Shown piece by piece: positions 1-64,000 of a DNA stretch of 64,000 nucleotides. The stretch is taken from contig PABH01000053.1 of the NCBI GenBank assembly GCA_002702705.1, forward strand, positions 62,001 through 126,000, given 5' to 3'. Numbering within the stretch: position 1 is the first letter of the stretch; each line of letters begins with the position of its first letter. Made by a program: the position numbers and the translations under genes. The DNA comes from Anaerolineaceae bacterium (GTDB lineage: Bacteria; Chloroflexota; Anaerolineae; Anaerolineales; Anaerolineaceae). The notes beneath the pieces were generated by a model. It saw only the letters and a program-made list of their open reading frames with translations. It was not told the origin of the DNA and did no database searches.

Positions 1-1
1 T

Positions 2-1012
2 ATTTTGTATTTCGGATTTTCTCTATTACTGGTTGTTTTTTTACAAATCAAACATTTTAGAGGTGGCAAGTCTTTTTTTCTAAAAATATTAGGATATGGA
101 ACTGTTTGTTCCATTGGCTTCTTTCTAATGATGATTCCTGATTGCTTGATCAATTATCTGAACTTCGGTTCGGTATCATCTCCAGTTGGCTTAAAAGCAA
201 TTTGGATTAATATTTATGATGATACATTTATTTATCCAGCAAACCAACTCACTTTCACTTATTGGTTATCGGCGGGTTGGACAGAAAAAATGCAAAATAT
301 AAGTAATGCGTTTTTATTAAATTTGGGAACGTTTAGTGCTGTGCAATTAAATGTTTTTGGTATTCCTTTATATTTTTTGGGTGTTTGGCGTTATAAAAAA
401 GAAATATGGATGAAATTCTTTTTATTCGTTTCATTAAGCTTGTTCTTATTCATGACAATTTTGTTTCCATTGGCTGGTTCACGTGGTGGTTATTTACACG
501 CAGCTGCCTCATTACAGGTTGTTAATTGGATCCTTATCTCAGTTGGTTTTTATGAATTTCTATTATGGGGAATTAAAAAAAGAAATTGGCAGCTGCTCCG
601 TTCAAAAATAATGTTTGGTTCTGCAATTATCCTTTTTAGTTTAGTCATTACATCCGCCATTTATTATCAGGATGTTATTGGAAGCGAAACAAATTCATTT
701 GAATGGAATCAAGATTATGATCGGTATTCTCAAATAGGAAAGATAATCTCCGACCAAACCGTAGAGAAAACAGCGGTTGTGATGATTAATAATCCAGTTG
801 GTTTTCATTATCAAACGGGGCAATGGGCGATTACCTTACCAAATTCGGAATGGGATCAATTTTTGGAAGCACTATATAAGTTTAATGTCCATTTTTTAGT
901 CTTGGATGAAAATATTCCTGTTAGAATGAAAAATTACATCGAAGAAATGGACAAGTTCACTGAAATTGGCTATATTCCTACTTATGAAACAACAATTTAT
1001 GAAATCAAGTAG
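2..1012 (+). CDS. Polytopic membrane protein, GT-C-like, 5'-truncated by window edge
   Basis: The frame is open from the first bases of the window, so the true start lies upstream. About 335 residues are visible: a run of hydrophobic segments (roughly residues 1-20, 30-50, 95-130, 135-160, 170-190, 200-220), then a soluble C-terminal tail of about 110 residues. This layout, with many membrane helices and a small extracytoplasmic tail, is common in GT-C superfamily glycosyltransferases and related PMT/DUF membrane proteins that use lipid-linked sugars. No catalytic motif is visible because the N-terminal DD/DE loop would lie outside the window. The next gene overlaps its end and has the same layout, so the two are probably co-transcribed paralogues. 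The glycosyltransferase assignment is inferred from topology only. Confidence 0.55.
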   Translation: MLYFGFSLLLVVFLQIKHFRGGKSFFLKILGYGTVCSIGFFLMMIPDCLINYLNFGSVSSPVGLKAIWINIYDDTFIYPANQLTFTYWLSAGWTEKMQNISNAFLLNLGTFSAVQLNVFGIPLYFLGVWRYKKEIWMKFFLFVSLSLFLFMTILFPLAGSRGGYLHAAASLQVVNWILISVGFYEFLLWGIKKRNWQLLRSKIMFGSAIILFSLVITSAIYYQDVIGSETNSFEWNQDYDRYSQIGKIISDQTVEKTAVVMINNPVGFHYQTGQWAITLPNSEWDQFLEALYKFNVHFLVLDENIPVRMKNYIEEMDKFTEIGYIPTYETTIYEIK

Positions 1013-2474
1013 GGTTAATTTTCAGAAATTTTATCAAAAAAACCTTTGGCTAATTATCATTATATTTATTACTCAAGGATTGTTTTTGATGATGAGTTAT
1101 TGGCGTTATCGAAATGGTTTTCCTTTGGACGATGCATGGATTCACCAAACCTATGCCCGTAATTTCGCTAAAACCGGGGTGTGGGCATTTAATTTGAATG
1201 TACCTTCTGGCGGATCAACATCCCCATTGTGGAGCTTTTTATTAATTCCAGGACATCTTATGGGTGGAAAAACCTTTTTGGTATACACCTATTTAATAAA
1301 TTGGATTTTATTATTTTTCAGCGCCGTAATTTTTGAGAATATTATTAATAATCTAGTTAAAAATCAATATAAATTTCCTGTATTTGGCGTTATTTTTTTA
1401 TTGGAGTGGCATTTTATTTGGGCGGCTAATTCGGGAATGGAAACAATTTTATTTATCTTATTAATCCTTTTGTTCTTTGATCAACTATTAAAAAAACAAT
1501 TTGGATTGGTTATGGGTGTGGTCTTAGGTTTAATTTTGTGGGTTCGTCCAGATGGGTTAACATTGTTAGGTCCGCTATTATTTGTTTTATTTTTTTCCCG
1601 TAAAAACGTTATTCACTCAAAAAGAGCGATTTGGGGTGGTGTTTTCTTTTTCCTAAGTTTCGTAATGTATATAGTTTTTAATTTGAAAATATCCGGATCG
1701 ATTTTTCCCAACACGTTTTATGCAAAACAAGCTGAATATGCAATTTTATATGAGAGAAATATTCTTTTCCGTTTTTGGGATATGTTAAAAACCCAGTTTA
1801 TTGGCTTTGGTATTTTATTAATCCCTGGTTTGATTAACCAATTTTGGGAGGCGATAAAAAACAAAAAATGGGTTTGGTTTGGATTGTTCTTATGGTGGAT
1901 CGGTTATCTTGGGCTTTATGCTCTGCGTCTGCCTGTAACTTACCAACATGGGCGATATCAAATTCCTGCCATTAGTGTATTTTTGTTGTTATCAATACCG
2001 GGTTGTGTAGTACTCATTAATAAAATGGGTTCTTATCGCTTGAAATTAATTCGAATTTCTTGGATTGTTTCTACGATGCTGGTTATGATTATTTTTGTAT
2101 TTATGGGTGCTGATGCCTATGCCACTGATGTTGCAATCATAGAAACTGAAATGGTTAATACAGCTATATGGATTAATGAATTCACAGAGCAGGACGCGAT
2201 TATTGCAGCTCATGATATTGGTGCTTTAGGTTTTTATGGAAATCGATTGATTATTGATTTAGCTGGTTTGATTTCTCCTGAGGTAATACCATATATTAAT
2301 GATGAAGTTCAAATTATCGAGTTTTTGAACAAACGTCATCCTGATTATTTGATGACATTTGAGAATTGGTACAACATCCTACCGCTGAATAAAACATTGG
2401 TATATTCAAGTACTTCAATGTTTTCAATCGAAGCAGGGGGGAGTCCTATGCAGGTTTATATTTGGAAGCCTTAA
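984..2474 (+). CDS. GT-C-like polytopic membrane protein (putative glycosyltransferase)
   Basis: About 496 residues with some nine to eleven hydrophobic helices and a soluble C-terminal portion of about 100 residues. Just after the first helix is PLDDAWIHQTYARN, an acidic DDxW motif in the first outer loop, where GT-C enzymes hold their catalytic acidic residue. A GGSTSPLWSF segment follows, as in many bacterial GT-C-like proteins. The soluble tail contains AAHDIGALGFYG and a following LAGL segment, a recurrent element of this uncharacterised family. In-frame starts exist at 966, 984 and 999, none with a clear Shine-Dalgarno; 984 is chosen, giving a 29-base overlap with the previous gene and suggesting translational coupling. 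Substrate unknown; envelope polysaccharide or glycoprotein glycosylation is an inference. Confidence 0.6.
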   Translation: MKQQFMKSSRVNFQKFYQKNLWLIIIIFITQGLFLMMSYWRYRNGFPLDDAWIHQTYARNFAKTGVWAFNLNVPSGGSTSPLWSFLLIPGHLMGGKTFLVYTYLINWILLFFSAVIFENIINNLVKNQYKFPVFGVIFLLEWHFIWAANSGMETILFILLILLFFDQLLKKQFGLVMGVVLGLILWVRPDGLTLLGPLLFVLFFSRKNVIHSKRAIWGGVFFFLSFVMYIVFNLKISGSIFPNTFYAKQAEYAILYERNILFRFWDMLKTQFIGFGILLIPGLINQFWEAIKNKKWVWFGLFLWWIGYLGLYALRLPVTYQHGRYQIPAISVFLLLSIPGCVVLINKMGSYRLKLIRISWIVSTMLVMIIFVFMGADAYATDVAIIETEMVNTAIWINEFTEQDAIIAAHDIGALGFYGNRLIIDLAGLISPEVIPYINDEVQIIEFLNKRHPDYLMTFENWYNILPLNKTLVYSSTSMFSIEAGGSPMQVYIWKP

Positions 2475-2477
2475 TTT

Positions 2478-2507
2478 TTGACATAAAAATTGACACTATG
2501 TTAAAAT
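2478..2507 (+). promoter_or_regulatory. Sigma-70-type promoter for the DegS-like kinase
   Basis: TTGACA (2478-2483), an 18-base spacer and TAAAAT (2502-2507), starting 4 bases after the stop of the preceding gene. Predicted transcription start is near 2514, giving a leader of about 50 bases with an AAGGAG site before the ATG at 2566. A second TTGACA at 2490 has no good -10 partner. Confidence 0.5.
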
Positions 2508-2565
2508 AAACAACATTCCAAGAGAAAACGTATAATTTTGACAAACAATGTTCAAGGAGCTAAAG

Positions 2566-3639
2566 ATGAGCCAATCTGAAGGTGGATATTCAAATTTCTT
2601 AAGTGAGATTGAGGCGGAGTACGAACAATCACAACGCTCATTAAAAGAAGTTGAATTAATGTTGGATCAAAGTCAAAATGAGTTGTCAAAATTATCACAG
2701 CGCAACGCATCGGTTACCACAAACTTACAGCAAATTCAAAGTCAATTTGATTCTATGCCTCGGGAAGATATTCGCTCTGCTTATAATGCTGCCTTGGATG
2801 CACAGCAACGAGTTCTGGTCATGCGAAGTCAGTTAGAAAAACTCCAGAGTGACCAGAGCAATCTTAAAAAGAAGTTGATGCTGTTGGACCAGGTGCAAAA
2901 ATTATTGAATGTTTTGCCTGGTGGATTGCCTTCTGGTAATGGTGAGAAAAAATTTGGTGGTTCCTCAGCTATGTTGGAGATGATGATTAATGCACAGGAA
3001 TCCGAACGTCAGCGCCTATCAAGACAAATGCATGATGGCCCGGCTCAGGCGTTATCGAATTTTATTGTGCAGGCTGAAATTGCTTCCAGATTATTTGATC
3101 TTGATGAAGTAAAAGCCAAAACTGAATTAGAAAACTTAAAAAATTCAGCAATGTCAACCTTTAAAAAAGTTAGAAATTTTATTGCTGAGCTTCGCCCGAT
3201 GATGTTAGATGATTTAGGATTGTTGCCCACTGTACGTCGATATGTTGACATATTTAGAGAACAAAATGGATTAGAAGTAAGCTTATCTATTAAGGGGATG
3301 GAAAAAAGGTTTGAATCCTACCTGGAAGTGATGATATTTCGAGCAATTCAAGAACTTATGGGAAATGCTCTGCGTCACAATCAAGATCAAGCAGTCAAGA
3401 TCCAATTAAATGTCCAAATTGTGATTGAAGACGCGTTTATAAAATTGATTGTGGCTGATAATGGTAAGGGCTTCGATATCGAAGAAGCAAATAAAAGTGG
3501 TGGATTGGGAATTAAAGTTATCCGCGAACGCGTGGAGATGCTTGGTGGTTATCTGGATGTTGATTCAGCACCCGGACAGGGAAGCAGAATAACAATCCAG
3601 GTTCCTGTTGTAGCTAGTATGCTGAATGCGGAAGCTTAA
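2566..3639 (+). CDS. Soluble DegS-like sensor histidine kinase
   Basis: A 357-residue protein with no membrane segment. Residues about 1-120 are Gln/Glu/Leu-rich coiled coil. The HisKA_3 dimerisation domain follows, with RQMHDGPAQALSNF and phospho-acceptor His156, then a HATPase domain with the N box (ELMGNALRHN) and G boxes (DNGKGF, GGLGIKVIRERV). This matches the cytoplasmic DegS family, whose members usually phosphorylate a NarL/LuxR regulator. The start at 2566 is preferred over the ATG at 2548 because AAGGAG lies 6 bases upstream of it. No response regulator is adjacent; the next gene is phosphofructokinase, 23 bases downstream. It is therefore an orphan kinase whose partner must be encoded elsewhere. 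Confidence 0.85.
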   Translation: MSQSEGGYSNFLSEIEAEYEQSQRSLKEVELMLDQSQNELSKLSQRNASVTTNLQQIQSQFDSMPREDIRSAYNAALDAQQRVLVMRSQLEKLQSDQSNLKKKLMLLDQVQKLLNVLPGGLPSGNGEKKFGGSSAMLEMMINAQESERQRLSRQMHDGPAQALSNFIVQAEIASRLFDLDEVKAKTELENLKNSAMSTFKKVRNFIAELRPMMLDDLGLLPTVRRYVDIFREQNGLEVSLSIKGMEKRFESYLEVMIFRAIQELMGNALRHNQDQAVKIQLNVQIVIEDAFIKLIVADNGKGFDIEEANKSGGLGIKVIRERVEMLGGYLDVDSAPGQGSRITIQVPVVASMLNAEA

Positions 3640-3662
3640 AAGAATAATTTATAGGAGTAGCT

Positions 3663-4835
3663 ATGACAAAGACAATTGGGATTTTAACAGGCGGTGGTGA
3701 TGTTCCGGGTTTAAATCCCGCAATAAAATCTGTGGTAGTAGGCGCAATGGAAATGGGGTACCGGGTAATGGGTATTCGTAGAGGATGGGGCGGATTGCTG
3801 CATTACGATTTAAATGAGCCATCTACACATGAATATTATATTAAAGAATTAACCTATAATGATGTACGCACGATTGATCGAACCGGCGGCACATTTTTGC
3901 ACACTTCACGGACGAACCCCCAACGAGTGGCAGCAGAAAGTGCACCTGGGTTTCTGAAGAATTCTAAATGGGGTACACCCCTCAAAGATCAAAAAGGGTT
4001 TATTGATTATACAGACTATACCTTGGATGTTTTAAGCCATTTAGGAATTGATACATTGGTGCCAATCGGTGGAGATGATACATTAAGTTTCGCTGTTCGA
4101 TTGCATAAAGAAGGTTATCCAGTGATCGGCATTCCTAAAACGATGGACAACGATGTTTTCGGTACAGATTACTGTATTGGATTTTCAACAGCAATTACTC
4201 GAAGTGTTGAATTTATTACCAACATGCGCACCTCTGTGGGTTCACACGAACGCATAGGTATCGTTGAGTTGTTTGGACGAAATTCCGGTGAAACCAGCCT
4301 GATTAGTGCGTATCTAGCTTATGTTGACAGAGCATTAATTCCTGAAGTTACTGTGGATTTAGACAAACTTGCCCAGTTTATTCTGGATGATAAACGTAGT
4401 AACCCTTCTAACTATGCCATATTAACAATTTCCGAAGGCGCTATTTTAGAGGGTGGTGATGTTTATGAAACGGGTGAAGAAGACGCCTATGGGCACAGAA
4501 AATTAGGCGGGATTGGTAATATTATTTCTGACCAAATTAAAAAATTAACGGGTCAAAATACGATGTACCAACAGCTGGGTTATCTAATGCGATCGGGTGC
4601 CCCGGATTCTCTTGATCGAATGGTGGCGATGTCATTTGGTAACTTGGTATCTCAATTATTACGACGTAATGATACTGGAAAACTGGTCGCATTACACGGT
4701 GGAAAATATACAACCGTACCGATTGACATGGTTTTAGCTGGTCGAAAACGGGTGGATGTACCAGCTTATTATGATATGGATAATTATCGGCCCAAGATTA
4801 AAGATTTTATGGGCGTACCGATGTTCTTGAGTTAA
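3663..4835 (+). CDS. pfp: Phosphofructokinase, predicted pyrophosphate-dependent
   Basis: A 390-residue cytoplasmic PFK-family enzyme that phosphorylates fructose 6-phosphate to the 1,6-bisphosphate. The N-terminus has [16 protein letters not shown] for the phosphoryl donor. GGDDT (136-140) places Asp139 where ATP-dependent enzymes have Gly (E. coli Gly104), and PKTMDND (158-164) places Lys159 where they have Gly (Gly124). This Asp/Lys pair is the established signature of PPi-dependent PFK. Asp162 is the predicted catalytic base. A TAGGAG ribosome site precedes the ATG, and a strong terminator follows. The gene lies 23 bases after the orphan kinase and may share its transcript. Donor choice is inferred from residues, not measured. 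Confidence 0.9.
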
Positions 4836-4841
4836 TTAATC

Positions 4842-4870
4842 AGAGGCTGGCTTCAAAACCAGCCTCTTTT
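4842..4870 (+). terminator. Rho-independent terminator after pfp
   Basis: A 9-bp perfect stem (AGAGGCTGG / CCAGCCTCT) with an 8-base loop, followed by TTT, immediately downstream of the phosphofructokinase stop codon. Confidence 0.85.
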
Positions 4871-4887
4871 AATAAAAAGGGTTTACC

Positions 4888-5382
4888 ATGAAGAAAGAAG
4901 AACAAGGGGCTTTGTTTAAGCGTTATAAGGTTATACCAAGATCGTTAATTTTTATTAAAAGAAAAAACGAAGTTTTATTATTAAAAGGTGACGATAAAAA
5001 GAAATTATGGGCAGGAAAATATAATGGTATTGGTGGGCATATAGAAAAGGGAGAGAATGTTTATCAATCCGCTATTAGAGAATTATTTGAAGAAACTGGT
5101 TTGAGAGATATCCGGTTGTTTTTTCGAGGATCAATAATGATTGATGTTGATGAAGATACTGGTATTAGCCTTTTTTTATTTACAGGAGAATACGAATCCG
5201 GTGATATTAAACCAAATGAAGAAGGCCTCTTGGAATGGGTTCCAATAGAAAAAATATCGGACTACCCGTTAGTTGAAGATTTGTTTGTCTTAATTCCACG
5301 TCTCCTTAAACAAAAAGAAACATTTCTTTTTGGAAATTATTATTTTGAAGGAGATAAATTAATTATGGCTTTTCAGGATTGA
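4888..5382 (+). CDS. Nudix hydrolase (MutT / 8-oxo-dGTP diphosphatase-like)
   Basis: A 164-residue protein with a complete Nudix box at residues 50-72: G, five residues, E56, seven residues, then R64-E65-L, x, E68-E69, x, G71-L72. These glutamates bind the divalent metal that activates water for cleaving an X-linked nucleoside diphosphate. Overall length and the KRKNEVLLLKG lead strand resemble MutT/YvcI-type enzymes that sanitise oxidised nucleotides, but the substrate cannot be told from the sequence. AAGGG lies 7 bases before the ATG. The last 20 bases overlap the convergent rsmD gene, so there is no room for a dedicated terminator. Confidence 0.85.
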   Translation: MKKEEQGALFKRYKVIPRSLIFIKRKNEVLLLKGDDKKKLWAGKYNGIGGHIEKGENVYQSAIRELFEETGLRDIRLFFRGSIMIDVDEDTGISLFLFTGEYESGDIKPNEEGLLEWVPIEKISDYPLVEDLFVLIPRLLKQKETFLFGNYYFEGDKLIMAFQD

Positions 5383-5932
5383 TTCGTTCATAAAAAACTA
5401 ACAATGTACTCCCGTATTTACGTTTGTCAAATTCTCGAAAATTATTTAATATAATTGATTTGTATTCTTTGGGATGAATTTGGACGATGACCCAACCATC
5501 CGGATGAAGCCAATCCGGGTTATTGTCCAAAATAAAAAATACTTTTTCCCAAATTTCTTTATATTGTGGAGGAGCTATGTATATATAATCAAAAGCCGTA
5601 TCCGGTTGATTTTTTATGTAAACCAATGCGTCAGAGCGAATGACTTGAGCGTTTTCTAATTTGGTAGACGAGATATTTGACTTTATGATTTTAATGGCTA
5701 ATGGATGAAGATCAATAATCCGAGCATAGGCTGCACCACGACTTAACGCCTCCAGGCTAACACTACCTGTGCCACCAAATAGATCCAAAAAACTAGAATC
5801 TACGATATCACCTGAGAGGATATTAAATAAAGATTCTTTTACGCGGTCAGTAATCGGTCTTGTGCTGTCCCCCGGTACGGTTTTTATCCGCATTCCTTTT
5901 GCCTTTCCTGCAATGATTCGAAGCGTACTCAT
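5363..5932 (-). CDS. rsmD: 16S rRNA (guanine966-N2)-methyltransferase RsmD
   Basis: A 189-residue SAM-dependent methyltransferase that would modify G966 of 16S rRNA in the 30S subunit. The N-terminus has RIIAGKAKG and RPITDRVKESLFNIL, hallmarks of the RsmD/YhhF family. Motif I is FLDLFGGTGSVSLEALSRGA. The catalytic (N/D)PPY motif appears as APPQY, with Ala in place of the usual Asp/Asn. It is the last gene of a minus-strand operon and its ATG overlaps the AAA ATPase stop by 4 bases. Its 3' end overlaps the convergent Nudix gene by 20 bases. The Ala substitution at the catalytic motif is the one departure from the family. Confidence 0.9.
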   Translation of the reverse strand: MSTLRIIAGKAKGMRIKTVPGDSTRPITDRVKESLFNILSGDIVDSSFLDLFGGTGSVSLEALSRGAAYARIIDLHPLAIKIIKSNISSTKLENAQVIRSDALVYIKNQPDTAFDYIYIAPPQYKEIWEKVFFILDNNPDWLHPDGWVIVQIHPKEYKSIILNNFREFDKRKYGSTLLVFYERINPEKP

Positions 5933-7128
5933 AAGTCACTTATCCAAATCTGCCGTTGTATCAATTCATCAATCATTTTTTCTGTTTTATTCTGTTCTTC
6001 AAAGTAATTTTCCATAAACTCAGATTTTCTAAGTCTCAAAACCATTGGAGCGATCGTCATAATATCGTTTTTTGTTACTTCTTGTCTTTTGTCTGCTGCT
6101 GCGTAAGCTTTAGCTGTTTCTAACAGTGTTTGATCCGTTCTTAAAGAATCAATTCCTAATGCTTGAATAAATCGAATTCCATATAACGCAACATCTTCCG
6201 GCAAAACAATCTTTTGGAAGATTTGTTTTGCTTCGTGAATTTCTTCAATGAATACTCGGGTCTCTTCTTCAAATTGTTGGATTAATTTATGCGGAGATTG
6301 CCGAAAAAGAGAAGAATGTGCGTATGCTTTATAACGCTGTTCTGGATCGGAGAGGCCTTTGACTATTAATCTTAATCCAAAGCGATCCAATATTTGTGGA
6401 CGCAAGTTGCCTTCTTCCGGATTCATTGAGCCAATTAAAGTAAATCGTGCATTGTATCTTGCACTAACAGCACCCCGGCGTACGGTATAGTGGCCAACGG
6501 CAGCAGCGTCAAGAATCGCATTGATAATTTCCGTAGAAAGTAAATTCACTTCATCGATATAAAGAATGTTCTTATCGGCAGAGGCCAAAACCCCGCGTTT
6601 TAACCTCATTTTGTTATGTAGTAAGTGTCTTTCATCCAGACCGCCAATAACGTTGTCTAATGTCGAATTTAAAGGCAGCTCAATTAATTGAACTTGCTGA
6701 ACTTTTGTAAGAGGGATGCCTTCTCCAAATTTTTTTGCACAATCCGGGCAGACACCTTCCAATCCATACATTTCGATATCGCTTTCTAAACAGCCATAAT
6801 AACAGGCAGAAACTTCGTTTTTGGGTAAGATGTTTGCAAGACCACGAATTGCAGTTGTTTTCCCGGTTCCACGAGGTCCAATTAATAAAACACCCCCAAT
6901 GTTGGGATTTATTGTGCTAAGGGTTAACGCAAGTTTTAATTCATTTTGACCAATGATTGCTAAAAACGGAAATACTGGCGGTGTGGCAAATGAAGATTCG
7001 TCCGAATTGGAGGTAACGGAAATGTTTTTTCCAGAAACTTGCTCGATTAAATCTTTTAACGAATTAATCGGGGGATTTTTTTCCCCACCGCTATTTTGAT
7101 TCATTGTGTTTTCAGATAGATTCGACAT
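5929..7128 (-). CDS. AAA ATPase of the Mg-chelatase subunit I (ChlI/BchI) family
   Basis: About 399 residues. Walker A is GPRGTGKT (84-91), and Walker B with sensor features follows in ILYIDEVNLL, then GSMNPEEGNLRPQILDRFGL, the signature of ChlI-type AAA+ proteins. Between strands is a cysteine cluster, Cys109, Cys113, Cys127 and Cys130 (CxxxC ... CxxC), which could bind a metal. The C-terminal lid is helical. In chlorophyll or cobalamin pathways such proteins pair with a ChlD/VWA subunit; none is encoded nearby, so the role is open (chelatase or a MoxR-like chaperone). Starts at 7176, 7128 and 7104 are possible; 7128 overlaps the upstream GtrA gene by 17 bases. No clear SD is visible, so the start is uncertain. 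Confidence 0.8.
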   Translation of the reverse strand: MSNLSENTMNQNSGGEKNPPINSLKDLIEQVSGKNISVTSNSDESSFATPPVFPFLAIIGQNELKLALTLSTINPNIGGVLLIGPRGTGKTTAIRGLANILPKNEVSACYYGCLESDIEMYGLEGVCPDCAKKFGEGIPLTKVQQVQLIELPLNSTLDNVIGGLDERHLLHNKMRLKRGVLASADKNILYIDEVNLLSTEIINAILDAAAVGHYTVRRGAVSARYNARFTLIGSMNPEEGNLRPQILDRFGLRLIVKGLSDPEQRYKAYAHSSLFRQSPHKLIQQFEEETRVFIEEIHEAKQIFQKIVLPEDVALYGIRFIQALGIDSLRTDQTLLETAKAYAAADKRQEVTKNDIMTIAPMVLRLRKSEFMENYFEEQNKTEKMIDELIQRQIWISDL

Positions 7129-7573
7129 CATTATATGTCCAGAAACGATTGGCAAAGAAATTCCAGAACATGACAATTAAGATTAATACAGCCAGTGTGA
7201 AATTATGTCCAACAAAACTAGGCTCTAAAAAGAAGCTGGGCGGAATAACCTGATTTGAAAAGTTTAAGATCACCTTTTCAAAAGGTGTAAATAATAAAGC
7301 GCGAATGGACAGACCAATAAGGCTGACGATAATAAACTGAACGATTTGAGAAGTAACAGTTTTGTTACGAGAATCAGGGTAAGTCCAAAAACGATTCCAC
7401 AAAAAATTACTGATAATGGCCGCCACAAAAGAGACCATGCTGGAATATAAAGCATCAACACCAAACACTTCATTCAATAAATTAAATATACCAAAATCTA
7501 AAACAGCGCCAATTACTCCGACGACTGCAAATTTTAGGAATCGTTCTCTTTCTTTTTTGTTCGTGATAATCAT
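7112..7573 (-). CDS. GtrA family membrane protein
   Basis: A 153-residue protein with four hydrophobic helices. It opens with [20 protein letters not shown] and carries the repeated [10 protein letters not shown] / [10 protein letters not shown] motif that marks the GtrA family. Such proteins are thought to help move polyprenyl-linked sugars across the membrane or to act as subunits of GT complexes. It overlaps the nucleotide-sugar enzyme upstream by 4 bases and the AAA gene downstream, so it is translationally coupled. The pairing with a UDP-sugar decarboxylase supports a role in cell-surface glycan synthesis; that role is inferred. Confidence 0.85.
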
Positions 7574-8529
7574 AATTTTGATAATTTTTCTTTGAAATAG
7601 GGGATTGTTAATTGGAGGGCTTCTTTTAAATTAATTTTTGGTTCCCAATCCAAGATTTTTTTTGCTTTCGTTATATCAGGTCTACGTCTTTCGGGATCAT
7701 TTCCAAGACGCATATTTTCTTTAAAAATTATTCCAGCCGAATTATTCGTTGTATCATTTATTGATTCTGCCAGTTCTAACATGCTCATTTCAACTGGATT
7801 TCCTATGTTAACTGGTGTATGTTCATCTGACATTAAAAGACGGTAAATACCTTCTATCAGATCACTGACATAACAAAAACTTCTCGTTTGTGTGCCTTCA
7901 CCGTAAATCGTTAATGGCTCACCTCGTAAGGCTTGTTGGATGAAGTTTGGAATAACACGCCCATCATCCAATCGCATGCGCGGACCAAATGTATTAAAAA
8001 TTCTGACGATGCGTGTATCCACGCCATGATATTGATTGTAGGACGTGGTTAATGCTTCTGCAAAACGTTTTGCTTCGTCATACATTGAGCGCGGGCCAGT
8101 TGGGTCCACATGGCCCCAATATGTTTCTTTTTGGGGGTGTTCTAAAGGATCCCCGTAAATTTCACTGGTAGATGCAAGTAAAAATTTTGCATTGTTTGCC
8201 TTTGCTAAGCCAAGCGCATTATGCGTGCCAAGTGCTCCAGCTTTCATGGTTTGAATTGGCAAATTGGGATAACCGTAGGGAGAATTAATATTTGGGCTGG
8301 CAGGTGAAGCGAAATGCATCACGGCATCCAATTTTCCCGGAACAAAAATAAAGTTTGATACATCATGCCGGATAAATGAAAAATGTTCATTTCCAGCTAA
8401 GTGCGCAAGGTTTTGTGGATCACCGGTAATAAAATTGTCCATCCCAACCACATGGTGACCTTTATTAATTAACATTTGGCATAAATGAGAGCCTAAAAAA
8501 CCCGCTGCCCCCGTAATTAATATTCTCAT
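7570..8529 (-). CDS. NAD-dependent UDP-glucuronate decarboxylase-like enzyme (UXS type SDR)
   Basis: A 319-residue extended short-chain dehydrogenase. The NAD site is GAAGFLGSH (7-15). The catalytic set is Ser120-Thr121-Ser122-Glu123 and Tyr150xxxLys154 (YDEAK). [18 protein letters not shown] and the downstream ETQTRSF-like segment [13 protein letters not shown] are typical of UDP-xylose synthases, which make UDP-xylose from UDP-glucuronate. Other nucleotide-sugar epimerases remain possible. The ATG at 8529 is chosen because AGGTG lies just upstream and the next in-frame ATG (8550) would overlap the preceding stop. It follows the lipoprotein gene by 11 bases and overlaps GtrA by 4. Confidence 0.85.
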
Positions 8530-8540
8530 AATTTCACCTA

Positions 8541-10121
8541 TTATTTCCAATCTATTTTTGTTATTAATCCATCACCCGTGATTTGGGCAGATGTATAATC
8601 AGAATCATTTATGATCCAAATGTTTCCTTGATATACAATACCCATATAACATGGTTGATTTTGCTCTTCATTACAAGGACTCCATTCAACTTTTTGCGGA
8701 TCAATTCCAGATGAATCATTATCAGGGAAAATTTGATTTTCGTTAGAACCATCCCGATCAATTAACATTAACCTGTAACGACTTGTATCACTATTTTCCG
8801 GAAAAATGGCATTCAAATACAACAGTTTGTATTGGTTATTGTTTTTTAAACTTGATGTGGATGGATAAGCAAACATACCGATATCATCGGTTGTATTTAA
8901 GATAGTCTTTTCTTCTATTTGAATCGATCTTAAATCAAAGCGCATTGATGATTCGGGATTATTACTATTTCCCAAAGCATTATGATCCACAAAATATAAA
9001 AATTCACTGTCAGGAGACCATGCAATCGGTGAAATCCAAGCCCATTCGCTTCTGGTTTGAAAAGGAACAATACTAATCAATGGCTCAAGCTCATTATCTT
9101 TAAGATTCACTAAACCAACGGTATCAGGTCGAGCAAAAGCAAGGTGTTGCCCATCCGGGCTGTAGGAGAAATAGGATCCCCACCAACCATAAATACCACC
9201 AGAGTTACTTTCAATAAGAACATCATTTTTTATTACACGTCCTCCGGCACCTAACGTGGTAAGTTGTAAATCATTATTTGCCTGCCAGCCTGGGGCCACT
9301 GCACGCGGTTCAACAGTTGAGAAAAGTACTCCTAAATTAAATCCAGGGGCCCATTCAGCATAATGAATAATATTATCTGCTTTGATGTAAATAGGCTCTG
9401 CATTTTCTTCTTCGAGATTGATAATATATAACTCGTTAATGATTTCGGGATCTTCAGAGAGTTGTGTGAACAATAACCATTCTCCATCAGGTGATATCTC
9501 AAATACTCGACCATCAACCAAATTGTTTGTTACGATAGGCCTTCTGTTTGAGGTATCTCCGTCCATAATCCAGGCATTGCCAGAAGCTAAATAAACAAGT
9601 TTACCTTGAATAGTGACAGCTGAAAACGGTGTTTGTACACCAACCATGATAATTTCTGGATTGGCAGTGATGACGTTGACCTGATTTATTTCGGTTTTCG
9701 ATATTAATAAATCATTCTCATAGACAAGCCGGTAGGTTATTTCCCGGAGGCCATTTACACCTGGTTGTATTAGGATGGTTTGCTTTTCAGGAAGGGATTC
9801 GTTTCGTACTGTTTGTCGTTCAAACGGAATAACAATTTCCTCGGTTTCAAATTTTTCAACTACACGTGAGATGGTTATGGTTGTATCTTGTGTGATATGG
9901 GTAAATAATGGTGGGTTAACCTTATCTAATTGAGAAAGCTTGATTTCGTTTTGTGATAAGACGGACTGGATGGTGCTGCCGATACCAGCAGAAGTATTAA
10001 TAGTTTTACCGTCTACTGCTATTGTTATAGAAACGGAATCGACTGTTGATTGGGATTGACATCCGATTAGTAGTATTGTTATTAAGGTGGTAAGAATTCC
10101 GAGTATGATACGAATTTTCAT
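8541..10121 (-). CDS. Lipoprotein with DUF348, G5 and beta-propeller (PD40/TolB-like) domains
   Basis: A 526-residue exported lipoprotein: the N-terminus [14 protein letters not shown] leads to lipobox LIGC, with a short spacer to a DUF348-like domain ([26 protein letters not shown]). A G5 domain follows ([20 protein letters not shown], then [16 protein letters not shown] and the closing IIMVG). The remaining 340 residues hold repeated blades with [20 protein letters not shown] and [10 protein letters not shown], as in PD40/WD40-like TolB propellers. G5/DUF348 modules occur in YabE/Rpf-like cell-wall proteins and bind glycans. A longer reading would run through the divergent scpB gene and is rejected; the lipobox settles the start at 10121. 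It heads the five-gene minus operon. Function unknown; surface sensing or glycan binding is inferred. Confidence 0.75.
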
Positions 10122-10219
10122 TTTATGTGTTAAAATTGTTCGCTTTGACAATGTGGTTTCAGGTATAATTTTCCTGATTTTATTCAATTTGCCAATTATA
10201 GCATGAGTGAAAAAAAGAT

Positions 10220-10774
10220 ATGGTAGATGAGCCAAATTTAACAGCCTGTATAGAAGCAATATTGTTTGCAGCGGGAACCCCGGTGCAAATTTTGCATCTA
10301 TCAGAGGCGCTAGAACAACCCCCAAAAGTAATCGAAGTGAATCTGGATGTTTTAGATCAAGATTTAAAGAATAGTGGGAGAGGTATCCGTTTACAACTTT
10401 TTCAGGGTAAAGCCCAATTAACATCGTCCCCAAATTTTTCAGAAGAAATCGAACGATTTTTAGGAATTGAAGCTACTTCAAAATTATCTGGCGCTGCCTT
10501 AGAAGCTTTGGCCATTATCGCTTACCGCCAACCTGTAACTCGGCCTGGTATTGATTTGATCCGTGGAGTTAATAGTGATGGGGTTTTAAGAAGCTTGTTA
10601 AGTAAAGGCCTGGTAGAAGAAATTGGAAGAGCAGATGGTCCTGGCCGCCCCATACTATATGGCGTTACAGCTGAATTTTTACAACATTTTGGAATCAATT
10701 CATTGACGGAGTTGCCTGAATTAAAATTGGACGAGACGTTTATCGAAGAGAATAATGGGTTATTAAAGGATTAA
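10220..10774 (+). CDS. scpB: Segregation and condensation protein ScpB
   Basis: A 184-residue protein with the tandem winged-helix layout of ScpB: IEAILFAAGTPV at the start, then EALAIIAYRQPVTRPGID and the RGVNSDGVLRSLL and GRPILYGVT segments that define the family. ScpB dimers bridge ScpA and SMC in the bacterial condensin that compacts and separates replicated chromosomes. The usual partner scpA is not in the window. A perfect TATAAT lies at 10164-10169 upstream but without a well-placed -35. The gene ends 3 bases before the pseudouridine synthase gene, an arrangement common in many phyla. Confidence 0.93.
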   Translation: MVDEPNLTACIEAILFAAGTPVQILHLSEALEQPPKVIEVNLDVLDQDLKNSGRGIRLQLFQGKAQLTSSPNFSEEIERFLGIEATSKLSGAALEALAIIAYRQPVTRPGIDLIRGVNSDGVLRSLLSKGLVEEIGRADGPGRPILYGVTAEFLQHFGINSLTELPELKLDETFIEENNGLLKD

Positions 10775-10777
10775 TGT

Positions 10778-11560
10778 ATGGCAGAAGAAAGATTACAAAA
10801 AATATTAGCAAAAGCTGGCTACGGATCTCGTCGATCAAATGAAGAATTAATTGCGGCAGGTAGAGTCAAAGTAAACGGTGTTGTAGCAACATTGGGTATG
10901 AAAGCAGATGCAGCAAAAGACGATATTTTTGTTGACAACCAAATGATTCCCAAAAGTGAAGAACCGATTTATATTGCGTTGTATAAGCCGCGTGGCGTAT
11001 TATCAGATCAGGCAGCTGATGATCCAAGAAAAAATGTCAGAGATTTGGTGGATGTACCAGGTCATTTATTTGCAATTGGCCGGTTAGACTTGGATAGTGA
11101 AGGATTGATGATCTTAACGAATGATGGTGAGTTAACTAATCTGTTGACCCATCCTCGTTATGGGCATGAAAAAGAATATCGCGTACTGGTTGCAACAAGA
11201 CCGGATGAAAACCAAATTGCTATCTGGCGACGTGGTGTTGTTTTAGAAGATGGCGAAAAAACGGCTCCATGTATTGTCAGTATAATTCGATGGCATGGTA
11301 AGGGCGCATGGTTAAAAGTTGTTTTGAAAGAAGGTAAAAAACGCCAAATACGAGAAGTTGGCAAACAAATTGGTTTACCAATTGTTAAATTGATTCGGAT
11401 TCGAATTTCAACTTTAACTCTCGGGAACTTAAAACCAAAAGAGTGGCGTTACTTGACAGAGGAAGAAATCGAATCACTGAAAAAATCAACGGTCCAAAAG
11501 CCAGTTTATCGAAGGTCAAGAAATTTTCCTCGTGGCAATCAAAAAACTAAACGAAAATAA
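10778..11560 (+). CDS. Pseudouridine synthase of the RsuA/RluB family
   Basis: A 260-residue enzyme that isomerises uridine to pseudouridine in rRNA. The S4 RNA-binding domain occupies about residues 3-60 (ERLQKILAKAGYGSRRS). The catalytic domain has GRLDLDSEGLMILTNDGE with catalytic Asp104, KEYRV, and KEGKKRQIREVGKQIGLPIVKLIRIRI, the RsuA/RluB/E/F signature. The C-terminal tail is Arg/Lys rich, as in RluB. scpB-rluB adjacency supports the RluB (23S rRNA) assignment, but RsuA specificity cannot be excluded. A bidirectional terminator follows directly. Confidence 0.9.
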   Translation: MAEERLQKILAKAGYGSRRSNEELIAAGRVKVNGVVATLGMKADAAKDDIFVDNQMIPKSEEPIYIALYKPRGVLSDQAADDPRKNVRDLVDVPGHLFAIGRLDLDSEGLMILTNDGELTNLLTHPRYGHEKEYRVLVATRPDENQIAIWRRGVVLEDGEKTAPCIVSIIRWHGKGAWLKVVLKEGKKRQIREVGKQIGLPIVKLIRIRISTLTLGNLKPKEWRYLTEEEIESLKKSTVQKPVYRRSRNFPRGNQKTKRK

Positions 11561-11564
11561 AAAA

Positions 11565-11600
11565 GTGAGGCTGACAAAAAATGGTCAGCCTCGCTTTTTT
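11565..11600 (+). terminator. Bidirectional terminator between rluB-type gene and NERD-like gene
   Basis: An 11-bp stem (left 11565-11575, right 11584-11594, one G-U pair) with an 8-base loop, flanked by A-rich sequence on the left and six T residues on the right. The symmetric A/T flanks let it serve both converging transcripts. The T-run overlaps the stop codon of the minus-strand gene. Confidence 0.88.
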
Positions 11601-12306
11601 ATTCTTCAATGAATAGTTGTTGATATTTTGTTATTTCATCATTTATTGATGGATTTTCTTTCGCGATTTTTCTTAATTTATCTTTAAATTTTTCTGCCTT
11701 CACAATCAAAATATCACTTTCGTTTTGTTCTTCAAGGGAAGCATTTTTGTGAAGTAATAAAACTGCACCATTTAAAGGCATATCAAATCCGATCTTATTT
11801 TTCTTTAAAAACCGATCGAGATCTTTTTGGTTTGCTTGAAGTTCTTTTTGCGGATTACCGAGTGTTTCTTGGGAAATAAACTTATTAATAAATGAGCCAC
11901 CTTTTCGACGCCAAGTATTTTTCTTCTCGTTAAATTCCAAAGTTCCATCAATGAAAGAAGGAGTTATTGACCAAACCCCAGCTGGTCCGATTAATAGGTG
12001 CGTCACTGGTGTGTTATAGTGAAAAATTGTGTAACGATCATCAAGTCCTTTTAGGGATTTATCAATTAATTCATCTGGTCGGGGCGATTGTCCAAAACGC
12101 GAATTGAGATAATTCCCAATAGAAGACATGAAAAAACCAATAATTACGATTGTAAATACCAGTGTTGTTAACGTAGGGTTTTCTGCAACGGATGGCTGAA
12201 AAACAATCCATAAGCCAATACCCATAATAATTAAGCTGAGCCATTTCAGGATGTTACCCATCCGTTTATTTCGTCTGACCATTTTTTCATCAATATAAAT
12301 TTTCAT
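11599..12306 (-). CDS. Membrane-anchored NERD-like protein
   Basis: A 235-residue protein with a basic N-terminus, two membrane helices (about residues 20-40 and 47-66) and a cytoplasmic domain. That domain carries VTHLLIGPAGVWSI, a GTLEF strand and a DLDRFLKK helix, resembling the nuclease-related NERD fold found fused to membrane anchors in many bacteria. The catalytic Asp/Glu-x-Lys pattern is not clear, so enzymatic activity is doubtful. It lies 22 bases after plsX on the same strand and ends in the shared terminator, so it is probably the second gene of a plsX operon. Function not known. Confidence 0.55.
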   Translation of the reverse strand: MKIYIDEKMVRRNKRMGNILKWLSLIIMGIGLWIVFQPSVAENPTLTTLVFTIVIIGFFMSSIGNYLNSRFGQSPRPDELIDKSLKGLDDRYTIFHYNTPVTHLLIGPAGVWSITPSFIDGTLEFNEKKNTWRRKGGSFINKFISQETLGNPQKELQANQKDLDRFLKKNKIGFDMPLNGAVLLLHKNASLEEQNESDILIVKAEKFKDKLRKIAKENPSINDEITKYQQLFIEE

Positions 12307-12328
12307 ATAAATTTATTTCTTTCTGGTA

Positions 12329-13327
12329 TTATTCGGATAATTGGGCTTCGATGCCCGAGCGTAATGCGTCCATTAAGTCTGCTTCCACTGCATGGTGTGC
12401 TGCTTTAATGGCATTAAAGATCGCATAGCCATCTGATCTGCCATGTCCAACAAATACCAAACCATCAATTCCCAAAAGTGGGGCAGCACCAACCTCGCCT
12501 GGATCCATGGTTTTTTTAATTTTTGCAAAAGCAGGCTTCGCCAAAACAGCGCCGATTTTGGTTCTAAAAGAGGATAACAATTCTTCTTTTAGAATATCCG
12601 TGATCATTTTTGCAACGGCTTCGCTTGATTTTAATAATATATTCCCTGTAAACCCATCAGTAATAATTACATCTGCTTCACCTTTGAATAATTCTTTGGG
12701 TTCTATATTTCCTGTAAAGTTAATAGGGGTATGTTTTAATAGTTGGTGGGCATCCTTAACTAACTGGTTGCCTTTCATGTCTTCCTCTCCATTGGCTAAC
12801 AGGGAAACTTTTGGATTGGGGCGATGTAATGCTTTTTCAGCATAAATGCTACCCATGATGGCAAATTGAATAAAAAAGTCTGGACGGCAATCTGCATTGG
12901 CGCCAATATCCAAAACAACACTTGTGCCTGTTTTCACCGGAAATATTGCAGTTAATGCAGGACGCTGGACACCTTTGATTCTTCCAAGTTTTCTAAGAGC
13001 ATTAAACATCGCTCCACCAGTATTACCAGCAGTCACAAAGGCACTTCCTCTACCACTTTTGATTAAGTCTAAGCCAACGGCCATTGAGTTTAGTGGTTTC
13101 TTTTTGGCAGCCTCAACAGGTTTGTCCGTCATTTCCAAAATATCGGGGGCGTCTTCAATTTTAATGGGTAGATGAGCTGTATTTTTTTGGTTAAGAATTG
13201 GTTCGATGAGTTCTTTTTTGCCGACAAGAATGATTTCAATTTTTAATTCCTCGGCAGCTCTTAAAGCACCTTCTATCTCAGGAAGTGGATAGGTATCGCT
13301 TCCCATTGCATCTAATATGATCGCCAT
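12329..13327 (-). CDS. plsX: Phosphate acyltransferase PlsX
   Basis: A 332-residue soluble enzyme that makes acyl-phosphate from acyl-ACP, the donor used by PlsY in phospholipid synthesis. It starts with the family signature ILDAMGSDTYPLPEIEGA, then SMAVGLDLIKSGRGSAFVTAGNTGG and LLGIDGLVFVGHGRSDGYA, all typical of PlsX. AAAGGA lies just before the ATG. plsX often sits with fabH or fabD; here its only operon partner is the NERD-like gene. The upstream region holds the tRNA-Leu gene on the opposite strand. Confidence 0.94.
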   Translation of the reverse strand: MAIILDAMGSDTYPLPEIEGALRAAEELKIEIILVGKKELIEPILNQKNTAHLPIKIEDAPDILEMTDKPVEAAKKKPLNSMAVGLDLIKSGRGSAFVTAGNTGGAMFNALRKLGRIKGVQRPALTAIFPVKTGTSVVLDIGANADCRPDFFIQFAIMGSIYAEKALHRPNPKVSLLANGEEDMKGNQLVKDAHQLLKHTPINFTGNIEPKELFKGEADVIITDGFTGNILLKSSEAVAKMITDILKEELLSSFRTKIGAVLAKPAFAKIKKTMDPGEVGAAPLLGIDGLVFVGHGRSDGYAIFNAIKAAHHAVEADLMDALRSGIEAQLSE

Positions 13328-13371
13328 ATGATTCCTTTCTACCAGACCAACTTATTTATGCTTAGGTTTTC

Positions 13372-13399
13372 TTGACAATAAATTATTTGTGATTATAAT
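13372..13399 (+). promoter_or_regulatory. Consensus promoter of tRNA-Leu
   Basis: A perfect TTGACA (13372-13377) and perfect TATAAT (13394-13399) with a 16-base spacer. The -10 box ends 12 bases before the mature tRNA 5' end, giving a 5' leader of about 6 bases for RNase P. This is the best consensus promoter in the window and indicates strong expression. Confidence 0.85.
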
Positions 13400-13411
13400 A
13401 ACGGAGCAATT

Positions 13412-13493
13412 GCGCTGGTGCTGGAATTGGCAGACAGGCATGGTTGAGGGCCATGTGTCGCAAGACGTGAGGGTTCGACCCCCTCTCAGCGCA
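13412..13493 (+). tRNA. tRNA-Leu (anticodon GAG)
   Basis: An 82-base class II tRNA without an encoded CCA end. The acceptor stem GCGCTGG pairs with TCAGCGC (one G-U) and the discriminator is A. The anticodon stem CATGG/CCATG encloses the loop TTGAGGG, so the anticodon is GAG (reads CUC and CUU). A long variable arm (about TGTC-GCAA-GACG) and a T arm GAGGG-TTCGACC-CCCTC are both present, as expected for Leu. It has its own promoter and terminator. Confidence 0.95.
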
Positions 13494-13501
13494 CTGGATA
13501 A

Positions 13502-13531
13502 AACAGTCGGATTGATCCCGGCTGTTTTTTT
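13502..13531 (+). terminator. Terminator after tRNA-Leu
   Basis: A 9-bp stem (13502-13510 with 13518-13526, one G-U) and a 7-base loop, followed by five T residues. It lies 8 bases after the tRNA end. Its T-run touches the stop codon of the opposing polyprenyl synthase gene. Confidence 0.9.
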
Positions 13532-14501
13532 ATAATTTTCGTTCGATAACATAATAGGCAATTTCTTCCAGGGCATTTCTATAAATGGATTCTGGCAGTT
13601 TTTTTAATGCCAATAAACCTTCATTAATGTGCTGAGTTGCAATTTGAAAAGCGCCTTCAATAGCTTCGCTGTTTCGAATATCCTGAATTAATGTTTCCAC
13701 CTGGCTGGTAAATTTTAGGCAATTTTCCTTAAGGTGTTCCAATAAATACGGGTGTTTTGGATTGTTTTTAATAAACAGTAAAGCGGGCAGAGTTACTAGG
13801 CCCTGACGCAGATCACCGCCAACCGGTTTTCCTATATCTTCTTGTTTTCCGGTGAAGTCTAAAATATCATCAACAATCTGAAATGCAATCCCTAATTCAT
13901 ATCCAAATTTTGTTAAGTGAGCTGTATCTTCCAGGGAAGCATCGCATAAAATTGCTGCCGACTTTGTTGAAGTTTCAAATAACGATGCGGTTTTTGCATA
14001 AATGCGTTGATAATATTCGTCGCGGTCAACAATTCCACGGCTGGCAAATAATTGGGTAAATTCTCCATTTACAATGATACCTAGAGTCTCTGAAAATAAG
14101 CGCATAACAGGAATGGAATCTGTGTCGGAAGCTAGTTTAGCGGCTTTTGCAAATATAAAATCTCCGGTTAAGACGGTCGCAGCGGGACTCCATTTTGCAT
14201 TTAAGGTGGGTATTCCACGACGCAGCAAAGATCCATCAATTAAATCGTCATGCACCAAAGTTGCTGTGTGCAATAATTCAATAGCGGAAGACAGTGTTAC
14301 CACACGTTCCATATCACCGTTTAGTAATTTTCCTGATAATAATGTGATATTTGGTCGAATTCTTTTTCCGCCGGAATGAATTAAATGATCCAGAGCAACT
14401 CGTAAATCAAAATGATTGTTTTTTGCTTGCTGCCGCATAAGTGCTTCAACTGCGAGAATTTCGTTTGATACTAAATTATAGAAGTTGTGTTGTGAATTCA
14501 A
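13530..14501 (-). CDS. All-trans polyprenyl diphosphate synthase
   Basis: A 323-residue prenyl transferase that extends allylic diphosphates with IPP, probably for the menaquinone side chain. Visible family motifs are GGKRIRP (44-50), the first Asp-rich motif DDLID (85-89) with RRG behind it, LTGDFIFAKA, and the second motif DDILD (211-215). The residues before the first motif are small (Ala80, Thr81), which in this family allows long products, hence an octaprenyl or heptaprenyl enzyme (IspB/HepT) is more likely than FPP or GGPP synthase. Its start overlaps the tatD stop by 4 bases, so it is the last gene of the phosphohexomutase-tatD operon. Confidence 0.88.
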   Translation of the reverse strand: MNSQHNFYNLVSNEILAVEALMRQQAKNNHFDLRVALDHLIHSGGKRIRPNITLLSGKLLNGDMERVVTLSSAIELLHTATLVHDDLIDGSLLRRGIPTLNAKWSPAATVLTGDFIFAKAAKLASDTDSIPVMRLFSETLGIIVNGEFTQLFASRGIVDRDEYYQRIYAKTASLFETSTKSAAILCDASLEDTAHLTKFGYELGIAFQIVDDILDFTGKQEDIGKPVGGDLRQGLVTLPALLFIKNNPKHPYLLEHLKENCLKFTSQVETLIQDIRNSEAIEGAFQIATQHINEGLLALKKLPESIYRNALEEIAYYVIERKL

Positions 14502-15286
14502 TTAATACTCCAAAAAAACAAAAATTTTGCGTTCGCAGTTGTTGATTCGGCTACTTTATCAACCGGAATCGATTTGAGTTCAGCAATTTTTTCTGCGATT
14601 AGAGGAAGGAATGCGGGTTCATTTTTTTTAGCCCGATGCGGATGAGGGGCTAAAAAAGGAGCATCTGTTTCTAATAGAATCGATTTTAAAGGCAATTCCT
14701 TCGCAAGTTCATGTTTTAGTTTTGCATTTTTAAAAGTAACCGGACCACCGATGCCAATTAAGAAACCCATTTCCACAGCTTTTTTTGCATCATTTACGCT
14801 GCCTTCAAATGAATGAAACACACCGTTTAGCCTCTCTTTTGGAAAAAGTTTTTCCCAAGAGTTGATAATATCCAGTAATTCTTTCATTGTTTCTCTGGAA
14901 TGTAATATCACCGGTAGCTTTTTTTCCTTTGCTAACTTTAATTGATCTTTCAAAATAGAAATTTGGATTTCAAATGGGCAATCATTCCAATGTTTGTCTA
15001 ATCCGATTTCTCCGATACCAATTACTTTTGGGTGATCTGATAAAGCTGCTAGTTGTTGATAACTTTGATTATTCCATTTTAATCCATCATTTGGATGAAT
15101 TCCAATCGAAACAAAGATATTGGGGTAGGAATCTGCTATTTTAATTGCTTTTTTACTAGATTCAATATCAATTCCGGGAATAATAATGTTTTCCACCTTA
15201 TTTTTGTGGGCACGTTGAATTATCTGATCGAATGTTTGATCAAATTCATTCAGATTCAAGTGGCAGTGAGTATCAAAGTAAGTCAT
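14498..15286 (-). CDS. tatD: TatD family metal-dependent deoxyribonuclease
   Basis: A 262-residue TIM-barrel hydrolase. The metal-binding THCHLN motif (His7, His9) opens the protein; GEIGLDKHW, PVILHSRE and the closing LLETDAPFLAPHPHR segment complete the TatD signature. Family members are Mg-dependent 3'-5' exonucleases and D-aminoacyl or AP-site processing enzymes in some species. It lies 5 bases after the phosphohexomutase stop and overlaps the polyprenyl synthase start by 4. No partner genes of the Tat secretion system are present, which is usual. Confidence 0.92.
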   Translation of the reverse strand: MTYFDTHCHLNLNEFDQTFDQIIQRAHKNKVENIIIPGIDIESSKKAIKIADSYPNIFVSIGIHPNDGLKWNNQSYQQLAALSDHPKVIGIGEIGLDKHWNDCPFEIQISILKDQLKLAKEKKLPVILHSRETMKELLDIINSWEKLFPKERLNGVFHSFEGSVNDAKKAVEMGFLIGIGGPVTFKNAKLKHELAKELPLKSILLETDAPFLAPHPHRAKKNEPAFLPLIAEKIAELKSIPVDKVAESTTANAKFLFFWSIN

Positions 15287-15291
15287 AAATA

Positions 15292-16713
15292 TTATTTAAT
15301 TCCAGCAATCTTTAAACCATCTTCCAGTATATCTTGTACACAATCCTCATGGGTTGTTTCACAATAGACACGCAAGACAGGTTCTGTTCCTGAGAAGCGG
15401 ATTAATAACCAACCGCCATCTTCCAAGGAGAATTTATAACCATCGCTTGCGTTTAATCCTGTAACTTTTAACCCTCCAATTGTATCAGGGTTAGCATTCA
15501 GAATTTTTTGTTTTTTCTCTTCACGATCTCCCTCGAATTTTGTGTCAATACGGTCATAATAATGGGCACCAACAATGGAAAAAAGTAAGGTTAATAACTC
15601 AGAGGGCTTTTTGCCTGTTTTTACAATAAGATCAAGAATAAATAAACCAGCTAAAATACCATCCCGTTCTGGAACATTGTTTCTGAAGGCATATCCACCT
15701 GATTCTTCACCACCAATTAAAGCATTCGTTTCCATCATTTTTGGTGCTACATACTTAAATCCTACACCGGTCTCGTATACAGGCACATCATAAATTTTGC
15801 CCAATTTATTTAACATGCTTGTTGTTGATAAGGTTTTTACTATAGGGCCACGCTTATTACGAATTTCTAACATGTAATATGCCATGAGTGCATACACTTG
15901 AAGCTGATTAATGAAGTTTCCGTTTTCGTCACCAACGCCAAGACGATCTGCATCACCATCATTAATGATTAATACATCGGCATTAACTTCAATCGTTTTG
16001 GCTAATCCAACATTTATATTGGGTGGAATTGGTTCAGGACGAAGCATGTCTGGAAAGGAAGGGTTTCTTTCATTGTGAATTTCAGTAATTTTTGTTTTTC
16101 CACCGGCCAATATTTTGCTGAACCATCCAGCACCATTACCCCACATCGGATCATACACCAGATGTAAACCAGCGTCTTTAATTCCTTGAATATCAACCAA
16201 ATTCTGTATATGACTGATATATTCATCTTCTGGATTAAACAAAACGATTTTTTCTTCATTTACAGCTTTATCATAAGGTATTGTTAATACGTCGTTGGCA
16301 TCGTCTGGGATTAAAATTTCAATACGATTTAATCCATCAGGGGCAATTGCCCCGCCAAATTGATCTCTTACTTTAAAACCGTTGTCGGTAGGGGGATTAT
16401 GTGAAGCAGTAATGTTAATTGCTGCTGCGGCATTTTTTTTTGTCACAGCAAATGATATAACCGGAGTGGGGGTGGCACGATCTGTCAAATAAACCTGAAA
16501 ACCATTTGCAACCATTACCTCAGCTGCAGTCTTTGAAAAATTTTCAGATTGGAATCGTTTATCATATCCAATTACGATCCATTTTCCTTCATCACCATTT
16601 TCTTTTAAATAAGATGCAAATCCTTGGGTACAACGACGTACATTATCGAAGGTGTAATCTTCGGCGATTACACTTCGCCAACCATCAGTTCCAAATTTTA
16701 TTTTCTTTGTCAT
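15292..16713 (-). CDS. Phosphoglucomutase / phosphomannomutase (alpha-D-phosphohexomutase)
   Basis: A 473-residue four-domain mutase that interconverts hexose 1- and 6-phosphates. The phosphoserine loop is [11 protein letters not shown] with Ser104; the metal loop is DGDADR (252-257); the sugar-binding loop has EESGGY; and the phosphate-binding loop near the end is [12 protein letters not shown]. The FGTDGWR start is typical of the bacterial PGM/PMM group. Glucose versus mannose preference is not settled by these motifs. GGAG lies 8 bases before the ATG, and a TATAAT box lies upstream at 16753-16758. Confidence 0.9.
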
Positions 16714-16752
16714 TTAGCCATCTCCATTTGTGAATATATTATCAACCCCTTT

Positions 16753-16758
16753 ATTATA
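16753..16758 (-). promoter_or_regulatory. Putative -10 box for the phosphohexomutase-tatD-prenyl synthase operon
   Basis: A perfect TATAAT on the minus strand, 40 bases before the start codon. No hexamer near TTGACA lies at 16-18 bases, so the -35 element is weak. The 159-base divergent gap also holds the start region of the plus-strand gene at 16873, where TAAAAT lies at 16847-16852. Confidence 0.35.
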
Positions 16759-16872
16759 TCAATTAGTAAGCTGAAAAATTGTTGTTTGTATTTTCTTAAT
16801 TTTTGATAATAATAAAGCTTGGTTACCCATTTTTTCAACTCTGCATTAAAATGAAATTATAAAGGATGAAGA

Positions 16873-17142
16873 ATGAATTATATTCCGGGTGTATTGTTAA
16901 TCATATTTGTTTCAATGACAATTGGTTTGTTTGTGCATTTATGGCGTGGTGGTAGTTTATTGCGGATGATTGTGTTAGTCTTAATCACAATGATCGGTTT
17001 TGTGCTGGGTCAATTGATTAGCCAAAAGGCAAATTCAAATTTCTTGGTCATCGGTTGGGTTCAATTAGGTTGGGGTGTTGTTTCAGCAATCTTAACCGCC
17101 TTGTTTGGTGCCTGGATAACAGAAATTAAAATTGAAAAATAG
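16873..17142 (+). CDS. Small membrane protein, unknown function
   Basis: An 89-residue hydrophobic protein with three predicted membrane helices (about residues 3-22, 30-50 and 58-80) and short polar ends. I recognise no family. AAAGGA lies 6 bases before the ATG, so it is probably translated. It lies 7 bases upstream of trmI in a three-gene run, a conserved type of arrangement for small membrane proteins of unknown role. Confidence 0.65.
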   Translation: MNYIPGVLLIIFVSMTIGLFVHLWRGGSLLRMIVLVLITMIGFVLGQLISQKANSNFLVIGWVQLGWGVVSAILTALFGAWITEIKIEK

Positions 17143-17149
17143 GTGAATT

Positions 17150-17983
17150 ATGTGGAATCTAACAGGAAAAATCGCCAATGAAGGTGATTTAATTCAGCTT
17201 GTAGGGCTGCGACATAAAAGTTTTATTATAAATTTGGAAGCTGGCAAAGAGTTACACACCCATCGTGGAATCATAAAACATGATGAAGTGATTGGTATTC
17301 CTTATGGAAGCAAAATTACTAGTCACAATGGAGCGCCGTTTTTTGTTATCCAACCTTCCTTGGCAGATGTTTTATTAGATTTAAAAAGATCTACACAAAT
17401 TTTATATCCGAAGGATATGGGATATATATTGATTCATTTAGGCATTGGTCCTGGTCAGCAAGTTATCGAAGCAGGAACCGGCTCGGGGGCAATGACGACG
17501 GCATTGGCTTATTCCGTTGGAAATGAAGGAAAAATAATTTCTTACGATCAGAAAGCAGATTTTCAAAAGTTAGCGAAGAAAAATTTAAGAAAATTAGGCC
17601 TTGAAAACCGAGTTGAGTTTAAAATGCGAGATATCGCCGAGGGATTTGATGAAACCGATGCTGATGCGTTTTTCCTTGATGTCGCTGCACCGCATGATTA
17701 CATTACACAGGTAAAACAGGCAATTAAACCGGGCGGGTTTTTTGGCTGTTTGGTGCCGACAACCAATCAGGTATCTTTGTTGATTACTGCATTACGGCAG
17801 AATCAGTTTGCTTTTATTGAGGTGGTAGAAGTTCTATTACGCTACTATAAACCTGAACCACAGCGATTAAGACCTACCGATAGGATGGTGGCCCATACAG
17901 GATTCTTAGTTTTTGCTCGTCCTATGATTGAAGAAAGTTTTCTTGAAACTGATCGACCACGTGAGGAAAGAAATTCAGATTAA
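17150..17983 (+). CDS. trmI: tRNA (adenine58-N1)-methyltransferase TrmI
   Basis: A 277-residue SAM-dependent enzyme that would place m1A58 in the T loop of tRNAs, as a homotetramer in bacteria. The N-terminal small beta domain (about 1-75) leads to the Rossmann domain with VIEAGTGSGAMTTALA (SAM motif I), a LDVAAPHDY motif IV and LLRYYKPEPQRLRPTDRMVAHTGFLVFARP near the end as typical TrmI elements (read as separate adjoining pieces). The gene is flanked closely by the small membrane protein and the Nudix gene (gaps of 7 and 5 bases), so it belongs to one operon. Confidence 0.9.
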   Translation: MWNLTGKIANEGDLIQLVGLRHKSFIINLEAGKELHTHRGIIKHDEVIGIPYGSKITSHNGAPFFVIQPSLADVLLDLKRSTQILYPKDMGYILIHLGIGPGQQVIEAGTGSGAMTTALAYSVGNEGKIISYDQKADFQKLAKKNLRKLGLENRVEFKMRDIAEGFDETDADAFFLDVAAPHDYITQVKQAIKPGGFFGCLVPTTNQVSLLITALRQNQFAFIEVVEVLLRYYKPEPQRLRPTDRMVAHTGFLVFARPMIEESFLETDRPREERNSD

Positions 17984-17988
17984 ATTGT

Positions 17989-18585
17989 ATGAAGCAAGAA
18001 GACCCTTATCAACTCATAAGATCTATAAAATATAATTTGGAAAAAAATCATAAAGACGAATTTCTTCCAAAAAAAGTGACTGGAATACCTTTTCGCCAGG
18101 CAGCTGTACTTGCACCATTCGTATTGATCGATTCAAAATGGCATTTATTATTTACAAGGCGGTCTGATTCTTTAAAAAATCATAAAGGGCAAGTATCATT
18201 TCCTGGGGGTGCGATGGATCAATCTGATCAGTCTCCGATTGAGACTGCCTTTAGAGAAACATATGAAGAAATTGGGGTTGGCGTGGAAGCTTTAGAAATT
18301 ATTGGTAAGATGGAAGCGATGATGACCAATTCTAATTTTTTAGTTACACCGGTATTGGCTGTAATGAAATGGCCAGTCCAACTTGTTATATCTGAAGCAG
18401 AAGTGAGTAAAGTTTTTACCATTCCACTCAATTGGTTGGCGGATTCAAATAATTGGGAAGAGCGAATATATAATCATCCTAATGGTTGGTATGGCTCTGT
18501 GATTTTTTATCAAGAATATGGTGGCGAATTATTGTGGGGAATAACCGCTGCAATTACACATCGAATTCTTAAATTAATAAAATAA
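17989..18585 (+). CDS. Nudix hydrolase of the CoA pyrophosphatase (NudL) type
   Basis: A 198-residue protein with the UPF0035/CoAse signature: LFTRRSDSLKNHKGQVSFPGG directly precedes the Nudix box, which runs GGAMDQSD, ETAFRETYEEIG. The LKxHxGQVxFPGG motif is specific to Nudix enzymes that cleave coenzyme A and its derivatives to 4'-phosphopantetheine and 3',5'-ADP. The C-terminal part is less conserved, as usual. It is last in the operon, and a hairpin terminator shared with rplY follows. Confidence 0.88.
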   Translation: MKQEDPYQLIRSIKYNLEKNHKDEFLPKKVTGIPFRQAAVLAPFVLIDSKWHLLFTRRSDSLKNHKGQVSFPGGAMDQSDQSPIETAFRETYEEIGVGVEALEIIGKMEAMMTNSNFLVTPVLAVMKWPVQLVISEAEVSKVFTIPLNWLADSNNWEERIYNHPNGWYGSVIFYQEYGGELLWGITAAITHRILKLIK

Positions 18586-18612
18586 AAGAAGCCGTCCCAA
18601 GGACGGCCTCTT
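18586..18612 (+). terminator. Bidirectional terminator between nudL-type gene and rplY
   Basis: A 7-bp GC-rich stem GCCGTCC/GGACGGC (18591-18597, 18601-18607) with a 3-base loop, extended by four further pairs across one mismatch, ending in CTCTTTA. A-rich on the left and T-rich on the right, so it can act in both directions. Confidence 0.75.
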
Positions 18613-18629
18613 TATCGATTTGAAAGAAA

Positions 18630-19280
18630 TTACTCTTCGTCTTCCTCTCTTTTACCGCGCTCAATAACTTCAGGTTCTGTGCCTTCTTCATCGAGTTCGA
18701 TATCTTCCTCATCCACTGCGACTTCTTCGGTTTTACCAGTTGCTGTAACAATTACATCATCCGGGTTGGATAAAATTTCTACATTTTTTGGAACGTCTAA
18801 GTCACTTACAGTAATGGAAGAGCCCAATTCTGTCAGGCTGGAAATATCCACTACAAAACTTTCTGGTAAATCTTGTGGGAAAGCTAATACTTCAATCTCA
18901 GTCAATCCGTTTACCAAAACTGCACTCATGTCTTTAACTGCCAAAGAAGTGCCTTGGGTAATAACGGAAACAGAAGCACGAATTTTTTCCGTCATTGAAA
19001 CCGCTTGAAAATCAACATGTAGTAGTTCGTTTCGAATGAAGTTTTTCTGTTTTTCACGAACCAAAACGGTGTGATCTTTTCCACCTACTTTAATGGTGAC
19101 CAAGCTTGAAGCCGTTGCTGCGGCTAAGGTTTTGCTGGCTTCGCGTAAATTTAAGGTAATAGGTAATGGTTCCATCTTGCTGCCATAAATAACGGCAGGA
19201 ATCTTACCTTCACGACGGAGTCTATTCACTCTTTTACCAATAAGATCACGCTTTTCAGCATAAATTACTAATTCTGACAT
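18630..19280 (-). CDS. rplY: 50S ribosomal protein L25 / CTC family
   Basis: A 216-residue long-form L25 that binds 5S rRNA. The N-terminal L25 domain has KRDLIGKRVNRLRREGKIPAVIYG, and the C-terminal TL5/CTC beta domain follows (about 95-185). The last 35 residues are strongly acidic (repeated Glu/Asp), a common feature of bacterial CTC-type L25. The start is supported by AGGAAGGA upstream. The upstream gap of 427 bases contains no recognisable second gene. Confidence 0.92.
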   Translation of the reverse strand: MSELVIYAEKRDLIGKRVNRLRREGKIPAVIYGSKMEPLPITLNLREASKTLAAATASSLVTIKVGGKDHTVLVREKQKNFIRNELLHVDFQAVSMTEKIRASVSVITQGTSLAVKDMSAVLVNGLTEIEVLAFPQDLPESFVVDISSLTELGSSITVSDLDVPKNVEILSNPDDVIVTATGKTEEVAVDEEDIELDEEGTEPEVIERGKREEDEE

Positions 19281-19707
19281 ATTTCCTTCCTCGAGCGCCT
19301 CTCACCTTTTTAGGTTACCTTCACTCTTCTGTTGGATTATTTTTTGCAACATTCAATTTTATGAGAGAAAGGGAGAATCGTCAAGAAACTCAGTGTTTTT
19401 ACTGAAAAAAAATAAAAAAAGAGTATCCACGTTTTCCAAAACAGAGTGTTAATTTATAATTGATTGATATAATTAAAAAAATATTTTCAGTATAATGGTT
19501 AAAGAGCATTCTTTATACAAAAATTTTTTGTTGTCATTATATTAAGTTTATAGGGGATTCATATAATCTTATAAAGAAAAATTAAGATGTTAATCAAATT
19601 TTTTCCAAACGTTAACTAAAAATCAATTCCATATATCACTTGCTATGATAAAATGCCTGTGCTTATAATAAAAGACCCAAAACCCCCATTACTATCATGA
19701 GAAGGAT
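19281..19707. other. 427-base intergenic region, AT-rich, between divergent rplY and nuclease operon
   Basis: No coding frame with start signals and no tRNA or known riboswitch structure is visible. The left part contains the rplY ribosome-binding site and a small hairpin (CAGT...ACTG) followed by A-rich sequence near 19391-19420. The rest is A/T-rich with several TATAAT-like hexamers (for example near 19490), and a reasonable promoter at 19640-19669. Confidence 0.6.
19640..19669 (+). promoter_or_regulatory. Promoter of the nuclease-ABC transporter operon
   Basis: TTGCTA (19640-19645), an 18-base spacer and a perfect TATAAT (19664-19669). Predicted start is near 19676, about 32 bases before the ATG at 19708, which has a GAAGGA ribosome site very close to it. 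No operator palindrome is obvious. Confidence 0.5.
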
Positions 19708-21612
19708 ATGCAGAAAAAATATCGCTTACCATTAACTCTTTTTTTGTTAATTACAGGTTTTTTAATTGTTCTAGCTATATCACGTCTGGTTGATTTTAAA
19801 TATAACGCGGTTCAACCGGTTATAACAGAGCAATTGACCCCAACAATAATCGTTCCGACTGAAGTAGTCGATGAAGAATCCTTACTCCGATATAATGCTG
19901 ATGAAGGAATTCAGATTCATGATATACAAGGCGAAGGTCATCATTCATTATTAACACGGAAATCCGTAGAATTTTTAACCGGTGTTGTGACAGTAAAACG
20001 TGCAGATGGGTTTTATATGCAGTCTTTGAAGCCTGATGAAAGTGATTTGACTTCGGAAGGTGTTTTTGTTTATCTGAATAAACCACCGAAACTTGATATT
20101 GGTGATTTGGTTTTTGTTAATGGGAAAGTGACAGAGTTTTATCCTGGAGGAATGGAAACAGGCAATCTTTCAATAACTCAGATTGAAAATGCAGATTACG
20201 GGGTGATTTCTCGGAATAATCCATTACCAACGCCGGTTATACTAGGTGAAGGTGGAAGAAATTTACCAACCAATGTGATTGAAGATGATGAAAATCAATA
20301 TTTTGATTTATCAGATGGTTTGGATTTTTTTGAGAGTTTAGAAGGTATGTTAGTTCAAGTAAATGATGCAATTGTTGTAGCACCAACAACAGCTTATAAA
20401 GAAATTGCAGTCCTATCTGATAAAGGAAAATCAGCTACCGGTGTCAATGAACGAGGTGGAATTACGATAAGCTCAGATGACTTTAATCCAGAGCGCATTA
20501 TTTTGGATGATAGTTTGGCCTCTTTACCTGAAGTAAAAACAGGTGAAATGTTAGAGAGTCCGATTATTGGTGTTGTGGATTATAGTTTTGGGAATTATAA
20601 GATCCAGGTTTTACAGAGAATAAAAGGTGATAATCAAGGTGTAAAAAAAGAAGTTGCTGCTGATGAAAAAGACAATGACCTGACGATTGTGACCTATAAT
20701 GTTGAAAATTTGGATGGCGCAGATTCGGAAAAACGATTTGAATTACTAGCAGACCAAATTGTTAATAATTTAAAATCTCCTGATATTTTAGCCTTCCAGG
20801 AAATTCAAGACAATAATGGACCTATCAATACGGATGATTCCTCAGCAGATTTGACCTATCAAAAAATCATTAATGCTGTTGTGGAAGCTGGCGGTCCGGT
20901 TTATCAAGCAATTGATATCGCTCCAGAACCTAATAAAGATGGTGGTGAGCCAGGTGGTAATATCCGGGTTGGATTTCTTTATCGAAATGATACCGGATTG
21001 GAACTGGTTTCAAAACCAATTGGTTCAGCAAAAGAATCAGTAAGCGTACTGAACGAGGATGGTTTTGCAAGTTTATCGGTTAATCCGGGAAGGATTGATC
21101 CATTAAATTATGCTTTTATTGATAGTCGCAAACCCGTAGTTGCAGAATTCCTGTATAATGGTAAAAAGTTGTTTATCATAAATAACCACTGGAATTCCAA
21201 AGGTGGAGATACACCCTTATTTGGCTCAATTCAGCCACCAAGGTTAGATTCAGAGATACAAAGGAATAAACAGGCTGACGTAGTTAAGGAATTCATTCAA
21301 AAAATCAATTCAATCGAGAAAGATGCACTCATACTTGTGGTAGGTGATATAAATGATTTTTATTTTGCAAATCCTGTTAAAAGCTTGGAAGATGCAAATA
21401 TGATAAATTTAATGGTGCGTTTAACCCCGGCTGAAAGGTATTCTTATATTTATGATGGAAATTCCCAAGTGTTGGATAATATGCTTGTTTCACCAGTATT
21501 AAATGATCTTGTTACTGAATTTGACATTATTCATATTAATTCCGAATTTCCCTACCGGGAACGTTTTTCTGATCATGATCCTGTGATGGTGCGATTTAAT
21601 TTTTTACGATAA
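19708..21612 (+). CDS. Membrane-anchored secreted endonuclease/exonuclease/phosphatase family nuclease
   Basis: 634 residues. An N-terminal membrane anchor or signal (about 5-24) exports the protein. Residues about 70-320 form beta-rich, OB-fold-like regions (YMQSL, LDIGDLVFVNGKVTEF) as in ExeM/YhcR-type extracellular nucleases. The EEP catalytic domain follows: TYNVENLD (329 onward), LAFQEIQDN (Glu about 365), NHWNSKGGD (His494), VVGDINDF (Asp about 547) and SDHDPVMVRF (about 622). These are the metal and catalytic residues of the DNase I-like fold. It likely degrades extracellular DNA or other phosphoesters. It lies 27 bases upstream of the ABC permeases, which suggests that its products feed the transporter. 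Confidence 0.82.
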   Translation: MQKKYRLPLTLFLLITGFLIVLAISRLVDFKYNAVQPVITEQLTPTIIVPTEVVDEESLLRYNADEGIQIHDIQGEGHHSLLTRKSVEFLTGVVTVKRADGFYMQSLKPDESDLTSEGVFVYLNKPPKLDIGDLVFVNGKVTEFYPGGMETGNLSITQIENADYGVISRNNPLPTPVILGEGGRNLPTNVIEDDENQYFDLSDGLDFFESLEGMLVQVNDAIVVAPTTAYKEIAVLSDKGKSATGVNERGGITISSDDFNPERIILDDSLASLPEVKTGEMLESPIIGVVDYSFGNYKIQVLQRIKGDNQGVKKEVAADEKDNDLTIVTYNVENLDGADSEKRFELLADQIVNNLKSPDILAFQEIQDNNGPINTDDSSADLTYQKIINAVVEAGGPVYQAIDIAPEPNKDGGEPGGNIRVGFLYRNDTGLELVSKPIGSAKESVSVLNEDGFASLSVNPGRIDPLNYAFIDSRKPVVAEFLYNGKKLFIINNHWNSKGGDTPLFGSIQPPRLDSEIQRNKQADVVKEFIQKINSIEKDALILVVGDINDFYFANPVKSLEDANMINLMVRLTPAERYSYIYDGNSQVLDNMLVSPVLNDLVTEFDIIHINSEFPYRERFSDHDPVMVRFNFLR

Positions 21613-21639
21613 TCATTAAGGTAATGGAGGAGGTTTCAA

Positions 21640-22806
21640 TTGGCAACGATTGGTCTTAAGAAGAAACCACGATCACGCTCTCAATTTTTACGGGAGCTAA
21701 AAGAGAATATTACCGCGTATTTATTTATTTCTCCTGCTGTGTTGGTAATTGCGATATTTGGTTTATTTCCAATTGGTTATTCAATTTATATGAGCCTTTT
21801 TAAATGGCGTGTTCAAAAAGGCGATTTTATAGGGTTGGAAAATTATTCTGATATTATAGGTGATTGGTTTGGTTTATTAATTTTCTTAGGCGGATTGGTG
21901 TTGCTTGGCTTGGCATTTTGGGTTTGGAATAACGCTTTTCGCTCTATGAATAATGGTGCTTTGGTAGCAAAATTAATTGCTGCTGTTTTGTTAGTCGCCG
22001 TTGGATTAACATTGTCACTAGGCTGGGAGAAAATGACCACTGCTGGTGAAGATGTATTTTTAAATTCATTAATAATTACTTTATTTTATGCTCTTGGTAG
22101 TGTTCCTATTCAATTAATATTAGCCTTGATCCTGGCTTATATATTGTTTCAAAATATTCGGGGGAAAGAAATATTCCGGATGATCTACTTCCTTCCATAT
22201 GTAACACCGATCGTATCTACTGCAGTAGTTTTTCGGACAATATTTAGCCCCAGAGAGACTTCCCTTGCAAATATATTGATTGGAAAAATTGGAATTGAAC
22301 CATTAAAATGGCTTTTTGAACCTAAACCTGTCACAGAGTTAATGTTTGGTTGGGAGAATTTAAATAGTTTTTTGGCAGGTCCAAGCCTGGCGTTAGTCAC
22401 GATTATTCTTTTTGGTGTATGGTCTTTTGTTGGTTATAACACTGTTATCTTTTTGGCTGGTTTGGGTGGAATTTCAAAAGAAATTTATGAAGCAGCAGAA
22501 ATTGATGGAGCAAGTACATGGGGCCTTTTTCGTCACGTTACCATTCCATTACTTTCACCAATTACTTTTTATTTGTTTTTGATTTCTTTTATTGGAACAT
22601 TTAAAGCATTTAATCATATTTATGTAATGAAAGTGCCTAATGCACAAAAGACAGTAATCACTGCTAGCGTCCAAGTATTCCAAACCTTTTACACTGAAAA
22701 CAACTTTTCGGTTGCAGCAGCAGAGGCAATCATCTTATTTTTAATCATTTTGGGGTTGACCTATGCACAAAATAAACTTTTAGGAGATCGGGTATTCTAT
22801 GGCTAG
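21640..22806 (+). CDS. Sugar/glycerol-phosphate type ABC permease (MalF/UgpA family), enlarged
   Basis: A 388-residue inner-membrane permease. The MetI-like EAA loop is EAAEIDGASTWGLFRHVTIP (near residue 284), the contact for the ATPase. MalF/UgpA-type family members without big periplasmic loops are usually near 300 residues. Here an insertion of about 70 residues (about 78-135) adds two hydrophobic helices between the first helix and the core. The start is TTG at 21640, set by GGAGGAGG 6 bases upstream. It overlaps the second permease by 8 bases. The nearest ATPase is PhnC-like, not MalK/UgpC-like, so either a shared ATPase comes from elsewhere or the pairing is unusual. Confidence 0.85.
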   Translation: MATIGLKKKPRSRSQFLRELKENITAYLFISPAVLVIAIFGLFPIGYSIYMSLFKWRVQKGDFIGLENYSDIIGDWFGLLIFLGGLVLLGLAFWVWNNAFRSMNNGALVAKLIAAVLLVAVGLTLSLGWEKMTTAGEDVFLNSLIITLFYALGSVPIQLILALILAYILFQNIRGKEIFRMIYFLPYVTPIVSTAVVFRTIFSPRETSLANILIGKIGIEPLKWLFEPKPVTELMFGWENLNSFLAGPSLALVTIILFGVWSFVGYNTVIFLAGLGGISKEIYEAAEIDGASTWGLFRHVTIPLLSPITFYLFLISFIGTFKAFNHIYVMKVPNAQKTVITASVQVFQTFYTENNFSVAAAEAIILFLIILGLTYAQNKLLGDRVFYG

Positions 22807-23701
22807 TACAGCAAAAACCACGACTTCAACCTATTCCGCTCGTAAAAAAGGCAGTTCTGATAAAACAAAACGAGTTTTATTAAAAGCATTTTTGTATCTT
22901 GTCTTAATTCTGGGCGCGATTGTCGCATTAATGCCTTTCTATTGGATGATATCAACATCACTGATGAGTTTAGGTGAAACGATTAACCGAAAATGGTTAC
23001 CCGAGGTTCCACAATTTGTTAATTATGTAAATGCTTGGAATGAAGCGGACTTTGCAAAGTATTTTTTCAATAGTGTGATTATTACTGCTGTCACTTTATT
23101 AGGGATTATGACGACTTCTACGTTAGCAGGTTATGCATTTGCCAGAATAAAATTTTGGGGAAGAAATGTAATTTTTGCAATCTTGTTAAGCACATTAATG
23201 ATTCCTGAATCAATCACTTTACTACCAAATTTGCTTTTGGTGCGCGGTAGTATTATTCCCTTGCCAGGTGGTTCATGGATGAACACCCTTCAAGGATTAA
23301 CTGTGCCTTTTATGGCTAATGCGTTCAGCATTTTTCTACTTCGTCAATTTTTTGCTCAAATCCCGAATGAATTATGGGATGCCGCCCGAATTGATGGGGC
23401 AGGCCATTTCCGTTTCTTGATGCAAATTGTACTTCCCATCAGTAAAGCACCAATCATGACTGTTTTGTTATTTGGTTTCACCGGTTCATGGAATGCATTT
23501 GCCTGGCCGCTTTTGGTGACCACGCGAGATACCTGGCGACCACTAATGGTTGGTTTGTGGACATTTGTTTCAGAGGCTGGCCCGGAAACGCATTTGTTAA
23601 TGGCTGGTGCTGTAATATCGTTATTACCAATTTTGGTAATGTACTTTTTAACCCAAAAGCAATTTACCGAAGGTATTGCTACAACCGGATTGAAGGGTTA
23701 A
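22799..23701 (+). CDS. Sugar/glycerol-phosphate type ABC permease (MalG/UgpE family)
   Basis: A 300-residue permease with six helices. Its EAA loop is DAARIDGAGHFRFLMQIVLP, and the segment MPFYWMISTSL near the first helix is typical of MalG/UgpE proteins. Length is normal for the family. It pairs with the preceding MalF/UgpA-like subunit (8-base overlap) to form the heterodimeric pore, and it precedes the fused binding protein by 73 bases. Substrate is not determined by the permease sequence. Confidence 0.92.
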   Translation: MASTAKTTTSTYSARKKGSSDKTKRVLLKAFLYLVLILGAIVALMPFYWMISTSLMSLGETINRKWLPEVPQFVNYVNAWNEADFAKYFFNSVIITAVTLLGIMTTSTLAGYAFARIKFWGRNVIFAILLSTLMIPESITLLPNLLLVRGSIIPLPGGSWMNTLQGLTVPFMANAFSIFLLRQFFAQIPNELWDAARIDGAGHFRFLMQIVLPISKAPIMTVLLFGFTGSWNAFAWPLLVTTRDTWRPLMVGLWTFVSEAGPETHLLMAGAVISLLPILVMYFLTQKQFTEGIATTGLKG

Positions 23702-23774
23702 TATTAATATGTGGGTACCGGAGAGAGTTTGCTCCGATATAAAAACTTTAGTTCCAAATTTAGGAGGAAAAAAG

Positions 23775-26165
23775 ATGAGAAAGCATCTGTATGGTGTAAT
23801 TGCTGTTTTGATGGCGCTAACCATGTTGTTAGCCGCTTGTAAACCAGCCGCAACACCGGCCCCCACCGATGAACCTTCCACGCCGTCTGAAGGTGAACCT
23901 ACCGAAGAAATGGCAGAAGGCTTTTCGTGGGATAATGTCGACCCGAGTGGTCAGGAAGTCATTTTCTGGCACCAACACTCAAAAGAACGAGAAGAAGCCC
24001 TTAATCAAATCGTTGAAGACTTTAATGCCACCAACGAATACGGCATTACTGTCGTTGCCGAATACCAGGGCAGTTATGGTGACATCTTCAACAAAATGTT
24101 GGGTGTTCTGAATACATTGGATGCACCTGATTTAGTAGTTGCATACCAGAATCAGGCCGCAACTTACCAGCTTTCCGATGCCTTAATGGACATGAATGAG
24201 CTGGTAAACAATGAAAAATGGGGTTTAAGCGAAGCTGATAAAGCAGATTTCTTCCCCGGATTTTATAGCCAGGACGTATTCCCCAATTTCGGCAACCAGC
24301 GTTTAGGCCTGGCACCGAACCGCTCCATGGAAGTAATGTATTATAACATGGATTGGTTAAAAGAATTGGGATATGATGCTCCCCCAACCACACCTGACGA
24401 ATTCAAAGAAATGGCTTGTAAAGCTGTTGAGAATCCCTTCAGTAAAGCTACTGTTGATGGCGCAAAAGGTTATGAGTTAAGCATTGATGCCTCCAGAATG
24501 GCATCATGGACATTCGCTTTTGGTGGCGATGTCTATAACTATGAAGATGCTGCTTATACCTATGATAGCGAAGCCTCTAAAGAAGCGATGACCTTCATTC
24601 AGGATTTAATTAATGAAGGTTGTGCCTCTCAAGTAGTAGAAGCCTACGGTGACCAGACTGACTTCGGCAATGGTACCCTGTTGTTTGCAGTTGGTTCAAG
24701 TTCAGGTTTACCTTACTACGGTTCTGCAGTGGACGCTGGTGCACAATTTGATTGGAGCGTTGGTCCGATCCCGCACACAACTCCTGATCCAGTAATGAAT
24801 GTTTATGGAGCGAGCGTTTCTATTCCAAAAACAACACCAGAACGCCAATTGGCAGCATGGTTATTTACGAAATTCTACACCAATCCGGAACAGCAGGCTG
24901 TTTGGGCAAAAGCCTCCAATTACTTCCCGGTTCGCGCTTCCGTTGCAGAAGGTCTGTCAGATTATTTTGCAGCAAATGAAACGTACAAAACTGCGTTTGA
25001 TCTCTTACAATACAGTTGGTTTGAGCCCCCAGTACCTGGGTACGACTTTGTTCGTGATGAGGTTTCCTCCGCTATGGCCGCTATCGTTGATGGTGCTGAT
25101 GTGAATGAAACTCTGAACGCATTAAATGAATCTGCGAATGAACAATTGGCTGAACAGTTGTCTCAAACTTCCGCTCCGCCACCACCACCACCAACAGCCG
25201 TTCCAGAACCAACCCCAGAAGTTAACGTTGGAACCGAAGACCACCCAATCAAAGTATTGTTTGTTCCTTCAGTTGATGTTGATTTCATGATTTCCAGTGG
25301 TGATTTAATTGCTCAGGCATTAAACGAAGCTACAGGTTTATTCTTTGAGGTTAGCGTACCCACTTCATATGCAGCCACTATTGAAGAAATGTGTGCTTCT
25401 CCGACCGATACAATTGGTTTTATTCCCGCCTTGGGTTATGCTTTAGCTAACCAATTATGTGGTGTGGAGCCTGGTTTGGCTTCTGAACGATATGGTTGGA
25501 ATGTCTACTGGACAGAATTTGTTGTTGCTCGCGACAGTGATTTCCAAACATTAGAAGATCTTGATGGCGCAACCTGGGCATTCCCGGATGCAGGATCAAC
25601 TTCAGGATATCTCTATCCATTGGCTATCTTTGATGACCTCGGTATAGCCCCAGGCGAACAGATTGAAGCAGGTGGACATCCACAAGCTGTTAAAGCTGTT
25701 TATAACGGCGAAGCAGATGTTGCAACCGTTTACTTTAGTGCCCCATTGTTACCCGAAGGCACTTGGCAAATGGGCGATTCTCCGGATGTACCGGATGAAG
25801 TTGTTGAAGAGTGTGGTCCCAATGATGAGGGCAAGTTGTATTGTGGCGGTTATCGTGTTTTAGATGCACGCTCTGCTATTTTGACAGAAGCCCCCGATGT
25901 TGTCCAAAAAGTTCGTATCCTCGACCTCTCTGGTGAGATCCCGAATGACACAATGTCCTTCTCCCCGGATTTCCCGGAAGATTTACGACAAGTGATCATG
26001 GATGCAGTAGTTGCTTATATTCAGACAGATGCCTGTGCTGAAACATTATGTAACGAAAAATTCTATGATTGGACCGGTGCTGGCCCTATCTTTGATGAAA
26101 ACTTTGATGGCGTTCGTCTTTTGATGGAAGCACAAGGTATCACCTTAGAAAATCTTGGTGAATAG
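23775..26165 (+). CDS. Fused solute-binding lipoprotein: family-1 (UgpB/MalE-like) domain plus PhnD-like domain
   Basis: One continuous 796-residue frame. Start at 23775 follows AGGAGG, and the signal peptide ends in lipobox LLAAC with Cys22. Residues about 30-450 are a family-1 binding domain: VIFWHQHSKEREEAL, DLVVAYQNQAATY, APNRSMEVMYYN, WLKELGYDAPPTTPDEFKEM. A proline-rich linker (about 463-485, six consecutive Pro) joins it to a PhnD-type domain (about 490-796): KVLFVPSVDVDFM, AATIEEMCASPTDTIGFIPA, LEDLDGATWAFPDAGSTSGY, as in phosphate/phosphite/phosphonate-binding proteins. It lies between MalFG-like permeases and PhnC/PhnE, so it may serve both pores or capture two ligands. Codons favour C-ending forms (TTC, AAC, ACC) more than neighbouring genes, consistent with high expression. 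I do not know of this fusion as a described protein. Confidence 0.88.
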   Translation: MRKHLYGVIAVLMALTMLLAACKPAATPAPTDEPSTPSEGEPTEEMAEGFSWDNVDPSGQEVIFWHQHSKEREEALNQIVEDFNATNEYGITVVAEYQGSYGDIFNKMLGVLNTLDAPDLVVAYQNQAATYQLSDALMDMNELVNNEKWGLSEADKADFFPGFYSQDVFPNFGNQRLGLAPNRSMEVMYYNMDWLKELGYDAPPTTPDEFKEMACKAVENPFSKATVDGAKGYELSIDASRMASWTFAFGGDVYNYEDAAYTYDSEASKEAMTFIQDLINEGCASQVVEAYGDQTDFGNGTLLFAVGSSSGLPYYGSAVDAGAQFDWSVGPIPHTTPDPVMNVYGASVSIPKTTPERQLAAWLFTKFYTNPEQQAVWAKASNYFPVRASVAEGLSDYFAANETYKTAFDLLQYSWFEPPVPGYDFVRDEVSSAMAAIVDGADVNETLNALNESANEQLAEQLSQTSAPPPPPPTAVPEPTPEVNVGTEDHPIKVLFVPSVDVDFMISSGDLIAQALNEATGLFFEVSVPTSYAATIEEMCASPTDTIGFIPALGYALANQLCGVEPGLASERYGWNVYWTEFVVARDSDFQTLEDLDGATWAFPDAGSTSGYLYPLAIFDDLGIAPGEQIEAGGHPQAVKAVYNGEADVATVYFSAPLLPEGTWQMGDSPDVPDEVVEECGPNDEGKLYCGGYRVLDARSAILTEAPDVVQKVRILDLSGEIPNDTMSFSPDFPEDLRQVIMDAVVAYIQTDACAETLCNEKFYDWTGAGPIFDENFDGVRLLMEAQGITLENLGE

Positions 26166-26187
26166 TTTTTAACGTAATTTGATGTTG

Positions 26188-26218
26188 CTCAGTCCCGGAA
26201 GATTTATCCGGGACTGAG
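26188..26218 (+). other. Strong intercistronic hairpin after the fused binding protein
   Basis: An 11-bp perfect stem (26188-26198 with 26208-26218) and a 9-base loop, but with no T-run behind it. It resembles the 3' stabilising or partial-termination hairpins often found after binding-protein genes, which raise binding-protein expression over the downstream ATPase and permease. Confidence 0.65.
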
Positions 26219-26305
26219 TTAATCTATAAGTAATTATTTTGTTTGTATAATTTTTTTAGCAATTATTTTTTCATTTTTAAAAAATTTTCAGATTGGATAA
26301 CGCTC

Positions 26306-27058
26306 ATGCTAGAAATAAAAAATGTAACGAAAATCTATGATGGGAATGTTTTAGCTCTGGATGATGTGAGTTTCAATATCAAACAAGGCGAATTTTTGGC
26401 TATCATTGGATTAAGTGGTTCTGGAAAATCCACCTTATTACGATGTATAAATCGGTTGGTTGAACCTACCAAAGGCGATATTATTATGGATGATATCAAT
26501 ATTACTAATGCCAGCCAGGATGAACTACGTCGTATTCGGCGGAAGATTGGTATGATTTTCCAGCATTTTAATCTTGTTGAACGATCCAAAGTTATGACAA
26601 ATGTTCTGGCAGGAAGACTGGGTTATACCAATCCGGCTATGAGTCTTGTGAATCGTTTTTCAAAAAACGATGTGGAAATGGCCTTAAAACAATTGGAACG
26701 GGTTGGTATTAAGGATCAGGCTTATAAACGAGCAGATGAATTAAGTGGTGGGCAACAGCAACGGGTGAGTATTGCTCGAGCGATGATGCAAAATCCAAAA
26801 TTAATTTTAGCAGATGAGCCAGTAGCAAGTTTGGATCCGGTTTTAGCCCATTCCATTATGCAATATTTGGAAAAAATTAATAAAGAAGATGGCGTTACAG
26901 TAATTTGTAGTTTGCATTTTCTAGACCTGGTACATCGTTATGCGAATCGGGCAATAGCACTGAATGCTGGTAAATTGATGTTTGACGGTTCACCGAAAGA
27001 CATTGATGATGAGAAATTTAAAGAAATTTACGGCAAAGAAGCTGAACGTGTAGGGTAG
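26306..27058 (+). CDS. phnC: PhnC-type ABC transporter ATP-binding protein
   Basis: A 250-residue ATPase. Walker A is GLSGSGKST (35-43), the signature is LSGGQQQRVSIARAM, and Walker B is LILADEPVASLDP. QHFNLVERSKVMTNVLAGRLG after the Q-loop (IFQHFNLV) is typical of PhnC, which powers phosphate/phosphite/phosphonate uptake. The ATG at 26306 (MLEIKNVTK) is chosen because the family begins there; an upstream ATG at 26243 would add a hydrophobic, unrelated leader. No good SD is seen at 26306. It precedes the PhnE-like permease by 8 bases. Confidence 0.88.
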   Translation: MLEIKNVTKIYDGNVLALDDVSFNIKQGEFLAIIGLSGSGKSTLLRCINRLVEPTKGDIIMDDINITNASQDELRRIRRKIGMIFQHFNLVERSKVMTNVLAGRLGYTNPAMSLVNRFSKNDVEMALKQLERVGIKDQAYKRADELSGGQQQRVSIARAMMQNPKLILADEPVASLDPVLAHSIMQYLEKINKEDGVTVICSLHFLDLVHRYANRAIALNAGKLMFDGSPKDIDDEKFKEIYGKEAERVG

Positions 27059-27066
27059 GTGATATC

Positions 27067-28887
27067 GTGAAAACTAAAAGACCACTTTTAAAATCTATTG
27101 GCGTGGGTTTGGCTGTTGCTTTGGGGGTAATTATTTTTGCTTATGCCTTTCAAGTGACTGATGTGAATTTTGAAACAACACGCTCTGAAGTTCGAATGAC
27201 AGGACTGACGCGTGTACTACGGGCGTTAGCGAAACCAGAGCTGTTTACAAGAGACACAACAGAAGTTGATATTCAAACTCCATTTTACTTACCCTGTCCA
27301 GAGTCCGGACAAATGGAAGAAATCGAAACAGGTGGAAATGAACCATATCTACTGACCAGTGTACCTTGTGCGTCGGCGAAAGAAATGATTACTGTTGAAG
27401 GATACAATTTCCCCCCAAACTCCAGTGGACCAATCAATTTTTTAACTGCAAGTGGAGTTAGTAAACAATTAGCAAACTTTGATTCCGATAGTGATGGTTA
27501 TTTTAATGTTGAGGTTGAGGTTCCAAACCGGCAGCCAGTGGAAGAGGCACAACATATTGTAGCGACAATTCGAACAACTTCCGGTCCGCTAAAATGGACG
27601 GACACAGCGAAGGCAACGTGGGAAAAGATTATTGAGACAGTGTTTATTGCGTTATTAGCCACCGCAATTGGTACTATTGTTTCGATCCCAGTCAGTTTCC
27701 TTGCTGCAAAAAACTTAATGAAAGATTCTACAAGTACACCAACAAACGTGGCACTAGCAATCTTAAGTTGGCCTGCGGGTATTTGGGTGGGTCTTAAATT
27801 TACAAAATGGGCCATTAATGTTTTAGATCCTTTGTCTGAGCAAATACTGGTTGCTTTGGCGGGATCAATTTTATTTGCTGGTATAGCCTATTTATTAGTT
27901 CGTAAAGGATTGCCCGCTGAAGATATCGCTAAACCAACTAGAAAAACACGAATTATTCGAAATGTATTTCTTTTTGGTAGCGCTGTTGCAGGTTTGTTAG
28001 CAATCATATTTTTTGGAAGTTTTGCTAAGTTAGCAGGAGACATTATCACAGAACCCTTAGGAGTTTTTGGCTTCTTAGGGAATGCATTGTTCCTTTTAGG
28101 TGATATCACCTTAATGCTTGCTCCAGCTATGATAGCAGTAGCTGTTGGTGGTGTTTTTGCAAGTATTGTGGGTAAATTTGGACAATCCCTGAATGACAAA
28201 TTAAGCTCTAGTTCACTTAAAGTCGCAAATTTAATCTTCACATCTCTAGCGGGAGCTGTCTTATTCGCCCTAATTATGGCAGGGATTAATTGGTTTTATC
28301 AGATTAATGATCCAAAAATTGTGCTTTATTATCCATTAGCTATTGGTGGTATTGTGGGTTTTCTGTTGGCTTTGGCAGTCAGACCCAAGCATCCACTCCC
28401 AACGGGTTTGATAATCTACACAATTATTCGAACTTTATTAAATACTACCCGTTCGATTGAACCGTTAGTAATGGCTATTGTTGCGGTGATTTGGGTTGGA
28501 ATTGGTCCTTTTGCGGGCTCACTTGCTTTAGCATTACATACGATTGCCTCTTTGTCAAAGTTGTATTCTGAACAGGTTGAAAGTATTGATGATGGACCAC
28601 TGGAAGCAATTCAAGCAACTGGGGCAAACCGATTGCAGACAATTGTTTATGCCGTAATTCCACAAATTATTCCACCTTACATATCATTTACTATGTATCG
28701 TTGGGACATCAATGTTCGTATGTCGACCATTATCGGTTTTGTCGGTGGTGGTGGTATTGGGTTCTTATTACAACAAAATATTAATTTGTTAAATTATCGA
28801 GCGGCTTCGGTTCAAATGTTGGCAATTGCTATTGTTGTAGCATCAATGGATTATATTAGTTCCAAAATTCGCGAATCAATTGTTTAA
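27067..28887 (+). CDS. phnE: Enlarged PhnE-type ABC permease with extracytoplasmic IPT/TIG-like domain
   Basis: 606 residues, more than twice the usual 260-280. After the first helix (about 10-28) comes an extracytoplasmic region of about 155 residues, with an IPT/TIG-like strand set (MITVEGYNFPPNSSGPINF at about 117-135 and FDSDSDGYFNVEVEVP, the latter resembling a Ca-binding loop). PhnE-like sequence begins at IIETVFIALLATAIGTIVSIP. It is then interrupted by about 220 residues with additional helices before the canonical core: RTLLNTTRSIEPLVMAIV, IGPFAGSLALALHTI, SKLYSEQVESIDDGPLEAIQ and GFVGGGGIGFLL. The EAA-type segment is near residues 512-530. It pairs with PhnC 8 bases upstream. The insertion is not a frameshift, since the frame is continuous. 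Confidence 0.82.
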   Translation: MKTKRPLLKSIGVGLAVALGVIIFAYAFQVTDVNFETTRSEVRMTGLTRVLRALAKPELFTRDTTEVDIQTPFYLPCPESGQMEEIETGGNEPYLLTSVPCASAKEMITVEGYNFPPNSSGPINFLTASGVSKQLANFDSDSDGYFNVEVEVPNRQPVEEAQHIVATIRTTSGPLKWTDTAKATWEKIIETVFIALLATAIGTIVSIPVSFLAAKNLMKDSTSTPTNVALAILSWPAGIWVGLKFTKWAINVLDPLSEQILVALAGSILFAGIAYLLVRKGLPAEDIAKPTRKTRIIRNVFLFGSAVAGLLAIIFFGSFAKLAGDIITEPLGVFGFLGNALFLLGDITLMLAPAMIAVAVGGVFASIVGKFGQSLNDKLSSSSLKVANLIFTSLAGAVLFALIMAGINWFYQINDPKIVLYYPLAIGGIVGFLLALAVRPKHPLPTGLIIYTIIRTLLNTTRSIEPLVMAIVAVIWVGIGPFAGSLALALHTIASLSKLYSEQVESIDDGPLEAIQATGANRLQTIVYAVIPQIIPPYISFTMYRWDINVRMSTIIGFVGGGGIGFLLQQNINLLNYRAASVQMLAIAIVVASMDYISSKIRESIV

Positions 28888-28890
28888 TCA

Positions 28891-28929
28891 AAAATACACC
28901 TGGTTCGAAAGAGTCAGGTGTATTTTTTT
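28891..28929 (+). terminator. Terminator of the ABC transporter operon
   Basis: A 12-bp perfect stem (28891-28902 with 28915-28926) around a 12-base loop, followed by more T residues. It closes the operon 3 bases after the phnE stop. Confidence 0.88.
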
Positions 28930-28961
28930 ATCGTATAATATGCGTGTAGCCATAATTAATG

Positions 28962-28990
28962 TTGTTGTTTTTATCTTATTTGGTTAAAAT
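28962..28990 (+). promoter_or_regulatory. Promoter of the kinase/regulator pair, predicted leaderless
   Basis: TTGTTG (28962-28967), a 17-base spacer and TAAAAT (28985-28990). The -10 box ends 6 bases before the ATG at 28997, so transcription should start on or next to the A of the start codon. No SD is present. Confidence 0.5.
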
Positions 28991-28996
28991 CAAATT

Positions 28997-30205
28997 ATGA
29001 CAATGAATCTTCAAAAGAAATCACAATTTAGGCTTCAAGGATCAGGAAGCGCAGAATTGGCTTTTGCTGTGGTGGTTTTGGCTTCGTATTTTGCAATGTT
29101 TAGCGAAATGAAAGAAACCGATGCCATTCGATTGATAGGTATGGTTCTTTTAGGTGTTGGGTATATTTCTATTGGCATTTATGGGTATGACTATTGTTTA
29201 AAAAAACAGTCATTTGAATGGGTGATTTTATATTTTCTTGTTCAAATACCTTTAGGGGCTTTTATTATCTACTTGGGTAGGGGGGTTAGTTTTTCTGCAT
29301 TATTACTTTTACCGCTAGCTGGTAATGCAGTGGTAATGGTCCAGGGATATTGGTTGTATGCAGTAAATGCATTGATTGTATTTGGGTATGTAATCTCGGT
29401 ACGTATGCATACTGGGGTTTGGTCGGATGTCTGGGCTTCCTTACCAATGATATTGTCTGGTTTAGTTTATATTATGGTTTTTACACAAATGGCTTTAGAT
29501 GAGGAAAAATCTAGAAGGGAAGTTGAACGGCTGGTCGAAAAATTAGAAACAGCAAATATAAAATTAAGAAAGTATGCTGATGAAGTAGAAGAATTAGCTA
29601 TAATCCAAGAACGAAACCGATTAGCAAGGGAAATTCACGACGGATTAGGGCATTATTTAACAACGATCAATATGCAGCTCCAAGCAGCTGAAGTTATTTT
29701 GGATAAAGATCGTGATAAGGCCTTAAGTGCAATTAACAAAGCGAAAATTCAATCACAGAACGCGTTAATTGATGTTCGAAAATCTGTATCTGCATTACGT
29801 TATGATCCTGATGAATATCTTTCTTTTGAATCCGTGTTACTTAAAGCAATTCGCCCTTGCGAATGGGTAGGCATCTCTCCTCACCTAAAAATAATTGGTA
29901 GTGAAGATAATTTAACTCCTACAATTCGTTCAACAATTTTCCGTGTTGTTCAGGAAACTGTAAATAACACATGCAAATATTCTAAAGCATCTGTCTACGA
30001 AGTAATTATTGATTATAATCATGAAGGAAAAATAAAATTAGAAATAAAAGATAATGGTGTTGGAACAGAATTGTTCCAAGGTGGTTATGGACTTATGGGT
30101 TTAAAAGAGAGAATAGAATTGATTAATGGTAAACTGGAAATCAATTCACGCCCGAATGAAGGTTTTCAATTGGAAATAGAGATACCTTATGATAAAGAAA
30201 ATTAA
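28997..30205 (+). CDS. Membrane sensor histidine kinase (HisKA_3)
   Basis: A 402-residue kinase. Five to six hydrophobic helices fill about residues 20-170 with little outside sequence, then a short coiled coil (REVERLVEKLETANIKLRKY). The HisKA_3 box is RNRLAREIHDGLGHYL with His214, and the HATPase domain follows (VQETVNNTCKYSKA, DNGVG, GGYGLMGLKERIEL). It is the NarX/LiaS-like type that senses membrane or intramembrane signals. The regulator gene overlaps its end by 17 bases. Position just downstream of the transporter operon suggests, but does not prove, a link. The start has no SD; the mRNA is likely leaderless. Confidence 0.88.
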   Translation: MTMNLQKKSQFRLQGSGSAELAFAVVVLASYFAMFSEMKETDAIRLIGMVLLGVGYISIGIYGYDYCLKKQSFEWVILYFLVQIPLGAFIIYLGRGVSFSALLLLPLAGNAVVMVQGYWLYAVNALIVFGYVISVRMHTGVWSDVWASLPMILSGLVYIMVFTQMALDEEKSRREVERLVEKLETANIKLRKYADEVEELAIIQERNRLAREIHDGLGHYLTTINMQLQAAEVILDKDRDKALSAINKAKIQSQNALIDVRKSVSALRYDPDEYLSFESVLLKAIRPCEWVGISPHLKIIGSEDNLTPTIRSTIFRVVQETVNNTCKYSKASVYEVIIDYNHEGKIKLEIKDNGVGTELFQGGYGLMGLKERIELINGKLEINSRPNEGFQLEIEIPYDKEN

Positions 30206-30845
30206 AATTTTAATTGTGGATGATCAAGAGCTCTTTCGAGAAGGGTTATACACCTTATTATCTGTGCAGGATGATTTTAATGTTGTCAGTCAAGCTGGAA
30301 ACGGTGAGGAAGCGATACTAGAAACAGCGAAATACCAACCCGATATAATTTTAATGGATTTACGTATGCCCGTATTGGATGGCGTGTTGGCCACAAAAAG
30401 AATATCTCAACAATTTCCACAATCTCGTGTTATCGCATTAACTACATTTGATGATGACGATTTGGTCTTTGATGCATTACATGCAGGAGCGGTTGGTTAT
30501 TTGTTAAAGGATGTTTCTCCTGAAAAACTTTTTGAAGGTATTCGGGCAGCCAGCCGTGGTGAATACTACTTATTGCCCACAATAACAGCAAAAGTTATGG
30601 CTGAGTTTACGAAGCTACCACGTATGCCAAAACAAGCAAAATCCGATTTAATTGAAAACTTATCACGAAGAGAATTAGAAATTTTACGTATGGTTTCCAT
30701 GGGGCTCAGCAATAAGGAAATTGCAAGTGATTTGGTGATTGCAGAAGGTACCGTAAAAAACCATTTAACGAGTATTTTTAATAAATTGGATGCGAGAGAT
30801 CGAATGCATGCTGTACTTATAGCCAAAGAAAATAGGATCTTATAA
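30189..30845 (+). CDS. NarL/LuxR-family response regulator
   Basis: A 218-residue cytoplasmic DNA-binding regulator. The receiver domain has the acidic pair Asp11-Asp12, phospho-acceptor Asp57 (IILMDLRMP) and the conserved Lys in GYLLKD. The GerE/LuxR helix-turn-helix follows in the last 65 residues (LSRRELEILRMVSMGLSNKE, VAEGTVKNHLTSIF-like). It overlaps its cognate kinase by 17 bases. Targets are unknown. A small palindrome (ATGTGCTT...AAGCACAT, 30845-30873) lies immediately after the gene. Confidence 0.92.
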   Translation: MIKKIKILIVDDQELFREGLYTLLSVQDDFNVVSQAGNGEEAILETAKYQPDIILMDLRMPVLDGVLATKRISQQFPQSRVIALTTFDDDDLVFDALHAGAVGYLLKDVSPEKLFEGIRAASRGEYYLLPTITAKVMAEFTKLPRMPKQAKSDLIENLSRRELEILRMVSMGLSNKEIASDLVIAEGTVKNHLTSIFNKLDARDRMHAVLIAKENRIL

Positions 30846-30923
30846 TGTGCTTCATCTATGACTTAAAGCACATCAAAAAATAGGAACCGTGTTTTATTCT
30901 TATAAGTAATTTTTAGGATTACT

Positions 30924-31760
30924 ATGGATAAAATAAATCTTTCAGAAAACAAAATAAAAACATACACAATATTAGGACTAGCAAGTATTCTTTCTGGCTT
31001 GGTGTTACTAATTGAAAATTTTCTAAATACAAGTTGGTTGTTATATTTACTACCAGTTGGTGTTGGGGGGGTATTAATGTACTGTGGAATAAAATATAAG
31101 CAGTGGTTTTATCATCTTTTTGGCTGGATGTTTTTTTTATGTGGACTAGGGAGTGTTTATATAATTCAATCTGATTTGAAAGTAATTTCTACATTAGGTT
31201 TAATCTTTATTTTATTTGGTATAAGTTGGCTAGGTTTTTTTATTACTTCCTATTTCTTCTCAAAAAATATATTGTTTTGGGCGGTTTTACCTTTTTATAA
31301 TTTCACCAGTTTGGGTGCAGTATTTTTATTTTCTCGACTACGGTTTTTAGATTTTATGTTTTTTATTGGTTTTGGCATTGCAATGTCATTATTAAGTGCT
31401 GGATTATATTGGAAATTATTTGGGTTGATCATTCCTGGTTCCTTACTAGCAGGGATAGTTCCTGGTATTTATTTTCCTTGGCAACAAACTACGAATACAA
31501 ATCCTTTGCTCCAAACTGGCGTGATGTTAGTGTGGTTTGCTTTGGGATGGGGACTTATAACCGTCTTTTCAAGAGTTCAGACCCAATCTTTTGTATGGTG
31601 GCCACTTATTCCTGGTGGAATTTTGGCTATGGTTGGGTGGGGCTTATATATTGGTGGCAGTCCCGAAAATGCGGTGGGATTTATTGGCAACACAGGTTCC
31701 ATTGCTCTGATTATTTTTGGGATTTATATTTTATTAATGAAAAGGGGTTTACATCGTTAA
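30924..31760 (+). CDS. Polytopic membrane protein, unknown function
   Basis: A 278-residue protein with about eight hydrophobic helices and almost no soluble part. I recognise no family motif. The ATG is preceded by TTAGGA. It lies 78 bases downstream of the response regulator with no terminator between them, so it may be co-transcribed with the kinase pair and could be its target or accessory sensor. A terminator follows it. Confidence 0.6.
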   Translation: MDKINLSENKIKTYTILGLASILSGLVLLIENFLNTSWLLYLLPVGVGGVLMYCGIKYKQWFYHLFGWMFFLCGLGSVYIIQSDLKVISTLGLIFILFGISWLGFFITSYFFSKNILFWAVLPFYNFTSLGAVFLFSRLRFLDFMFFIGFGIAMSLLSAGLYWKLFGLIIPGSLLAGIVPGIYFPWQQTTNTNPLLQTGVMLVWFALGWGLITVFSRVQTQSFVWWPLIPGGILAMVGWGLYIGGSPENAVGFIGNTGSIALIIFGIYILLMKRGLHR

Positions 31761-31793
31761 TACCTTAAATTGAATATAAAGGTTATAATTCAT

Positions 31794-31823
31794 CTTCTGG
31801 GTTAATCCCGGAAGTCTTTTTTT
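31794..31823 (+). terminator. Terminator after the two-component/membrane protein group
   Basis: An 8-bp stem CTTCTGGG/CCCGGAAG (one G-U) with a 5-base loop, followed by TCTTTTTTT. Confidence 0.85.
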
Positions 31824-31849
31824 AAAGGTTAAGAATAAGGTTAAATAGA

Positions 31850-33694
31850 ATGCAAAGAAAAGAAATACGAAATATTGCAATTATTGCGCATGTTGATCAT
31901 GGTAAAACCACATTGTTAGACGCAATGTTAAAACAAACAAATGTATTTAATGACCATCAAGTGATCGTTGAACGGGTTATGGATTCCAATGATCTAGAAA
32001 AAGAACGCGGAATTACTATCCTATCCAAAAATACGTCCGTTAATGTTTTTGATCCTCAAAATGATATGGAAGTAAAAATAAATATCATTGACACCCCAGG
32101 TCATGCTGATTTTGGCGGTGAAGTTGAGCGGGTATTAAATATGGTTGATGGGGTTCTTTTATTGGTCGACGCTGCAGAAGGCCCCATGCCACAAACCAGG
32201 TTTGTACTAAAAAAAGCATTAGCATTAGGTTTAACAGCAGTAGTTGTTGTTAATAAAATCGATAGAAAAGATGCTGATCCACAAAGAGCATTAAATGAAA
32301 CATTCGATTTGTTTATTGAACTTGGTGCAACTGAAGAACAAGCTGATTTTCCAGTTGTTTATTGTCAGGCAGTAAAAGGGATCGCTGGAACATCTCCTCA
32401 GGAAATGAAAGATGATTTGCAGCCTTTGTTTGATTTAATCTTAAGAAATGTTCCTGCTCCGGATGTTGATTTAGATGCACCTTTTCAAATGTTGGTAGCA
32501 AATCTCGGATATGATGCTCACCTTGGTACTACTTGTTTGGGCAGAATTTTTGCAGGTACAGTTAAGGAAGGGCAAGAAATTGCTCGGATTAAAATTAATG
32601 ACGAAATTACAACTGATAAGGTAAAGTATTTATTTGTTTTTGATGGTTTAGATAAAAAACGAGTGGATGCTTTGTCTGCAGGTGATATTGCGTTTATTGC
32701 TGGTGTACAAGAAGTAAATATTGGAGAAACCTTCGCGGATAAGGAAAACCCAATTGCGCTCCCAAAAATTACTGTGGAAGAACCCACTGTCAAAATGAGT
32801 TTTGAAGTAAATAACTCGCCATTTTCAGGTCGATCTGGAAAATTTTTAACAACCCGGCAGTTGCGAGAGCGTTTGTATCGTGAATTAAGAAATAATGTTG
32901 CTTTAAAGGTTGAGGATACTGAGTTTGCGGACCGGTTTATTGTATCTGGGCGCGGTGAATTACACCTGGCAATATTAATTGAAACAATGCGGCGTGAAGG
33001 TTATGAATTCCAAGTTTCCAGACCTGAAGTAATTTTTAAGAAAGATGATGCTGGCAACTTATTAGAGCCATTTGAAGAGGTTGTCATTGAAACGCTTCAA
33101 GAATCCGTTGGGAGCATTGTAGAATTGTTAGGTTCTAGACGCGGCCAACTAAATCTGATGGAAAATCAATTAGATGGCGTGGTATTAAATTACACTATTC
33201 CAACTCGGGGGATTCTCGGACTACGCCAGATTTTCATGACACTTACACGTGGACAAGGTATTATGCACACCATATTTGGTGGATACCGTCCGTATGCTGG
33301 AGAAATTCCTAGTAGGAGTTCATCTTCATTGGTTGCTTGGGAAATGGGGACAGCGACGACGTATGGCTTAAAAAATGCAGAAGAGCGCGGGACACTTTTC
33401 ATCACAGCTGGTACCGAGGTTTATGAAGGCATGGTAATAGGTGAGACAATGAAAGACACCGACATTACTGTGAATGTGAGTAAGAAAAAACATCTAACAA
33501 ATATGCGATCTGCCAATAAAGATCTTGAGTATCGGTTAAATACACCAAAACAATTATCGCTGGATGAAGCTTTAGAGTTTTTGGCTGAAGATGAATTACT
33601 TGAAATCACCCCTGATAGTTATCGTATTCGAAAACGAATACTAAATGCAGAAGAACGCGGAAAAGCACAAAAAATCAAACAAAAAAGCAATTAA
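31850..33694 (+). CDS. typA: Ribosome-associated GTPase TypA/BipA
   Basis: A 614-residue translational GTPase of the EF-G type, involved in 50S assembly and stress or cold adaptation. The G domain has AHVDHGKTT (P-loop), RGITILSKN, DTPGHADFGGEVERV and NKIDRKDA. The C-terminal TypA-specific region has SGRGELHLAILIETMRREG and GGYRPYAGEIPSR. Length is normal for the family. SD is weak (AAGG about 10 bases upstream). The PlsC-like gene begins 13 bases downstream. Confidence 0.95.
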   Translation: MQRKEIRNIAIIAHVDHGKTTLLDAMLKQTNVFNDHQVIVERVMDSNDLEKERGITILSKNTSVNVFDPQNDMEVKINIIDTPGHADFGGEVERVLNMVDGVLLLVDAAEGPMPQTRFVLKKALALGLTAVVVVNKIDRKDADPQRALNETFDLFIELGATEEQADFPVVYCQAVKGIAGTSPQEMKDDLQPLFDLILRNVPAPDVDLDAPFQMLVANLGYDAHLGTTCLGRIFAGTVKEGQEIARIKINDEITTDKVKYLFVFDGLDKKRVDALSAGDIAFIAGVQEVNIGETFADKENPIALPKITVEEPTVKMSFEVNNSPFSGRSGKFLTTRQLRERLYRELRNNVALKVEDTEFADRFIVSGRGELHLAILIETMRREGYEFQVSRPEVIFKKDDAGNLLEPFEEVVIETLQESVGSIVELLGSRRGQLNLMENQLDGVVLNYTIPTRGILGLRQIFMTLTRGQGIMHTIFGGYRPYAGEIPSRSSSSLVAWEMGTATTYGLKNAEERGTLFITAGTEVYEGMVIGETMKDTDITVNVSKKKHLTNMRSANKDLEYRLNTPKQLSLDEALEFLAEDELLEITPDSYRIRKRILNAEERGKAQKIKQKSN

Positions 33695-33707
33695 TGGATT
33701 CCGGCTT

Positions 33708-34751
33708 ATGCAAAAAGATTTGTTAAAATATCCACGACGGGTGTTTAGAAGAAAGATAATTCGAAAAATTGGTCGGTTCGTTATTCGGCTCTTAACAGAT
33801 TTTTCCATTGAAGGGGAAGATAATTTTCCAGATAATGGGCCGTATATCATGGCTGGAAATCATGTGGCAGCCATGGAAGTATTATTGATGGCGTTATTTT
33901 CCCCTCATCAGGTAGAGATTCTTGGTGCAGGGGATATTCCTTTGGATCCGAATTTAGCACCTTTTGCCAATTTGCACGGTTATATACCGATCAACCGAGG
34001 GTCCGTGGACCAAAAAGCCTTAAATCAAGCAGTAAATGTCCTAAATAAGGGAGGTGTAGTTGGAATCTTTCCGGAAGGTGGAATCTGGAGTCGTAATATA
34101 AAACAAGCAAAAATAGGTGTCAGCTGGATCAGCCAGCGCAGCAAAGCTCCTGTTCTACCAATTGGATTTATCGGAATGCATGGATCATTAAAGGACATGC
34201 TGCGGTTCAAGAAACCAACTGTTAAATTGCGTGTAGGCAAAATATTATCATATGATTCTTTATTTTATGATTTATCAGAAAAACCAAAAAAGGAACAACT
34301 CCAAGAAGCAGCTGATAAGATTATGGAGGCGATAAAATGCCTATTGCCAATTGAAAAGAGCCAACCAGAAACAAGGATTGATGGTGTTTCCTTAGAGCCT
34401 TTATGGTATCAATATTTTTGTGATGATGGAAAATTTGAGTTCGATTTTGAAAATAAAGATGAACTTTCAATGGTATTGCGGCACCCAGTAATAATGGATG
34501 TTTTTACAAGAAACCTAAAATTACCAATGCGAGCATTATCAGGGTTTAATAAGAAAGTTAACCAAAATGCGATGATTTTGTCTATCACTGCAATATGTAA
34601 TTATTTAAACGAAAATCCTGGATTTTTAATTTACCGGTTTGGGACTGATTTGGGGCGGTCAATGGAAAATGGATTACGAAATTATTTAGTAGAATTAAAT
34701 AAAACACAAGGAAAAGGAAAAATAAAAGTACAAATATCTGAATTTGCATAG
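33708..34751 (+). CDS. PlsC-like 1-acylglycerol-3-phosphate acyltransferase with extra C-terminal domain
   Basis: A 347-residue protein. The acyltransferase part (about 1-215) has AGNHVAAMEVL, in which the family NHx4D motif reads NHx4E (His52, Glu57), then INRGSVDQKAL and FPEGG (121-125). Such enzymes add the second acyl chain in phosphatidic acid synthesis. The last 130 residues are an additional region I do not recognise. The start at 33708 avoids a long overlap with typA; an in-frame start at 33645 exists. No SD is evident. The Asp-to-Glu change at the catalytic dyad could alter activity. Confidence 0.78.
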   Translation: MQKDLLKYPRRVFRRKIIRKIGRFVIRLLTDFSIEGEDNFPDNGPYIMAGNHVAAMEVLLMALFSPHQVEILGAGDIPLDPNLAPFANLHGYIPINRGSVDQKALNQAVNVLNKGGVVGIFPEGGIWSRNIKQAKIGVSWISQRSKAPVLPIGFIGMHGSLKDMLRFKKPTVKLRVGKILSYDSLFYDLSEKPKKEQLQEAADKIMEAIKCLLPIEKSQPETRIDGVSLEPLWYQYFCDDGKFEFDFENKDELSMVLRHPVIMDVFTRNLKLPMRALSGFNKKVNQNAMILSITAICNYLNENPGFLIYRFGTDLGRSMENGLRNYLVELNKTQGKGKIKVQISEFA

Positions 34752-34763
34752 GTTGGAGGGAAA

Positions 34764-36014
34764 ATGTTTGATCAAGTTGTCTTGTTTTTAATTGAGAAGG
34801 GGGTTTCTAATTTTTGGGCAAATACAATTGTTGAAGGTAGCAAATTTATTATCGTTATTTGTTTAGCCATCTTTATTTTTTATATTGCAAAATGGATGTT
34901 AATGTCCCAAGTTGAAAAAATAGTTTTCAAAACAACAGTTCAATGGGATGATATTTTATTAAAACGTAAAGTGTTTCATAAAATATCCTTACTGTTTCCC
35001 GGATTGGCTTTATTAGGATTCTCCGAAATTTTTGGTTATATTAATACGTTAGTTTATAAATTCTCATTGCTATATATTATTTTTATTTTAACAATGGTAA
35101 TTTTGTCTATTTTCGATGGAATAAATGATATTTATGAAGGTTATAAAATATCCAAAGAGAGGCCTATCAAAGGTTATCTTCAAATAACAAAAATACTAGT
35201 TATCTTTGTTGGAATTATTTTGGTTATCTCAATTCTAATGGGAAAATCTCCTCTCGTTTTGATAGGTGGATTGAGTGCTTTAACTGCTGTATTATTACTC
35301 GTTTTTAAGGACACTTTATTAGGTTTCATCGCTAGTATCCAATTTACAATGAATGATATGGTTCGGATAGGTGATTGGATTGAAATGCCAAAATTTGATG
35401 CAGATGGGGATGTAATTGATATCGCTGTTAACACCGTAAAAGTACAAAATTGGGATAAGACTATTACGACGATTCCAACCTATATGTTGGTTTCCGATTC
35501 ATTTAAAAATTGGCGGGGAATGAATGAGGCTGGAGGGCGTAGAATTAAACGCTCTATCCATATTGATATCACCTCTGTTCGCTTTTGTACACAAAAAGAT
35601 ATCGATCAATGGAAAAAAATAAGAATTTTAGAAAATTACCTGACTGATAAAGAGTTAGCCATTAAGAAATCAAACGAAGATATTTCGATTAAATCAATGG
35701 AAGATATTAACAGTAGAAAACTAACCAATATCGGTACATTTCGAGCTTATATATTAAATTACCTCAATCAGCACCCGCAAATAAAAAAAGATATGACTTT
35801 ATTGGTACGTCAACTTTCGCCTACTGAGATAGGCATACCGATTGAAATATATGCTTTCTCTGCGGATCAGGATTGGATAAGATATGAGGCTATTCAATCT
35901 GATATATTTGACCATTTGTTTGCTATGCTGCCAGAATTTGACTTGCACCCGTATCAATTACCCGGAAAAAATATGGTCAATACAATTAATAAATTTAATT
36001 ATTGTGGTGAGTAA
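34764..36014 (+). CDS. YbdG-like mechanosensitive channel (MscS family)
   Basis: 416 residues, close in length to E. coli YbdG. About five hydrophobic helices, with the pore-lining segment LIGGLSALTAVLLLVFKDTLLGF, then the cytoplasmic beta domain with IGDWIEMPKFDADGDVIDI and TVKVQNWDKTITTIPTY, and SDSFKNWRGM as in YbdG. The GGRRIKRSIHIDITSVRF and TLLVRQLSPTEIGIPIEI segments are highly similar to that subfamily. It likely releases solutes on hypo-osmotic shock. A perfect GGAGGG precedes the ATG. The 3' end overlaps the convergent antiporter gene by 20 bases. Confidence 0.92.
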   Translation: MFDQVVLFLIEKGVSNFWANTIVEGSKFIIVICLAIFIFYIAKWMLMSQVEKIVFKTTVQWDDILLKRKVFHKISLLFPGLALLGFSEIFGYINTLVYKFSLLYIIFILTMVILSIFDGINDIYEGYKISKERPIKGYLQITKILVIFVGIILVISILMGKSPLVLIGGLSALTAVLLLVFKDTLLGFIASIQFTMNDMVRIGDWIEMPKFDADGDVIDIAVNTVKVQNWDKTITTIPTYMLVSDSFKNWRGMNEAGGRRIKRSIHIDITSVRFCTQKDIDQWKKIRILENYLTDKELAIKKSNEDISIKSMEDINSRKLTNIGTFRAYILNYLNQHPQIKKDMTLLVRQLSPTEIGIPIEIYAFSADQDWIRYEAIQSDIFDHLFAMLPEFDLHPYQLPGKNMVNTINKFNYCGE

Positions 36015-37890
36015 ACATTTCTTTGGTGTCTTCAAAAAAGCTGATCGACCCCGCAATGGTTAAATGATCTCCAGCCAATAATTGGGTGTCCCCATGCGGT
36101 ACGATAAGATCATCGCTTCTCCGCATGGCTAAAATGAGTACATCACCGGGCAAAACTACTTCTCGTAATCTTTTTCCAATATAGGCTGGATTAAGGATTT
36201 CGATTTCTTCCAATTCCTTATCATCATCAGTCCGTGTTAGCAGTGAATACATCGCGGGGTTTCTTGCCACGAGTGCCATTAGTACTGCACGATCCAGAGC
36301 TGCATTCGTTGTTTCTACACCGATTTGGTGATAAAGGGGTAAATCGCGTGTGTTTAAAACATAACTCAGTACTCGTTCCAAATTGAATTCGGATTTTGCC
36401 AATTTACAAATTTCATAATTTAATTTAGGATCAGAAATACAGCAAATAATTGTATCCGATTCAGCGAGTAATTTGGAGAATGTGGGGTCATTACGGTCAT
36501 ATGTGATTAAAACCGCATTAAAACGGTTATTAATGGCCTTTCTGATGGCATCAGGCTCACAATCCGCTAGAACTATTTTATCCTTATGCAGGATAAGTTG
36601 ATCGGCTGTTTGAATACCCAATTCGTTTGCACCAACTATCAAAATAGGTGGTTTCTCTTTTTCTTCTTTTTTTCCTACCAAACGCATAAACATTGCAGGA
36701 CTAATGGTAACTGTTAGGATGGCAACTAAAATAATTGCTGTATTTGTAGCGTCGTTAATTAATCCCATTCTTAACCCAATTGCCGAGGCAGCTATGATCA
36801 AAGATAACCTGGAAGAAATTAAAAAACCAGCTGCTAATGACTTTTTAATTGAAAATTGAAAGAAAAATGGAATTACGCCGGCTAATTTTATTAAATAAGC
36901 CCCACCTAATAAAATGGGTACAAGAGCAATCGCTGTTGAAGATTGAAAAAGAGCGGGTAAATCTATATTTAAGCCGACATTAATAAAAAATATTGGTATA
37001 AACAATCCAAACCCAAAGGCTTCTAATTGTTCGATGACATAGACATCATTGGGTTTACGGATCAAAGCAATAATGACACCAGCTAAGAAGGAGCCCAAAA
37101 TTACTTCTGTTCCCAATACTTCTGAAGTGACAATAAATATAAGGATTAGAGCAAAAGCACCCCGGATCTTAATTTGAGCGGTTGCATGGCTTAAATCACT
37201 TAATGTTTTTTGAAGATATGGTATTCGGTTTACGAACATACCAAAACGATAAAATAAAAAAAACGTCAAAAACAGGACAAAAACTAATAATACCTCCAAT
37301 GTCAGCCCTTTAGATAAAAATGTTACCAGAACAGTAATTAATAACATTGTCACAAAATCTGCAATGAAGGATGAAACCAATATGGACTGACCGTAATGGG
37401 AATTAATGACTTTTGCTTCTTTAAGCACAGGCACCACCACTCCCAATGAAGTTGTTGACATTATGAGTGCCATCATCCAGGGGGATTTAATGGGGATAAA
37501 TGTTGCCAATAGAAAAGAAAAGCCAACAGATAATAGAATGGTAATTAAAAAGGAGAAGATTCCAAGATGAATAGCGGGGAAGGTTTTGGTAGATTTCTGG
37601 TTGTTTTTAATTTTTGTTTTGGTTGGGGGGGAGAGCAAAGTAGCAAAATCTATTTCTATCCCAGAGAGAAACATCAAGTAAATAAGGCCAAAATGAGATA
37701 AAAATTCTAATATGGGGTCATTAAGTGCAATGACATTAAATCCAGATTTCCCAATAAGGATTCCAGCAATAATTTCACCAACAACGATTGGCAATTGCAA
37801 CTTTTTTTGTTTTGATAAAACAATGGGTACCATCATTGCTAACCCAAACACAATTAATAAATTAAAAAAAGTATTGGCTTCTTGTTCCAT
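35995..37890 (-). CDS. CPA2 cation:proton antiporter with TrkA-N and TrkA-C domains
   Basis: A 631-residue membrane protein. Residues about 1-390 hold 12 or so helices of the Na+/H+ exchanger fold (CPA2, Kef/NhaS/RosB type). A TrkA-N (RCK) domain follows with ILIVGANELGIQTADQL, where the central Gly of the GxGxxG dinucleotide motif is Asn. A TrkA-C domain closes the protein (GDVLILAMRRSDDLIVPHGD, LLAGDHLTIAG). It exchanges monovalent cations for protons under nucleotide or ligand control. It is convergent with the mechanosensitive channel, and it lies 9 bases downstream of the BaiN-type gene's stop order (BaiN is upstream on minus). K+ or Na+ preference is unknown. Confidence 0.85.
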   Translation of the reverse strand: MEQEANTFFNLLIVFGLAMMVPIVLSKQKKLQLPIVVGEIIAGILIGKSGFNVIALNDPILEFLSHFGLIYLMFLSGIEIDFATLLSPPTKTKIKNNQKSTKTFPAIHLGIFSFLITILLSVGFSFLLATFIPIKSPWMMALIMSTTSLGVVVPVLKEAKVINSHYGQSILVSSFIADFVTMLLITVLVTFLSKGLTLEVLLVFVLFLTFFLFYRFGMFVNRIPYLQKTLSDLSHATAQIKIRGAFALILIFIVTSEVLGTEVILGSFLAGVIIALIRKPNDVYVIEQLEAFGFGLFIPIFFINVGLNIDLPALFQSSTAIALVPILLGGAYLIKLAGVIPFFFQFSIKKSLAAGFLISSRLSLIIAASAIGLRMGLINDATNTAIILVAILTVTISPAMFMRLVGKKEEKEKPPILIVGANELGIQTADQLILHKDKIVLADCEPDAIRKAINNRFNAVLITYDRNDPTFSKLLAESDTIICCISDPKLNYEICKLAKSEFNLERVLSYVLNTRDLPLYHQIGVETTNAALDRAVLMALVARNPAMYSLLTRTDDDKELEEIEILNPAYIGKRLREVVLPGDVLILAMRRSDDLIVPHGDTQLLAGDHLTIAGSISFFEDTKEMFTHHNN

Positions 37891-37899
37891 AAGTACCTA

Positions 37900-39102
37900 T
37901 TATATATGTTTCCCTGCAATCAAACCACTAATGAAAGCCCAATGTAAGTTGTAACCACCACAAGGTCCAACAATATCCAAAATTTCGCCAGCAAATGAAA
38001 GGTTATTATGAAGGTTTGATTTCATGGTTAATAAATTTACTTGATCTAACAGAATGCCCCCCGTTGATAGCTGAGCAAATTTAAAATCACGGGTTCCGAT
38101 AACATCTTCTATTAAGTCAAATGCTTGGATCAAATTCTCAATAGGGATTTGTTGAATTTCTTTTAACGATTTATTTAATAAAATATTTTGATTTTTTTGG
38201 TATTGTGCGATTAAACCTTCGGGGATATAGGATAATAAAAACACCCTGAATTTTAGGTTTTGATTATGGTGATTTTGGATGGAATCCTGGATCTCATTTT
38301 TAAAAATAATCAATGGGTTAATCGTTATCGTTAGTTTATTGGGATATAAATAAAAATAATGACTAAGGTTCATTACACCAGGGCCATTTAAACCCCATTC
38401 TGTAAAAATGATATTCCCATGTTCGCTTTTAATTATTGAGTTACCAGATTGAAGGGTACATAGGGCATTAAATCGCAATCCTTTTAAATTGAAGGTTCGT
38501 TTTTTTGTGGTTTTTAATGGTGCTAAAGCTGGATAAATTGGTTTTATTTGATAACCTAATTTTTCGAGTGCTTGCAGAATTTTTGTAGAAGCACCAACTT
38601 GCGGATATGCATTACCTCCTGTAGCTATGATGACTCGGTTAAATTTGAATTCCTGGTTATTTAATCCATATAAGGATATGTGCTGGGGAAATATACGCAA
38701 ATCATCTATAAAGGTATCCGGAAAATGAGTAATTTTATTTTCCTGTAAAATTTTACTTAAATAAAAACTTAGATTTTTGGCAGAATTTGAAATCGGGTAG
38801 ACCCATCCGTCATCTGTATGATAAGTTGGAATACCTAATTGGTAAAAATACTTTAACAAAAAATTAGCATCGTATTCCGTTAAAGTCTTTTCAAGATTTT
38901 CTTTTTGTTTTAAATCTTGAGAATAATAAACTTCTGGACGGATACCCAAGTTGGTTAAATTTCCTCTTCCTCCTCCGGTAACGGAAAGTTTTCTGCCTAA
39001 CATCAAATTATTATCAATGATGGATACCTGCATACCTTTTTTTGACGCCTCAATTGCTGCAAACATACCTGCAGGGCCGCCACCTAGGATACCTAATTTC
39101 AT
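37900..39102 (-). CDS. BaiN/HI0933-type FAD-dependent oxidoreductase
   Basis: A 400-residue flavoprotein. The N-terminal dinucleotide motif is GILGGGPAGMFAAIEASKKG, then GRKLSVTGGGRGNLTN, the hallmark of the HI0933/BaiN/RdsA group. A second ATGGNAYPQVGAS motif and the closing GPCGGYNLHWAFISG segment complete it. Reactions assigned in the family include dehydro-bile acid reduction and aminoacetone oxidation; the substrate here is unknown. ATG at 39102 is preferred over the TTG three bases upstream. SD is weak; AAAGGA lies further upstream than usual. It is likely co-transcribed with the antiporter (9-base gap). Confidence 0.85.
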   Translation of the reverse strand: MKLGILGGGPAGMFAAIEASKKGMQVSIIDNNLMLGRKLSVTGGGRGNLTNLGIRPEVYYSQDLKQKENLEKTLTEYDANFLLKYFYQLGIPTYHTDDGWVYPISNSAKNLSFYLSKILQENKITHFPDTFIDDLRIFPQHISLYGLNNQEFKFNRVIIATGGNAYPQVGASTKILQALEKLGYQIKPIYPALAPLKTTKKRTFNLKGLRFNALCTLQSGNSIIKSEHGNIIFTEWGLNGPGVMNLSHYFYLYPNKLTITINPLIIFKNEIQDSIQNHHNQNLKFRVFLLSYIPEGLIAQYQKNQNILLNKSLKEIQQIPIENLIQAFDLIEDVIGTRDFKFAQLSTGGILLDQVNLLTMKSNLHNNLSFAGEILDIVGPCGGYNLHWAFISGLIAGKHI

Positions 39103-39168
39103 CAATTTAATATTAATCCTTTCTAAAAAAGAGATAAAAAAAATGGAATAACCAAAATAATTATGATA

Positions 39169-39212
39169 ATATTATCCTATTTAAAGGTAAAAATACTTTT
39201 ATAGGATAATAT
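39169..39212. repeat. 12-bp inverted repeat immediately upstream of the HemW-like gene
   Basis: ATATTATCCTAT (39169-39180) and its exact reverse complement ATAGGATAATAT (39201-39212) with a 20-base spacer, the second arm ending 2 bases before the ATG. The left arm overlaps a second dyad, GATAATATTATC (39165-39176). The repeat could be an operator or a leader hairpin covering the translation start. It resembles metal-regulator (Fur-type) half sites, but with even rather than odd dyad spacing. Confidence 0.6.
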
Positions 39213-39214
39213 AC

Positions 39215-40555
39215 ATGAAAACAACATTCGACACTTTTAGGCAAACAATATCATCTTCTATTTTATCGGAAGTTATTAATAAAATCACATACAAACAATT
39301 AGATTTAACAAAAATCAGCGGAGAACATTCTTTTCCAAATCCTAATTTAGATCAAAAATATGTCTTATATTCTCACATCCCTTTCTGTGAGAGCTTGTGC
39401 CCTTATTGTTCTTTTAACCGATTTATTTTTAATGAGGCCAAAACCAAACAGTATTATAAAAATTTAAGGCATGAATTAACCATGTTGTCAGATAAGGGGT
39501 ATGATTTTGTTACGATGTATGTAGGAGGCGGGACACCTACAGTAATTGTTGATGAATTAGTAAAAACAATTGATTACGCAAAATCTTTATTTAATATTCA
39601 AGAAGTATCTTGTGAAACAAACCCAAATCATCTTACCAAAGAAGTTTTATACGAATTACAAGGTCGAGTAGACCGTCTCTCGGTGGGTGTTCAAAGTTTT
39701 GATGACACTTTGTTAAAGCAGATGAGCCGGTATGAAAAGTTTGGTTCGGGTGATGAAGTTTTATCCCTCATTCAGAATGCAGTGGGTATATTACCTTCTT
39801 TGAATATTGATATGATTTACAATTTGCCAGATCAGACAGAAGAAATGCTTTATAAGGATATTGATTATATTATTCGATCTGGTGCAGAACAAACCACATT
39901 TTATCCATTAATGAGCGCTCCTTCAGTAAAAAAGGCAATGGATCGAACGTTGGGCTCCATTGACAGGAAGAGGGAGATACGATTTTTTCAGATAATTTCA
40001 GAAGGACTTGGCAAGGATTATCATCCCAGTTCTGCATGGACTTTTTCTCGCAAAGACACATCGATGATTGATGAATACATCGTGAAATACGAAGAATATA
40101 TTGGGACAGGATCAGGTGCCTTTAGTTATGTAGATGGACAATTGTTAGTAAATACATTTTCATTAAAACATTATGATGAAATGATCAATAAAAACCGGCA
40201 TCCTGTATATGCATATCACAAATTTACTAACCACGACCGTATGCGCTATCGTTTCTTAATGGAATTATTTGATTTATCTCTAGATTTAAAGAACTTTAAG
40301 ACAGACTTTAATAAATCAATTTATACAGGCTTATTGCCTGAGATGGCATTTATGTGGTTATCTGGTGCTTTTGATAAGATTGAGAATGGTGAATTAAAAC
40401 TTAAAGAATCCAGCCGTTATTTAATGGTAGTAATGATGCGTGAATTCTTTTCCAATGTCAATGTATTGAGGGATCAGGCGCGTTATGAATTACCCCAGGA
40501 AGAAAAACTAATGTGTGTTGTGAATGATAAGCTCTATCACAATGAATTTGCTTAA
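39215..40555 (+). CDS. Coproporphyrinogen III oxidase-like radical SAM protein (HemW/HemN family)
   Basis: 446 residues. The radical SAM motif is CESLCPYC with Cys58, Cys62 and Cys65 (CxxxCxxC). The downstream GGGTPT motif, CETNPNHLT and GVQSFDD follow the family order. HemW proteins are heme chaperones; HemN proteins oxidise coproporphyrinogen without oxygen. HemN-specific residues cannot be checked fully, and the C-terminal part is diverged, so HemN, HemW and a third paralogue remain possible. The leader carries an inverted repeat. Its stop overlaps the convergent PLD gene by 4 bases. Confidence 0.82.
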   Translation: MKTTFDTFRQTISSSILSEVINKITYKQLDLTKISGEHSFPNPNLDQKYVLYSHIPFCESLCPYCSFNRFIFNEAKTKQYYKNLRHELTMLSDKGYDFVTMYVGGGTPTVIVDELVKTIDYAKSLFNIQEVSCETNPNHLTKEVLYELQGRVDRLSVGVQSFDDTLLKQMSRYEKFGSGDEVLSLIQNAVGILPSLNIDMIYNLPDQTEEMLYKDIDYIIRSGAEQTTFYPLMSAPSVKKAMDRTLGSIDRKREIRFFQIISEGLGKDYHPSSAWTFSRKDTSMIDEYIVKYEEYIGTGSGAFSYVDGQLLVNTFSLKHYDEMINKNRHPVYAYHKFTNHDRMRYRFLMELFDLSLDLKNFKTDFNKSIYTGLLPEMAFMWLSGAFDKIENGELKLKESSRYLMVVMMREFFSNVNVLRDQARYELPQEEKLMCVVNDKLYHNEFA

Positions 40556-42219
40556 ATTAACCCTGAAAAGACTTCACGATCTCTATACTTATGAGAACGT
40601 GCGGTTTTCTTAAAATATATATCAGACCATGATCCGTTATCTTCGAGGTAACGGATCTGGTTATTATCATCACTAAAAAAATTATTAATAAAATAACGGG
40701 ATTTATAATGATCAAACATACGAATAAATTCTGTTGTAAAAACTGAAACAATTTCTTTGTTACCTTTGACTAACAACATGTTTTCATCATTATAACGACA
40801 AGATGCCTGGCTGAAATTGGCTGATCCAAATAAAATTGCGGGATTTTCTCCCCAAGGATCGATAATTAATGTCTTGGCGTGAATTTTATGGTTGCCAAAC
40901 ATTTTTGCATCCCAACGCCGTCCTAAGTAGGTTTCTAAGCGGGTAGGTGTGTAGAATCGTGTATTACTCCGATTTTGTCCTTCAATTTTCTTTTTGGCAG
41001 TAGTGTTAACCAAACCGTACTCAATAATTCTCTCCTCATTGGAATTTAAAGAATCTATCAAGGATTTATCCATTGCAAATGGAGTGCTTAGAAAAACGGC
41101 ACTCTGTGCTGATTTTATAAGTGAAGAGGCTTCTTCGAGGATGGCATCTCCCCGCAGCGGTGAAAATAATGTTTTGGATACTTTCGTATTGGGCGATAAG
41201 TTATCTAGAATAGATTGAATTTGATCTTGAATAAAATCAATTTCCTTATTTTTCCTTCCGCGCGCTAAATCTTGTACCAATAAATTGTAGTATTGTTGAT
41301 ATGCCTGTAATACAATCGGATCTTCCAAAACAACTGAAAAGTTTGTTTGAAAGTTAAAGGCAGCTTCACTAAAATTGGCAGAACCCGTCCATAATTTTAC
41401 AGGCACATTGTTTTTTACCAAAATTACAAATTTATTGTGTGCTAGTTTTGCATTTGTCCGTTTAATTGAACACCCTTCGAGATTATATTTCTTAATGATC
41501 GATAAATTCTTTTTCTCAGTATTTTTTGTACCATCTCCGGCATGATACAACAGTTGGATTATGACGCCTTTATTCTTCAATTCCGACAATTGAACCGCAA
41601 TCTCTTCATCATGAAATTCATATATGGCGATGTTTAATGAATCTCCCGGTAAAGCTTCAGATAAAAAAGCAATTAAGGATTCTTTCAATCCTCTCGATAG
41701 CCAATGATAGGCGGCTTGATTTGCGACTTCCGATGGGTGCTGGTCTTTGAAGCGTTCGTAATATGCAAGCGCTGAGGTTACTCCACGATTTATATAAATT
41801 TCCATTGGAAGAAATTTTTGATCATAAGTGTGAACCGGCACAGCAATGGGACTCAGAAGAAGCAGGTTGAGCGGCGTTCCTGTGACTGGAAAAATCTCAT
41901 ACAAATAATCAGAGTCCGGTGAAACACTATAATCGCTCCAACGAAATCGCTGGAATGGGGCTGAAAACGAATTGACGTTAAATCCAGTATCATATTCATT
42001 TGCTTTAAATCTTTTTTGACCTTTTAACCAACGCATTTCCATGATCGTACCGTCGGTTAAAAATGTTGTTCTTTTTATTGCAAAACCAAGTAAATCCGAG
42101 CGATCAATCGAAGGATCCATATTCCAACTTAAAATTACAGAGTGAATACCTACCAAAGCAGTCGCATCAAAAACGCCTTGTTTTCCTCGAACAACTGGTA
42201 AAAGTGGAAAATAGCTCAT
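40552..42219 (-). CDS. Phospholipase D-like domain protein, one degenerate HKD motif
   Basis: 555 residues. Two PLD-like halves: the first motif is HNKFVILVKN (His261, Lys263) but lacks the Asp of HxKx4D, with GSANFSE after it; the second is complete, HAKTLIID (His447, Lys449, Asp454), with GSANFSQ. Residues about 1-140 are a beta-sandwich-like N-terminal domain (WNMDPSIDRSDLLGFAI and DYLYEIFPVTG), possibly FN3-like. PLD enzymes of this type are nucleases or phosphodiesterases; substrate unknown. AGGAG lies 6 bases before the ATG. It follows the papain-like protein by 15 bases and ends in a 4-base overlap with the HemW-like gene. Confidence 0.8.
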   Translation of the reverse strand: MSYFPLLPVVRGKQGVFDATALVGIHSVILSWNMDPSIDRSDLLGFAIKRTTFLTDGTIMEMRWLKGQKRFKANEYDTGFNVNSFSAPFQRFRWSDYSVSPDSDYLYEIFPVTGTPLNLLLLSPIAVPVHTYDQKFLPMEIYINRGVTSALAYYERFKDQHPSEVANQAAYHWLSRGLKESLIAFLSEALPGDSLNIAIYEFHDEEIAVQLSELKNKGVIIQLLYHAGDGTKNTEKKNLSIIKKYNLEGCSIKRTNAKLAHNKFVILVKNNVPVKLWTGSANFSEAAFNFQTNFSVVLEDPIVLQAYQQYYNLLVQDLARGRKNKEIDFIQDQIQSILDNLSPNTKVSKTLFSPLRGDAILEEASSLIKSAQSAVFLSTPFAMDKSLIDSLNSNEERIIEYGLVNTTAKKKIEGQNRSNTRFYTPTRLETYLGRRWDAKMFGNHKIHAKTLIIDPWGENPAILFGSANFSQASCRYNDENMLLVKGNKEIVSVFTTEFIRMFDHYKSRYFINNFFSDDNNQIRYLEDNGSWSDIYFKKTARSHKYRDREVFSGLI

Positions 42220-42234
42220 ATTGAACTCCTGTTT

Positions 42235-42861
42235 TCAAAACAATTTTTTTGGTTTTTTCCTTTTATAATAATTAACGAAATAACCCCGTACGGATTCTCC
42301 AGTACTTTGCTTGATCTCCAATCGATCCGCACTTTTATTAATCCATAAATTTGTAAAACGACCGGGATAATTTGGATCGTAACACGTTAAATTTGTTATT
42401 TCCCCTTCGATTTTATAACCTGTTATTAAGATTTGATGGTTATTAGTGGGATTTTTTAGATACTTTGATCGGACGATGATGATCGGCACCGGATGGCCAG
42501 TTTGAAGGTTTGTAATAATTTTTGGCAGTTCGTACGTTATGCTTTTTAATAATAAGTTTTTTGATGGTTGAAATAACCAAAAAATTAGCCTAAAAATACT
42601 ACGAAAACCTGTACTTTGAAGTTGGCGATTAATTAAATATGATAATAAGTTCTTAGGAAGGGCATCTGGATTTACGTGATTTGGAGTTTTTCCTTCCAGA
42701 TAAAAAATATCCAGCGCAGTGTAACACATGCCCCCGCATAAACCGTAATAAAGTGGTATACGAGGAGAAAGAAAGATGTTTTTTAAATGAAATCGATTTG
42801 GAAATAAAAAACTATGGTTTTCCAAAGAAAATTTTGTTGCTTTGTTATCAAATGTTTCCAT
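42235..42861 (-). CDS. Small protein with possible papain-like (C39-type) fold, unknown function
   Basis: A 208-residue protein without signal peptide. GLCGGMCYTALDIF (Cys42 and Cys46 at the start of a helix), NNHQILITGY (His142) and CYDPNYPGRF (Asp162) appear in the order Cys-His-Asp of papain-fold peptidases such as peptidase C39-like domains. The two cysteines make either a plausible nucleophile. I do not recognise a named family and hold the fold as tentative. A TATACT box ends 6 bases before the ATG and there is no SD, so it is probably leaderless. The promoter overlaps the end of the upstream recombinase gene. Confidence 0.5.
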   Translation of the reverse strand: METFDNKATKFSLENHSFLFPNRFHLKNIFLSPRIPLYYGLCGGMCYTALDIFYLEGKTPNHVNPDALPKNLLSYLINRQLQSTGFRSIFRLIFWLFQPSKNLLLKSITYELPKIITNLQTGHPVPIIIVRSKYLKNPTNNHQILITGYKIEGEITNLTCYDPNYPGRFTNLWINKSADRLEIKQSTGESVRGYFVNYYKRKKPKKLF

Positions 42862-42867
42862 TATATA

Positions 42868-42897
42868 AGTATAGCGATATCAAATTTACAAAGTCAA
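42868..42897 (-). promoter_or_regulatory. Promoter with predicted leaderless start
   Basis: On the minus strand: TTGACT (42897-42892), an 18-base spacer, and TATACT (42873-42868), then 6 bases and the ATG. The expected start is on the A of the ATG. It overlaps the 3' end of the recombinase gene, giving the downstream gene its own promoter. Confidence 0.65.
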
Positions 42898-43862
42898 TCA
42901 AAAATCTCGTGAAAACCTTGGTCAAGTTCATCATCATTGATATGGGCATATCGCTGTGTAACCGCTATATTTTTATGCCTGGCTAACGATTGAGCGAGTT
43001 TTAGATTTCCTGAGGCTTGTAATACACGTGTTACAAAATAATGCCGGAAAGAGTGGGGGGTTATTGAGCCAACTGCTGTTTCCCCTAAAAATTGACGAAC
43101 ACGCTCTGTGACAATATTTCTTCCAGTAACCGTTGAAATTGGTTTGATTTTTTTGCCGGCGCCTTTGTCATGCCTAGCGAAAATTGGCAGCGAACCTAGC
43201 GGAATCCCGACATTTCCATCCAATTGAGCGCGTTTATTCAGATAACTTTGCATGGCGGAGATACAACGTGCAGAGAACCGAATTACGCTTTGTTGATTCC
43301 CTTTTCCGATAATCATTGCTCTTGCTTCAAACCAATCAATATCACCACGTCGTAAATTACAGGCTTCATGAACCCGTAGCCCCGTATCAGCCAAGGTGAG
43401 AAGGAAAGCACGATCGCGATAATTTCGTAATAATTCTTTTTCATCCTCAGTCGCTGATGTGTTTAGTTCCATTGCTTTTTCCAATACAATATCGATTGCC
43501 GATTTGGGGAATTGTGGCAGCCTTTGGCCAGGCTTTCGAGCTCTTTTTCGTATAAGTGATCTCAATGTTTGTAAATTGATCGATGAAAGGTTCTCAGCAA
43601 CTAAATATTCATAAAACCCTAATACACTTGTCAGGTAAAGTTGTTCTGTAGCAGGGGCGTAACCTTTTAAGGATTGGATAAAAGATGAAAAATGTTCAAC
43701 GGTAATAATATCAACCAGAGATTTATCTACATCAATTGCATTTGCCAATAACATATTGATGAAAGCATTCATTCCATTTTTATATGTGCGGAATGTGTTC
43801 TCACTTCTGGCAAGCCCAACGGTTTCTAAATATTGATGGATGGTGGTTTGAATTGATAACAT
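42894..43862 (-). CDS. Tyrosine recombinase (XerC/XerD-like integrase)
   Basis: A 322-residue recombinase. The N-terminal SAM-like core-binding domain fills about 1-95. Catalytic residues are in the expected order: Arg163 (GLRVHEA), Lys187 (IIGKGNQ), His270 and Arg273 (HSFRH), His296 (ARHKN) and Tyr305 (TQRYAHI). The length fits a chromosomal Xer protein or a small integrase. No attachment repeats, phage genes or tRNA lie next to it, so a housekeeping Xer role for chromosome dimer resolution is as likely as a mobile-element integrase. No SD is visible; TAAAAT lies upstream and ends 11 bases before the ATG. Confidence 0.85.
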   Translation of the reverse strand: MLSIQTTIHQYLETVGLARSENTFRTYKNGMNAFINMLLANAIDVDKSLVDIITVEHFSSFIQSLKGYAPATEQLYLTSVLGFYEYLVAENLSSINLQTLRSLIRKRARKPGQRLPQFPKSAIDIVLEKAMELNTSATEDEKELLRNYRDRAFLLTLADTGLRVHEACNLRRGDIDWFEARAMIIGKGNQQSVIRFSARCISAMQSYLNKRAQLDGNVGIPLGSLPIFARHDKGAGKKIKPISTVTGRNIVTERVRQFLGETAVGSITPHSFRHYFVTRVLQASGNLKLAQSLARHKNIAVTQRYAHINDDELDQGFHEIFD

Positions 43863-43932
43863 AAATTTGTTTAATTTTAGAAATTGGTTTAATATATTAA
43901 GTAGATCAATAATTTTTTATATAGTAGGAAGA

Positions 43933-45201
43933 ATGACATTTAATTTTCAATTGGGTTTTAAACAAGCTTATCGAGCCATTTTTAAGTCCACAAACACACA
44001 TTATGCCTTACGACCCCGTCGAATTGTTGTATTACTGTTATTTTATCTTTTTTTTCCAATCATTGAAATCATAACATGGATTGCTTTTTTATTAGACCGG
44101 ATTCTTTACCCTCAATTTGAGGACCTTAAAATAAAGAATCCAGTTTTTGTAATTGGAAATTACCGCAGCGGTACAACCTTGTTACACCGTTTATTATCTT
44201 ATGATTACAAACGATTCACTTCTATGACTGGGTGGGAAATATTTATTGCCCCTTCCATTGTACAACGTAAAGTTTTAAGATTATTTACATCTATTGATCA
44301 GGTGTTTGGTAGTCCAATTGTTAGAACTTTCGATTACCTTTGGGAGAAGTTTGCCCAAGGTCCAGTTTATTTCCACAAAATGGGGGTGCGTGAACCGGAA
44401 GAAGACGAAAATTTACTTGCTCATATCTGGTCGGGTATTATCCCTATAAATATGTTTCCTGATTTTGAAAGTGGTGGACTCCCAGGGTATGCTTTTTTTG
44501 ATAAATTATTGAATTCCAACCAAAAAAAACGTGTGATGAATTTTTACAAAGGCTGTTTACAACGCCATATGTATTATCATGGCGGCAACAAAATTTATTT
44601 ATCAAAAAGTCCTTCATTTTCTGGAAATATTGAAACGCTAATCGAGGCTTTTCCAGATGCAAAATTTATTTATCTTGTCCGTTCACCATTTGAAGTTGTA
44701 CCATCGGCTATAAACCTTTGGGCGTTTAAGTGGCATGTAACTTTAGAACCAACGGAAGAGTACCCATACAAAGATCAAGTGCTGAATATGATCAAATATT
44801 GGTATCTACATCCAATCGAGGTACTAAAGAAAATTCCTCAAAATCAATATCAGACAGTCTATTATGATCAATTAATTAACCAACCTGACATTACAATTCA
44901 TGAAATATACGAAAAATTTAATTACACTATGAACTTTGGATTTAAACGACGGCTTCATAAAGCTATTCGAAAACAAAAAAATTACAAACGTCCAAAAAAG
45001 TATCCTTTAAAGAAAATGGGATTAAGTGCAAAAAAAATATTCTTGATGTACAAAAAGGTTTTTAAACAATATAAAATGAGCCCAACGTCTCCATTTAAAA
45101 TTAAAATCAATAATAAAAACCGACGGAAATTTTTACCCTTTGTCAACTTCCCTCAACGAAGAAAGAAAAACAATAATCAGTTGGCGAGTACGATTAAATG
45201 A
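43933..45201 (+). CDS. Sulfotransferase family protein
   Basis: About 422 residues. An N-terminal hydrophobic stretch (about 35-60) is followed by VIGNYRSGTTLLHRLLSYD, the PAPS 5'-phosphosulfate loop, and later YLVRSPFEVVPSAINLW, the 3'-phosphate loop. The C-terminal 70 residues are Lys/Arg rich. Such enzymes transfer sulfate from PAPS to sugars or lipids. The ATG at 43933 is chosen, as it has AGGAAG just upstream (close spacing); a TTG at 43867 in frame would give a longer product. It is divergent from the recombinase and converges on the regulator gene 16 bases beyond its stop. Confidence 0.75.
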   Translation: MTFNFQLGFKQAYRAIFKSTNTHYALRPRRIVVLLLFYLFFPIIEIITWIAFLLDRILYPQFEDLKIKNPVFVIGNYRSGTTLLHRLLSYDYKRFTSMTGWEIFIAPSIVQRKVLRLFTSIDQVFGSPIVRTFDYLWEKFAQGPVYFHKMGVREPEEDENLLAHIWSGIIPINMFPDFESGGLPGYAFFDKLLNSNQKKRVMNFYKGCLQRHMYYHGGNKIYLSKSPSFSGNIETLIEAFPDAKFIYLVRSPFEVVPSAINLWAFKWHVTLEPTEEYPYKDQVLNMIKYWYLHPIEVLKKIPQNQYQTVYYDQLINQPDITIHEIYEKFNYTMNFGFKRRLHKAIRKQKNYKRPKKYPLKKMGLSAKKIFLMYKKVFKQYKMSPTSPFKIKINNKNRRKFLPFVNFPQRRKKNNNQLASTIK

Positions 45202-45217
45202 TCTGTTTTGGTGGAAA

Positions 45218-45868
45218 TTATTGTTTTGGCTCTAATCCTTCTCGCTGTGCGAACAGTGCGGCTTGCGTTCTATTGGTTAAGTTTAATTTTGCTAAAATAT
45301 TACTTACATGAGTATGAACAGTTGCTTTACTAACGAACAAATTTTCCGCGATATCTTGATTGGTTAGTCCTTTTCCAAGATAAGTTAACACTTCAATTTC
45401 TCTTTCAGTTAGAACATTTAATTCATTAATCGACGGTTTTTTAGATTTTGGCTTACTGATTTGATTAAGCAATTTCCTGGCTATTTGAGGATGTAATGAT
45501 GATTCTCCCCGAAAAACTTGATGTATGGCGCGTACTAGTTCATCCGGATCTGAATCTTTTAATAAATAACCAGAAGCTCCCGCTTCAATTGCAGCGAATA
45601 CTTTTTCATCACTCGTAAAACTTGTTAAAACCAGAATTTTCTCACTTGGATTATTCTCTTTTATTTTTTGAATTGCTTCAACGCCATCCATTTCTGGCAT
45701 AACCAGATCCATCACGATTACATCTGGTGAAAGATGTTTCGATTTTTCAACAGCTTCTTTTCCATTGGCGCATTCCCCGACAACATTAATATCTGTTTCT
45801 ATGCTTAACATAGAAACAATTCCTTTACGAACCACAGGATGATCATCGACAACCATTACATTAATCAC
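45218..45868 (-). CDS. NarL/LuxR-family response regulator
   Basis: A 216-residue regulator. Receiver domain with acidic Asp8-Asp9, phospho-acceptor Asp54 (DVIVMDLVMPEMDG) and the Thr/Lys switch region (LTSFTSDEKVF, GYLLKD). The LuxR helix-turn-helix follows at about 150-212 (LTEREIEVLTYLGKGLTNQD, KATVHTHVSNILAKL). Its start overlaps the upstream kinase stop by 4 bases, so the two form a unit. Targets are unknown. Confidence 0.92.
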   Translation of the reverse strand: MINVMVVDDHPVVRKGIVSMLSIETDINVVGECANGKEAVEKSKHLSPDVIVMDLVMPEMDGVEAIQKIKENNPSEKILVLTSFTSDEKVFAAIEAGASGYLLKDSDPDELVRAIHQVFRGESSLHPQIARKLLNQISKPKSKKPSINELNVLTEREIEVLTYLGKGLTNQDIAENLFVSKATVHTHVSNILAKLNLTNRTQAALFAQREGLEPKQ

Positions 45869-47805
45869 AACTTCACCTCTACTTCGACCATCGTTCCAGA
45901 ATTGTTTTTTGAAATCAGGTTTAATTTTGCATTCATCAAATTAGCACGTTCTTGCATGGATTTCAATCCGAAACCACGTTTGATAGTGTTATTATATCCA
46001 ATCCCATTGTCTTCAATTTTAAGTGATAATACCTTGTTTGAAAAACCTAGGTTAACGCTGATTTTGTCTGCCTTTGCGTGTTTAACAATATTATTGAGTG
46101 CTTCTTGCGTGATACGGTAAAATCCCTCTTGTAAATCCATAGGAATTTCTGGAAATACTTCAGGAAAGCTAAAGCATACATCAAAACCAAGTTTTTCTTC
46201 CACACTTTCTAACCTCCGTTGGATGGCAATAATCAGACCTTCTTCTTCCAAAATCGATGGACGCAGTTCGTGAATAAAAATTCGCAGATCATTAAGTGCT
46301 TCTTTCGTTGTGTTTTTTAATTGATCTAATGTGTCTAAGGCTTCGTCATTTTTGTCTGATAAAATAAGCTTTTTTATTGTCCGGGAGTACAATAAAATTG
46401 CGTATAGGTTTTGGTTTACTGAATCGTGTAGGTTTCGAGCCATTTTTTGACGCTCATCATGTTTAGCAGCCAAACCAGCTTGTTGATATAAGTTTGCATG
46501 TTCAATTGCAATAGCAGCCTGATCTGCAAAAATTTTGATAATTCGAATATCATCCGGAGTAAATTGATTGCGTTTTTTTATAATATCTAGTATTCCAACT
46601 GGGTGTTGATGTATGGATAGGGGAATAGCTAAAACTGAAAATTTCGAACCATCCGGCAAACGCTGATCAATAAGGGATCGGTTTATTATTATTGGTTCTG
46701 AATTATTTAATGTTGTTTTTAATACAGAATCATTTAAGGGAATAACCACAGATGGGTGAATTAAAAAACCAGAAAACGAAGCCCGTTTTAATGTTTTTTG
46801 ATTGTTTTGAAGAAGATGGACCGTACTGCCAATTCCTTGGGTTAGGGCTATTGCGTTATCGCAAATCATATCTAAAACTTCATTTAACTGAAAACTTTGT
46901 AACATAGCCAAAGTAATTTGGTTAATACTCTGTGATTCAGCCAATCTTTGGTTAGTAATTTCGTATAGTCGTGAGTTTTCCAGTGCTAACGCCATCGCTC
47001 CTGTAATTGATTCAGAAGTTTTGACGAGCTGTTTGGGAAAGGGGAGGGGAGATTCTGTTTGGTCAATATTTAAGATAATAAAGCCTAATATTCTGTTATT
47101 AATGTGAATTGGAAGCGCCAATGCATACATAATTCCTAATTTTTTATACAAATAAGAGGGGTAATTTTTAGGGATATCACCAGGGTTTATGAAAATATAT
47201 TTTCCATTTTTGATTAATTCGGATAATAAAATATCTGTATCAGGGCGGAGAGATTCTTCATAAAAAGTTTTCATTTGAATCTTAGTTAGCTCACCTGATG
47301 TCATAAAGGGGTTATATGTTTGGAAAGGAAAATCTGCCAGATACAAGTACGCTTGATGAGAGGATGTTATCTTTAATAAGAGGTTTAAAATATCACCGAG
47401 GATTTTATATATATCGGGAGGGGTTGGAATAGACACTTCATTTTCCCAGTGATTAGGTTTTGAAGTATCGTTATAAGATTTTGAAAATGACACATCAAAC
47501 CAGGCTTGAACAAGTTTGTCGCGAAATTCGTAAAAATAAATGGCTTGATCAGAACTTAATGGTTTGCATATTTCGTATAGCTGATCTAAAGATCTTAATA
47601 TATAAACCGGAGAATAATTGATTTCTCTGTCTGAGTTAATAATTTCCGGCACCAAATCGATAAGTCTCTGTGGCTGGAGCATTAAATGATTTACGATGAC
47701 TTCTGTTTTTTGTGAATTAATAAAAATCGATGAGGGCGTATGACCAGCAAAGATCATTCGATTTTTTTCTACCCATAGATCTTTTAATTGATGTACCGAC
47801 TTCAT
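45865..47805 (-). CDS. GAF-domain sensor histidine kinase (HisKA_3)
   Basis: 646 residues, no membrane helices. Residues 1-125 are an unrecognised region; GAF-like domains follow (about 135-290 and 300-445; the second has VGILDIIKKRNQFTPDDIRI). The HisKA_3 box is RQKMARNLHDSVNQNLYAIL with His460, then the HATPase domain (RITQEALNNIVKHAKA, EDNGIGY, GFGLKSMQERANL). GAF domains commonly bind small ligands or heme; which one is not apparent. AAAGGGA lies 5 bases before the ATG. It is followed directly by its response regulator. Confidence 0.88.
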   Translation of the reverse strand: MKSVHQLKDLWVEKNRMIFAGHTPSSIFINSQKTEVIVNHLMLQPQRLIDLVPEIINSDREINYSPVYILRSLDQLYEICKPLSSDQAIYFYEFRDKLVQAWFDVSFSKSYNDTSKPNHWENEVSIPTPPDIYKILGDILNLLLKITSSHQAYLYLADFPFQTYNPFMTSGELTKIQMKTFYEESLRPDTDILLSELIKNGKYIFINPGDIPKNYPSYLYKKLGIMYALALPIHINNRILGFIILNIDQTESPLPFPKQLVKTSESITGAMALALENSRLYEITNQRLAESQSINQITLAMLQSFQLNEVLDMICDNAIALTQGIGSTVHLLQNNQKTLKRASFSGFLIHPSVVIPLNDSVLKTTLNNSEPIIINRSLIDQRLPDGSKFSVLAIPLSIHQHPVGILDIIKKRNQFTPDDIRIIKIFADQAAIAIEHANLYQQAGLAAKHDERQKMARNLHDSVNQNLYAILLYSRTIKKLILSDKNDEALDTLDQLKNTTKEALNDLRIFIHELRPSILEEEGLIIAIQRRLESVEEKLGFDVCFSFPEVFPEIPMDLQEGFYRITQEALNNIVKHAKADKISVNLGFSNKVLSLKIEDNGIGYNNTIKRGFGLKSMQERANLMNAKLNLISKNNSGTMVEVEVKL

Positions 47806-48042
47806 GAGTTCCCTTTACAATGCTATATCTGGCTGAATTATACAACAGGAAAGGATAATTTTGCCTTTATTATGATTGTGATAATAATACTTATCGAAAA
47901 CATAAAGAAGAATAAATCCCACCCATTATTATTTTATTGATTTTTTACTTTCGTAAAGAAAATGAGATTATTATCTCTGCTTAAGGTATAGAATAAGGTA
48001 ATTGTTCGCATCCGGTATTTATTTTCTGCTCACCCACTCTAA

Positions 48043-48051
48043 TGCTAAAAT
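48043..48051 (+). promoter_or_regulatory. Extended -10 promoter for the VOC-LarA-esterase genes
   Basis: TGCTAAAAT, an extended -10 element (TGn plus TAAAAT at 48046-48051), 37 bases before the ATG at 48088. No strong -35 is seen. The rest of the 280-base gap between the divergent kinase and this gene is AT-rich and holds no other feature I can support. Confidence 0.5.
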
Positions 48052-48087
48052 TGAATATGAACATTAGTGTTGAAAGGTATATCCGAC

Positions 48088-48459
48088 ATGATTAATATCC
48101 ACCAACAAATTACTTTTTTACCAACGAATAAATTCACTGAAATGGAGGCTTTTTACTCCGGGTTATTATCACTAAAAAAAGTTTTAGATCAAGGTGATTG
48201 TATTATATTTAAAACCACTGATTCGTCTTATATCGGTTTTTGTGAAAGAGAATTAGAACTTGGATCAAATCGAATCATATTAACATTGGTAACGGATCAA
48301 GTGGATGAATTTTATGAGCAACTTCAAAAAAAATCGGTTCAATGCGAATCGAAACCTTGTTTGAATGAAAAATATGCGATCTATCATTTTTTTGTAAAAG
48401 ACCCTAATGGTTATTTGGTCGAAATTCAACAATTTGTTAAAGGGTTTGACGGTCAATAA
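48088..48459 (+). CDS. VOC (glyoxalase/bleomycin resistance/dioxygenase) superfamily protein
   Basis: A 123-residue single-domain protein. It has the paired beta-alpha-beta-beta-beta modules of VOC proteins: ITFLPTNKFTEMEAFYSGLL, then CIIFKTTDSSYIGF, and a second module ending in FVKDPNGYLVEIQQF, where Glu of VEIQ is the usual metal ligand. The reaction cannot be assigned. The ATG at 48088 is preferred over the TTG at 48067 because GAAAGG lies upstream at normal distance. It ends exactly where the LarA-like gene begins, so they form a tight pair. Confidence 0.78.
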   Translation: MINIHQQITFLPTNKFTEMEAFYSGLLSLKKVLDQGDCIIFKTTDSSYIGFCERELELGSNRIILTLVTDQVDEFYEQLQKKSVQCESKPCLNEKYAIYHFFVKDPNGYLVEIQQFVKGFDGQ

Positions 48460-49716
48460 ATGAAATCAATCCATTTAAAGTATGGTAAAGATGGATACAT
48501 TCTAGGTTTGCCAGATGGATTAAACATCACACTAATCCATCCCCCTTTTCAAAAAATATCCGAATTTCCAAAGGTTAATTATGAAGATGATCAACTTCTA
48601 AAAAATAAAATTCTGGATCTTAAAAAGAATATTTCAGATCTCAGCATAGGTATATCTATCAATGATAAAACTCGTCCAGTCCCCTACCAACACTTACTAC
48701 CTGATTTATTAAAACACATTCACTCATTTGGAATTGATAATCACCAAATCACATTTTTTATTGCAAACGGGACGCACATTCCAGAAGAGCCAAAAACCCA
48801 AACACATATACCAGATTTTATTAAAGCTAACTATGAAATCATCAGTCATAATTGTGATAACAGAACAAATATTCAATATTTAGGAGTCACTTCTAGAGGT
48901 ACACCTGTATTCATTAATCGTTTGTTCATGAATTGTGATATCAAAATCGCAGTGGGTAATATCGAACCCCATCATTTTGCAGGCTACTCTGGCGGGGTCA
49001 AATCGGTTGCAATCGGTTTGGCAGGCAGGGAAACAATCCTTAAGAATCATAAACTTTTAGTAACTGATGAGGCAAAAGCTTGTAACTTTTTGACTAACCC
49101 ATTACGACAGGATATTGAAGAAATTGGGACTTTCTCCAGCCTCGATTTTTGTCTAAACTCGATAAAAGATAGTGAAAATAATCTTATCCAAGTTTTGTGG
49201 GGGAATCCAAGTGAAGTATTAAACAAAGCCATTCCTATTGTTGATAGTTTATTTCTGACAAAAATTAAGCATAAATTTGATGTGGTGATCGCTTCTGCAG
49301 GCGGGTATCCAAAGGATATTAACTTGTATCAAGCGCAAAAAGCAGTTACGAATGCTGCGAAAATAACCAAAAAAAGTGGTCTTGTTGTTTTAGTGGCAGA
49401 GTGCAGAGAAGGTTCAGGCAGTCTTGCATATGAAAATTATATGAAAAAGTTTTCTTCTCCATTTGAAATTATTCAGGAGTATGAACAAGGGAAATTTGAG
49501 ATTGGGCCACATAAAGCACTGCAATTTGCTTTTATTCAAACTCAGTTAAAGGTTGGCCTCTTTTCAAGTATGGATACTGAAATTGTTAAATCCTTATTGT
49601 TGTTTCCAATCTCTAATTTAAATAACTATATAAATGAAATGTTTCTATTAAATAAAAATTTATCCGTAGCTATTATGACTGATGCAGTTATAACAATCCC
49701 AAAGGAAGGAGCATAA
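48460..49716 (+). CDS. larA: LarA-like nickel-pincer 2-hydroxyacid racemase (DUF2088 family)
   Basis: 418 residues. The family motif DKTRPVP appears at about 69-75. GTHIP carries His106, and NIEPHHFAGYSGGVKS carries His171 and Lys181, followed by His197 near NHKLL. These match the L. plantarum LarA set His108, His174, Lys184 and His200 that hold the nickel pincer nucleotide cofactor. Family members racemise lactate and other 2-hydroxyacids. The cofactor biosynthesis genes larB, larC and larE are not in the window. The start follows the VOC stop with no gap. Substrate is unknown. Confidence 0.85.
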   Translation: MKSIHLKYGKDGYILGLPDGLNITLIHPPFQKISEFPKVNYEDDQLLKNKILDLKKNISDLSIGISINDKTRPVPYQHLLPDLLKHIHSFGIDNHQITFFIANGTHIPEEPKTQTHIPDFIKANYEIISHNCDNRTNIQYLGVTSRGTPVFINRLFMNCDIKIAVGNIEPHHFAGYSGGVKSVAIGLAGRETILKNHKLLVTDEAKACNFLTNPLRQDIEEIGTFSSLDFCLNSIKDSENNLIQVLWGNPSEVLNKAIPIVDSLFLTKIKHKFDVVIASAGGYPKDINLYQAQKAVTNAAKITKKSGLVVLVAECREGSGSLAYENYMKKFSSPFEIIQEYEQGKFEIGPHKALQFAFIQTQLKVGLFSSMDTEIVKSLLLFPISNLNNYINEMFLLNKNLSVAIMTDAVITIPKEGA

Positions 49717-49737
49717 AATTGAATGATAAGGAAATTT

Positions 49738-50511
49738 ATGGTAAACCCCCAGTTAAATGGAGAAGAGTTTGAACTTATTAATAATTACAATGCTTGTATT
49801 TTATTAACACATGGATTTACAGCAACCCCCGTAGAGGTTCGACCTTTGGCTGAAAGATTGTTTGATGCTGGATATGATGTGTTTGCTCCCCTATTACCTG
49901 GGCACAATACAGATCCGTTTGATATGAATGCTAAAAAATATTCTGATTGGACAGGATATTTAGAGCAAAAATTAGAAGTAATTCTCTCCAAATATGACTC
50001 TGTATTTGTTTCAGGAGAATCTATGGGTGGTTTATTATCATGTTATCTAGCGGAAAAATATCCGAGCATATCTGGGCTATTGTTATTTGCGCCGGCATTA
50101 TCTGTCAAAAATTTGTCTTTATTGGGCTTTATCCGCTTTTTTAAACCTTATCTCGGTACACCTGATAAATTAAATAATGAGAACAATGATGAAGATGAAT
50201 ATCCTTTCACGTGGAAAGGATATAATGTCAAACCCACAAAAGCTGGATATGAATTATATCGACTACAAAAACTTGTTCGGCATAATCTGGCAAACATTTT
50301 GCAGCCTACCCTTATTTTTCAAGGTATGTTAGACCAAACTATTGAGATTAACAGTGCGGAAATAGTTTACCAACACATCTCTTCTCCTCAAAAAGAATTA
50401 ATATATCTTGAAAATTCACGTCATTGTGTGATTTTGGATAAAGAATTCGATTTTATTGTAGAGAAATCATTAATTTTTCTAAATAAACTGGCTTCTAATT
50501 CTGCAACATAA
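49738..50511 (+). CDS. Carboxylesterase / monoacylglycerol lipase-like alpha/beta hydrolase
   Basis: A 257-residue alpha/beta hydrolase. The oxyanion-side motif is LLTHGFTATPVEVRPLAERL, the nucleophile elbow is GESMGG, the acid is in GMLDQTI and the base is His in NSRHCVILDKE. The order and spacing resemble Geobacillus Est30-type carboxylesterases. The ATG at 49738 has AAGGA six bases upstream and is preferred over the ATG at 49723. It starts 21 bases after the LarA-like stop and may share its transcript. The physiological ester is not known. Confidence 0.87.
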   Translation: MVNPQLNGEEFELINNYNACILLTHGFTATPVEVRPLAERLFDAGYDVFAPLLPGHNTDPFDMNAKKYSDWTGYLEQKLEVILSKYDSVFVSGESMGGLLSCYLAEKYPSISGLLLFAPALSVKNLSLLGFIRFFKPYLGTPDKLNNENNDEDEYPFTWKGYNVKPTKAGYELYRLQKLVRHNLANILQPTLIFQGMLDQTIEINSAEIVYQHISSPQKELIYLENSRHCVILDKEFDFIVEKSLIFLNKLASNSAT

Positions 50512-50539
50512 TCATTGTGGCAAGAACTTTGCTTTCGGT

Positions 50540-50545
50540 TATAAT
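50540..50545 (+). promoter_or_regulatory. Putative -10 box for the asp23-nusB genes
   Basis: A perfect TATAAT, 39 bases before the ATG at 50585. The best upstream hexamer (TTGTGG at 50515) is 19 bases away, so the -35 is weak. Confidence 0.35.
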
Positions 50546-50584
50546 AATCCTAAATGATCTTTTGTACTTTAAGATGGAGATAAT

Positions 50585-50941
50585 ATGACAACTACACCAA
50601 AACCAACCGGAAAAACCACAATTGCCCCTGAAGTATTGGTGACAATTTGCAAACTTACGACCTTATCTGTGGATGGCGTAAGCCGATTAGCAACAACTGT
50701 GCCCTCCGATGTAAATCGATTTTTTAATCGCGGTGTAAGCGAGGGGGTAAAAATATCAGTTGATGATGATACAGTATATGTGGATCTGTATATCATCGTA
50801 AAACATGATCATAATGTTCGCGATGTAAGCCATAAAATCCAAAATAAGGTAACCCGAGCGTTATCCGAGATGGTTGGAATGGATGTTGGTAAAATCAATA
50901 TACATATTGAGGATATAGAATACTCAGCGTTGAAGAAATAA
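50585..50941 (+). CDS. Asp23/Gls24 family protein
   Basis: A 118-residue member of the Asp23/Gls24 (DUF322) family: GKTTIAPEVLVTICKLTTLSVDGVSRLA at the start, read as adjacent parts, then VYVDLYIIVKHDHNVRDVS and INIHIEDIEY. In Firmicutes it is an envelope stress or alkaline-shock protein. In other phyla its gene sits beside nusB, as here (9-base gap). TGGAG precedes the ATG. No signal peptide or membrane helix is present. Confidence 0.88.
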   Translation: MTTTPKPTGKTTIAPEVLVTICKLTTLSVDGVSRLATTVPSDVNRFFNRGVSEGVKISVDDDTVYVDLYIIVKHDHNVRDVSHKIQNKVTRALSEMVGMDVGKINIHIEDIEYSALKK

Positions 50942-50950
50942 TGGTACCTT

Positions 50951-51385
50951 ATGAAAGCTAGAACGAAAGCAAGAAGCGTAGCACTACAAGTTTTGTATGA
51001 GTTTGATCTCTCAGGACATTCACCCCTCTATTCTTTGCAGTTTCGCTTGGAAGAAGATCCGATTGAGGAAAAATTAGTTGCCTTTACTGAAAATATCATT
51101 AATGGAGTTACACCAATTGTTAAATTACTTGATGATCTAATTGCTGAACATGCTCCAGAATGGCCTATGGATCAAGTTGCCGTCATTGATCGTAATATTT
51201 TACGTATTGCTCTGTGGGAATTCGCGGTCGAAAAATGCACACCAGTTAAGGTGGCAATTAACGAAGCAATTGAATTATCAAAGCTTTTTGGTACAGATGC
51301 TACACCTCGCTTCGTGAATGGTGTTTTAGGCAGTTTGGCCAATCGACAGAACGAAATAGAACAAAAAGTTCAATCCAGCCTTTAA
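50951..51385 (+). CDS. nusB: Transcription antitermination factor NusB
   Basis: A 144-residue all-helical NusB protein. The N-terminus ARSVALQVLYEFDLSG and the C-terminal half with VAVIDRNILRIALWEF, PVKVAINEAIELSKLFG and RFVNGVLGSLA match the family. It binds NusE (S10) and boxA RNA in rRNA transcription. Spacing to the following lipoprotein gene is 17 bases. Its location in an Asp23-NusB pair is typical. Confidence 0.93.
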   Translation: MKARTKARSVALQVLYEFDLSGHSPLYSLQFRLEEDPIEEKLVAFTENIINGVTPIVKLLDDLIAEHAPEWPMDQVAVIDRNILRIALWEFAVEKCTPVKVAINEAIELSKLFGTDATPRFVNGVLGSLANRQNEIEQKVQSSL

Positions 51386-51402
51386 GATTTGTGAGGGGTT
51401 CC

Positions 51403-53865
51403 ATGTTGTTAACAAAGAATTTTAAACAATATCTTTTTTTCGTTATATCTGTGGCTATTTTTGTCTCATTAACAGCTTGCAGTCTATCTAGTCAAAGTCC
51501 TGAGGCAGAAAATCCAATCGAATCCATTGGGGTTCAATATGAACAGACTATTCCTTTTGCTGAAACAATCTTTCATGTAACAATTCCGGCGGAAGTTCAG
51601 GAAACACTTGTTATTGAAATTGTTGATGATGTTACAGGAGTTGAGCTAAACCCGATCCGTTATGCGATGGAGAAGATTGATAAGACAAATTATCAAATTA
51701 CACTCCCGCTTAAATTAGGGTCAGTAGTTAAATATCGTTTCCTTTTGAATGGAGAAATACCAATTTATGAAACCTCAAACCAGGGTATAAAAATTCAATA
51801 TAGGGTTGCATATGTTAATTCAGCCATTGAGTTTTATGATGTTGTTTCAAATTGGGAAAATCAATCGTATGATTATACTTATGGAAGAATTGAAGGTACC
51901 GTAATTAACGCGGCTTCTAACTCACCGCTGCCAAACTTATTTGTTAGCGCTGGAGGACTTTCAACATTTACAAATTCACTAGGAAAATTCACGATTGACG
52001 GATTACCAGCTGGAAAACATAATCTGGTTATTCTCAGCACCGATGGAGAGTATAATGTTTTTCAACAAGAAGCCCTCATCGGAGCTGGCTTAACTACCCC
52101 TGCACCCATTAAGCTAGCCGCTTCAAATTTTGTTAATGTAACTTTTATTGTTACGCCTCCTGAAAACCATCCCCAAAACACAAAATTAAGAATTTTAGGC
52201 AATTCATATCAATTGGGAAATTTATTTGCTGAAGTTTACAATGGAGTTAACACAGTAGCTTCACGAGCCCCCAAACTGACGGAATTGCCAGATGGAAAAT
52301 ATACGATCACCCTAAGTTTACCGGCAGGTATGGATTTGAGGTACAAATATTCAATTGGTGATGGCTTTTGGAATGCGGAACAAACCTCCGATGAAACATT
52401 TAAAGTAAGGCAAATCATAGTTCCTGATAAAAATATAGTTATCAATGATGTAGTATATGCTTGGAGAGCGGGTAATAAAGCTCCTGTAACCTTTAATGTT
52501 CAAGTACCAGAAGTAACTGATGTTAATGATGTTATCAGCATTCAATTTAACCCATTTGGTTGGACTGCACCCATTCCAATGACGAAAATATCAGATAACC
52601 TATGGACTTTTACATTAGCAGGTCCTTTTAATTTAATAGATAATCTTAACTATCGCTATTGCAGAAATGATGCCTGCGGCCTAGCTGACGATATGTCTTC
52701 ATTGGGTAATACTGCTGGAGGTTTTGCACTAACTATTCAAGGAGAAGAACAGTCGATCAACGATACTGTAACAAATTGGTTCGGTTGGCAGCCGGCTAAT
52801 ACTCCAACTACATTGGTTGCCCCATCAATTTCGTCTCGTGGTTCTGATTTTGTTACCGGTGCCTACTTAACTAACCGGTATAGTTTATTTGAAGCAATTT
52901 ATGCTGACCAGGCTTTCCAGAATTTAATAGATATCCATTCCAATACCGTCATTATTCCTATTGAATGGACTCTAAATTCATTTTCTCCGGTATTAATTGG
53001 GCCAACTCCAGGGAATAACCCATTGTGGAAAGATGCTTTATCCATAATACAAAAAGCACAAAATAAAGGATTAGAAATTTGGCTTGCACCTAATATTGAA
53101 ATCGGCACTTATGCCTTGGGGCAATGGAACCAACAAATTTTGAGTTCCACATGGCAGCAAGAATTTAGCCAAGCTTACGGCGAGTTTTTGGTTTATACTG
53201 CTGATTTAGCGGCTTATATGAATGTCAAAGGGATTGTTTTGCCGACTGATGTTGTTCATATCCAGACAATTTCGAATTATAATGATTTATCAAATAATAT
53301 TCAGTCTACATCAAATCAATATTTTGATTCCCTTAAAGATCATTTTCAAGGATCTTATTTTCTAGAAATCGCCGATGAAACACTCATGGACGCTACAATT
53401 ACAACAAAAGTAGATGGTTTTTTGGTAAGGACTGATCTCAACTTAAATGTTGAGCAAGCATCTATCGAAGAATTACAACCTGCTTTTTCTCAATTTTTTG
53501 ACAGCAGTATTTACCCTTATTACGAATCTCAATCAAAACCAATCTGGATTGGATTAGATTATCCATCGGCTACTGGCGCGGAAACCGGTTGCGTTCAGTT
53601 TGGGGAAGAGTGTATCGATTTCCAAATATTAAATTATCTCAATTCTGATTTGCAATCTACTGTGTCCATTGATTCTGAAACCCAAGCAAATTTATATCAA
53701 GCAGCTTTAGCGGTTATAAACCAAACTTCTTGGGTGCAAGGATTAGTAACGTATGGTTATAATCCACAAGTTGCAATTCAGGATGCATCTAGTTCAGTCC
53801 GTGGTAAATCGGCTGCCGATGTATTGTGGTATTGGAATCCCCGATTATTAGGGTTAATCCAATAA
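51403..53865 (+). CDS. Multi-module lipoprotein: CBM20-like repeats, carboxypeptidase-regulatory domain and TIM-barrel glycosidase-like domain
   Basis: An 820-residue exported lipoprotein with lipobox SLTAC (Cys26). Three beta-sandwich modules, each ending in a D-V/T-V-x-x-W motif, lie at about 35-150, 243-350 and 359-465, in the manner of starch-binding CBM20-like domains. Between the first and second is a CarboxypepD_reg module (160-235, GRIEGTVINAASNSPLPN and GKFTIDGLPAGKHNLVI). From about 473 to the end is a TIM-barrel-like domain (SYNDLS, FLVRTDLNLNV, PIWIGLDYPSA and SAADVLWYWNPRL), resembling GH113-type barrels. The substrate is unresolved. The ATG at 51403 has GAGGGG five bases upstream and is preferred over the GTG at 51391. 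Confidence 0.72.
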   Translation: MLLTKNFKQYLFFVISVAIFVSLTACSLSSQSPEAENPIESIGVQYEQTIPFAETIFHVTIPAEVQETLVIEIVDDVTGVELNPIRYAMEKIDKTNYQITLPLKLGSVVKYRFLLNGEIPIYETSNQGIKIQYRVAYVNSAIEFYDVVSNWENQSYDYTYGRIEGTVINAASNSPLPNLFVSAGGLSTFTNSLGKFTIDGLPAGKHNLVILSTDGEYNVFQQEALIGAGLTTPAPIKLAASNFVNVTFIVTPPENHPQNTKLRILGNSYQLGNLFAEVYNGVNTVASRAPKLTELPDGKYTITLSLPAGMDLRYKYSIGDGFWNAEQTSDETFKVRQIIVPDKNIVINDVVYAWRAGNKAPVTFNVQVPEVTDVNDVISIQFNPFGWTAPIPMTKISDNLWTFTLAGPFNLIDNLNYRYCRNDACGLADDMSSLGNTAGGFALTIQGEEQSINDTVTNWFGWQPANTPTTLVAPSISSRGSDFVTGAYLTNRYSLFEAIYADQAFQNLIDIHSNTVIIPIEWTLNSFSPVLIGPTPGNNPLWKDALSIIQKAQNKGLEIWLAPNIEIGTYALGQWNQQILSSTWQQEFSQAYGEFLVYTADLAAYMNVKGIVLPTDVVHIQTISNYNDLSNNIQSTSNQYFDSLKDHFQGSYFLEIADETLMDATITTKVDGFLVRTDLNLNVEQASIEELQPAFSQFFDSSIYPYYESQSKPIWIGLDYPSATGAETGCVQFGEECIDFQILNYLNSDLQSTVSIDSETQANLYQAALAVINQTSWVQGLVTYGYNPQVAIQDASSSVRGKSAADVLWYWNPRLLGLIQ

Positions 53866-53894
53866 AATTAATTTACTTGTCTGTATCAATTATT

Positions 53895-53928
53895 GGACCA
53901 CCAATCTACCTGAGCGGTGGTTCTTTTT
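53895..53928 (+). terminator. Terminator after the multi-module lipoprotein
   Basis: An 8-bp stem (53895-53902 with 53916-53923, one G-U pair) with a 13-base loop, followed by five T residues. It lies 29 bases after the stop. Read on the minus strand it precedes nothing T-rich, so it serves the plus gene. Confidence 0.75.
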
Positions 53929-53950
53929 ATGGAAAAAACTAATTTGAAAT

Positions 53951-54721
53951 CTAATTGGTTGTGGACAGAAATAAAATGAATATTGCAGAAATAATTAAAA
54001 ATGGAGCATATGGGATAGGCGTAAAAGCCTCATATTTTTTTCGAATTAACATAAATAATAACCATAAACCACTGAAAACACCGCCCCCAATGATCGCAAA
54101 AAAAAGACATAAGCCGATGCCCGGCCAACCTAATAAGAGACCTAAGACGCCACTTAAATTTACATCTCCATAACCAAGGGCGGCTTCGTCAATGATCTCC
54201 CCTTTACGCTTAGACATCCATCGATTAAACAAAATACCAAAAAGATAAAGCAGAAACATAATTACAAAACCAGATAGCCCACCTAAAAGTGTTTTTAAGA
54301 TACCATTTCTGAATACACCAATAAAAATAAAGAGTATAGCACCAACAATACTGGTTGGATGAAGAATTAATCTGTGTTCCAAATCAATTAAAAACAGTAT
54401 TGCTAAATAGGTTAGAATAATCGCAGCAACTATCCACTGAAAAACATTGCCTAAGTAATAAAAAGAAGAGATAAGAAATAAAGGCATCAAAACAACCACA
54501 ACCGTTTGTCTTAATGGGCGCTTTGTATTGCAATGATGGCATTGCTTAAATGTACTATAATTAAAAAAATCGAACGTTTGTTTGCATTTCAAACAAACGG
54601 GTTTTGTTCGAAGGGTTCGGAATTCTGGTAAAACATCAGCGCTATGGTTGATAAAAACAGCGATGATATAAGTAACTGGGATCAACCATACTAAATGCAA
54701 ATAGGATATCGAATTAATCAT
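53951..54721 (-). CDS. Prepilin peptidase-like A24 protease
   Basis: A 256-residue membrane protease. The two aspartate motifs of the A24 (PilD/TadV-type) family are present: Asp113 in LIDLEHRLI and Asp186 in GYGD (ALGYGDVNLSG). A Cys4 zinc loop (Cys43, Cys46, Cys61, Cys64) lies in the first cytoplasmic loop. It cleaves type IV pilin or archaellin-like leaders. No pilin, secretion or pilus assembly genes are in the window, so it is orphaned here. It is divergent from the helicase gene. An extended -10 box (TGCTAAAAT) ends 6 bases before its ATG and no SD is present, so a leaderless mRNA is predicted. Confidence 0.85.
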   Translation of the reverse strand: MINSISYLHLVWLIPVTYIIAVFINHSADVLPEFRTLRTKPVCLKCKQTFDFFNYSTFKQCHHCNTKRPLRQTVVVVLMPLFLISSFYYLGNVFQWIVAAIILTYLAILFLIDLEHRLILHPTSIVGAILFIFIGVFRNGILKTLLGGLSGFVIMFLLYLFGILFNRWMSKRKGEIIDEAALGYGDVNLSGVLGLLLGWPGIGLCLFFAIIGGGVFSGLWLLFMLIRKKYEAFTPIPYAPFLIISAIFILFLSTTN

Positions 54722-54727
54722 TTTTTA

Positions 54728-54736
54728 ATTTTAGCA
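54728..54736 (-). promoter_or_regulatory. Extended -10 promoter of the prepilin peptidase gene, predicted leaderless
   Basis: Reading the minus strand: TGC at 54736-54734 followed by TAAAAT (54733-54728), then 6 bases to the ATG at 54721. On the plus strand a TATAAT at 54743-54748 may serve the helicase gene at 54775. Confidence 0.55.
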
Positions 54737-54774
54737 GTATTTTATAATTTTTATCATGGGCTTGAATTACAAAT

Positions 54775-57315
54775 ATGCAAACCAAAGATATAATCAATCC
54801 ATTAATTAATTCGTGGAAAAAAAAGGAAAACTACGAAGAACTTATAAGTCATTATCATCTTAATGAAGCTTTTGACGGTGCTTTCTGTGATCTTCCAACT
54901 GATATTCATCCTGATTTAGCATCCTTAATTCAATTAATGGGGATCCATCAATTATATGAACACCAACTAAAAACATATGATTTAGTCAGCCAGGGTAAAA
55001 ACGTGGTGATTAATACAGGAACAGCGAGTGGAAAAACGTTAGCTTTTCAACTTCCGATCTTAAATCAGTGTTTTAAGAATAGTTTATCCACTGCTTTATT
55101 TATATATCCAACCAAAGCATTAGCCTATGATCAATTAACAAACCTGCAGGATTTCAATCAAGCTGTAAAAACAATCAATAAAAAAATGGATTTTCGTATT
55201 GGAATTTACGATGGGGATACCCCAAAAGGACAACGATCCAAGATCAGAAAAACATCCAGAATCCTGTTAACAAATCCTGATATGCTGCATTACGCAATCC
55301 TCCCATATCATACCAACTGGGAAACCTTTCTTATGAACTTACGCTATATCGTAATTGATGAGATACATATTTATCGTGGGGTATTTGGTTCTCATGTTGG
55401 CAATGTTTTCAGAAGACTACAAAGGGTGTTTGAATTAAATGGCGTTTCGCCACAAATTATCTGCACAACGGCAACAATAGGAAATCCGAAAGAATTTGCA
55501 GAAAAATTATTTGAACGACAATTTTCATTGGTTGATAAAGACGGTTCACCACATGGAAAAAAACATTTTATCCTTTACAACCCACCAATTATTAATCCGG
55601 AATTGGGTGTTCGGAAATCCGCATTACAAGAAACGATATCGGTTACGAGTGATTTGTTGGATTTTGACATTCAAACATTAATATTTCAGGTTTCTCGCCG
55701 AAGCGTAGAAATTAGTTTAAGAAAACTCAGAGAAATTTATCCATTAAATCGACAAAATATTCAGGCTTATCGCAGTGGATATTTGGCATCCGAGAGACGT
55801 GCATTAGAAAGTGATCTGCGTAATGGAAAAATTAAAGCTTTATTTTCCACAAATGCATTAGAACTGGGGATTGATATTGGCAGTCTTAGTGCTGTTGTTA
55901 TTGCAGGTTATCCGGGTACGATCGCATCTACCCAACAACAGATGGGGCGTTCCGGAAGGCATTTGGAACCATCATTGGCGATGATGATTGCCAGTCCAAT
56001 GCCGATTGATCAATATCTGGTCCAAAATCCGGATTTTATTTTTAGAAACTCACCTGAAAATGTATTAATCAATCCAAATAATCCGTTAATTCTGTTACAC
56101 CATTTACGTTGTGCATCCCATGAATTGTTTTTCCAAGAAGGTGAAACATTTGGAAATTTAAGTTGGGAAGAAATTGCACCATATATCGAAATCTTGAAAG
56201 ATGAGGGTAATTTATACTACTCAAATAATCGATTTATGTGGATATCCGATCTTTATCCTGCTGCTGAAATCTCCCTGAGAAATATGGGAGGAAATCCGGT
56301 CAAATTAATAGAAATACTGGAAGATCAAGAAATCTTAATCGGTCAAATTGATTATAGTAGCTCGTTATGGATGGTGCATCCCGGCGCTGTGTACATGCAT
56401 TTAGGTGAAAACTATGTTGTAACCAGCCTTGATCTAGATCAATCAAAAGCCTACTTAAATCGAAAAATGACGATGCATTATACCGAGCCGAAACGTGAAA
56501 CCGAGATTGACTTAAAACAAATCATTCAACAAAAATCTGTAAATACATACCAAATATGCTTTGGGAATATTGATGTTACTTCACAAATAACCGCTTATAA
56601 AGAAAGGTTGTGGGATACCCATGAAATCATCAAAGAAGAACCACTTGATTTACCATCCGTCGAATTATCTACCGAAGCTTGTTGGATCAATTTCTCAGAC
56701 GAAATGGTTAACAAATTACGTGAATCCGAGTTATGGAATAACGACCCTGCGGATTATGGAAAAAATTGGATAAAAACAAGAGAAATGATTTTACAACGAG
56801 ATCAGTTCACCTGCCAACTTTGTAAAAGGGTTGAGGATAATAAATCAAATTTACACATACATCATAAAACACCCATTCGAATGTTTTCTTCCATTGAAGA
56901 AGCAAATCAACCAAATAATTTAGTTACATTATGCGTTAAATGTCATCAACGGGTTGAGGTTAATGTAAAAATACGTTCCGGTCTAGCCGGCGTAGGTTAT
57001 ATTATTAGATCCTTGTCCCCTTTATTCTTGATGTGTGACTTATCTGATATAGAGATACACCTTGACCCAGTTTCTAAATTAAATAGTGGTCAACCAATTT
57101 GTATGCTTTATGATACAGTCCCATTTGGCATCGGATTAAGTCAAAAACTATACGAAATATTTCCCCAAATATTCCAGGCTAGTCTGAATTTAGCGAAAAA
57201 TTGTGAGTGTGATGACGGATGTCCCGCATGTATTGGCCCAGTAGCGGAAAATGGTTATGGTAGTAAAAAAGAAAGTATTGCAATTTTATCCTTATTAGTT
57301 GGTAACAATGAATGA
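54775..57315 (+). CDS. MrfA-like DUF1998 helicase with internal HNH domain
   Basis: 846 residues. A DExH-type SF2 helicase: Walker A GTASGKT (82-88), DEIH (195-198), and motif VI QQQMGRSGRH. The C-terminal DUF1998 zinc cluster is CECDDGCPAC (Cys810, Cys812, Cys816, Cys819). This layout matches MrfA (YprA) of B. subtilis, a DNA damage repair helicase. Between the helicase core and DUF1998 lies an HNH domain: Cys680, Cys683, HIHH (694-697), then Cys720 and Cys723 next to His724. HNH domains of this type are metal-dependent nucleases. No SD is seen. The next gene overlaps by 8 bases. The HNH segment is not part of the MrfA described from B. subtilis. Confidence 0.85.
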   Translation: MQTKDIINPLINSWKKKENYEELISHYHLNEAFDGAFCDLPTDIHPDLASLIQLMGIHQLYEHQLKTYDLVSQGKNVVINTGTASGKTLAFQLPILNQCFKNSLSTALFIYPTKALAYDQLTNLQDFNQAVKTINKKMDFRIGIYDGDTPKGQRSKIRKTSRILLTNPDMLHYAILPYHTNWETFLMNLRYIVIDEIHIYRGVFGSHVGNVFRRLQRVFELNGVSPQIICTTATIGNPKEFAEKLFERQFSLVDKDGSPHGKKHFILYNPPIINPELGVRKSALQETISVTSDLLDFDIQTLIFQVSRRSVEISLRKLREIYPLNRQNIQAYRSGYLASERRALESDLRNGKIKALFSTNALELGIDIGSLSAVVIAGYPGTIASTQQQMGRSGRHLEPSLAMMIASPMPIDQYLVQNPDFIFRNSPENVLINPNNPLILLHHLRCASHELFFQEGETFGNLSWEEIAPYIEILKDEGNLYYSNNRFMWISDLYPAAEISLRNMGGNPVKLIEILEDQEILIGQIDYSSSLWMVHPGAVYMHLGENYVVTSLDLDQSKAYLNRKMTMHYTEPKRETEIDLKQIIQQKSVNTYQICFGNIDVTSQITAYKERLWDTHEIIKEEPLDLPSVELSTEACWINFSDEMVNKLRESELWNNDPADYGKNWIKTREMILQRDQFTCQLCKRVEDNKSNLHIHHKTPIRMFSSIEEANQPNNLVTLCVKCHQRVEVNVKIRSGLAGVGYIIRSLSPLFLMCDLSDIEIHLDPVSKLNSGQPICMLYDTVPFGIGLSQKLYEIFPQIFQASLNLAKNCECDDGCPACIGPVAENGYGSKKESIAILSLLVGNNE

Positions 57316-58837
57316 CGAACTTAGTGATCGATTAAAAAAATTAGGTGTACACCTGGGTGCAAATCATCTTAAATCTCCAACCCAACCAGTTGGTCTGCCT
57401 AATCTTATAAATCCAAAATTTGAATTTCAGAATAGATTTGGCCATTCGATTGCTGTAGACCAGAATTATGATCGCGATTATATTCATGGATTGAAGGCTT
57501 ATTTTAATGATTCGCTGCCTAAAAAACAAATTATTCTTTCGGAAAAGGCGAATTTGTTGTTTAAAGATTGTGTTTTTATTGATACTGAAACAACAGGATT
57601 GTCTCAATCCACGGGTACTTTTGCCTTTATGGTTGGTGTTGGTGTAATCAAACAAGGCAGATTTTTTTTGCGCCAATACTTTTTACGAAATCCAGGGGAA
57701 GAACAGGCCATGTTACTGGATTTAGCGAGTTTTATTGAACCATATGAAGTATTGGTTTCTTATAATGGCATTGGTTTTGATATTCCAATATTATCAAACC
57801 GCTATAAGTTGTATAGATTGCCACACCCTTTAAAACAAAAAACACATATTGATTTATTAAAATATGCAAGAAAATTGTGGCGATTTCAATATAATGATCG
57901 ATCTTTAAAAAGTATTGAAACCAATGTGTTGAAATTTAATAGGGGCGATGAAGAAATTCCAGGTTGGATGGTACCGGATATGTATCGAGAGTATATTAAA
58001 ACCGGAAATATTCAACCTATGAATGGGGTTTTTTACCATAATGCAATTGATATAGTTTCTTTGGGAGTATTATTGGATGTGGTAAATGAAATCTATTCGG
58101 CATCGCAAGATTTTTCTCTTGAGTTTAATACGATAAATTTCGCTTTAGCACTTTCTCATCAAAAAGATAATAACCCGGATGAAGCGATTAGAAGATATAA
58201 AGAAGCTTTAAATCAAACCAATTTGAGTACAGATATTAGAATTAAAACATTAGAAAACATTGGTTTTCTACATAAAAATAATAGCGCTTATGATAAAGCA
58301 CTGCCTTATTGGGCTGAAGCCGCGACATTGGGTTCTGAAAAAGCCATGATGGAATTGGCAAAGTACTTCGAACATCACAGCAAAGATTACCAAAAGGCAA
58401 TAAATTATGTTGAAGAATTAATTCTCTTAATGGACAATAAGGAAAACCGAATTAGAAAAAAAATCCTTTTACCAGAGTTAGAACACCGCAAACAACGTCT
58501 CTACAAAAAAATATTAAAGGAAAAAGAAATGAAAGATGCACAATTAATATATAGAGCACCAGGAATGTTAGCAGCACAATCGATCCAAATTCTTCTCGAA
58601 TCCTTTCATATTCAATCCCAAGTAATCCAAGAAAGCGCTGGTATAGCTTATGGATTTACTGCTGGTGGTTTGGGCAGTGCGAATATATATGTTTCCAAAG
58701 AGGATGAGGTTGAGGCTATAAAGGTTATTGAATTAATGGAAAGTGGTGCTTTAAAAATCGAAGATGATATATCGACGGATCAAGAATTTGATGATATTGA
58801 ATTTGAGGATGATGACCCACTTAAATCGGATGATTAA
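57308..58837 (+). CDS. MrfB-like DnaQ-fold exonuclease with TPR-like and DUF2007-like C-terminus
   Basis: 509 residues. The RNase H-like exonuclease domain has DTETTG (Asp92, Glu94), GFDIPILSNRY and a later YHNAIDIVSLG with the metal-binding Asp, as in YprB/MrfB, the repair partner of MrfA. Residues about 275-365 form helical TPR-like pairs (PDEAIRRYKEALNQT, SAYDKALPYWAEAA). Residues about 411-480 resemble DUF2007 (AQLIYRAPGMLAAQSIQILL and AYGFTAGGLGSANIYV). The start overlaps the helicase by 8 bases; ATG at 57308 is preferred over the TTG at 57299. B. subtilis MrfAB repairs mitomycin C lesions; a similar role here is inferred. The C-terminal DUF2007 region is an unusual addition. Confidence 0.82.
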   Translation: MNDELSDRLKKLGVHLGANHLKSPTQPVGLPNLINPKFEFQNRFGHSIAVDQNYDRDYIHGLKAYFNDSLPKKQIILSEKANLLFKDCVFIDTETTGLSQSTGTFAFMVGVGVIKQGRFFLRQYFLRNPGEEQAMLLDLASFIEPYEVLVSYNGIGFDIPILSNRYKLYRLPHPLKQKTHIDLLKYARKLWRFQYNDRSLKSIETNVLKFNRGDEEIPGWMVPDMYREYIKTGNIQPMNGVFYHNAIDIVSLGVLLDVVNEIYSASQDFSLEFNTINFALALSHQKDNNPDEAIRRYKEALNQTNLSTDIRIKTLENIGFLHKNNSAYDKALPYWAEAATLGSEKAMMELAKYFEHHSKDYQKAINYVEELILLMDNKENRIRKKILLPELEHRKQRLYKKILKEKEMKDAQLIYRAPGMLAAQSIQILLESFHIQSQVIQESAGIAYGFTAGGLGSANIYVSKEDEVEAIKVIELMESGALKIEDDISTDQEFDDIEFEDDDPLKSDD

Positions 58838-59673
58838 ATCGTAATCACTTCTGTTTCAGATTTAATTCGTTGATTAATTCGATCCATTAATTGAGTCGTA
58901 ATCGGTCCTGGAGTGATATTTCCAACAGGTATATCGTTAATCCGTTTAACGGGCATAATGTTCCGGCTTGTACTTGTGATAAACGCTTCATCCAATTTAG
59001 AAATATCTTTTATTTTGATTGCTTCAAAAATTGTATTTATATGTAAATCTTCCGCAAGTTCCAAAACAATTTTCCGTGTTATGCCGTCAAGAACATTATC
59101 ATCAGCTGTATATAGGCAATTATTCATTACCCCAAAAAAATTACTTGTTAATCCTTCTAACAAATTCCCAAAAGAATCAACAATGATAGATTCTTCGTAT
59201 CCTTTTGTCTTGATAAGTTCTTTTTCTTGTAAACTTTTATGAATAAAATTGGTTAATTTTGCTTTGGGATTATTTCTTTCTAGTTTGTTCGTTTTTACAT
59301 CAACCCCATTGGCATAGTAGCAATCAGGATATTTCGGAAGATCTTCAGCAAATATATAACACATTTCAGGATGTTCAAAAGGCACATGAAGTCTTAATCG
59401 TAAATCGCAGCAATTTTGGTTCAGGATTGAAGTAATCGCACTTCTTAACTCATTTACATCAAAATCAAACGAGTAATTACTGATTTCGAATCCTTCGAGG
59501 ATTCTTTCTAAATGTAATTTTAAATGCAAAGCATATTTTTTGTCATAGGTACGGATGGTGGTGTACACACCCTCAGGCAAACTTATAGCTGCTTGATCCA
59601 TTGTTTTATCCGCACCAATATCCGTTTTAATAAGTGTTTTGTGAAAAAAGTTGTAAATCCAAGAATCTACCAT
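58834..59673 (-). CDS. Class IV aminotransferase (BCAT / aminodeoxychorismate lyase family)
   Basis: A 279-residue PLP enzyme. The PLP lysine lies in PKAKLTNFIHKSL, and LLEGLTSNFFGV matches the family LEG-TSN motif that anchors the cofactor phosphate; FITSTSRNIMPV follows near the end. Members include branched-chain aminotransferases, D-amino acid transaminases and PabC lyases; which one this is cannot be fixed, though PabC-like is possible. AGGAAG precedes the ATG. The stop overlaps the exonuclease stop by 4 bases through a shared TTAA. A TATAAT box lies upstream on the minus strand (59706-59701) with a weak -35. Confidence 0.8.
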   Translation of the reverse strand: MVDSWIYNFFHKTLIKTDIGADKTMDQAAISLPEGVYTTIRTYDKKYALHLKLHLERILEGFEISNYSFDFDVNELRSAITSILNQNCCDLRLRLHVPFEHPEMCYIFAEDLPKYPDCYYANGVDVKTNKLERNNPKAKLTNFIHKSLQEKELIKTKGYEESIIVDSFGNLLEGLTSNFFGVMNNCLYTADDNVLDGITRKIVLELAEDLHINTIFEAIKIKDISKLDEAFITSTSRNIMPVKRINDIPVGNITPGPITTQLMDRINQRIKSETEVITI

Positions 59674-59768
59674 GTATTACTTCCTGTTTATTTTTTATGG
59701 ATTATAACTGAATTTCGGCGTATTTTAGGAGTTGGTAAGAATCTGATCTTACTTTCCTGATTATTTTT

Positions 59769-61103
59769 TTAATTCCTTGGTAATTTGGATAAATCTTCAG
59801 GGGTATCAACATCGAAAGAAAATATTTCATTTTCGACTGGAATAGCCAAAGGAGGGTATTTATTAAATAATTTTCGCCCCCCCACATCTCCAGAAATGTT
59901 AAAAAATTCAGAAAATATATTTGCAGAAAACAAGATAGGATGCCGGAAGCTTTGATGATATTGATAGGCAATTATGTTGGCTTTTGTTTTCGCGAATAAA
60001 TGGATGATTTTTTTGGTCTGTATGCTGGTTAACTGTGGTTGATCAACCAGTAAAAAAATGACTGCTTCCACATCTTCGGACAGTGATTGAATCCCTAGTT
60101 GTACTGAAGTGGATTGACCATATTCCCAATTCGGATTTGTTAAAATTTCGACGGCTTCCTCTGTAATAGCTGGCTTAACAAGATTAGCATGAGCTCCGAG
60201 TATTACTTTAATTGGTGATAGTTTACTTTCAATCGCATTTTGAATAGCTATTTGTATAAAAGTTTTGCCATTCCACAATGCAAGCTGTTTTGGGCTGCCA
60301 AATCGTTTCGCTTCACCAGCTGCCAAAACAATTCCCGCTATTTTTCCATAATGAGCATGAATTGTGATTTCTTGATTCCTACCTGAACTCAAGATAACAT
60401 CGTCAAAAAACTCTTTTAAGCGATAACAAAGATCATAAATATTTTCGTCCAAAGAAATTAAGTCAGCCTGATGTAAAAACAATATTTTCTTAGCTGATTT
60501 TGGAATATTTTTTAATCCTCCGTTTGGATTTGATAAATAATCAAAAAAATGGCTTGTCGTTAATACATCATTCTCATTTGATTTAATTAACTCGTTAAAT
60601 ATATGATGTCTGAAAACTGAGGTTGCATTGATCTTTTTTCCCAAAGAGCCCAAACCTATGACCACACAGACCGTATTTACCCATTTAGGAATAGCGGGTT
60701 CGTGATAAGCGGGAGCTTTTACCGGGATTTTTCTTGATCCATCTGCTTCAATAAATAATGGTGATGAATGCATTCTGCACCAATTAGAAATCATTTTTAA
60801 TTCTTCCATCGTTGGATGGCTCAGTTTTTGTTGGTCTTTTGGAGTATATTCTTTAAAAATCAGAACATTTTCTCTCAATTTCCTTAAATCGGCTAGGACC
60901 AAATCAAGAGGTTTTACGCTAAGATCATAGCTCATTGGAACATAATTGGCTTCATCAGATCCCAAATGGGTAGAAGTGCTTAAAATTGCATTAGAATAAA
61001 ACTGATTGGCAATTGAAAACATGAGCGTGGATTTTCCGCCCGAGCCGACCCAAGCTACCTGATCATTTTCCTTAAATATATTTCGTATACTATCAAGTTT
61101 CAT
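59769..61103 (-). CDS. YqeC-MocA fusion: selenium-dependent hydroxylase accessory protein plus molybdopterin nucleotidyltransferase
   Basis: 444 residues in one frame. Residues 1-235 match YqeC: WVGSGGKST (P-loop, Gly20-Thr26), LSTSTHLGSDE, FIEADGSRKIPVKAPA (Glu119, Asp121) and LGSLGKKINA. Residues about 245-444 match MocA-type NTP transferases: GIVLAAGEAKRFGSPKQLAL, a VEAVIFLLVDQPQL motif, and HPILFSANIF. MocA adds CMP to molybdopterin for xanthine dehydrogenase-family enzymes. YqeC occurs with selenium-dependent molybdenum hydroxylases. The stop of YqeB upstream overlaps its start by 4 bases. Fusion of these two activities fits the gene order of such clusters. Confidence 0.85.
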   Translation of the reverse strand: MKLDSIRNIFKENDQVAWVGSGGKSTLMFSIANQFYSNAILSTSTHLGSDEANYVPMSYDLSVKPLDLVLADLRKLRENVLIFKEYTPKDQQKLSHPTMEELKMISNWCRMHSSPLFIEADGSRKIPVKAPAYHEPAIPKWVNTVCVVIGLGSLGKKINATSVFRHHIFNELIKSNENDVLTTSHFFDYLSNPNGGLKNIPKSAKKILFLHQADLISLDENIYDLCYRLKEFFDDVILSSGRNQEITIHAHYGKIAGIVLAAGEAKRFGSPKQLALWNGKTFIQIAIQNAIESKLSPIKVILGAHANLVKPAITEEAVEILTNPNWEYGQSTSVQLGIQSLSEDVEAVIFLLVDQPQLTSIQTKKIIHLFAKTKANIIAYQYHQSFRHPILFSANIFSEFFNISGDVGGRKLFNKYPPLAIPVENEIFSFDVDTPEDLSKLPRN

Positions 61104-61894
61104 TTAATTAAATTGTAATGAGAAAGAATCGCTTCTAAAACACCACCAGCAATTGCCAAAGATTTTTCAGAAACAAATTGGGTTAACTTTGGGTCAAGTC
61201 TTGGATCTAAATCACCAATCTTTTCACCTATGGATACATGTAAACCAGTTTGCATTAATCCTCTTAGACAACCATCAAATGGCGCATATACAGATTCTTC
61301 ATTTACGTAACAAATTCGTTCACCTTGTTTAAATATTTGTCCTAGTTTTGCTTCTGAATGCAGTTTTCCAGCAATTGGCGCTCTTAATACACGTTTATAT
61401 TGTTGTCCATTGACGATACCCGGTGCGCCGGTATCTGCCTGTGCAGGACCATCCCAAATTACCCGACCTAAAAAATGTCCGCGGTTTGTTTCAATTGCTG
61501 CATGGCAATTTTCCCCACCAGAAAAACCAGGTCCTAACCCAAGAACAAAAGGGCGTTTGTCTAAATCGTACGGCACGTATTTTTTTAACATTCTTGCATC
61601 AATTAATACATCAGGCTGATAAATTGTCCGAATATTTGCATCGGGGTCAATTAACACTGGAATCCCATTGGAGAAATCAAAATCTTTTAGTGCTTGCTGA
61701 GAATCCACAAAAAAGCCAGCTACACCTTCGACGTTAGTTTTTCGTTCATAAACAGCATTTCCAAATGATACACTGCGCCGCACAAATCGTGGTTGATTTA
61801 TTTCGAGTATCACAACGTTAAAATGAATTTTAAATAATCTTAATGCGATCCCGCTAGCAAGATCTCCACCACCGCGAATTAATACTTTCATCAT
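61100..61894 (-). CDS. yqeB: YqeB/EF2563-family selenium-dependent molybdenum hydroxylase system protein
   Basis: 264 residues. VLIRGGGDLASGIALRL opens the protein, followed by DARMLKK, VLGLGPGFSGGENCHAAIETNRGH and PAQADTGAPGIVNG, all family-specific. It belongs to the set of proteins found only where selenium-dependent molybdenum hydroxylases occur; the exact reaction is not known. Two ATG codons in tandem form the start. It follows the large subunit after a 46-base gap with a hairpin and overlaps the YqeC-MocA gene by 4 bases. Confidence 0.85.
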   Translation of the reverse strand: MMKVLIRGGGDLASGIALRLFKIHFNVVILEINQPRFVRRSVSFGNAVYERKTNVEGVAGFFVDSQQALKDFDFSNGIPVLIDPDANIRTIYQPDVLIDARMLKKYVPYDLDKRPFVLGLGPGFSGGENCHAAIETNRGHFLGRVIWDGPAQADTGAPGIVNGQQYKRVLRAPIAGKLHSEAKLGQIFKQGERICYVNEESVYAPFDGCLRGLMQTGLHVSIGEKIGDLDPRLDPKLTQFVSEKSLAIAGGVLEAILSHYNLIK

Positions 61895-61908
61895 TTTGTC
61901 CTAAGAAT

Positions 61909-61933
61909 GAACCGGCTGATTGCCAGCCGGTTC
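61909..61933. other. Hairpin between the molybdenum hydroxylase subunit and yqeB
   Basis: A 9-bp stem (GAACCGGCT/AGCCGGTTC) with a 7-base loop in the 46-base gap. On the minus-strand transcript no T-run follows, so it is more likely an RNA processing or partial attenuation element than a full terminator. Confidence 0.55.
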
Positions 61934-61940
61934 TAATGAT

Positions 61941-63998
61941 TTAATAATCGTCTATTCCGTTCAACTTCCTTAATACCACCTCGGGAGTTAATGGAAAATG
62001 ATCAAACCATACACCAGTTGCATCAAATAATGCAGAGGAAATCGCAGGAGCTAATGGAATGTAAGGCATTTCTCCCATACCGCGTGCTCCGCCCGGGCCT
62101 CGTGGATCTGCACATTCCATCACGATAGAATCAATTTTATCAGGAATATCAAGAGAGGTTGGTATAAGGTATGTTGAAAGCGTATTAGTTTTTGAATACC
62201 CGTTTTCTTGAATAAAATTTTCCATCAATGTATAACCAGCTGCCTGAACAATCGCACCTTCCATTTGTCCAACAACTAACTGTGGATTAATTGCTTTACC
62301 AACATCATCAGCACAAATAATATTTCGGAGTGTAATTTCACCGGTTTCAACATCAACATCAACTTCTGCACATTCAGCAACGTATCCATAAGCGAAGTTA
62401 GGTATGCATTGACCGGTTTCTGGATCGAACGGTGTTGTTTTTGCTGGTTTATATTGGTATCGTGCAATTGCTGGGCGTTCTTCATTTTGCCATTTTTCCA
62501 ACGCTGCTTTACCAGCACCATAAATGGAGTTTCCCGCCATAAAAGTCATACGTGAGGCTGAAACACTACCAGAATTGCCCGTTGTATCCGTGTCAGAAGC
62601 GATTAATTCTACCTTTTCGACCGGAACACCTACTGCGTCAGCAGCCATTTGGCGAAAAACTGTATGCGAACCCTGGCCAACCTCAGCACCAGCATGTTTT
62701 AATATCACCTTGTCGATTTGTGCACCACCAATTAATTCAATTTCCGCGGTACATTGTTCAGGTGCACCATATGAAAAACCAACATTTTTATAACCACAAG
62801 CAAATCCGATCCCGGATTTTATGGTTTGATTTTGGTTGATTTTTTTTGAAGGACGCTGCCAAGAACCATTTTGTTCATTCCATCCAGCTTGAGTGGCACA
62901 TGTTGTTACAACTTCCGGCATAGATACACCTGGTGGCATCGGACTGCCAACCGGAAGATAAGAACCTTCTTTAATGATGTTTTTCATGCGAAGCTCAACC
63001 GGATCCATATCCAGGGTTTCTGCCAGTTTATTCATTTGCATTTCGGCTGAAAATGCAGCTTGCGGACCACCAAAACCTCTAAATGCGCCACCTGGTATAT
63101 TATTTGTGTAAATTGTATAAGCATCTACCTTCACATTAGGAATTTCATAAGGTCCAGTTGCCATTAACGTCGCATTGCCGAGAACTTTAGTGGATGTATA
63201 CGCATATGCGCCGGCATCGGATTTTAGATCAACAGTTGCCCCTACTAATTTCCCGTCTTTTGTAGCACCCCATTTAGAATGAATTATATAGCGGTGGCGT
63301 TTATGGTGGCCAATAATCGATTCCTCACGGGACCAGATAATTTTCACAGGGCGTGGCGTTCCTTTTTCTTTTAATTTAAGTGCTGCCAATCCTAAGATAA
63401 TCTGGACAGACATGTCTTCACGCCCACCAAAAGCTCCGCCAATAGCAGGATAAACAATTCGAACTTGATCTAATGGCAAGTTGAGTGAATGAGCAACTTG
63501 TTCTTGATCTTCATGGGTCCACTGACCTGCAACAATGATTTTTAATTTACCGTTATCTTCCACGAAAGCCAAACCTGCTTCAGGTTGTAAATAAGCATGT
63601 TCCTGAACAGGTGTTTCATATTCTCCTTCGATGATGACATCGGCATCTTTTTCCCAGTTATCAAATTCACCATAGCGGATTTTATAGTGTAGGAGAACGT
63701 TCGTATCTTTATCGGGATGGACCAAAGGTGCGTTTGGTTGAAGTGCTTCTTCCAGTTTGCCAACGACGGGCAAATCTTCATACGTTACCTTGATCAACTT
63801 TAATGCTTTCTGAGCAATTTTTTCTGTTTCTGCTACAACAACAGCTAGCTGGTCCGAAACGCATCGAACTCGATCACCATAAATTTTATTTGAGCCTGGT
63901 CCACACAAAACCGGCTGGTCAGGCATGATCAATCCATATTCGTTATTCGGAACATCCTTGGCAGTTAGTATAAACAATACGCCATCCATACTTTCCGC
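61941..63998 (-). CDS. Xanthine dehydrogenase-family molybdenum-binding subunit, 5'-truncated by window edge
   Basis: At least 682 residues of the large molybdopterin-binding subunit. Motifs in order: AIGGAFGGREDMSVQ, PGGAFRGFGGPQAAFSAEMQ, HAGAEVGQGSHTVFRQMA, SASRMTF and near the end GPGGARGMGEMPYIPLAPAISSAL, whose Glu is the catalytic base of the family. The frame is still open at the window edge, so the N-terminus lies outside. The linked YqeB and YqeC-MocA genes point to the labile-selenium type of hydroxylase. Substrate (purines, nicotinate or aldehydes) cannot be told. The FeS and FAD subunits should lie upstream, beyond the window. Confidence 0.9.
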   Translation of the reverse strand, partial: AESMDGVLFILTAKDVPNNEYGLIMPDQPVLCGPGSNKIYGDRVRCVSDQLAVVVAETEKIAQKALKLIKVTYEDLPVVGKLEEALQPNAPLVHPDKDTNVLLHYKIRYGEFDNWEKDADVIIEGEYETPVQEHAYLQPEAGLAFVEDNGKLKIIVAGQWTHEDQEQVAHSLNLPLDQVRIVYPAIGGAFGGREDMSVQIILGLAALKLKEKGTPRPVKIIWSREESIIGHHKRHRYIIHSKWGATKDGKLVGATVDLKSDAGAYAYTSTKVLGNATLMATGPYEIPNVKVDAYTIYTNNIPGGAFRGFGGPQAAFSAEMQMNKLAETLDMDPVELRMKNIIKEGSYLPVGSPMPPGVSMPEVVTTCATQAGWNEQNGSWQRPSKKINQNQTIKSGIGFACGYKNVGFSYGAPEQCTAEIELIGGAQIDKVILKHAGAEVGQGSHTVFRQMAADAVGVPVEKVELIASDTDTTGNSGSVSASRMTFMAGNSIYGAGKAALEKWQNEERPAIARYQYKPAKTTPFDPETGQCIPNFAYGYVAECAEVDVDVETGEITLRNIICADDVGKAINPQLVVGQMEGAIVQAAGYTLMENFIQENGYSKTNTLSTYLIPTSLDIPDKIDSIVMECADPRGPGGARGMGEMPYIPLAPAISSALFDATGVWFDHFPLTPEVVLRKLNGIDDY

Positions 63999-64000
63999 TT

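Follow-up and report, generated by a model that had tools for sequence, protein, structure and literature searches.

A lipoprotein joining two unlike binding proteins in an Anaerolineaceae bacterium, one of many such fusions in its class

ABC importers are usually taught as having one binding protein per pump, with specificity carried by separate genes. According to a survey in EMBO Reports, the number of binding sites that a transporter carries is reportedly one, two or four. In GlnPQ of Lactococcus lactis, two binding domains (SBDs) of sub-cluster F-IV are connected by a flexible linker of 14 residues, bind independently and are fused to their own permease, as stated in the available part of its description (PMC8025302). 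Binding proteins fused to a transport domain are also mentioned in the accessible text of a review (PMC8276074). Tandem SBDs of one kind are, in this way, already known; on the other hand, no fusion of unlike binding proteins made as a free lipoprotein was found in the literature searched (judged by titles and the beginnings of abstracts, with subscription journals mostly outside the search). The initial annotation of the locus presented here knew of no described example either, and our search, of incomplete coverage, agrees with it.

We analysed a window of 64,000 nucleotides from an Anaerolineaceae bacterium (contig PABH01000053.1, positions 62,001 to 126,000), in which all the features given below lie on the plus strand. 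We confirmed that the gene at 23775..26165 encodes one lipoprotein of 796 residues, composed of an SBP_bac_8 domain, a Pro-rich linker and a PhnD/PtxB-type domain (ORF translation, Pfam, NCBIfam and ribosome-binding site). The continuous frame, the single lipobox, the proline-rich linker and the two unlike binding-protein folds had all been proposed in the initial annotation, and all were recovered. The signal peptide (23775..23840) carries the lipobox LLAAC with Cys22, as read by eye in the translation. It is followed by the SBP_bac_8 half, hereafter the SBP1 half (23910..25160), which is closest to a dinucleotide-binding protein and UgpB by sequence and fold comparison and matches PF13416 at residues 78-404 (E 1.3e-34, 120.8 bits against a gathering cut-off of 27, profile positions 1-277 of 279). 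The linker occupies residues 463-485 (25161..25229), and the second half (25230..26162), of PhnD/PtxB type by Pfam, NCBIfam, sequence and fold comparison, matches Phosphonate-bd at residues 497-755, far over the cut-off (E 7.9e-34). These are the only two Pfam domains of the protein, both being binding domains, and the permeases are separate genes. An internal second lipoprotein was rejected, since no second signal peptide or hydrophobic leader was seen by eye at the joint. An AGGAGG motif stands a few bases 5' of the ATG, and no comparable ribosome site was seen by eye for the longer alternative start at 23709 (818 residues).

Structure prediction, which the initial annotation had suggested as a check, was informative in part. 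The SBP1 half was well modelled and the linker is disordered in the model (pLDDT <50 at residues 467-482). On the contrary, lobe 2 of the PhnD half was of low confidence, also when this half was modelled alone, and a domain arrangement of the whole protein taken from the model was consequently dropped. This poor lobe, together with the loose superposition of the fold matches of both halves (rmsd ~8 and ~11 Å), counts against the explanation that we propose below. Purifying selection acts on the PhnD half (dN 0.062 and dS 1.95, the latter near saturation, against genome G006), and both halves are probably functional.

The gene order around the fusion is nuclease-like gene, UgpA, UgpE, fusion, PhnC, PhnE, histidine kinase (HK), response regulator (RR). 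The first gene (nuc, 19708..21612) encodes an ExeM/NucH-like extracellular exo/endonuclease-phosphatase (Pfam Exo_endo_phos), which aligns with NF033681 over 91-631 and stays below its cut-off (E 9e-51, 173 bits against 300). The UgpA/MalF-type permease (21640..22806; BPD_transp_1, best NCBIfam match UgpA with E 1.6e-19) and the UgpE/MalG-type permease (22799..23701; NCBIfam UgpE, E 6.6e-40) are likewise below cut-off. On the other side, the PhnC ATPase (26306..27058, with the start at 26306 preferred over a longer ORF from 26243; TIGR02315, 346 bits) and an enlarged PhnE permease of 606 residues (27067..28887; TIGR01097, 242 bits) both exceed their cut-offs, and Pfam identifies a HisKA_3 histidine kinase (28997..30205) and a LuxR-type response regulator (30189..30845). 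Lying between UgpA/UgpE and PhnC/PhnE, the fusion places each half next to the membrane parts expected for it. In the source genome, the fusion protein is the only PhnD above the TIGR01098 cut-off; a second, unlike PF12974 protein of 371 residues on contig C38 passes Pfam (100.7 bits) and fails TIGR01098 (50.5 against 112). One UgpC-type ATPase above cut-off is encoded elsewhere in this genome and could power UgpA/UgpE.

A strong hairpin with perfect arms of 12 bp separates the fusion gene from phnC (26188..26218). Whether the binding-protein gene is fused or single, a strong hairpin with a perfect stem of at least 10 pairs lies 3' of it in most loci (28 of 32, the exceptions being L059, L144, L022 and L023); the shuffle control, made for two loci, gave z -6.1 in the window and -4.3 in L050. 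A link to a riboswitch was rejected, the window and five related loci giving no Rfam match. In operons of Clostridia, such a hairpin is suggested to set the binding protein in excess over the permease (PMC9045158, in the part available). By analogy, this one may do the same, in which case a fusion gene would yield its two halves in the same excess.

Could the fusion be an artefact of assembly or sequencing? The relatives with named records are metagenome-assembled genomes (MAGs), which leaves some room for error. In a search of 101 related genomes, however, G098 has one frame with 71% identity over residues 3-796, and G005 one frame with 66% over residues 1-794; G002 and G003 share 65% over residues 1-654 and 1-653, their PhnD halves being of a different type (~30%). 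Single-domain relatives of each half occur in further genomes. As far as the contigs reach, the locus is common to eight genomes of the genus, in the order TrmI-Nudix-L25-[...]-PhnD-PhnC-PhnE-HK-RR-membrane protein-TypA, and four of them carry the fusion there (the window's own genome G000, G005, G002 and G003); it is also present in other families. At this locus, the nuclease is followed by a single PhnD in G007, L25 is directly followed by a single PhnD in G001 and G004, with no nuc gene in between, and the G006 contig stops just before PhnD. Two modules recur, nuclease-UgpA-UgpE-SBP1 and PhnD-PhnC-PhnE, and the HK-RR pair can follow either. That other assemblies carry this fusion at the corresponding locus rules out a misassembly specific to the window and, with the purifying selection noted above, makes an artefact of any kind practically negligible. 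The initial annotation had asked for a survey of relatives and considered that homologues might always be two genes with their own signal peptides; fused homologues, in one frame, exist in several Chloroflexota genomes.

We then measured how widespread such fusions are. A PhnD profile was run against 396 genomes of the class, of which 226 gave a match at E 1e-20, and against 400 of the order, of which 238 did so at E 1e-40; only long frames among the matches listed were followed up, which makes all fusion counts lower bounds. In the order, a single frame encodes PhnD and a second, identifiable binding-protein domain in at least 25 of the 238 matching genomes, to which come two candidates set aside below (G489 and G569). 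Over all surveys, PhnD is joined to another binding protein in at least 36 genomes, all of the window's class, 29 of which are confirmed by Pfam and 7 by BLAST/HMM comparison only (G395, G362, G682, G509, G502, G539 and G114). PhnD is combined with SBP_bac_8/1, with SBP_bac_3, with Bmp (in one or two copies) and, in triples, with Bmp plus SBP_bac_3. PhnD is C-terminal, except in L110 (PhnD-PhnD-SBP_bac_8) and L186 (PhnD-Bmp). Several candidates were set aside: L105 (G251) proved to be PhnD alone; L185 (G918) and L187 (G878) show, by eye, a GC-rich frame and then a lipobox directly 5' of PhnD; L104 is WD40 plus PhnD; the N part of L145 (G569) has no Pfam match; and L137 (G489) is a contig-edge remnant, outside the 36, in which just the final 25 residues of an SBP1-like part are preserved, 92% identical to L059. 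Across the phylum, 98 genomes have a PF12974 match, 71 of them outside the class, where frames above 600 residues were judged and the two found were both false.

Such joining of binding proteins extends beyond PhnD. A survey of 201 genomes for Bmp gave matches in 188; 14 long frames among the matches listed were followed and 10 of them were scanned with Pfam, which identified Bmp+SBP_bac_1 (L171), Peripla_BP_4+Bmp (L172), Bmp+Peripla_BP_4 (L175), SBP_bac_3+Bmp (L179 and L181) and Bmp+PhnD (L174). L180, L182 and L183 are Bmp-Bmp tandems by BLAST only. L173, L176 and L178 are kinase+Bmp, L177 resembles L176 (BLAST only), and L184 is a very large surface-like frame. In L181, the [SBP_bac_3-Bmp] gene is followed by a separate PhnD gene and then by a permease, the arrangement expected before a join.

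The history of the fusions was followed in a tree of 81 PhnD domains (48 single and 33 fused; the rows are loci collected here, with fused ones over-represented), stretches below 220 residues and the 177-residue PhnD copy of L110 having been dropped. The tree has 16 changes between fused and single, 13 of them forced by well-supported branches, against a mean of 25.9 in shuffles. We prefer it to a first tree of 86 rows (19 changes, 13 forced), since five rows of the latter were uncertain or sat on very long branches (L161, L158, L104, L137 and L145). A single origin of the PhnD fusion is contradicted by both.

This scattered distribution is what a near-neutral fusion would also produce. According to this serious rival to a two-pore reading, adjoining lipoprotein binding-protein genes in merged operons often fuse and split, one anchor is enough and the tether adds no property. 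Frequent gain and loss is also the pattern of a near-neutral trait, some PhnD relatives are 89-90% identical yet unfused, partners are of many kinds and in both domain orders, and the unfused neighbour state exists in L181. However, the fused and single labels are more clustered than in the shuffles, a diverged clade within the genus seems to have retained the fused SBP1, and the falsity of both long frames outside the class indicates that such joining is not a universal drift. We consider a near-neutral fusion less likely than not, any benefit of the tether being nevertheless putative.

Within the genus, the two halves have different histories. In a quick tree with a midpoint root and without bootstrap, the SBP1 halves of G000, G005, G002 and G003 group in a single clade (SH-aLRT 99), and one origin of this half within the genus is possible. 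On the contrary, their PhnD halves fall in three places in the tree of 86 rows: that of the window is sister to the single PhnD of G001/G006, that of G005 to the single PhnD of G004/G007, and those of G002/G003 lie far away. The unfused G001 and G004 are particularly informative. Their TypA (98%), RR (96%), HK (94%) and TrmI proteins are all 94-98% identical, and Nudix, L25, the membrane protein and PlsC 84-89%, whereas PhnD, PhnC and PhnE fall to 54%, 76% and 52%. Conversely, between the window and G001, the flanking proteins are 54-75% identical (PlsC 46%), and PhnD, PhnC and PhnE reach 89%, 88% and 68%. At the DNA level, identity between G001 and G004 in 30-base windows is 90-100% through the lipoprotein leader, drops to 47-60% within the codons of the Pro-rich linker, is mostly 45-75% past it, a few short conserved segments excepted, and rises again over roughly the final 200 bases of phnE. 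Hence, in these unfused relatives, PhnD-PhnC-PhnE was exchanged as a cassette with its left edge in the linker, which resembles a joint for such exchanges. The joint would lie behind SBP1 in the fused lineages, whose genomes are too diverged for breakpoint mapping. That the window's fusion is one of many, with a C-terminal part that is swapped as a cassette, had escaped the initial annotation; the exchange joint in a coding linker and the range of partners are the newest aspects of the system.

What could the two halves bind? The structures nearest to the SBP1 half are those of a Thermus dinucleotide-binding protein, by sequence (E 8e-29) and by fold (E 3.5e-18, rmsd 8.4 Å), ahead of UgpB. In UgpB, the phosphate is bound by Tyr64, Ser143, Ser266 and Tyr342, and two Tyr and two Ser are common to UgpB and to glycerophosphocholine- and dinucleotide-binding proteins (PMC12718374, in the part available). 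With these pocket roles matched by hand to E. coli UgpB, the Tyr/Ser/Ser/Tyr set is kept in the SBP1 half (alignment columns Y76, S159, S283 and Y358, invariant in 7 rows), and so are a Gly and an Arg; the two-Trp clamp and the Glu that hold glycerol are absent, with Y/S and Gln in their place, and the UgpB equivalog NF008211 scores 58.9 bits against a cut-off of 411. Among the residues Y56, F79, N81, S127, Y224, T240, Y246 and Q274 of the dinucleotide protein (contacts deduced from mutant titles, numbering offset of 2 set by hand), five are identical in the window, two conservative and one different. We therefore regard a phosphodiester as the likely ligand, with a dinucleotide as first choice. 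The PhnD half exceeds the cut-off of TIGR01098 (126.6 against 112.05) and falls below that of the PhnD equivalog TIGR03431 (72.3 against 261.1). Aligned to 5jvb and with the residue roles given in the available text of PMC5700983, it keeps the anion site of PtxB, i.e., Tyr, Tyr, Ser-Thr-Ser and His, the first Tyr being Phe in G002/G003; S124-T125-S126, H151 and Y94 are invariant in 12 rows of the alignment. The phosphite-capping Tyr208 of PtxB is Asp241 (IPND) here, so phosphite is not the expected ligand; the residues of this pocket would suit a phosphorus oxyanion. An insert of ~50 residues with Cys was also seen by eye in this half.

The neighbouring permeases follow the fusion partners. 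UgpA and UgpE lie 5' of 8 of 10 SBP_bac_8/1 fusions (the sequence of L059 ends upstream, L143 has none). Permease genes of SBP_bac_3 type lie 5' of four of the eight SBP_bac_3+PhnD fusions (L140 lacks them, and three loci do not permit a judgement) and of four of the five triples, the contig of the fifth coming to its end. A Bmp-type ATPase stands beside 8 of 11 Bmp+PhnD fusions (none in L144 and L147, contig end in L107) and also adjoins L186, the L174 sequence being too short to tell. By comparison, 14 operons with a single PhnD gave no match to UgpA/E, Bmp or SBP_bac_3 permeases within 9 kb, some flanks being short. This agreement fits a protein of two or more halves, each with its own pore. 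On the contrary, no partner permease was found in ~30 kb for G634, G562 and G640; the partner permease or ATPase of L140, L144 and L147 was still absent with ~14 kb more sequence; triple fusions have no Bmp permease nearby; and L110 has UgpA/E with PhnD-PhnD-SBP1, PhnC/E being absent in 13 kb. Bmp-type permease genes occur elsewhere in six of the seven genomes that lack local ones.

Both halves might instead feed one pore, PhnE, like the two fused SBDs of GlnPQ. PhnC-PhnE lies 3' of most fusions whose contig extends far enough, certain partner domains lack a nearby permease of their own, and PhnE is enlarged; but the enlarged PhnE also serves single PhnD, the halves come from unlike families, and UgpA/UgpE lie directly 5' of 8 of 10 SBP_bac_8/1 fusions, which renders a shared pore improbable. 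The initial annotation had also imagined a coincidence sensor; the fused protein would in that case report two ligands to the HK-RR pair lying directly 3' in the genus. This idea is without support and very improbable, because the same pair follows unfused PhnDCE (G001, G004, G006 and G007) and, in two other genomes, unfused SBP1 (G030 and G057), and fusions outside the genus have no HK-RR relative of at least 55 bits in the sequence examined, some of it short. Of the three roles that had been put forward, namely delivery to two pores, coincidence sensing and a hypothetical presentation of ligand pairs, the first has the most support, since the SBP1 half goes with UgpA/UgpE and the PhnD half changes with PhnC/PhnE; the hand-over itself we infer from this context.

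We thus favour, with a probability of about 0.6, the following explanation. The protein would be one surface lipoprotein whose two binding sites, flexibly tethered and independent of each other, would each serve an ABC pore of their own. The UgpA/UgpE-like permease, working with a MalK/UgpC-type ATPase from another locus, would receive a phosphodiester-type ligand from the N-terminal half, most likely a dinucleotide or a glycerophosphodiester. PhnE/PhnC would receive an anion of phosphate/phosphonate type from the C-terminal half. The operon, which begins with the ExeM/NucH-like nuclease gene, would scavenge phosphorus and nucleic-acid fragments; the sub-threshold score of this nuclease and its absence between L25 and PhnD in G001/G004 speak against this explanation. 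The chain would have originated when a PhnD-PhnC-PhnE cassette was joined in frame, within the Pro-rich lipoprotein linker, behind a neighbouring binding-protein gene, and the linker would still work as an exchange joint.

A more tentative generalisation, to which we give less than even odds, is that binding proteins in Anaerolineae may be exchangeable plug-in parts. The PhnD-PhnC-PhnE cassette would dock in frame, via a coding linker, behind either a plain leader or the binding proteins of at least three other families, and two or three unlike mouths (up to Bmp+SBP_bac_3+PhnD) would gather several importers round one tether, here stripping dinucleotides and phosphorus from nucleic acids. Within one bacterial class, unlike binding proteins have been joined time and again, and one part is exchanged along with its pump. 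Should each half really feed its own pore, tethering would be a way to co-localise uptake systems and to fix their ratio. At one locus, four forms with the fusion and four without it constitute a natural set for testing the effect of fusion.

Compared with known systems, the window's protein resembles GlnPQ in that a single chain bears two binding domains connected by a short flexible linker; unlike GlnPQ, as far as its available description goes, it combines unlike families rather than one sub-cluster, and it is a free lipoprotein beside two transporters rather than fused to its own permease. The Thermus dinucleotide-binding protein (PDB 7c0f series), the nearest solved structure to the SBP1 half, is a single protein with ~26% identity. 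With UgpB (E. coli, M. tuberculosis and Phaeobacter), this half shares the phosphate Tyr/Ser/Ser/Tyr, the Gly and the Arg, but neither the Trp clamp and Glu nor an equivalog-level score (59 against 411). The C-terminal half belongs with the PtxB/PhnD family (PF12974, TIGR01098) by score and by its STS, His and Tyr, and departs from PtxB by the Asp at the capping position, the Cys-containing insert seen by eye and a score below TIGR03431. Finally, the DNA-degradation loci of Izemoplasma, in which nucleases lie beside ABC and phosphate transporters (PMC8289736), are an ecological analogue of the operon; the part available of that work describes no fused binding proteins.

In three of the related-genome loci collected in a survey of Bmp, another family of binding proteins, Pfam scanning placed a Ser/Thr protein kinase domain and a Bmp binding domain in one frame, each time on the plus strand (L173, 1793-4099; L176, 2087-4873; L178, 1368-4427). 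From their domain content, these proteins are perhaps ligand-sensing kinases. Also by Pfam, L184 carries a Bmp domain within a very large frame with beta-helix and Ig-like domains (1064-7000, plus strand; 3337 aa in the survey).

PhnD domains occur in further long frames outside the counted SBP-PhnD fusions. One lies at the C-terminus of a 1601-aa frame with WD40 repeats (L104, 2239-7041, plus strand); another is fused to an N-terminal portion, some 465 aa long, for which no Pfam match was found (L145, 1598-3937, plus strand). In L145, Bmp-type ATPase and permease genes come next, in place of PhnC/PhnE. Binding domains are also combined with one another. Genome G019 encodes a 903-aa SBP1-SBP1 tandem protein (L053, 8936-11644, minus strand), whose two copies are almost identical, and L110 a PhnD-PhnD-SBP_bac_8 triple (3695-6778, minus strand), accompanied by UgpA/E and with no PhnC/E match found within 13 kb.

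A strong hairpin follows the binding-protein gene in the window (26188-26218) and in L050, L051, L021, and other loci, about 12-62 bases 3' of that gene; the stem has at least 10 pairs in 28 of the 32 loci examined, and the hairpin sequence differs between loci. A gene of about 419 aa stands 5' of the permease/PhnD operon in L152 (4856-6112, plus strand), and a similar one in L149, L153, L061, and L064.

The PhnE gene is present as two separate frames in L106 and L108. By eye, the window PhnE (27067-28887, plus strand) has a large extracytoplasmic-looking segment close to its N-terminus; this protein is more than twice the usual PhnE length, the TIGR01097 model covering 252 positions.
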